IMG/VR virus record: IMGVR_UViG_3300048780_000317
Location: 1-22,967 of that record
Reading direction: 5' to 3' (one strand)
Origin: a virus
DNA length: 22,967 nt
The position numbers and the translations under genes are program-made. The notes under the pieces were generated by a model. It searched no databases. It had not been told where the DNA came from and saw only the letters and a list, made by a program, of their open reading frames with translations. Of this stretch, positions 1 through 22,967 are shown one piece after another (the first letter of the stretch is position 1; each line of letters begins with the position of its first letter).

Positions 1-177
1 CTACCGATGCATCTTCGCAGAACTATTAACATTCGCCGGCCTCCGGCCTGCCGCGAGGAGGGCAAAGATCACTCCCGCAAGGGCACAGCAGGCGAAGGTG
101 GACTGGTCGTGGGCGGCCGTCGCCGCAACCATCAGCAAGATGCAGCCCACCGCCAATATCTCGTAGACGATTTTCAT
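1..177 (-). CDS. Small two-helix membrane protein (end of the visible early operon)
   Basis: This is a 58-residue protein of unknown function. A hydrophobic stretch at about residues 6-20 (EILAVGCILLMVAAT) and a second at about 29-42 (ACCALAGVIFALLAAG) suggest two membrane-spanning helices joined by a short polar loop. The stop codon TAG sits at the very left edge of the window. I chose the ATG at 177 because it forms a 4-bp ATGA overlap with the stop of the upstream gene and has GGAG 9 bases before it. An ATG at 192, also with a GGAG upstream, would add five residues. It is the last visible gene of the leftward early operon after MuB, where Mu-like phages keep accessory genes. No family was recognised. 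Confidence 0.55.
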   Translation of the reverse strand: MKIVYEILAVGCILLMVAATAAHDQSTFACCALAGVIFALLAAGRRPANVNSSAKMHR

Positions 178-389
178 GGGAAGACGCTCCATGTGTCTCC
201 ATAGATGATCGCCAGGGAGAAGAGCGCGGCGAGAATCACGGGGACAATGATCCAGAGGATGATCTTGCGCCTGGCACCCCAGATGATCCGGCGTCTCGCT
301 GGGCGCGCCTCGCGATAGACCTGCTGCCAGGCCTCATGGCGGCGGCGGATGCGCTTGAGCACACGAAGCTCTTTATCCGTTCGGTTCAT
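174..389 (-). CDS. Small single-pass membrane protein with basic N-terminus
   Basis: This is a 71-residue protein. The first 45 residues are very basic (RIRRRHEAWQQVYREARPARRR). One strong hydrophobic helix follows at about residues 47-64 (ILWIIVPVILAALFSLAI), then a short polar tail. The positive-inside rule predicts a cytoplasmic N-terminus. The reading frame extends further upstream, but the ATG at 389 gives a compact protein and only a 17-bp overlap with the zinc-ribbon gene. AAGGAA lies about 10 bases upstream of it. It sits between two other tiny genes in the early operon. Function is unknown; a small membrane effector of lysis or superinfection is possible, but nothing in the sequence proves it. 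Confidence 0.55.
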   Translation of the reverse strand: MNRTDKELRVLKRIRRRHEAWQQVYREARPARRRIIWGARRKIILWIIVPVILAALFSLAIIYGDTWSVFP

Positions 390-540
390 TTGCGATGATT
401 TCCTTGTCCGATTGCCCGGCGGTGTGCCAGGTGGGGATATTTGCGTTGCACACGCCACACCGAACGGCGACCGCCTCGGCGCTCACGCGATGAGCGATGC
501 CGCAGCCCGGGCACCGCAATAACCTGGTGCGTGTCGTCAT
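373..540 (-). CDS. Small zinc-ribbon protein
   Basis: This is a 55-residue protein with two cysteine pairs: C10-P-G-C13 and C28-G-V-C31. The CxxC-(14)-CxxC arrangement is typical of a treble-clef or zinc-ribbon metal site. The remaining tail is polar. The ATG at 540 overlaps the MuB stop codon by 4 bp (ATGA), so translation is probably coupled to MuB. Longer in-frame starts at 546 and 576 would run back into the MuB gene. Small zinc ribbons of this kind (Com-like) are common in Mu-like and other temperate phages. Whether this one binds RNA, DNA or a protein partner cannot be told from sequence. Confidence 0.6.
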   Translation of the reverse strand: MTTRTRLLRCPGCGIAHRVSAEAVAVRCGVCNANIPTWHTAGQSDKEIIANEPNG

Positions 541-1610
541 GCACATACAGCCTTCTGCTGCTGGGGCTGCGCCCACGGCGGCAGCGGGATCGAGGGGTCA
601 GCCTGGCCGCCCACTATCTCGGCGACCAGGTTGATCTCCTGCTGGCTGAAGGCGGGGTCCACGCCCGCCTTGTCGGCCACGCTCTTGACGGCCCATAGCC
701 GCTTGGTAACGTTACCAAGGAGGCCGCCGGCAGGATCATTCGCTATGCGGTGAAGAAGACGCAGGCTGTCCATCGAGAGCTTGCCTTCGAAGCCAAAGCT
801 TTCGAGGACTTTGATGGCCACGGCCTTGACATCGGCGATGGACATCTCGACGCCGGCATTCAAGCAATAGACGGCGCCGAAGCGGCGGTTAAGCTGCTCA
901 CGTCCACCCGCGATCTCCCAGGGCGTCGAGTCCATACGCCACGTGTCAGCCAGGACGATCGCACACCTGGTCTCGGGATCGTCATGGAGGTCGCGCAGAT
1001 AGTTGATCGGGGGCGCCGACAACGTCACCGCCTCGTCCACAGCGATGCAGGCCTGCGTGCCGGTACCATTAGAATAGCAGCCAGCCAGACGATCATGCAC
1101 CTGCCGCTGAATCTGCGCGGTGCGATTGCGCTCGGACGTCTTTATGTTGAGCTTGCGGGCAAGCTCCCAGACAAAGCCGTGATAACTTCTATACGCCTGG
1201 CCGGCCCGCATGTAGATCACCAGGCCCTTGCCGGTGGCTGTGAAGTGTTCCAGGGCCATCGTCTTGCCCGCCCCGGTGGGAGTGACGATCTTGGCGATGG
1301 AGGGCGTGTCGTGGGCGAGCTGGCAGCAGGAGAGGATCCTGCTTGCGATGCTGGTCTCGGTGAATTCGCTGTCCGGCATCTCCATCCGGGTCTGGCGAGA
1401 TTGAAGCCAGGTCTGGGCCCGCCGCAACCATTTGTCAGTGTTGCCCGCGTAGGCGTCGGTCATTATGAGGCTGACCACGGCGGGCGTGCAGCCAAGTATC
1501 CTGCCGAGCACTCTGAACGTGATCTTTTGGTCGCCGGCCTTGACCTCTTTGATCCCCGCGGTGATTGCGGCCCGCTCCTCGCGGGTAAGTCTGACATCCG
1601 TGTTTTCCAT
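537..1610 (-). CDS. MuB-type transposition ATPase (AAA+)
   Basis: This 357-residue protein matches the MuB pattern: an N-terminal helix-turn-helix (about residues 30-52, FRVLGRILGCTPAVVSLI), then a AAA+ ATPase domain. Walker A is PTGAGKT at residues 111-117, and Walker B is ACIAVDEA at about 187-194. In Mu, MuB binds DNA as ATP-dependent filaments, picks target DNA, activates MuA and gives target immunity. By family it should do the same here. The ATG at 1610 was chosen because AGAGGA lies 6 bases upstream; an upstream ATG at 1670 would overlap the transposase gene. The C-terminus is Pro/Gln-rich (PLPPWAQPQQQ). It follows MuA by 32 bp and shares an ATGA junction with the zinc-ribbon gene. Confidence 0.9.
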   Translation of the reverse strand: MENTDVRLTREERAAITAGIKEVKAGDQKITFRVLGRILGCTPAVVSLIMTDAYAGNTDKWLRRAQTWLQSRQTRMEMPDSEFTETSIASRILSCCQLAHDTPSIAKIVTPTGAGKTMALEHFTATGKGLVIYMRAGQAYRSYHGFVWELARKLNIKTSERNRTAQIQRQVHDRLAGCYSNGTGTQACIAVDEAVTLSAPPINYLRDLHDDPETRCAIVLADTWRMDSTPWEIAGGREQLNRRFGAVYCLNAGVEMSIADVKAVAIKVLESFGFEGKLSMDSLRLLHRIANDPAGGLLGNVTKRLWAVKSVADKAGVDPAFSQQEINLVAEIVGGQADPSIPLPPWAQPQQQKAVCA

Positions 1611-1642
1611 AGTTGTCCTCTGGGTTGCCTTGGTAAGAATCG

Positions 1643-3871
1643 CTATAGCGGTTTGTCCTCTATCGGGCATGGTTGGTCACCGTGACCATCCGTGGTCTGT
1701 TGATTCGATCCCTCGGTGGTAGTGCGCCCCGACAAAAGATCGAGGGCGTTGAAATCGGGTCCGGCAGCCGGGCGGTCCGTGGTTGCCTCTTTAACGATGG
1801 GCTTGGCGGAGAAAAAACGATCGGCGAACGACCGCCTGGATTCATTGGCCCGGCCGACGACTACCTGCCGCTCCTTGTGCTCGGTCGCCTGCTGGGCGAC
1901 ATGGCTCATGTGCGTAAGCTTCAATATGGGCGGGGATGCTGGGGCGATCTCCTGATCATCGTGCAGCCCAAGCACCTGGGCGCCCAGGCGATGCCCATCC
2001 AGGAGGACGTTAGCGTAACGCCGGGTTGCCTGTCGCTGTATCGCGGTCAACTTGCGGAGGTGGCCTGCGGCCTCGATGCCGTCTGACAACCTGTCCTTGT
2101 CTGCCTGGTCGCCCGTGATCGAGGCCAGGGGATATTGGCCGTTCCATGGCGAGGGGGTTGCAAAACACAGGAACTTTTCGGTCTGTGCGTCAAAGACGAA
2201 GATCCTCGAAGAGTCCAGCGGATCGTAACTGTAACGTATGTGCCTCTTTATATCCCTGCCCGATGCACAGCGGCGGGGTTCCAGAGCGGCGAACTGGGCG
2301 GCGTCGGCGGGGTCGTAATAGTACGCGCCGAAGGCCGCGACAAAGACACCGTTCTGGGCGACCTTGACCGACTCGGACGGCATGAGGAGGACGGCGAGGT
2401 CCTGGGCGGATGGACGGCACGGGACAAAGCCCGGCCGGCGGAACTCCATGAAGGCGCGATCAACGGAGAGTCCCCCGCAGGCCCGCGCAGGACTTTGACG
2501 GAGGCAATAATCGCCCGTTACCCACTGGTTAAACGCCTGGCGAAAGGACTCAAGCGTGTAGCCCTTTCGGGCGAATTCCTCGGCCCGGCCGTGGAGCTCC
2601 TTAAAGTGCTCGGGCCTCCGCTCGGGCTTGTTGCCGATGTACGTTTCCCACGTCTTAGAGAACCACTCGGCGAAGAGCTTGAACCACGGCTCGATCGGCT
2701 TGGCCTTGGCGTTGTAGGGATTCGCGAATGTCGGGCGGATCCCCAACGTCTCCAGGAGGGGTTTGACGCGGTGCTCGTCGACGATATTGCCCTCGTCTTT
2801 TCGTGGCCTGCCTCCCGAAAACTTCCTCATGCGGAAGTCCTTGCCGTTGTCCAGGTAGACAACATCCGGGCTGCCATGGGCGATGATGCCGCGCACGAGC
2901 GTGGCCATGACGATGTTGCCGTCGGGCGATTCGAAGCGAATGGTCCAGCATGTGGGCTTCCATGTGCGGGCATCCATGTACATCGTGAGCCAGGGACGAT
3001 GCCAGGCCCATACCATGCGCTTCTTTTTGGGTGACCAGACCTTGTGCGGGAGCATGACATCGCATTCGTGATGGTCGGCCACCCAGCAGCCCATGGCCGG
3101 GACTCGCGTCCAGTCGCGAATCATGTAAGGTATGCAGCGGTCGCGGAATTTCTTGGGATCGCGGCCGTAGGCAATCTGCTTGGGGTCGAGGCGCTCGCGG
3201 ACCCATCGCTGGATGGTAGAGAGACTCGGCCAGGGCCGTCCCCGTGCCTGGGCGATCGCGGCCACGTGCTCCCAGAGCCGTGGGATCATCGGATCATTCT
3301 GCGAGAGATACTCATCCTTGAATATCTCCCACATGTCGGCGCACTGGGTGATCGCGCCAGTATGGACGCGGTGGTCCGCGAGGCCGGCGATGCCTTCATC
3401 GGCGAATAGCTTCAACCATCGGCGGAACGTCTTGAGCGAAATGCGGCCTGGCCCGGAGAGGCGCGCGTTGCGTATCTCCACCCACTGGGCTGACCACCGG
3501 GTGAGTTGCCGGCCGTCGGGGCAGGCGGCGCGGGCGGCGATGAATTGCTGGATCGCGTCATAGCGCGAGGCGAGCACCGCCCTCTTGGCGCGGGACATGC
3601 CCGCCAGCAGGCTGCCGGCCGGCGCGGCCGGGACGTCCATATGGGCCGCCGCGCTGAGCCTGGGATCGCAGGCCGGGTCAATGATCCACCGGCCGTCCAC
3701 CCGGCGGGCCGCGAGCCGGGCCGTCTCACACATGCGCTGCACCTGGCGGCAGGTGAGGTGCATGATTGCGGCGGCGTGGTCGACCGACATTGCCGATTGG
3801 CGATTGGCAATCGCTGGTTGATCGGCCTCGGCAGTCGGAGCGGCGAGGCTAAATTGTACAATGGAGGACAT
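1643..3871 (-). CDS. MuA-type DDE transposase
   Basis: This 742-residue protein is the strand-transfer transposase. Residues about 29-67 look like the winged-helix end/enhancer-binding domain (SVDHAAAIMHLTCRQVQRM then RVDGRWIIDP). A linker with further helix-turn-helix segments follows. The RNase H-like core carries the catalytic triad: D266 in GCWVADHHECDV, D341 in PDVVYLDNGKDF, and E394 in NAKAKPIEPWFK, which resembles the MuA motif AKPVERAFG. The C-terminal part after about residue 480 should hold the beta-barrel and MuB-contact regions. The extreme tail is low-complexity and polar. The ATG at 3871 lies one base after the upstream stop (TGAGATG), implying coupled translation; an in-frame ATG at 3919 would overlap that gene. 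MuA pairs the phage ends and performs replicative transposition with MuB. Confidence 0.93.
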   Translation of the reverse strand: MSSIVQFSLAAPTAEADQPAIANRQSAMSVDHAAAIMHLTCRQVQRMCETARLAARRVDGRWIIDPACDPRLSAAAHMDVPAAPAGSLLAGMSRAKRAVLASRYDAIQQFIAARAACPDGRQLTRWSAQWVEIRNARLSGPGRISLKTFRRWLKLFADEGIAGLADHRVHTGAITQCADMWEIFKDEYLSQNDPMIPRLWEHVAAIAQARGRPWPSLSTIQRWVRERLDPKQIAYGRDPKKFRDRCIPYMIRDWTRVPAMGCWVADHHECDVMLPHKVWSPKKKRMVWAWHRPWLTMYMDARTWKPTCWTIRFESPDGNIVMATLVRGIIAHGSPDVVYLDNGKDFRMRKFSGGRPRKDEGNIVDEHRVKPLLETLGIRPTFANPYNAKAKPIEPWFKLFAEWFSKTWETYIGNKPERRPEHFKELHGRAEEFARKGYTLESFRQAFNQWVTGDYCLRQSPARACGGLSVDRAFMEFRRPGFVPCRPSAQDLAVLLMPSESVKVAQNGVFVAAFGAYYYDPADAAQFAALEPRRCASGRDIKRHIRYSYDPLDSSRIFVFDAQTEKFLCFATPSPWNGQYPLASITGDQADKDRLSDGIEAAGHLRKLTAIQRQATRRYANVLLDGHRLGAQVLGLHDDQEIAPASPPILKLTHMSHVAQQATEHKERQVVVGRANESRRSFADRFFSAKPIVKEATTDRPAAGPDFNALDLLSGRTTTEGSNQQTTDGHGDQPCPIEDKPL
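3795..3822. repeat. Heptad tandem repeat inside the transposase N-terminus
   Basis: GATTGGC occurs twice in tandem (3795-3808), followed by two diverged heptads (AATCGCT, GGTTGAT). On the coding strand it encodes part of the polar linker near residues 17-26 (QPAIANRQS), before the winged-helix domain. It has the same repeat style as the late-operon spacers. Confidence 0.55.
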
Positions 3872-3872
3872 C

Positions 3873-4439
3873 TCAAGTTTCCAGCATGTCAGAGAACGAA
3901 TTGATGGCGGAGCGGCCATCGCCCTGGCCGCAGATGCACAGAGGCACCGGCTGTTGCAGGACGGGGGAATAGTCGGCGCAGCTCCATGCGATGAAGCGAA
4001 CGCTACGGCGGCGCGGCCAGAGCACCAGCCGGTTGTCGCCGTGGACGACGGCGATCGAACCGGCCAGGTCGGACGCTATCAGGTGAGGCCCCCGGTGGCT
4101 GGGGCCGATGTGGATCGACTCCTGGGCACCGCCCCGAAGGAGAACAGGGAACTCCGTGAAGTTGCCAAGCCGGCGGAAGATCGCCCGCGTTTCTCTCGCA
4201 TACCGCAGCCCATCCCCGGTCGACAGCATTATAAGGATGTTGCGGCCGTCGTAGTCGAACTTGACGCAGACGGGGCCGAACTGGAGGGATGCGGAGGCCT
4301 CCAACGTGCCCGTTACCTGATGGCGTTTCGGTTGCGGATTGGCGGGCGGCGGCAGCGTGCGGGCCACGCCCTCTTCTTCGGCGAGTTGGTAGTTCATGGC
4401 TTGTCCTTTGAATTGGGGATAGAGGGCGGCGGTTGACAT
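3873..4439 (-). CDS. Hypothetical early protein
   Basis: This 188-residue soluble protein was not recognised. Its middle (VCVKFDYDGRNILIMLSTGDG) looks like two beta strands with a turn. The C-terminal half has strands (LIASDLAGSIAVVHGDNRLVLW) and several cysteines near the end. There is no signal peptide or membrane helix. Two starts are possible: the ATG at 4439, with GGGAGG 10 bases upstream and close coupling to the previous stop, or the ATG at 4397, with AAAGGA 6 bases upstream, which would give 174 residues. It lies directly before the transposase and ends one base before its start. In Mu this position between ner and A is empty, so it is an accessory gene, possibly regulatory. Confidence 0.65.
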   Translation of the reverse strand: MSTAALYPQFKGQAMNYQLAEEEGVARTLPPPANPQPKRHQVTGTLEASASLQFGPVCVKFDYDGRNILIMLSTGDGLRYARETRAIFRRLGNFTEFPVLLRGGAQESIHIGPSHRGPHLIASDLAGSIAVVHGDNRLVLWPRRRSVRFIAWSCADYSPVLQQPVPLCICGQGDGRSAINSFSDMLET

Positions 4440-4441
4440 TA

Positions 4442-4711
4442 TTATAAAACCTCCCGTTTGGGATCGGCCGCGCGGAGGCGGGCGCGAAGCTCATCGGCGA
4501 GTTCGCCATTGGTGTACTGGGATAGCGTCCGGGCCTCCTCATGGGGAAAGAACTGGGGGGCCTCCTGCGGTGCAATGCGGAGATCCATGATCAGCGACTG
4601 GGCGAGCTTGCGCATCGTGGGCACTACCTGCTCGGGGTCCTGGGTGGCGAAGGCGGCGTCGATGAGCCGGTAAAGGCCTTTTAGTACGAGTTGTTTTTCG
4701 CTGTCGTTCAT
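4442..4711 (-). CDS. Small hypothetical early protein
   Basis: This is an 89-residue, mostly helical, charged protein with no recognised domain. The N-terminal half (QLVLKGLYRLIDAAF) and the C-terminal segment (YTNGELADELRARLRAA) look like amphipathic helices. The ATG at 4711 was preferred because AGAG lies 6 bases upstream; an in-frame ATG at 4717 would add two residues. It lies between the second XRE regulator and a hypothetical gene with gaps of only a few bases, so it is part of the early operon. Size and place suggest a regulatory or transposition accessory protein, but this is inferred from context only. Confidence 0.6.
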   Translation of the reverse strand: MNDSEKQLVLKGLYRLIDAAFATQDPEQVVPTMRKLAQSLIMDLRIAPQEAPQFFPHEEARTLSQYTNGELADELRARLRAADPKREVL

Positions 4712-4719
4712 CCGCATCT

Positions 4720-4995
4720 CTAATAAGGTATTTCGTCGAGGCCAAAGAGCCGTCCCAGGGATGCGTGGGTGTAGGCCCACTGGGCCAGGGCACGGAGCGT
4801 GTGCATCTCTATAGAGTCCGTCTTGCCCCGCTCCAGGCGGGCAAGAGCCGACAGGCTGATGTCCATGCTGCCGGCGACCTCCTTGCGGGCAATGCCGGCG
4901 TCCAAACGGATGGCGCGAATGGCCGCGCCCAATTTATGGGCACAGTCGCAAGGCTGGGCGGCGGCGATCTGGAATGTGGCCTGTTCCTTATCCAT
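4720..4995 (-). CDS. XRE-family helix-turn-helix regulator (second in early operon)
   Basis: This 91-residue protein consists almost wholly of an HTH_3/XRE fold. The helix-turn-helix spans about residues 28-56 (AIRLDAGIARKEVAGSMDIS followed by LSALARLERGK), with the typical LxRLExG ending. A short C-terminal extension follows (LGRLFGLDEIPY). The ATG at 4995 lies 4 bases after the stop of the preceding regulator (TGACTATATG), which points to coupled translation. The frame is open further upstream, but that would overlap the first regulator extensively. Such small XRE proteins act as dimeric operator binders. Here it may serve as a Cro/Ner-like partner or as an early operon modulator. Confidence 0.8.
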   Translation of the reverse strand: MDKEQATFQIAAAQPCDCAHKLGAAIRAIRLDAGIARKEVAGSMDISLSALARLERGKTDSIEMHTLRALAQWAYTHASLGRLFGLDEIPY

Positions 4996-4999
4996 ATAG

Positions 5000-5392
5000 T
5001 CAGCTCGCGATCCTGTTAATTTGCTTGCCCGTGGAACCGGCCGCGTTATCATTGACCGCCTTGCGGTCAGAACGTCGGCTAACCGAGGTGCCTCGGCGTC
5101 GAACCGGCTGACCGCTTTCTTTTGTTCCAAAAAGGTTGCCCCAAAAGTCTTCGGGTGAAATTTCTTGCCCGGTCAGCCGCCGGTAGGCGTCCCAAATGCG
5201 AAGTTGGGTCGGGCGGCTGGCACGGTAGCCCCTAAGATGATTGGAAAGGCTGCTCTGTGAAATCCCTGCCGCCGAAGCGATTTCGCCCATCGAGGGTGAA
5301 TTTCGCTTAATTCTGGCCTTGACAGAATTGGCGTCTTGGCTTATGCTGATGATTTGTTGCCGCCGCTGTGAAATTGACTTATTTGTTTTCAT
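5000..5392 (-). CDS. Ner/Cro-like XRE regulator, first gene of the early operon
   Basis: This 130-residue protein has a helix-turn-helix at about residues 33-55 (MGEIASAAGISQSSLSNHLR) and a helical follow-up (TQLRIWDAYRRLTG). The C-terminal 40 residues are basic and Ser/Arg-rich, probably disordered. The ATG at 5392 lies about 22 bases downstream of the predicted leftward transcription start. An ATG at 5422 would overlap the promoter. As the first leftward gene facing a divergent repressor-like gene, it sits where Mu has ner. By analogy it would shut down early or repressor transcription. Its helix-turn-helix could equally make it the main repressor; roles cannot be assigned from sequence alone. 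Confidence 0.8.
   Translation of the reverse strand: MKTNKSISQRRQQIISISQDANSVKARIKRNSPSMGEIASAAGISQSSLSNHLRGYRASRPTQLRIWDAYRRLTGQEISPEDFWGNLFGTKESGQPVRRRGTSVSRRSDRKAVNDNAAGSTGKQINRIAS
5319..5347 (+). promoter_or_regulatory. Candidate sigma70 promoter toward the repressor, inside the ner-like gene
   Basis: TTGACA (5319-5324), a 17-bp spacer, then TATGCT (5342-5347) on the plus strand. It would fire rightward through the control region into the repressor-like gene at 5495, head-on against the leftward early promoter. Mu also has a repressor promoter converging on its early promoter. The match is good, but it lies within coding sequence. Confidence 0.4.
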
Positions 5393-5407
5393 ATGCCCGT
5401 TGTGTGT

Positions 5408-5436
5408 TTGACTTACTAACATTATTGTACTATCAA
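5408..5436 (+). promoter_or_regulatory. Candidate rightward promoter in the control region
   Basis: TTGACT (5408-5413), a 17-bp spacer, then TATCAA (5431-5436). It would start about 50 bases before the repressor-like gene. It overlaps the leftward promoter almost completely, so the two polymerase sites could not be filled together. The -10 match is only moderate. Confidence 0.35.
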
Positions 5437-5449
5437 GAACACCTGTCAA
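5421..5449 (-). promoter_or_regulatory. Near-consensus early promoter (leftward)
   Basis: On the minus strand TTGACA (5449-5444) is followed by a 17-bp spacer and AATAAT (5426-5421), one base off the TATAAT consensus. The predicted start near 5414 leaves a leader of about 22 bases before the ATG at 5392. It is the natural promoter for the whole leftward operon (regulators, MuA, MuB and accessory genes). It is by far the best promoter match in the control region. Confidence 0.7.
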
Positions 5450-5488
5450 TAGCCTTTATGGAAAATGTGAAATAATTTTTCAGAGCCG

Positions 5489-5499
5489 GTCATTATGAC
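5489..5499. promoter_or_regulatory. Palindrome over the repressor start codon (possible operator)
   Basis: GTCATTATGAC is a perfect 11-bp palindrome whose right half contains the ATG at 5495. GTCA/TGAC half-sites also occur at 5445-5448 and 5409-5412 within the overlapping promoters. This could be an XRE operator for autoregulation, but the site is short and could be chance. Confidence 0.25.
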
Positions 5500-5929
5500 T
5501 AAAGAAGACGACCTGTGGGTCAGGTGGTTCGCACACCAGGTTCGGAGCTTGAGGCAGCGCTTGGGGATGACACAAGGCGAATTCGCCAAGGCCATCGGCA
5601 TTGGCAACCGCATCACGATTTCAGTCGTGGAGCGTGCGGAAATGAGCCAGATTCCCACGTCGCTGTTGATTCGGCTTCTTTATATGGCCAGAAAACAAGG
5701 GATTGGTTGCGACGAATTTCTGGTCGGATTTGGGCCTTTCGACCTGGTGTCGGACGCGGCCCTGCGGGCCGAGTTTGGGCATCGAGTCGCAAGGCAGCAG
5801 ATGCGGCAGTTTCCGATCGGGGATTTTATGATAGAGGAGGAGCCGCCCGATTTTTCGAAGGGACTGGATCAGTTTTTGGCTAAAATACTCAAATGGTCCG
5901 AAAATGAACATCGGACGAGAAAGGGCTAA
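5495..5929 (+). CDS. XRE-family repressor-like protein
   Basis: This 144-residue protein has an N-terminal XRE helix-turn-helix (residues about 14-56: QVRSLRQRLGMTQGEFAKAI, then SVVERAEMSQIP). A helical region of about 85 residues follows, with no peptidase motif, so it is not a LexA/CI-type self-cleaving repressor. It is transcribed away from the two other XRE genes, and its start is preceded by a weak AGAG only. Divergence from the early operon makes it the best candidate for the lysogeny repressor. However, it also heads the rightward gene block, so a role as a late regulator is possible. The next gene begins two bases after its stop. Confidence 0.75.
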   Translation: MTKEDDLWVRWFAHQVRSLRQRLGMTQGEFAKAIGIGNRITISVVERAEMSQIPTSLLIRLLYMARKQGIGCDEFLVGFGPFDLVSDAALRAEFGHRVARQQMRQFPIGDFMIEEEPPDFSKGLDQFLAKILKWSENEHRTRKG

Positions 5930-5930
5930 A

Positions 5931-6308
5931 ATGGATGCGTCGCCGAAGAGTGAAGTGGATTTGGAGCATTGGGGGGCGCGGGCCGGCCACTCGCAAACGC
6001 CGCTGTCGCGAAGGGTAAAGATCGGCGTTTTGGTTGGAGCCCTGGCGATAACGATTCTGGTCGCGGCGATAACCATAGGCGCGATTTGGCCGGCGAAAGC
6101 CGAGGATTTCGAGCCATGGTCCATGTGGATGAATCCCGGGTTCACGGTTGCCGGCGCCCAGCTTGAGGGACTGCGCCGCGTTTATCTGATGCTCGAAAGC
6201 GTAGCCGTTCTGGTGGCGACGGGGGTTGTTTGGCTTATGGTTATTGCGTCTGTGCTGCTGATAAAAAGTTTCAAGCAAGAAAAAAAAGTTAATATCGCAA
6301 ACAAATAG
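5931..6308 (+). CDS. Two-helix membrane protein (holin position)
   Basis: This 125-residue protein has two hydrophobic helices, about residues 30-53 (IGVLVGALAITILVAAITIG) and 87-110 (LESVAVLVATGVVWLMVIAS). A polar segment of about 33 residues rich in W and M lies between them. The N-terminus is charged, and the C-terminus is lysine-rich (KSFKQEKKVNIANK). The ATG at 5931 has AAAGGG 6 bases upstream; an earlier ATG at 5904 would overlap the repressor. Mu-like phages often place a holin or similar membrane protein just before the DUF2730-like gene, which fits the location. No endolysin gene is seen beside it, so the holin idea is only positional. Confidence 0.6.
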   Translation: MDASPKSEVDLEHWGARAGHSQTPLSRRVKIGVLVGALAITILVAAITIGAIWPAKAEDFEPWSMWMNPGFTVAGAQLEGLRRVYLMLESVAVLVATGVVWLMVIASVLLIKSFKQEKKVNIANK

Positions 6309-6384
6309 TTGTTGACATTTCCGGTAATGGGGTTAAGTTGGCCCCCGACGAGCGAGATTGGACTACGCTCTTACGAGGCCGGAA

Positions 6385-6915
6385 ATGGAATTCCTTTCGT
6401 TCGCCGGGCTGTACTACAACCAAATTAGCGGGCATTTAGCGGGGCTTGTTGGCTCCCCCTCTCCTTGTCTCCCCGTCTCCGCCTCTTGCTTCTTAGCTTC
6501 CACCTTCGACCCTTGGAACATCCTCTGGTTTTTTGGCGTGCCGGCGGTAACGGCCGTCGCCGTGTCGATCATCGGCGCCAAGATCACGCTGGCGCTGCAC
6601 TCGCAATCCCTGCGAAGCCTGCACGGCCAGCTTGAACGACTGGACAGTTCGCTCAAAGAGCTCGCCCGCGATCGGCAAAAATGCCGCGAGGAGTGTCTGA
6701 CCAGTTTCGTGGATCGCAGGGAGCACACGCAGATGGTGGGGAGTTTTACGGCGAGCGAGCAGGAGCTGACGCGGACCATGCGAGATCAGACCAAGACATT
6801 TGACGCCTCGATATCGGCGATACACGAACGGGTGAACGACGTGCTGAAGAGCGTATCGAAGATCGAGGGCTGGCTATCCGGGAAGGACCAACGCCATGAG
6901 CGAATCGGACATTGA
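6385..6915 (+). CDS. DUF2730-like membrane-anchored coiled-coil protein
   Basis: This 176-residue protein has a membrane helix at about residues 45-70 (WNILWFFGVPAVTAVAVSII). A long charged helical region follows (SLRSLHGQLERLDSSLKELA onward to the end), consistent with a coiled coil. Its architecture and place, immediately before a VpaChn25_0724-like gene and a DUF3486-like gene, match the DUF2730 proteins of Mu-like phages; the sequence link itself is weak. The ATG at 6385 has GAGG 6 bases upstream. A TTG at 6358 is an alternative. Residues about 23-34 (GSPSPCLPVSAS) are encoded by an 8-bp tandem repeat, so the N-terminal 40 residues may be a recent extension of the gene. Confidence 0.6.
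   Translation: MEFLSFAGLYYNQISGHLAGLVGSPSPCLPVSASCFLASTFDPWNILWFFGVPAVTAVAVSIIGAKITLALHSQSLRSLHGQLERLDSSLKELARDRQKCREECLTSFVDRREHTQMVGSFTASEQELTRTMRDQTKTFDASISAIHERVNDVLKSVSKIEGWLSGKDQRHERIGH
6453..6484. repeat. Octad pyrimidine repeat inside a coding region
   Basis: There are four tandem 8-bp units beginning CTCC (CTCCCCCT, CTCCTTGT, CTCCCCGT, CTCCGCCT). It lies in the predicted N-terminal part of the membrane/coiled-coil protein and encodes a Pro/Ser/Cys-rich stretch unlike the rest of it. Confidence 0.65.
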
Positions 6916-7213
6916 ATTCTCTCGCCAGATACGGACGGCCATACTGCGGACGCTGTTCGTCCACTCGCGCGCGGGCCTCAACATAGGCTATGCCGCGTGC
7001 GACCTGGCGGGGACGCTGGCGGGCAGCATATTCGGCCGCGATGAGCGGCTCTTGGCCGGCGAGATCGCCGACCTGCTCGAGCGGGGGCTCATAAGGCCCG
7101 TTGAGGGCGCCGAGCCGCCCAGGTGGGTGATAACGGCCAGGGGCAAGGACTTTGCCAGGGCCAACCATCCGTGGGGCAAGGTGGATGAGTTTACCGGCGG
7201 CCAAAGGACTTAG
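6896..7213 (+). CDS. Winged-helix protein, VpaChn25_0724-like
   Basis: This 105-residue protein has a winged-helix look. Helix RTAILRTLFVHSRAG is followed by a long insertion, helix ERLLAGEIADLLERGLI, and a beta wing (RPVEGAEPPRWVITARGKDF). The ending (TARGKDFA...HPWGKVDEF) resembles the phage family called VpaChn25_0724. That family lies between DUF2730 and DUF3486 genes in Mu-like phages, exactly as here. The start at 6896 lies inside the end of the previous gene (20-bp overlap) and has AAGGA 8 bases upstream. The family's job is not settled; a packaging- or head-linked DNA-binding role is an inference from its conserved neighbourhood. Confidence 0.7.
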   Translation: MSESDIEFSRQIRTAILRTLFVHSRAGLNIGYAACDLAGTLAGSIFGRDERLLAGEIADLLERGLIRPVEGAEPPRWVITARGKDFARANHPWGKVDEFTGGQRT

Positions 7214-7270
7214 CCGCAGAGGACACGAAGGGCACCAAGAACTGTTTTTTATAGATAAGAACCGCAAAAA

Positions 7271-7927
7271 GTGAAAACAGGCAGGTCACATACATTCAAG
7301 CAACTGGCCATCGCGGCGGCGCGGGATGCCGACGTCCACATCGAGGGCGATCCCGATGACGTGGATGCCCAGGCCCAGAGCGTGGCCAAGAGCGAGGATG
7401 GCCGCCTCGTCCGCGATAGGGTGTGGGCGGAATACAGTGCCATGCTTCAGGACGCCAACACGTACGGCCTGGCGGACATCGTCACGTGGCTCAAGGATGA
7501 ATGGGACGTGGGGGTCGGGATGTCGAGCGTCCATCGCGACCGCGTGCGAGAGGCGCGGGGGCAGCGGGTAAATGACCTGGTGACCGCGAAGATCAAGGCC
7601 GCCGGCGAGATGATGCAGAAGGCCGGGGCGGGATCCCAATGGGAGACGGGCCTGTCCATCGCGGGGGGCATAACGCTGTCGACGCTGATGCAGTACGGCG
7701 AGGAATCGCTTCGGGAACTGTCACCTGGGGATGTAATAAAGTTACTCAATACCATGGCGAAATTGTCCACCGCCCAGGTGCAAAGGCAGATCGGCGAGGC
7801 GAAGGCGGAGCTCGCCAGGAAACTAACGACCCAGGTTGCGGCGGCATCGGCGAAGATGGCCGACAAAAAACTCTCGTCGTCACAAATAAGCAACATAGTG
7901 GAGGCCGTGCTTGGCAGCGCTGGCTGA
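7271..7927 (+). CDS. DUF3486-like small terminase (Mu gp27 type)
   Basis: This 218-residue protein is predicted to be the small terminase subunit, which recognises phage DNA and brings it to the large subunit. Residues about 60-95 (YGLADIVTWLKDEWDVGVGM then SSVHRDRVREAR) resemble the helix-turn-helix in which Mu gp27 relatives select DNA. The rest is helical and alanine-rich, as expected for an oligomerisation region. The only in-frame start upstream of this region is GTG at 7271, 13 bases after an in-frame TAA. No good ribosome-binding site precedes it, so the start is less certain. Its end overlaps the large terminase by 17 bp, and the order matches Mu gp27-gp28. Confidence 0.75.
   Translation: MKTGRSHTFKQLAIAAARDADVHIEGDPDDVDAQAQSVAKSEDGRLVRDRVWAEYSAMLQDANTYGLADIVTWLKDEWDVGVGMSSVHRDRVREARGQRVNDLVTAKIKAAGEMMQKAGAGSQWETGLSIAGGITLSTLMQYGEESLRELSPGDVIKLLNTMAKLSTAQVQRQIGEAKAELARKLTTQVAAASAKMADKKLSSSQISNIVEAVLGSAG
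7900..7904 (+). promoter_or_regulatory. Ribosome-binding site fixing a TTG start
   Basis: GGAGG is followed by six bases and TTG at 7911. This near-perfect Shine-Dalgarno site inside the end of the small terminase gene supports the rare TTG start of the large terminase. The next in-frame ATG lies much further inside, past the ATPase motif. Confidence 0.6.
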
Positions 7928-9359
7928 AAACACGACGGCCGTAAAGGAACTCCGCAAGGCGAGAAAGAGCGTCTTTGAATTTCTGCCCTACCAGCAGGCG
8001 TTCCTGGCTGACCAGTCCCGCGTGCTGGTGGGTTGCTGGTGCAGGCAGGCGGGGAAAGACTTCACCGCCGCCGCCAAGGCTGTGACCAGCGCCATCAAGA
8101 CGGGCCAAAAATGGTACATCGTATCGATCACGCAGAGACAGGCGGACGCGACGTTCGACAAATGTAAGACGTTCGCAAACGCTTTTAAGATGGCGTTGAA
8201 AGCACAGGGCGAGATAACAGAGGAGGCGGGGCCGGAATACTACGAGCGAGACAAGGCGATTGACCAGATGTTCCGCTGCCAGGCGCGGACGCTGCACCTG
8301 CCCGGCGGCGGGTCGGTGACGGCATTGCCGGGCCGGGACCCCGACACCCTTGCGGGCCTCACCGGCAACGTCATATTCACCGAATTCGGCCTGTTCCCCG
8401 GCGGCGGATACGACCACTGGCGAGTGGTGTTTCCGCTATGCACGCGCGGGTACCAGGTGATCGTGATATCGACGCCGCGCGGCAAGAACACGAAGTTCTA
8501 CGAGCTGGTGTCCGACAGCGAGACCTATAGCGTTCACAAGGTGGACATACGCCGCGCGGTCGCGGACGGCCTGATCCTGAAGGACAACAAGGGCCTCCCG
8601 ACCAGCATCGATGTATTAAAGCGGCTCTATAACGATGAGATCGGCTGGCAGAGGGAGTTCGAGCTGCAGTTCTCGGGCGATCTTGTGGCACTGATCAAGT
8701 GGGGCCTGCTGGAAACCGCCGCGCTGGCGGGGGCGAAACTTCCGTTTGACTTTGCCGGCGTGGTCAACGGCGCCGGCTTTGACATGGGCGGCCGGTGGAA
8801 CAGACTCAAACCGATTGACGATGGACGATTGGAGATTGGTTGGGACATCGCCCGCAACCGGGACATATCCGCCCTGACCGTCAACCACTGCCACGTCAAT
8901 AAGCAACGAGACCTCCGCGCCCTGGTGATGATGGAGAAGACGCCGTTTGCGTTCCAGCGGATGATCGTGTGCCAACTGCTCGACACGTTTCCCTCGGCCG
9001 TGGGTTGCGGGGACGCCACGGGCCTGGGTATGGACTCCAATGAGACCCTATCGACCAGATACCACGGCCGATGGCAGGGCGTGACCTTCACGCAGACGGC
9101 AAAGCGGGAGCTTGCGAGCCTGCTGCTGACGGCCTTTGACGAGGGATCCCAGACGCTGCCGGCGATGGACGGCCCGTACAAGTTCATAGCAACAGACCTC
9201 TATGCGTTGCAACGAGAGGGCGAGAAGGAAAACCTGACAATCAGCGAATCGGATAACCCCTTGCTGCCCCAATCGCACTGCGATATCGCGATATCGTGCG
9301 GCCTGGCCCGCAAGGCGGGGCAAATCGCGGGCAATCATTTTTTCGCGGACGCCGTTTAG
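7911..9359 (+). CDS. Large terminase, Mu gp28-like
   Basis: This 482-residue protein has both terminase domains. The ATPase half has an adenine-binding Q motif (FLPYQQAF, residues 24-31), a Walker A-like P-loop (CWCRQAGKDF, 42-51), a Walker B strand ending in Glu158 (NVIFTEFGLF), and motif III (ISTPRG, 186-191). The nuclease half has the RNase H-like acids D312 (GWDIARNRD), D368 (GCGDATGLG) and D458 (HCDIAISCG). It should power packaging and cut the DNA; in Mu this means headful packaging of host-flanked DNA. The usual Walker B Asp before the Glu is Thr here, and the P-loop Thr/Ser is Asp. A 7-bp repeat encodes residues about 301-311, just before the first nuclease Asp. Confidence 0.9.
   Translation: MAALAENTTAVKELRKARKSVFEFLPYQQAFLADQSRVLVGCWCRQAGKDFTAAAKAVTSAIKTGQKWYIVSITQRQADATFDKCKTFANAFKMALKAQGEITEEAGPEYYERDKAIDQMFRCQARTLHLPGGGSVTALPGRDPDTLAGLTGNVIFTEFGLFPGGGYDHWRVVFPLCTRGYQVIVISTPRGKNTKFYELVSDSETYSVHKVDIRRAVADGLILKDNKGLPTSIDVLKRLYNDEIGWQREFELQFSGDLVALIKWGLLETAALAGAKLPFDFAGVVNGAGFDMGGRWNRLKPIDDGRLEIGWDIARNRDISALTVNHCHVNKQRDLRALVMMEKTPFAFQRMIVCQLLDTFPSAVGCGDATGLGMDSNETLSTRYHGRWQGVTFTQTAKRELASLLLTAFDEGSQTLPAMDGPYKFIATDLYALQREGEKENLTISESDNPLLPQSHCDIAISCGLARKAGQIAGNHFFADAV
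8813..8840. repeat. In-frame heptad repeat inside the terminase nuclease domain
   Basis: There are four tandem 7-bp units: GATTGAC, GATGGAC, GATTGGA, GATTGGT. They encode PIDDGRLEIGW, directly before catalytic Asp312. Twenty-eight bases of a 7-bp period pass through all three codon phases, so the peptide is not itself repetitive. Confidence 0.7.
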
Positions 9360-9391
9360 TGGTCAGTGACAGTGGACAGCGATCAGTGACG
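9358..9391. repeat. Heptad repeat spacer, AGTGGTC family (terminase to portal)
   Basis: The units are AGTGGTC, AGTGAC (one base short), AGTGGAC, AGCGATC and AGTGACG. The repeat starts within the TAG stop of the terminase and ends eight bases before the portal ATG. It fills the spacer and leaves no recognisable ribosome-binding site. Confidence 0.75.
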
Positions 9392-9398
9392 ACCAAAA

Positions 9399-11858
9399 AT
9401 GAATGAAGACACAGCAATAACCGAGATGCAAAAGAGCTACCAGGCGTGGGTAGACAGCCACGTGGCCAAGGATTATATTCCCTCGGCGGAACTGACGAGC
9501 TGGGGAAAGCTCTTCGTCACGGGCACCGAGGGGATGATGTACGGCCAGCAGATCAACGAGCCGCTGGACCCGTACGCACAGTCGCTGTGGGTGAATCGCT
9601 GCGTCACGGCGATCCACACGGCAGTGGTGGGGACGCCGATCAGGCTGACGCGGGCCGCCCTGGAGAGGCAGTTCTCGTCTAAGAGCTACCAGGTCCGCTT
9701 TGGGCGCATGGCGCAGAGCCGCCTCAAGGCGATGGATGGCCGGCGCGGCCTGGTGGTCGGCAAGGAGCAGGAGGGTGAGATCGTCGAGCAGGGGCCGGCG
9801 TTTGACCTGCTGGCGCAACCAAACCATTACCAGGACTGGCCCGCCTTCATCTCGTCGATTGTAGGTTACTTCAAGCTCCGGGGATCAGTCGCGGCGGTCA
9901 ATACGAACGAGGCGCCTTACGGCAATGAGTGGCACCCGATCGATGGCAAGTACATCAAGCCCCGGTTCGAACATGATGCCCAGGGCCTGCCGTTCCTAAT
10001 AGGCTATATTTACAAGCCCAAACACAGCGGCATCGAAATACCTTTTCTGCCTGAAGAGGTCCGCTACTGGCATACGTGGAGCGACAAGGACCCGTTCACG
10101 GGCCAATCGCCCATCGAGCCGGCGAGATACTCGATCGCAACCGATTTTTCCGCCAGCCAGTTCAACGCCTCGGCCCTTGCCAATCATGGCGAGCCGGGCA
10201 TCATCTACATCTTCCCGCAGGGCATCGACGCGGAGCAAAAGAAGGACTTCTACGAGCAAGTCCGCCAAAGATGCCAGGGACCAACGAGATCGATGCGCAG
10301 CCTGGTCGTCGGCGGGGACCTGAAAATCGAGTCGCCGGGGCGGAGCTTCCCCGATCTTCAGTTCGACGAGGGCAAGACGCGATGTGCGCTGGAAATCTGC
10401 TGCAATTTCGGCGTGCCCCCCGTTGTCGCTGGCTGGGTACAGGCGTCTGGAGAGGCTACGGCGTATATCGCCGAGATGCGGAGACTCTTCTACGAGGCGA
10501 CGATCTTCCCGCTCCTCGAAACCCTCCTGCCGGGCATCCAGTACATGGTCGCGCAGGTAGAGGCTAACGCGGTAGTCTTCTGGCACGTCGAGGAACTGCC
10601 GATCATCCAGGCCGCGCGGCTGTCGCGGACGGCCCAGGCCAAGGACTTCGCGGCCATGGGCTACCCGGTCAACATGATCAACGACAGGCTCGATATGGGC
10701 ATGCCCGAGCTCTCGTGGGGCGACGAGGGCACGCTTGCCCAGGGACTTGTACCGGCTGACCTCCTAATGAGCGGCGGGGATCTGCCGGCAATCGATGAGG
10801 GGCCGACGCCGGCGCCCGATGACATACCGCCCGATGAGCCGGGAAATCAAGTCGGGGAGAGGGGCCTTCGCCAAATGGCGGCTACGGCCGCCCAGGAGGG
10901 GCGGGCGATGCAGAAGGCCTGGGAGGCGGCCGTGGGCGAGAAGTCGTTCCTGGACGCTGTGTGGCAGGCGTGGGCCAGATCCTGGAACCCGATAGCGGAA
11001 GGCTTTGGACGGACTTTACGGCAGCGATGCCTGGTGCAGGAACGGCAGGTGATCGCGGCGCTGAAACGAGAATTGCCGGAAGTGAAGACGCTGGACAGCG
11101 GCCGGGGGCCGGTGGTCACAAAAGACGACGGCATTATCAGCAGGGTCCTCTTGACCGTGTTCGGCAACGTCGAGGACAAGAAGGCGTGGCGGGCGCGGGT
11201 ACGCGTCTTTGCCCAGGACGCGCAAGAGCTTGGCTTGCGCCAGGCACTGGCCGAGTCAGGGCTCGCGGGCGAGGAACTCGACGAGGCGGTCCAGCGCATA
11301 CTCTCCAACCCCGCCATCGTTCACACTCTCAATAGCGACGTGATCCTCGTATCCACCAAGATTGACGACGGCACGCGCAGGATCCTCAAGGACAACATTT
11401 CGGCCGGGCTGCGGGCGGCGGAGGGCGTCAATAAGATCGCCGACCGCGTCCAGGCGGCCATGGGCAACAGGCGAGCGGCCGCCGTGGCCACAACCCGCAA
11501 CGCCATCGGCCAGGTAATGAGCGCCAGCCGCCATGAGGCGGCCTTGACATGGGCGACGCACAAGAAGTGGGTACACTCGCGTGGTCGCGGCATCCGCCGC
11601 CCCGAGCACATAGCGGCCGAGACGTTCTACGCCGCGAACCCGATCCCCATCGAGCAGCCGTTCATCGTGGGCGGCGTGCCCCTGATGTACCCGCGCGACT
11701 TTTCCACGGGCAACTACTCCGAGACGATGAACTGCCAGTGCCTCGACGTGTACATGCGGCTGGCGACGGAGGGGAAGGCGGATGGCCTGGCGGCGGTGAG
11801 GGCGCGAGACTTCTACAGCCGCGAAAAGATGATCGCGGCGCGGGCCAAGAAGAATTGA
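9399..11858 (+). CDS. Portal protein fused to a Mu F-like minor head protein
   Basis: This 819-residue protein joins two roles. Residues about 55-445 resemble HK97-type portals, with the hallmark FDEGKTRCALEICCNFGVPP at 322-341. The portal is the dodecameric ring at the packaging vertex. After a Pro/Asp-rich linker (about 466-484) comes a helical region and then a Mu F-like domain (about 590-787). That domain has AVATTRNAIGQ (695-705), KKWVHSRG (722-729), R734 with H737, PFIVGGVPLMYPRDF (754-768), and the closing NCQC (778-781). Mu carries these as separate genes (gp29 and gp30/F). The ATG at 9399 follows a heptad repeat and has no evident Shine-Dalgarno. The protease gene begins about 40 bp downstream. 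Confidence 0.87.
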   Translation: MNEDTAITEMQKSYQAWVDSHVAKDYIPSAELTSWGKLFVTGTEGMMYGQQINEPLDPYAQSLWVNRCVTAIHTAVVGTPIRLTRAALERQFSSKSYQVRFGRMAQSRLKAMDGRRGLVVGKEQEGEIVEQGPAFDLLAQPNHYQDWPAFISSIVGYFKLRGSVAAVNTNEAPYGNEWHPIDGKYIKPRFEHDAQGLPFLIGYIYKPKHSGIEIPFLPEEVRYWHTWSDKDPFTGQSPIEPARYSIATDFSASQFNASALANHGEPGIIYIFPQGIDAEQKKDFYEQVRQRCQGPTRSMRSLVVGGDLKIESPGRSFPDLQFDEGKTRCALEICCNFGVPPVVAGWVQASGEATAYIAEMRRLFYEATIFPLLETLLPGIQYMVAQVEANAVVFWHVEELPIIQAARLSRTAQAKDFAAMGYPVNMINDRLDMGMPELSWGDEGTLAQGLVPADLLMSGGDLPAIDEGPTPAPDDIPPDEPGNQVGERGLRQMAATAAQEGRAMQKAWEAAVGEKSFLDAVWQAWARSWNPIAEGFGRTLRQRCLVQERQVIAALKRELPEVKTLDSGRGPVVTKDDGIISRVLLTVFGNVEDKKAWRARVRVFAQDAQELGLRQALAESGLAGEELDEAVQRILSNPAIVHTLNSDVILVSTKIDDGTRRILKDNISAGLRAAEGVNKIADRVQAAMGNRRAAAVATTRNAIGQVMSASRHEAALTWATHKKWVHSRGRGIRRPEHIAAETFYAANPIPIEQPFIVGGVPLMYPRDFSTGNYSETMNCQCLDVYMRLATEGKADGLAAVRARDFYSREKMIAARAKKN

Positions 11859-11860
11859 AT

Positions 11861-11888
11861 ATTTGAGATTTGAAATTTGATATTTGAA
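11861..11888. repeat. Heptad repeat spacer, ATTTGAR family (portal to protease)
   Basis: There are four near-identical units: ATTTGAG, ATTTGAA, ATTTGAT, ATTTGAA. It is strongly AT-rich against GC-rich neighbours. It begins two bases after the portal stop codon, and the protease ATG follows at 11901. Confidence 0.8.
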
Positions 11889-11900
11889 GGCAGACGAAAA

Positions 11901-12677
11901 ATGGCAAAACATGTGGAAAAAAGCTTCGGACAACTGATCGTCAAGATAACCCCCGCCAAAGAGGGCAGCAATTATGACCAGGACTTCATCTGCTCGACCG
12001 ACTGCGTTGACCGCTCCGACGAGACGATCGACCAGGGCGGATGGATGCTCGACTCCTTCCGCAAGAACCCGGTCTTCCTGGCCTGCCACAAATATCAGAC
12101 AGACAGCGGCAGTTCCCCCGTGATCGGATCGTTCCGCAATATCGACGCCACGGATGGCAATCTGCGCGGGCAGGTGAAGTTCGCGGCGACGCCACTGGGG
12201 CAGGAATATAAGAGCCTCTACGCCGATGGCCACATGCGGGCGGTCTCGGTCGGATTCATCTCGCACCAGCCCGAGCACGTCACTGACAAGGCGACGGGCA
12301 AGAAATCCCTCTGTCATAAGAAGAACGAGCTCCTGGAGGTGTCGGCGGTTCCGGTGCCGGCCAATCCCGAGGCGCTGTCGCAGATGGGCTTTTTACAAAA
12401 CGCGGCTAAGGCCGAGTTGACGGCGGTTGTCGCGGACGCCCTCACCAAGGCAATCGAGAAGCGGGATGCCGACGTGAAGGAATTCATTCAACAACAGATT
12501 GACGAACTTAAATCAATGATCGAGGAGCGATCTTTTGCGAATCCCACGCCTGATCTTTCGGGCCAGGCTCGCGGCGCCCAGGGCGGCGCCGGCGATGACG
12601 AAGGCTCGGATGCGGCGGCGGGAAATCAGGCCCTGATCTATGCGGCAAAGAATTTGCGAAAGGCATGCACCTACTGA
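11901..12677 (+). CDS. HK97-type prohead protease
   Basis: This 258-residue protein belongs to the caudovirus prohead protease family, which cleaves the scaffold and capsid N-termini during head maturation. The core (residues about 10-165) has H63 in FLACHKY, S116 in GHMRAVSVGF, and the family signature ELLEVSAVPVPANPEA (143-158). The C-terminal 90 residues are a helical, charged segment (AELTAVVADALTKAIEKRD) and a Gly/Ala-rich tail, probably scaffold-like. The ATG at 11901 was chosen because AAGG lies about 10 bases upstream; a TTG at 11877 lies inside the repeat spacer. It is placed between portal and capsid as in HK97. Mu itself uses a different protease (gp32/I), so this head module is HK97-like. 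Confidence 0.87.
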   Translation: MAKHVEKSFGQLIVKITPAKEGSNYDQDFICSTDCVDRSDETIDQGGWMLDSFRKNPVFLACHKYQTDSGSSPVIGSFRNIDATDGNLRGQVKFAATPLGQEYKSLYADGHMRAVSVGFISHQPEHVTDKATGKKSLCHKKNELLEVSAVPVPANPEALSQMGFLQNAAKAELTAVVADALTKAIEKRDADVKEFIQQQIDELKSMIEERSFANPTPDLSGQARGAQGGAGDDEGSDAAAGNQALIYAAKNLRKACTY

Positions 12678-12686
12678 CCACTAACA

Positions 12687-12714
12687 AAGGCCCAAGGCCC
12701 AAGGCCGAAGGCTT
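12687..12714. repeat. Heptad repeat spacer, AAGGCCC family (protease to capsid)
   Basis: The units are AAGGCCC, AAGGCCC, AAGGCCG and AAGGCTT. The array directly abuts the GGAG ribosome-binding site (12715-12718) of the capsid gene. Heptads thus fill most of the spacer from stop codon to Shine-Dalgarno. Confidence 0.8.
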
Positions 12715-12724
12715 GGAGCAAAAA

Positions 12725-13105
12725 ATGATTACGAAACTTTTCAAGATGATGCTGGCTACGATGTCGCTTGCCGCCATGCCGGTCGAGAGCCGGGATGCGG
12801 CAGCGGTCGCAAAGCAATTGGCGGAGATCGAATTGCTCATCAAGAGCGAGGAATTCAAGGGCCTCGACGGAGGCGGCGAGGCGGTCAAGCTCACGGGCGA
12901 AATCGCCAACCTCAAACAGTCGCTCACCGTCCAGGACGCCGAGTTGAAGCGGATACAAAAGATGGGAATGACCTTTAAGGAAGGACAGATCATCGACTGG
13001 TCCAGCGCACACAGGCTGGAGATGCTGTCGATACGGCGGTCGTTTGACTCCGACGAGAAGGCCGAGAGATTCGGATCATGGTTCCTGGCCACCGCGCCGG
13101 AATGA
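12725..13105 (+). CDS. Major capsid protein, N-terminal fragment (delta/scaffold domain)
   Basis: This 126-residue product looks like the N-terminal delta domain of an HK97-type major capsid protein. It has a helical coiled-coil region (VAKQLAEIELLIKSEEFKGL, then AEIANLKQSLTVQD-like helices), followed by KAERFGSWFLATAPE and a stop. GGAG lies 6 bases before the ATG. In intact capsid genes this region leads straight into the N-arm and E-loop. Here the frame ends, and the next piece of capsid lies one frame away and much further along the protein. I infer an internal deletion with frameshift. The fragment may still be made, but it cannot form a capsomer alone. Confidence 0.65.
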   Translation: MITKLFKMMLATMSLAAMPVESRDAAAVAKQLAEIELLIKSEEFKGLDGGGEAVKLTGEIANLKQSLTVQDAELKRIQKMGMTFKEGQIIDWSSAHRLEMLSIRRSFDSDEKAERFGSWFLATAPE

Positions 13106-13674
13106 TCATGGCGTATGCGTTCGCCCGGGCACTTGACCAGGCGATGCTCCTGGGCGATGGCACGGCCGCGTATGGCAACATCACGGGCATCCTGAACCAG
13201 ACCACGGTGGTGTCGGCGCCGGCGTTGACGGCCGGGCACACCACGGTGGCTACGCTGGATATGTACGACTGGCTGTCCGTGGATCCGGCACTGGCGGCCG
13301 AATACGCCCGAAAGAACGCCAGGTGGATTCTATCGGGCACGGTTTCGGCGAGCGCCCGAGCTATGCGAACGGGACTGGGCGTCAATCCGATTTGGGAGCG
13401 TGGGGCGACGGCCGAGGAATCGACGCTGTGCTACTACCCCTACACGTTCTGCCAGGAAATGCCCGCCGCCGGCTCGGTCGGGGCAGGTCAACCCTACGGC
13501 GTCTTCGGCGATGTCCGCCGGGCGATGATGCTGGGCATGCTGGACAACATCGCAATCGACACCAGCGACCAGGCGATGTTCCTGTCGGATTGCACAGTGG
13601 TTCGCGGCCTGGCGTACGCGGACATCGAAATTACCGACGCGAAGAGCGTCGTGATCGCAAAGACCCATGCCTGA
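13078..13674 (+). CDS. Major capsid protein, C-terminal fragment
   Basis: This is a 198-residue open frame that matches the last part of HK97-fold capsid proteins. It has the P-domain helix and loop AYAFARALDQAMLLGDGT followed by GNITGIL, then the A-domain (ARKNARWILSGTVSASARAM), and the closing strands (YGVFGDVRRAMMLGML, DQAMFLSDCTVVRGLAYADI). HK97 gp5 has GDGT near residue 280 of 385, so here roughly 100-150 residues (N-arm, E-loop, spine helix) are missing between this and the N-terminal piece. The frame is -1 relative to the N-terminal piece, and the two overlap by 28 bp. No ribosome-binding site is clear for the ATG at 13078. It is best read as a broken gene. Confidence 0.7.
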   Translation: MVPGHRAGMIMAYAFARALDQAMLLGDGTAAYGNITGILNQTTVVSAPALTAGHTTVATLDMYDWLSVDPALAAEYARKNARWILSGTVSASARAMRTGLGVNPIWERGATAEESTLCYYPYTFCQEMPAAGSVGAGQPYGVFGDVRRAMMLGMLDNIAIDTSDQAMFLSDCTVVRGLAYADIEITDAKSVVIAKTHA

Positions 13675-13699
13675 TGATGGGTAGCCTCTTCTTGGCCCT

Positions 13700-13733
13700 T
13701 CTGGCTCGAAGGCAGGGATGGCTTCGAGCCAGA
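13700..13733. repeat. Perfect 12-bp hairpin after the capsid gene
   Basis: TCTGGCTCGAAG (13700-13711) and its exact complement CTTCGAGCCAGA (13722-13733) enclose a 10-base loop. It lies 25 bases after the capsid stop in a 180-bp spacer. No T-run follows on either strand, so it is not a classic Rho-independent terminator. An mRNA-stabilising or processing hairpin is possible. Confidence 0.7.
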
Positions 13734-13755
13734 GGGGGAGAAGGGGAGATTGGAA

Positions 13756-13778
13756 ATCTCAAATTTAAGATTTGAGAT
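13756..13778. repeat. AT-rich inverted repeat with heptad periodicity
   Basis: ATCTCAAAT (13756-13764) and ATTTGAGAT (13770-13778) form a perfect 9-bp stem with a 5-base loop. The units are the same ATTTGAG heptads as in the portal-protease spacer, here in both orientations. It lies about 75 bp before the next gene. Confidence 0.65.
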
Positions 13779-13854
13779 ATCAGATGAGAAGATGCACAAC
13801 GGTTTATTAACGGACGATTAAGCGGCTTTTGAAAACCTTTTTTGGAGATAAAAC

Positions 13855-14970
13855 ATGAAGAGCCACAAGTTCGGAATCGGATCATTGTTCCTGGCGGCGG
13901 TACTGATCGTCGCGTCGTTCATCGTGTATTTTGAGGACGCGACCAATTACGCCCAGGGCGCTCTGCCCGTCGCGGGCGCGACGAGCGTATCCGCAGACGG
14001 TTCGGGCGTGACCACGCACCGATTCATCAAGTTCGCCTCGGCCGGCGTCATATCGACCGCCGCGCTGGCTAGCGACGACATCGTCGGCGTCTGCGAGCAG
14101 ACGGCGACGGCAAACCAGATCACCAAGTACGCCCCGCCCGGCACGATGACCACGCTGGACTCCGGCGCGGCGATCGCCGCCGGCAACAAGCTCACGTGCC
14201 TGGGGGACGGAACAGGCAAGGCGACGCCTGTGTCCAATGCAACCGCCAGTCCGACCACAGTGGGCGCCATAGCGCTTAGCTCCGACGCCACGGGCACGGG
14301 GACGGTGCTGGCGATCGTCGTCCCCAGCGTGCTGGGCTCGCCGGCGAGTTACGCCGGAAGCGTGGCCGTGGGCACGTCCCTGACCGTGGGTACGACCTGC
14401 GGGATCTCGACCAATGCCACCGTAGGCGGCACGCTCACCACGACCGGCGCGGTGACCAACAACAGCACGACGGCGTTAAATGGCAGCGCCACGCTTGGGA
14501 CGAACAATAAGCTGCTGTTCAGGGAATCGACGGAATACGTCTACAGCGACGCAGCCAACAGCCTGACGATCGCGGCGGGCACGCGGATCAAAACAAGCCT
14601 GCCGATCTTTTCCGCGAGTCAAACATTTGTGACAATTGCCGGTCCGACGCTAAGCTTGAACGTCAACGACTCGGGCAAGGTGTTCAACGTGACCGGCACC
14701 GCGGTCATCACGCTGCCGGCCACGTCGTCGGGGGTCAGCTATACATTTTTCTGCGATGGCGCCGCCGGGACCGTGCAGATATCCATCGCCCCCGCCGCCG
14801 CCGACGGCATCAGCGGGCTGGGAACGACCGGCACCGTGAACAAGGCGCTCATCAATACCCTGTCCACGGCCAATCGCGGTGACCTGCTGACCATTAGCGG
14901 GTCAGGCACCACCGGCGCGACGGGATGGCTGATAGTCCGCCAGGTGGGCACCTGGGCGTGGGCCTCCTGA
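13855..14970 (+). CDS. Capsid decoration-like (DUF2190-like) protein with beta-rich extension
   Basis: This is a 371-residue protein. Residues 8-27 form a hydrophobic helix (GIGSLFLAAVLIVASFIVYF) after a basic start, like a signal anchor, which is odd for a virion protein. Residues about 34-160 resemble DUF2190 capsid cement proteins: HRFIKFASAGVISTAALASD, GVCEQTATANQITKYAPPG, then AAIAAGNKLTCLGDGTGKA. The C-terminal 200 residues are Thr/Ser/Gly/Ala-rich beta repeats (GSVAVGTSLTVGTTCGISTN, ATVGGTLTTTGAVTNNSTTA), as in head fibres or tail spikes. It has GGAG 7 bases before the ATG. Its place after the capsid supports a head-surface role; the fusion and the N-terminal helix leave doubt. Confidence 0.6.
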   Translation: MKSHKFGIGSLFLAAVLIVASFIVYFEDATNYAQGALPVAGATSVSADGSGVTTHRFIKFASAGVISTAALASDDIVGVCEQTATANQITKYAPPGTMTTLDSGAAIAAGNKLTCLGDGTGKATPVSNATASPTTVGAIALSSDATGTGTVLAIVVPSVLGSPASYAGSVAVGTSLTVGTTCGISTNATVGGTLTTTGAVTNNSTTALNGSATLGTNNKLLFRESTEYVYSDAANSLTIAAGTRIKTSLPIFSASQTFVTIAGPTLSLNVNDSGKVFNVTGTAVITLPATSSGVSYTFFCDGAAGTVQISIAPAAADGISGLGTTGTVNKALINTLSTANRGDLLTISGSGTTGATGWLIVRQVGTWAWAS

Positions 14971-14971
14971 T

Positions 14972-14999
14972 AGTGATCAGTGGCCAGTGGTCAGTGCCG
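14972..14999. repeat. Heptad repeat, AGTGGTC family
   Basis: There are four units: AGTGATC, AGTGGCC, AGTGGTC, AGTGCCG. They begin one base after the stop codon of the decoration-like gene. A run of eleven A residues (15002-15012) follows. Confidence 0.75.
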
Positions 15000-15029
15000 C
15001 TAAAAAAAAAAACTACCACCCGCCAATCG

Positions 15030-15052
15030 GCCCCCGAGCTTTTAGCGGGGGC
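15030..15052. repeat. GC-rich hairpin 1 of the 14971-15190 spacer
   Basis: GCCCCCG (15030-15036) pairs with CGGGGGC (15046-15052) around a 9-base loop. The 220-bp spacer has no plausible gene. It carries this and two further hairpins in a row. Confidence 0.6.
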
Positions 15053-15092
15053 TGCGGCGGCGATAGGGTAGGTGCATTGCAGTCTGCGGCGA

Positions 15093-15109
15093 GGCCGGAT
15101 GGTCCGGCC
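15093..15109. repeat. GC-rich hairpin 2 of the 14971-15190 spacer
   Basis: GGCCGGA (15093-15099) pairs with TCCGGCC (15103-15109) around a 3-base TGG loop. This is a compact and very stable stem. Confidence 0.65.
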
Positions 15110-15110
15110 C

Positions 15111-15148
15111 ACCGCCGGGCCGCTGACGGTATCCGACGGCCCGGCGGT
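15111..15148. repeat. GC-rich hairpin 3, perfect 12-bp stem
   Basis: ACCGCCGGGCCG (15111-15122) pairs exactly with CGGCCCGGCGGT (15137-15148) around a 14-base loop. It starts two bases after hairpin 2. A short T-run (15162-15166) lies 13 bases beyond the stem, too far for a standard terminator. The next gene starts at 15191 with AGGAG 6 bases upstream. Confidence 0.7.
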
Positions 15149-15190
15149 GAAGTTGAGACGATTTTTGGCAAAGACATTTAGGAGCATGAA

Positions 15191-15481
15191 ATGGCAAAAG
15201 AGACACAGCAGCAAGGACCGCCCCAGTCGGCGGTCGAACCGATCGTAATCTGCACCATCCGCAAGGCCGTGAGCTACGGCGGAATATATCTGGCGCCTCG
15301 CATGGACGGGACGAGGCTCATCCCCCTGGCGGACGTTCCCCTGCCTCGCGAGTTCGCCGAGAGGTTCACGCCCGGCGCCGTCGAGATCACGGGCGAGTCG
15401 GAGATGACGGCCAACGAATTGCCCGAGGCGTTGAAGAAGGCCGTCGCGGCCATGGAAGCGAGCGCCAAACCCAAGGGCTGA
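15191..15481 (+). CDS. Small hypothetical head-region protein
   Basis: This is a 96-residue soluble protein. The core (PIVICTIRKAVSYGGIYLAP, then LIPLADVPLPREFAERFTPG) looks like a small beta fold. A charged helical tail ends in lysines (LKKAVAAMEASAKPKG). AGGAG lies 6 bases before the ATG, one of the clearest ribosome-binding sites in the late operon. It lies between the decoration-like gene and another small gene, and before the connector, so a minor head or neck role is possible. I recognise no family. Hairpin-rich spacers flank it on both sides, which is unusual within a late operon. Confidence 0.65.
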   Translation: MAKETQQQGPPQSAVEPIVICTIRKAVSYGGIYLAPRMDGTRLIPLADVPLPREFAERFTPGAVEITGESEMTANELPEALKKAVAAMEASAKPKG

Positions 15482-15516
15482 CAAGACGCATAGCGGGGCG
15501 TTCCCGCTTGTCCCCC

Positions 15517-15549
15517 GTGGGCGTGGTTCGCTCTCCTTTCCACGCCCAC
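15517..15549. repeat. Perfect 10-bp hairpin in the 15482-15646 spacer
   Basis: GTGGGCGTGG (15517-15526) pairs with CCACGCCCAC (15540-15549) around a 13-base loop. It overlaps the next hairpin by two bases, so the two full-length stems cannot form together, though trimmed versions could. That arrangement could act as a switch, but none is shown. Confidence 0.65.
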
Positions 15550-15587
15550 GTTCGCGGCGATCCGAGGCATGGGATCACCGCGAACGT
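15548..15587. repeat. Near-perfect 16-bp hairpin in the 15482-15646 spacer
   Basis: Bases 15548-15563 pair with 15572-15587 with one mismatch (C/A) and an 8-base loop. The outer arm is ACGTTCGCGG/CCGCGAACGT and the inner arm is GATCC/GGATC. No T-run follows. The stem is strong enough to be a rho-independent core, an RNA-processing site or a REP-like element. Confidence 0.7.
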
Positions 15588-15601
15588 GTAAACGAATGGA
15601 C

Positions 15602-15629
15602 AGCGGTCGGTGAACAGCAGTCAGCGATA
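15602..15629. repeat. Diverged heptad repeat, AGTGGTC family
   Basis: The units are AGCGGTC, GGTGAAC, AGCAGTC and AGCGATA. They lie between the 16-bp hairpin and the GGAG ribosome-binding site of the gene at 15647. Confidence 0.65.
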
Positions 15630-15646
15630 ACGGATGGAGAACGAAC

Positions 15647-15943
15647 ATGGCAAGTGTAATCGTGCAGGTGCAGGCGATGGTGGCGATGAAGGATAACGGC
15701 AAGAGGCACAATCCCGGTGAAGTTTTTGGCATGGAGAAAAGCCTGGTGCCCGCCCACGTGGCGGCCAAACAGGTCCGCGTGATGCAGGCCCCCGCCGCCG
15801 CTGCCGCGCAGGGCGCGCCTGGGCCCACTACCGCAAATCCCGCGTTGACCGCGCCTGCGGCTGGGACGCCGGCCGCCGGCCATGCGACGATCGTGCCGGC
15901 CGCCAGGCCGTTGCCCGGGCCGAGGCCCGAACCGCAAAAATAG
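15647..15943 (+). CDS. Small hypothetical head-region protein with Ala/Pro-rich tail
   Basis: This is a 98-residue protein. The first 48 residues form the likely folded part (SVIVQVQAMVAMKDNGKRHN, then PGEVFGMEKSLVPAHVAAKQ), with a beta strand, a turn and a helix. The C-terminal half is a disordered Ala/Pro/Gly stretch (APAAAAAQGAPGPTTANPAL onward). GGAG lies 7 bases before the ATG. Small proteins of this shape often lie between capsid and connector genes in HK97-type head modules. No family is claimed. Its TAG stop is the first part of the next heptad repeat. Confidence 0.6.
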   Translation: MASVIVQVQAMVAMKDNGKRHNPGEVFGMEKSLVPAHVAAKQVRVMQAPAAAAAQGAPGPTTANPALTAPAAGTPAAGHATIVPAARPLPGPRPEPQK

Positions 15944-15990
15944 TGGTCAGTGGACAGTGGTCAGTAAAGACCGCGTGCACTGACCAGTGG
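15942..15990. repeat. Hairpin/heptad element, copy A
   Basis: Heptads AGTGGTC, AGTGGAC, AGTGGTC and AGTAAAG begin inside the upstream TAG stop. TGGTCAGT (15958-15965) is complemented by ACTGACCA (15979-15986), giving an 8-bp stem. The layout (GTGGTCAGT, AAAGACCGC, TGCACTGACCA) is shared with two spacers near 20200 and 20730. Confidence 0.75.
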
Positions 15991-16001
15991 ATTGGAGCAC
16001 A

Positions 16002-16088
16002 ATGGGCAAAGACTGGAAAGACAAGATCGTCAGTAAACCCAAGCCGGCGCCGGTGACCAAGCCGATCAAGGCGCCGGTGACGAAATAG
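16002..16088 (+). CDS. Very small Lys/Pro-rich protein
   Basis: This is a 28-residue open frame starting MGKDWKDKIVSK and ending in a Lys/Pro/Val repeat (KPAPVTKPIKAPVTK). GGAG lies just before the ATG (four bases between), and the next gene starts 8 bases after its TAG. Good ribosome-binding-site spacing and tight packing support translation. At the DNA level GGCGCCGGTGAC occurs twice (around 16045 and 16070), so it contains its own short direct repeat. It could be a real tiny virion or regulatory peptide, or a leader for the connector gene. Function is unknown. Confidence 0.5.
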   Translation: MGKDWKDKIVSKPKPAPVTKPIKAPVTK

Positions 16089-16096
16089 GTGAAGGA

Positions 16097-16840
16097 ATGC
16101 TTTGCACGCTCAATCAACTGAAGAGCAGACTGAAGATCGACCCGGCCGATACGACCGACGACCTTGCGATGACGGGCCTGATCCAGGGCGTGTCCGCACG
16201 CATGGCATCATCGGAGGGCGCGGGGCGCGAACTCGAGCTTACGACGATCACGGAGATATTCTGCCAGGACGACGCCCGCTCGACCATGCTCTGGACGCGG
16301 GCGTGGCCGGTCGTGTCGGTGACATCCATCCTCGAAGCAATGTGGGGCGCATTCGATTCGGCGACCGGGCTAATAGAGGCCGGGCCGGGCGTATCAGCCC
16401 CGGACTTCTACGTCAACCACGAGACGGGCAGGATCACCCGCGTGGCCCTCATGTGGTTCTGCCGGCCGTTCGAGCAGCAGGTGATCTACCAGGGCGGCTG
16501 GACGGCGTGCGAATACTGGCAGTCGGGCAATAGCTACGCGGCCGGCTACTTGGTCCAGACGGCGGGGAACGTATACCAGGCCGCCCAGGCGACCAGCGGG
16601 ATCCTCGTCCCGGGTGCCGACCCGACCAACTGGACGCTCTTGACCGGCCAGGTGCCCGCGCCGGGTGAGCTGGTCGAATGGTGCATCGCGCAGTCCATAA
16701 ACGACTGGCAACGCCGCGACAGGCCCGGGATGTCATCCGAAGGGGCCTCGGGGGCCTCGGCCTCGCAGTTTGGCCCCTATGGACTCCTGCCGGGCGTGGC
16801 GGCGGCCCTGAAGGGCGGCCGATATAGAAGAATCATGTGA
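16097..16840 (+). CDS. Head-tail connector (gp6-like) with inserted carbohydrate-binding-like module
   Basis: This is a 247-residue protein. The flanks match HK97 gp6-like connectors. The N-terminal helices (TLNQLKSRLKIDPADTTDD, LIQGVSARMASSEGAGREL) are followed by strands, including TRAWPVVSVTSILEA (67-81) and QQVIYQGGW (127-135), and a closing helix (PGELVEWCIAQSINDWQRRD, 189-208). Between strand and helix, residues about 139-182 form an extra module (YWQSGNSYAAGYLVQTAGNV, YQAAQATSGILVPG, NWTLL). Its Y-x-G-x-V, G-x-x-Y, SG-x-x-P and final W pattern is that of CBM5/12-like modules. Connectors form the ring under the portal. AGGTGAAGGA precedes the ATG. Confidence 0.75.
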   Translation: MLCTLNQLKSRLKIDPADTTDDLAMTGLIQGVSARMASSEGAGRELELTTITEIFCQDDARSTMLWTRAWPVVSVTSILEAMWGAFDSATGLIEAGPGVSAPDFYVNHETGRITRVALMWFCRPFEQQVIYQGGWTACEYWQSGNSYAAGYLVQTAGNVYQAAQATSGILVPGADPTNWTLLTGQVPAPGELVEWCIAQSINDWQRRDRPGMSSEGASGASASQFGPYGLLPGVAAALKGGRYRRIM

Positions 16841-16901
16841 CAGTGGTCGGCGGTCAGAGAAAGACAAAAGCAAAGACGCAAAAAGCGGCGTGTAAAAAAA
16901 A
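16841..16901. repeat. Short low-complexity spacer with AGTGGTC-like units
   Basis: Directly after the TGA stop comes CAGTGGTCGGCGGTCAG, then a purine-rich stretch with repeated AAAGAC/AAAGCAAAGACGC units, and a run of eight A residues before the ATG at 16902. No ribosome-binding site is evident. Confidence 0.45.
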
Positions 16902-17516
16902 ATGATCGGAAGCCTCGTTATAGTGAAAGTGGATAGCAAAAGCGGCGAGCTCGTTGCCCGCGACGCTCGGGCGGCGGCGGCGTTCCCGGCGGCGGTCATC
17001 AACGGGCTGCAGGGCTACGTCGGATCGGGCGCCTCAATGATCGCCGCATGGCTCCAATCGGGCGCGGGCGGATTGACCCTCCAGCATGGGATGGACGGCC
17101 TGGGGGGCTCGATCCAAGGTGTAATGATCGATGAGTCGATCCCGATGGCCATGCTGGGCGTGCCCTCGGACGCTCCCGCCGCCCCCTACGCCTACAAGCA
17201 GGAAGTGGGCGGCCCGATATACCCCAAGGACGCCAAGGCCCTGGCGATCCCGCTGACAGAGCAGGCGAGGAACGTATCGGGGCCCCGCGACCCGTCCATG
17301 GGCGACCTGGTGCTCGTCAAGAGGCCGGGAAAGCCGCCACTGCTATGCCAGATGATCGGCGACAAGAAGCTCCAGCCCCAGTTCGTGCTGGTGGCCAGCG
17401 TGACATTGCGGGCTACCCACTGGTTCAGCCAGGGCGTCGAACAGTTCCGTTCGGACATGCTGGCGACGTTCAACGCGGTGATGACCGCGTGGGCGAAGAC
17501 GTTTGGGGCGAATTGA
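16902..17516 (+). CDS. Probable neck or tail completion protein
   Basis: This is a 204-residue protein with no family I can name firmly. The N-terminal half is small-residue rich (ARAAAAFPAAVINGLQGYVG). The C-terminal half is the better conserved-looking part: AIPLTEQARNVSGPRDPSMG, LVLVKRPGKPPLLCQMIGD, and FVLVASVTLRATHWFSQGVE. This LxLVKxxGKPPLL and VTLxxTHWF pattern resembles Mu-type virion/tail completion proteins encoded between head and tail genes. Its place after the connector and before a tail-terminator-like gene agrees. There is no Shine-Dalgarno before ATG 16902, only an A-run. Its TGA stop is also the first unit of a TGAATAT heptad array. Confidence 0.6.
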   Translation: MIGSLVIVKVDSKSGELVARDARAAAAFPAAVINGLQGYVGSGASMIAAWLQSGAGGLTLQHGMDGLGGSIQGVMIDESIPMAMLGVPSDAPAAPYAYKQEVGGPIYPKDAKALAIPLTEQARNVSGPRDPSMGDLVLVKRPGKPPLLCQMIGDKKLQPQFVLVASVTLRATHWFSQGVEQFRSDMLATFNAVMTAWAKTFGAN

Positions 17517-17540
17517 ATATTGAATATTAAATATTGAAAG
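17514..17540. repeat. Heptad repeat spacer, TGAATAT family
   Basis: The units are TGAATAT, TGAATAT, TAAATAT and TGAAAG. The first TGA is the stop codon of the upstream gene, so the array overlaps coding sequence. The next ATG is at 17546. Confidence 0.8.
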
Positions 17541-17545
17541 ATCCG

Positions 17546-17980
17546 ATGGCCGACAAAATTTCAAACGCGGCGAAAATCATCCAGGAAACCCTTGAGGCGC
17601 AGGGCCAGGCGGTCTGGCGGAAGGTGTTCGGTTCGGAGATGAATCCCCTCGCCCAGGAAGTCCTTCCCGCCGCCGCGATATCGTTCCCGACGTTCTTTCA
17701 CGAGGGCGGGACAGAGTGCGAACCCGAGTGGGAGGCGGTGATCCTGATACAGGTGGTGGATAAGGTGCGCAAGAAGGATGCCCTGGCGGCGGTCTGCTCG
17801 ATGGTCGGGCAGATCGAGGCGATGATCGGCCAACTGCCCCATGACGGCACGCTGGGCGGACATGTGGACAAGTTGCGGGCGATGCCGTGGTTCGAGGCCA
17901 CGTCGGCGGACGTGCAGCGGTGCGGCGCCTCGTGCACGATGTCGTTTCACACGGTTGGAACGCTTTTGACTGGTGATTAG
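17546..17980 (+). CDS. Probable tail terminator-like protein
   Basis: This is a 144-residue protein. An N-terminal helix (ISNAAKIIQETLEAQGQAVW) is followed by strands (EVLPAAAISFPTFFHEGGTE, EPEWEAVILIQVVDKVRKKD), a helix (ALAAVCSMVGQIEAMIGQLP) and a final strand (VQRCGASCTMSFHTVGTLL). This alpha/beta order, its size and its position directly before the tail tube gene fit tail terminator proteins, which cap the tube and join it to the head. The ATG at 17546 was taken; the frame also allows a TTG at 17534 inside the repeat. AAAGA lies close upstream. The assignment rests mainly on gene order. Confidence 0.55.
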   Translation: MADKISNAAKIIQETLEAQGQAVWRKVFGSEMNPLAQEVLPAAAISFPTFFHEGGTECEPEWEAVILIQVVDKVRKKDALAAVCSMVGQIEAMIGQLPHDGTLGGHVDKLRAMPWFEATSADVQRCGASCTMSFHTVGTLLTGD

Positions 17981-18005
17981 CGGTTAGTGATTAGTGGTTA
18001 GTGGT
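17975..18005. repeat. Heptad repeat spacer, GRTTAGT family
   Basis: The units are GATTAGC, GGTTAGT, GATTAGT, GGTTAGT and a partial GGTC. The array covers the last sense codon and TAG stop of the upstream gene. AGTGGT (18000-18005) can pair with ACCACT (18012-18017) in a 6-bp hairpin. The next gene keeps a GGAG at 18028. Confidence 0.8.
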
Positions 18006-18038
18006 CGGAAAACCACTCGCCACGCATGGAGATAGAAT

Positions 18039-18896
18039 ATGGCAGCCGGCGACAAGATTTTTCAGGCGCGGTATCTCGAAATTGGGGCGTCCCAGATAGC
18101 GGGCGTGGTGGCGGCGAAGATCAATACCGCGTTCACCGGGCGGGAGGATCCCGGTGCGGCAGGCTCGCCTGGCCCGGCCGGGCGGATTGTCGGCCATCGG
18201 CGGATCACCGTCGAGGCGTACGCCATACACGAGTCCATCATGGTGGCCATGGGCGTGTCTTTTAACGGGACGGCCGTTGCGGGGGCGACCTATGCGAGGA
18301 TCACGCCGTCGACGGTTGAGCGGATCGACCAGGGCGTGGCGGCCTGGCCGGGGGATGCGGGCGCGATCCTGACGCGCAAGATGCTGGCTGTGGAGATATA
18401 TGGCAACCAGTACGCGGCCCTGATGGCGATGATCGGAGAAACGGCCGCGAACGTGGCCGTCGCCGTCCTGGACAACGACAGCGCGGCCCAGACGGTGACG
18501 GTGACCAACGTCTATTTCTCCGAGGCGATCAGTCCGGTGGACATTCCCGAAAAGGACGCCGGGGGCAAGCTCGCCCCCTACGGGATCCGCGGGTGGGTGA
18601 ACTGGGGCGGGGCGGACACTTTTGCGACGGTATTGACCTCGACATCCGCGGGGGCGTTTGGCCTGCTGGCTATCCTGGGCACGGCGCAGGCCAATGCCGT
18701 CATCGGTACGGTGGGCGCGGGCGGGGCGGCCGAGAAGATCACGGTCAAGAACGTCACCTGGACAATGGTGACGAGCAACATCGAGATCCCGGCAAACGAC
18801 GCGGGCGGAAAACTCGCCCTCTTTGGCGTGCGCGGGTACGCGGCGTGGGCAAGCACCGATACGCTGGCGACGATGATCGTTGCGGCGGCGGATTAG
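18039..18896 (+). CDS. Probable major tail (tube) protein with internal duplication
   Basis: This is a 285-residue protein, beta-rich overall. Residues 39-49 form a short collagen-like run (GAAGSPGPAGR). Two segments of about 50 residues, 149-199 and 230-280, are related. The cores are IPEKDAGGKLAPYGIRGW and IPANDAGGKLALFGVRGY, preceded by AQTVTVTNV and AEKITVKNV. About 17 of 31 core positions are identical. The location between the terminator-like and tape-measure-like genes and the beta content fit a tube protein, though the duplicated C-terminal region could be an added surface domain. GGAG lies 7 bases before the ATG. No sheath gene is adjacent, in line with a non-contractile tail. Confidence 0.6.
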   Translation: MAAGDKIFQARYLEIGASQIAGVVAAKINTAFTGREDPGAAGSPGPAGRIVGHRRITVEAYAIHESIMVAMGVSFNGTAVAGATYARITPSTVERIDQGVAAWPGDAGAILTRKMLAVEIYGNQYAALMAMIGETAANVAVAVLDNDSAAQTVTVTNVYFSEAISPVDIPEKDAGGKLAPYGIRGWVNWGGADTFATVLTSTSAGAFGLLAILGTAQANAVIGTVGAGGAAEKITVKNVTWTMVTSNIEIPANDAGGKLALFGVRGYAAWASTDTLATMIVAAAD

Positions 18897-18936
18897 TTAA
18901 TTGGTTAATTGGTCAATTGGTTAATCGGTTAACTGG
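18897..18936. repeat. Octad repeat spacer, TTAATTGG family
   Basis: There are five 8-bp units in a row: TTAATTGG, TTAATTGG, TCAATTGG, TTAATCGG, TTAACTGG. The array begins immediately after the TAG stop and ends 9 bases before the next ATG, leaving no clear ribosome-binding site. Confidence 0.85.
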
Positions 18937-18945
18937 ATCGAAACG

Positions 18946-20169
18946 ATGGCTGATGAACTGAAAATAAATGTCTCCGTGCCGGGCGCGAAGGACGCCGCAC
19001 AGGACCTCAAGGGCGTGGCCGCAGCCGAGGGCGAGGTCACCGGCGCCGCCAAGGCCCAGGGCGACGCCCACGGGGAAAATGCCGCCGGCGCCGAGAAAGA
19101 CTCCCTGGCCACGGAGGCGCTGCGGATGCGAAAGCGCTCGCTCCTAATGGAGCTCGCGGCCCTCAATCCCGAATTGGGCGCGGCAGGCAGGCTTATATCC
19201 GAGCTCTCCACCGCGGAAAGCGGCTCGGCGATGGGGGCGGCCATCCTGACCGCGGGCGTGGTTGCCGCCGCCGCCGCGATCGAATACCTGATTTCCAAGC
19301 AGGAGGAGTTGACGAAAAAGGCCGACAAGGCGGGCGCATCGCTGAAAAAGGAGGCCGATCAATTCGTCGAGTGGGGCGATGCCATCGACGCCGCCCGGCA
19401 AAAGGCGGCGGGAACTGGACAGAAGGTCAGCTCGACCCCGACGCCGGAGATCGAGCGAGCGGCATTTGGAATCCAGAAGGACCTGGGGATCACGGACGAG
19501 CAGCGTAAGCGGCTGGGCGTGATCATGGGAATGGGCGACCTGACGCACGACCAGCAGGTGGCGGCCGCGAAGGCCATTGTCGCCCAAAACGGGTTGCCCG
19601 AAGATCCGATGGCGGCGTATCAGACCATCAAGATGGGCGGTGGCGGGCGGGACGCGGATCGGCTGTTCAACGAGGACGTGGCCCGCAACCCGGCGGCATA
19701 TGCGGCGCGGAAGGTCGCGGCCGCAGGCCACGCCGTGGGCGGCAGCGAGCGCGCGATGACGCAGAAGGACATCGAGGATATCGAGGACTCGATCTCGGCC
19801 CGGGAGAACGCACGAGGCATAACGCATGACAGGAAAGATATAAATAGCTTCATCCTGCAAATTGCCCAGGGGATTGTGAGCGAGACAGCCACGGCGAATT
19901 TTGAGCATGATTATCCAGAGGCAATGAATATCCCTGTCGGTTATCGGACGGCCAATGCGGCCAACGCGGCACGCTTCGCCGAGGCAATGAATATCCCTGT
20001 CGGTTATCGGGGCATCCTCCCGGATGAAACTGTGGGCCCGAATTCGTCGGAAGTGCACAACTCGCGTCCTCTCCAGGTGATCGTCCACGGGGACGTGATC
20101 AATGGGACGAGCTTCAAGAATTCCGACGCCCGCCGGGCCGGCGTGCCACAGCCGCAGGTGCAGCAATGA
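18946..20169 (+). CDS. Short tape-measure-like tail protein
   Basis: This is a 407-residue protein. The N-terminus (ELKINVSVPGAKDAAQDLKG, then alanine-rich charged helices) resembles tape-measure starts. A hydrophobic helix lies at about residues 94-113 (MGAAILTAGVVAAAAAIEYL). Helical charged regions follow, and a C-terminal segment ends in SRPLQVIVHGDVINGTSF, also typical of tape-measure ends. If it sets tail length, the tail would be short. No overlapping tail-assembly chaperone pair precedes it, which is unusual for a long-tailed phage. A 30-bp direct repeat lies near residues 325-355, in a locally AT-richer stretch (about 19815-20010). The ATG at 18946 lacks a clear Shine-Dalgarno. Confidence 0.6.
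   Translation: MADELKINVSVPGAKDAAQDLKGVAAAEGEVTGAAKAQGDAHGENAAGAEKDSLATEALRMRKRSLLMELAALNPELGAAGRLISELSTAESGSAMGAAILTAGVVAAAAAIEYLISKQEELTKKADKAGASLKKEADQFVEWGDAIDAARQKAAGTGQKVSSTPTPEIERAAFGIQKDLGITDEQRKRLGVIMGMGDLTHDQQVAAAKAIVAQNGLPEDPMAAYQTIKMGGGGRDADRLFNEDVARNPAAYAARKVAAAGHAVGGSERAMTQKDIEDIEDSISARENARGITHDRKDINSFILQIAQGIVSETATANFEHDYPEAMNIPVGYRTANAANAARFAEAMNIPVGYRGILPDETVGPNSSEVHNSRPLQVIVHGDVINGTSFKNSDARRAGVPQPQVQQ
19918..20010 (+). repeat. 30-bp perfect direct repeat, 63-bp period, in frame
   Basis: Bases 19918-19947 and 19981-20010 are identical. The period of 63 bp is 21 codons, so both copies encode EAMNIPVGYR. The intervening 33 bp is Ala/Asn-rich (TANAANAARFA). This looks like a recent tandem duplication of a 63-bp unit whose spacer has since diverged, or an insertion. 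Confidence 0.9.
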
Positions 20170-20179
20170 GTAGGAAGTG

Positions 20180-20257
20180 GGCAGGGGTCAGTGAACAGTG
20201 GTCAATAAAGACCACGCAGGCGCCCCGCTTGCACTGTCGCTGACCACGGATCACTAT
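20180..20257. repeat. Hairpin/heptad element, copy B
   Basis: GTGGTCA (20198-20204) is complementary to TGACCAC (20241-20247). GTGGTC (20198-20203) can instead pair with GACCAC (20210-20215). Long blocks, such as CCCGCTTGCACTG and ACCACGGATCACTAT, are shared with copy C at 20700-20769. It fills the spacer right up to the ATG at 20259. Confidence 0.8.
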
Positions 20258-20258
20258 T

Positions 20259-20696
20259 ATGGGCGAGAACGTACAAGGCGACGATCTGTTCGGCTCCGGC
20301 GGCCACGCCTGGCAGTGGGAGCGGCGCAATCGCGCCGCCAAGCTCATCACCAGCGTGGGGATCGACGGGGCGGGCAGGATCGCCCTGGGAAGCCATGAGC
20401 GGCGGTGCCAGATAATCGGCACGCACGGCTCGCCGGCGGCGCTATTGATCGGGAACGGGGCAACGAAGGACCTGGCGGATACGAGCCTCCAGATCCAGAT
20501 TGCGGCGATAGAGGCACTGGCCGACAGCGGTGCTGCGGGCGCGTGGCAGGATGACACGGGCCTATCGGGCACGCAGCTCGTTGTCGAGAGCTTTGTTCCA
20601 GTAGGGCACAGGCTGTATGGGTGTGACGGAGCCAACTGGCAGGCGTGGCTGTACTACAAATGCGTGCTGATAGATTTGACGGGCAACTGGACTTGA
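20259..20696 (+). CDS. Hypothetical distal tail-region protein
   Basis: This is a 145-residue protein, likely beta-rich. It starts MGENVQGDDLFGSGGHAWQW and has strands such as AKLITSVGIDGAGRIALGSH, QIIGTHGSPAALLIGNG and LVVESFVPVGHRLYG. It ends with aromatic-rich ANWQAWLYYKCVLIDLTGNW. The position between the tape-measure-like and hub-like genes is that of a distal tail adaptor, but no family motif is evident. The ATG is preceded by CACTATT with no Shine-Dalgarno. The next gene is preceded by a nearly identical sequence, so both may share the same initiation mode. Confidence 0.55.
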   Translation: MGENVQGDDLFGSGGHAWQWERRNRAAKLITSVGIDGAGRIALGSHERRCQIIGTHGSPAALLIGNGATKDLADTSLQIQIAAIEALADSGAAGAWQDDTGLSGTQLVVESFVPVGHRLYGCDGANWQAWLYYKCVLIDLTGNWT

Positions 20697-20699
20697 AGA

Positions 20700-20769
20700 A
20701 GTGGACAGTGGTCAGTAAAAACCGCACAGGTGGCCCGCTTGCACTGACCACGGACCACGGATCACTATC
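20700..20769. repeat. Hairpin/heptad element, copy C
   Basis: GTGGTCAGT (20708-20716) and ACTGACCAC (20743-20751) form a perfect 9-bp inverted repeat with a 26-base loop. A second ACCACGG follows. It matches copy B over most of its length and ends directly at the ATG at 20770. Confidence 0.85.
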
Positions 20770-22821
20770 ATGGGAATGACGCTTACAACCAGCGGATACA
20801 TCGTAAAATACTCGGAGCTCACGGGCGATCCGAGCGGGGCCAACCCGCTGGCGGCCTACGCCGGCTACGAGTCCATCCTTGACGAGGAGCCGGTGGACAT
20901 CTTCCGCCCGGTCAGCGTGTCGGAGAAGATCGCCCCCGCCGCGTGGGTGGCCCGCGTGGAGATGAACCTGGCCGCCCTGGACATCTACCCCTGGGATTGG
21001 GTCAGCGCCTGCTGGCATGACGACCGGATAATGATTATCGGCGACGGGCCGGCGGCGACGGCCAATATCCTTTTCGAGGGCTTTATCGATGACATCGACT
21101 GGGGGATCGGGGCATCCAACTCGTCGGTCATCGTCACCGCGGTCAGCTACGCCTTTCGCCTGCTGCGCGACCAGGAATACTGCGTGTACGGACGGTGGAT
21201 GGCGCCAAGGACGGGGCTGCCGGCGGGACAATCGGCCGTGGCGGCCGTCTTCTTCAACGGACTTCGCTGCCAGTTCAACGCGGGGGGCCTGCCCAACATG
21301 TACAAGGACCGCTGGCAGGACATCGCGTCCGCAGGGGAGGTCAACGCGGGCAAGGGCGGCGTGCCCCTGTTCACGTACGACGACGATCCCGATGCTCTCT
21401 ACTGGACGTGGGGCGACATCTGGGATTATCTGACATATCGTTATTCCGCATTTAAAAAATGGTTCACGGATGCGTGGAGCGCCTATCCTCCCGATTACAC
21501 AGCCGTCGCCCATCACACCGCAAACGTCGAGGGGATGGGCCTGTGGGCTGCGCTGGCGTCCGCGGGAGACCGGTTTGGCTTCGACGTTGCCGAGACGATC
21601 GGCAACGACGGCTACGGGGGCGCCATACACAACATTCTGTCCGTCAAGCGCCATGGGGGCGCGCAGGTGAGCGTGATGCACCAGGCCCCCGGCGGGGATG
21701 GCACGCGGCCCCTGATGGACCTGACGCTCACCAATATGACCGGCTGCTCGATCTCGGAGAACGTGACGAGCTGCAACGTCGCGCCGATCGTCGCGGGCGG
21801 CGCTAAACTCTACGAGATCACTATCCCGCTTTTGCCGGCGTGGGATCCCGCTCGCCTGGCCATGCCGGCGGACGGCTGGTTTGACCCGTTTGCATCGGCC
21901 GGATCGCCCAACGTGAATAACGCCTGGTGGAATCAATATTGCAAATCCGGAGGTTTGTTCAGCGAGTACGCATCGGTAGGGCGCCTGTGGGATGCAAACA
22001 CCGATGGCCTTTATGCCGCCCCACCCTATGGCCAGGCGGTGCAGACGATCGGAGGTGCCGGATGCACCGTCAACGTCGGGGATGCGACCGCGTGGCCGCC
22101 CATGCCGCACAAGGCCCTGCCGACGATCTCCTGTCAGGGCCTAATCGGTACGGAGGGGGCGAAGATGCGGCCGTTCGTCGAATGTTGTCTCGGCGGCGGA
22201 TGGTTCAGGGTGCCTGGGGCCAGGATCCTGGCCGGCCGTCTGGGCTGCTACATTGAGGATGAGAATCTCGGCGGCATCCACAATCCCAATAGTATTAACG
22301 CATATGGCGGGATGGATCTATTCAACGCGCTTATTGCCGGGCCGGTCCCGATGCGGCTGACATGCTGCGTGGAGTCCCCGACTCGAAATATCATCCTTGG
22401 ATCGAGGCGGCCGACCGCCGGCAGCTTTTTCATGCCGTGCGAATTCGTGGATCGGGGCGCCCTTGGGCAGATCAGGACGCAGACGGCGAGCAGCTCATTG
22501 CACGGCCTGGACGGGATGGGCGTCGATTCCATCGACGACACGGCCAAACTGACGGATGTGATGTCGATCGTGCAGGACGTCCAGGAAGGGCTGGCAATCG
22601 AGGCGAACCTTCCGATCGAGTGGCCCGACGCCAACCTGCACCTGACGAACTGCGTGACGCAAATATCCGGTATCAATTACTCCTTGGCCGTGTGCGCCGG
22701 GGCGAACCTCAAATACCCGCGAATTGTCAGCATCATGCGGATGCTGACCGAGCGGGACTGGCAGATGTCCATAGGGCTGACGACGGACAGGAAGATGCCC
22801 TACGACAGTTTGGAGAGTTGA
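20770..22821 (+). CDS. Probable tail hub / baseplate-like protein
   Basis: This is a 683-residue protein. The N-terminal part (residues about 1-125) is beta-rich and contains IFRPVSVSEKIAPAAWVARV, WDWVSACWHDDRIMIIGDGP and LFEGFIDDIDWGIG. Description of a value being measured against a D-rich loop and 'FEGFIDDI' is reminiscent of tail-hub proteins of the gpD/gp27 type. The rest has many W, Y and C residues and no enzyme motif I can name. Size and place after tape measure and a small distal protein fit a hub or receptor-linked tip protein of a siphovirus. The TGA stop lies two bases before the next ATG. There is no clear ribosome-binding site at its own start. Confidence 0.55.
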   Translation: MGMTLTTSGYIVKYSELTGDPSGANPLAAYAGYESILDEEPVDIFRPVSVSEKIAPAAWVARVEMNLAALDIYPWDWVSACWHDDRIMIIGDGPAATANILFEGFIDDIDWGIGASNSSVIVTAVSYAFRLLRDQEYCVYGRWMAPRTGLPAGQSAVAAVFFNGLRCQFNAGGLPNMYKDRWQDIASAGEVNAGKGGVPLFTYDDDPDALYWTWGDIWDYLTYRYSAFKKWFTDAWSAYPPDYTAVAHHTANVEGMGLWAALASAGDRFGFDVAETIGNDGYGGAIHNILSVKRHGGAQVSVMHQAPGGDGTRPLMDLTLTNMTGCSISENVTSCNVAPIVAGGAKLYEITIPLLPAWDPARLAMPADGWFDPFASAGSPNVNNAWWNQYCKSGGLFSEYASVGRLWDANTDGLYAAPPYGQAVQTIGGAGCTVNVGDATAWPPMPHKALPTISCQGLIGTEGAKMRPFVECCLGGGWFRVPGARILAGRLGCYIEDENLGGIHNPNSINAYGGMDLFNALIAGPVPMRLTCCVESPTRNIILGSRRPTAGSFFMPCEFVDRGALGQIRTQTASSSLHGLDGMGVDSIDDTAKLTDVMSIVQDVQEGLAIEANLPIEWPDANLHLTNCVTQISGINYSLAVCAGANLKYPRIVSIMRMLTERDWQMSIGLTTDRKMPYDSLES

Positions 22822-22823
22822 AA

Positions 22824-22967
22824 ATGAACATCACCGTGAATATCAACCTATCCCCCGCTGACGAGACGGCATTTGAGTCGTTGACGGCCCCGACGGATCG
22901 CCAGACATTCCTGGTCGCCAAGCTGGCGGCACAGATGGCCCCGGCACTGCTGGCAACGCTGCAATCG
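22824..22967 (+). CDS. Partial tail-region protein (runs off the window)
   Basis: The 5' end of a gene, 48 codons, is open at the right edge. The visible part starts MNITVNINLSPADETAFESL and continues with an alanine-rich helical stretch (VAKLAAQMAPALLATL). GGAG lies 8 bases before the ATG, and the gene follows the hub-like gene by two bases without a repeat spacer. Too little is present to name it. Confidence 0.6.
   Translation, partial: MNITVNINLSPADETAFESLTAPTDRQTFLVAKLAAQMAPALLATLQS

Follow-up and report, generated by a model that had tools for sequence, protein, structure and literature searches.

Heptanucleotide arrays in the late-gene spacers of a Mu/B3-like transposable phage and their counterparts in Planctomycetota genomes

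The window and its late-gene spacers

The 22,967 bases analysed here, referred to as the window, form an IMG/VR virus record. Two minus-strand genes encode a MuB-like protein (537-1670, phrog_296 match) and a MuA-like transposase (1643-3790, phrog_310 match, 2e-72), while others specify the small and large terminase, prohead protease, capsid and head-tail adaptor, as well as a portal fused to a head-morphogenesis domain. Matches at 24-31% linked the terminase to known transposable phages, among them Pseudomonas phage B3. The combination of MuA-like transposase, MuB-like protein and a terminase-portal-capsid operon identifies the window, as judged from its gene content, as a Mu/B3-like transposable phage; the contig is possibly incomplete. 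The minus-strand gene pair (537-3790), that is, the transposable-phage nature of the window, was absent from the first-pass annotation of this DNA. Genome-resident relatives of the terminase were found in Phycisphaerales or Phycisphaeraceae MAGs (Planctomycetota), together with one distant Pedosphaera match, and point to a phycisphaerial planctomycete as the probable host. The major capsid is split over two ORFs (12725-13674) that meet in an ATGA overlap; in full-length relatives, residues 1-120 correspond to the upstream ORF and residues ~257-449 to the downstream one, so that about 137 codons are missing, reflecting either a deletion or an assembly fault.

The spacers between the late genes carry short tandem arrays. 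Matches at lag 7 in 13 late spacers numbered 414, against 279 +/- 14 in dinucleotide shuffles (z 9.6), and lag 14 gave z 5.9; the remaining lags from 2 to 20 all had |z|<2, so that no signal was seen at periods 5, 6, 8 or 9. Nine of the 11 period-7/8 arrays counted in the window (score at least 10) lay inside the late spacers, which make up 5.3% of it (binomial P 1.6e-10), and array density was 1.7 per kb of spacer. The features are as follows.

9358-9398, plus strand: spacer between terminase and portal, where degenerate AGTGGTC heptads overlap the TAG stop; in relatives the two genes overlap by 4 bp or are a short gap apart
11855-11888, plus strand: ATTTGA-type heptads at the portal-protease junction; relatives mostly overlap
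12687-12712, plus strand: AAGGCCC heptads between the protease and capsid ORFs
13731-13785, plus strand: AGAAGGGG octads (2.4 copies) and a palindromic GATTTGA array, the 3' portion of a strong hairpin spacer (fold z -8.5)
14972-14996, plus strand: AGTGATC/AGTGGCC/AGTGGTC heptads at a TGA stop
15600-15632, plus strand: degenerate AGCGGTC-like heptads, seen in the sequence 120 bp after the stop
15942-15991, plus strand: AGTGGTC heptads from within the TAG stop, and an inverted arm (CACTGACCAGT); hairpin -31.4 kcal/mol, z -6.7
16840-16857, plus strand: two degenerate AGTGGTC units
17512-17538, plus strand: ATTGAAT heptads across a TGA stop
17973-18005, plus strand: GTGGTTA heptads across a TAG stop
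18892-18936, plus strand: ATTGGTTA octads across a TAG stop, self-complementary (fold z -4.7)
20169-20256, plus strand: degenerate AGTGGTC arm, core and inverted arm (GCTGACCACGGATCACT); hairpin z -4.0; homologous to the 20700-20765 spacer
20700-20765, plus strand: AGTGGAC/AGTGGTC arm, core and inverted arm CACTGACCACGGACCACGGATCAC
3789-3811, minus strand: heptad array at the 5' end of the MuA-like gene, on the early side

The first-pass annotation had described repeats of 7-8 bp in at least twelve late spacers. Eight of the 13 junctions (after 11858, 12677, 14970, 15943, 17516, 17980, 18896 and 20696) were robust and three (after 9359, 16840 and 20169) degenerate, but two (after 13674 and 15481) differed from that description, and the octads reduced to a single true one among the listed junctions, after 18896. 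The array after 12677 begins 9 bp past the stop; after 20696 the forward arm is weak and the inverted arm (20742-20765) robust. Heptads were not found at the 13674 stop, where a large hairpin accompanies the octad and the palindromic array (the latter at 13754-13785), and the 15481 junction has just a degenerate AGNGGTC stretch 120 bp downstream. No exact AGTGGTCAGTGGTC occurs in the window, whose arrays are degenerate. The early operon, described as free of such spacers, was nearly so, the exception being the array beside the MuA-like gene.

Arrays and gene order in related phages

The window was compared with 35 viral relatives and several prophages, which were bimodal, some carrying 2 to 8 heptad arrays per 10 kb and others none. 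Each array-rich phage had its own set of unit families. On the terminase tree the rich and poor states were scattered, with 10 changes against a shuffled mean of 10.6, and at least seven of the 10 were forced by well supported branches; the array trait therefore does not follow phage descent. The window's portal and its 18039-18896 protein had no true relative among the viral contigs and, as its late genes have no close relatives, junctions were compared at 50-60% protein identity, using gene calls from a codon-score script that reproduced the window genes, although single boundaries may be off.

At conserved adjacencies (terminase-portal, portal-protease and others) array-free relatives mostly had a 4-bp overlap or short gap, whereas array bearers had gaps of 33 to 97 bp or more, and the overall gap median was 63 in array-rich phages against 25.5 (P 8e-8). 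The first-pass annotation had proposed that the repeats are module-joining recombination sites, shared heptads providing microhomology for phage module exchange. The junctions largely refute this, as array frequency in array-rich phages was not in excess at non-conserved adjacencies (49/136 against 22/80 at conserved ones, P 0.23; with gaps of at least 15, 49/111 against 22/51, P 1.0), gene order at terminase-portal and portal-protease was kept although an array had been gained, and the same arrays occur in host chromosomes. Both the presence of an array and its unit varied at orthologous junctions. Given the wider gaps at conserved adjacencies and the lack of excess elsewhere, the arrays insert in or widen junctions and do not mark module joints. 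The points in favour of recombination sites, a homologous cassette common to three window spacers and a 72-bp copy-number difference between otherwise 99.9% identical phages, leave that proposal very improbable.

The cassette has an arm-core-arm layout and is common to 15942-16001, 20167-20258 and 20694-20769; in two of these spacers it runs on as far as the start codon (CCGCTTGCACTG...ACCACGGATCACTATYATGGG), as though duplicated inside the genome, and it had no match in isolated phages. The 72-bp tandem difference lies in a heptad region and separates contigs L188/L187/L194 from L200, which are otherwise about 99.9% identical. A comparison of near-identical phages for length changes in steps of seven yielded few indels, with this one tandem copy-number difference. 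Breaks between L012 and L013 and between L024 and L025 fell outside arrays. Several period-9 arrays in L001, L025 and L040 are probably coding repeats.

Units, placement and polarity in host genomes

Sampling of 397 genomes from the class and 294 from the phylum showed the pattern AGTGRWCAGTGRWCAGTG in 23 and 22 of them, respectively. Genomes bearing the window unit AGTGRWC (both strands) were scattered among Planctomycetota, with very high counts in few (G503, 258 matches; G560, 151; G044, 122; G433, 47; G095, 38; reversed control 0). The reversed control word was itself abundant in a few genomes (G008, G074, G524, G629), being a different heptad unit there. Two phage contigs (L007, L008), assigned to MAG G002 by binning and forming with it the only clear pairing of phage and host, carry GTRGTCM and GTTGATR units; G002 had 111 and 50 matches to these, spread over many contigs, while six of seven other genomes had 0 for both and G044 had 29 and 0. 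Where the genome was poor in heptads (G001, G003, G080, G235) its prophages were nearly heptad-free too. In the bearing host lineage the heptads are mainly intergenic and genome-wide. That host-derived repeats had entered the spacers, another first-pass suggestion, agrees with these shared units and with the scatter on the terminase tree, and it is well supported that the arrays are a host-lineage repeat habit also acting on resident phage DNA, and not a phage invention.

The first-pass annotation had expected a host-wide habit to show equal repeat density in host intergenic DNA and no link to junction breakpoints. No such link was found and hosts share the repeats, but the densities are unequal: rich phages had 1.8 arrays per kb of spacer, and hosts 0.14-0.76 in fresh stretches (up to 1.0 in the first sample). 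The phage figure is 2-5 times that of the hosts sampled, rising to about tenfold in the G002 pair; part of the enrichment on the phage side is therefore not explained by the host-habit account and counts against it.

Arrays hug both spacer ends, in phages and in hosts. The first-pass statement that they begin at the upstream stop codon applied to about eight of the 13 window junctions and not to the remainder. Starts within 3 bp of a stop exceeded random placement in 14 array-rich phages (14 against 5.9 expected) and in host genomes (8 against 1.9); fresh host DNA gave 6 against 3.3, which is not significant alone (P 0.10). The arrays are also polar, with the G-rich strand pointing outward from the gene. 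This was first spotted in the discovery hosts (G-rich to C-rich 24:3 beside stops, 22:7 beside starts) and then checked on 800 kb of new host DNA, where the ratios were 32:6 (P 2e-5) and 18:7 (P 0.04) and the first arm was G-rich in 18:4. Pooled hosts, with one vote per spacer, gave 69:16 (P 5e-9), and spacers without a partner array 31:7. Octads were polar (28:5) and period-9 arrays were not (11:11); array-free spacers had no G/C skew of the outward kind, nor was outward polarity seen in arrays inside genes (7:13). An independent set of deduplicated viral contigs, chosen only for the window unit, gave 60:33 beside stops and 66:11 beside starts. Polarity was weaker in phages related through the terminase (42:25 per spacer, P 0.05; 42:15 within 30 bp, P 5e-4). 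Where an array has an inverted partner, polarity was gone more than 60 bp from genes, and it is therefore tied to the gene boundary.

Slippage alone does not predict polarity on both sides of a spacer, which is seen between convergent host genes too, and this counts against the host-habit account. Such polarity would suit dedicated host machinery acting at DNA or gene ends, which heals spacer breaks by extending both 3' ends with G-rich repeats before they are rejoined, as outward G-rich polarity and inverted pairs fit such head-to-head fusion. Yet the dozens of units (63 consensus units among 116 host arrays) are ill-suited to one templated enzyme, and polarity is lost beyond 60 bp in the very spacers with an inverted pair, making machinery of this kind very improbable.

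With a period of 7 beyond chance and an intergenic, genome-wide distribution, the arrays belong to the heptanucleotide long simple sequence repeats (LSSR/STRR type). The STRR of heterocystous cyanobacteria are likewise tandem heptads with several units per genome, but of a different phylum, the likeness being one of repeat type. Heptanucleotides are the commonest class of long simple sequence repeat in most genomes and are, like those described here, lineage-specific (Mrazek et al. 2007, as cited in PMC4679880); that survey covered prokaryotic genome sequences of 2007, and phages and gene-end polarity are unmentioned in the cited account of it. The Borg extrachromosomal element also has pervasive, fast-evolving tandem repeats but, as far as the account in PMC9879509 goes, these are virtually absent from its hosts, whereas in the present case the units are common to host and phage. 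TAACTGA repeats of Beggiatoaceae, Cyanobacteria and Bacteroidetes, which in BOGUAY lie mostly just before starts, resemble the present arrays in being short, intergenic (2-6 copies) and spread over many junctions (PMC4679880); they differ in consisting of one unit, not described in phages, and TAACTGA was not found among the units listed for phage and host arrays. The same review includes a proposal that polymerase slippage favours 7 nt, and suggests translational regulation (MacGregor 2015, PMC4679880).

The closest parallel is with the G-rich heptads of Xanthomonas (GGGAATC) and Nostoc (GGGGA(C/T)T), studied as quadruplexes (Rehm et al. 2015, PMC4692102). On the sense strand these lie no more than 50 bp from stops and overlap them, and on the antisense strand they occur in the 50 bp ahead of starts; they form convergent inverted pairs in Xanthomonas and are under-represented between divergent genes. 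Each genome has one unit with G-tracts, none are on plasmids, and phages are unmentioned. The present arrays share the period, the sense placement after stops and antisense before starts, the stop overlap and the convergent inverted pairs, but have dozens of units, mostly lack quadruplex motifs, occur in Planctomycetota and are abundant in phages. The first-pass statement that no phage system of this sort is described agrees with the literature found, although the anatomy itself is known from bacterial chromosomes (PMC4692102); no papers on heptad arrays in phages or Planctomycetota were found in the open-access literature searched.

Translation or G-quadruplex signals at gene ends, the former also raised in the first-pass annotation, would draw on two of these precedents, in that GGGAATC heptads of the same placement form G-quadruplexes (Rehm et al., PMC4692102) and TAACTGA heptads before starts are proposed translational regulators (MacGregor, PMC4679880). 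However, a quadruplex motif was lacking in 61 of 87 spacers from hosts and in 43 of 69 from phages, and polarity persisted in host arrays without any G2 or G3 motif (47:12, P 5e-6), so the G-quadruplex was rejected as a general reason for the arrays. Translation signals gained no direct support, since arrays lie mostly after stops and turn over at orthologous junctions, and signals of either type are very unlikely indeed. Stop-codon choice next to arrays was not clearly shifted towards TAG in either phages (P 0.06) or hosts (P 0.8).

Inverted arms and the origin of the arrays

The window spacers after 15943, 20169 and 20696 each contain two arms in inverted orientation, and therefore fold as hairpins (z -6.7, -4.0 and -1.7), a layout that the first-pass annotation had missed. 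An inverted partner was present in 22 of 41 spacers of fresh host DNA, against 8 direct copies, and in 39 of 96 spacers of the deduplicated viral set, against 16 direct. That set derives from AGTGGTC viruses, deduplicated for partner and polarity counts because the full collection is crowded with near-identical contigs; with those included, it comprised 415 arrays at period 7, and no more than 36 at other periods once multiples of 7 are set aside. The terminase relatives had no inverted excess (9 inverted and 9 direct partners among 57), so convergent inverted pairing is a feature of the hosts and the AGTGGTC viruses, and not of these phages. In L231, L221 and close relatives (IMGVR_UViG_3300044824_000335) almost all late spacers consist of an (AGTNNNC)n arm, a core and an inverted arm; within one phage population the core, AGTAAAGGCAAAAACT, has one orientation at some junctions and the opposite orientation at others.

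The main rival of the host-habit account is that the paired arms are selected RNA hairpins, long stems in the polycistronic mRNA that are cut by an RNase III-like enzyme, as in T7, or protect 3' ends, giving each late gene its own message. The excess of inverted partners in hosts and viruses, the folds of the window (z -6.7, -4.7 and -4.0) and the arm-core-inverted arm layout of almost every late spacer in a 31-kb phage contig all speak for this. In several genomes, moreover, arms within one spacer match each other better than arms of other spacers, although the pairs were chosen by complementarity; such matching may be a sign of selected hairpins, and would then count against the host-habit reading. 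But L231, with pairs chosen in the same way, had no within-spacer matching, many window arrays (11858, 15590, 16838 and 17514) have neither partner nor fold, the terminase relatives lack the inverted excess, and array presence and unit are not conserved at orthologous junctions. Selected hairpins are thus rather unlikely.

Set beside the observed position, period, host-wide occurrence, host-specific units, polarity and inverted pairing of the arrays, and their lack of a link to gene-order breakpoints, the favoured reading (probability about 0.68) is that the spacers carry a host-lineage heptad habit and not a phage device. On this reading, certain Planctomycetota accumulate heptanucleotide, rarely octanucleotide, tandem arrays between genes. 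The arrays often come as a pair of inverted arms, the unit set is particular to each genome, and resident transposable-phage DNA gains those units. Growth probably proceeds by slippage in 7-nt steps, together with direct and inverted copying of neighbouring or other spacers during replication or repair, the arrays inserting in or widening junctions that include former 4-bp overlaps. Purifying selection at coding ends would halt them, which helps to explain why arrays abut stops and end short of the next start. The polarity probably comes from selection on mRNA ends, which would purge G-rich arrays that resemble Shine-Dalgarno sequences ahead of starts, and C-rich arrays that load Rho behind stops. 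The arrays themselves presumably have no specific function. A stronger proposition, which is doubtful at present, is that some Planctomycetota run a process that lays heptads at gene ends, with the G-rich strand away from the gene and genome-specific units, acting more strongly on resident transposable phages; this would be a new mutational or repair process, or a new use of hairpin spacers.

What is new beyond the work of Rehm et al. is the occurrence in phages and in Planctomycetota, the dozens of units, and a polarity without G-quadruplex motifs, which argues against the quadruplex explanation. Heptad repeats have so far mostly been reported unit by unit; genome-specific units common to phage and host, with a measurable polarity at gene ends, turn them from anecdote into a testable process. 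Phages, with their fast turnover, offer a way of watching arrays arise, and the repeat repertoire may serve as a host-prediction signal for planctomycete phages.
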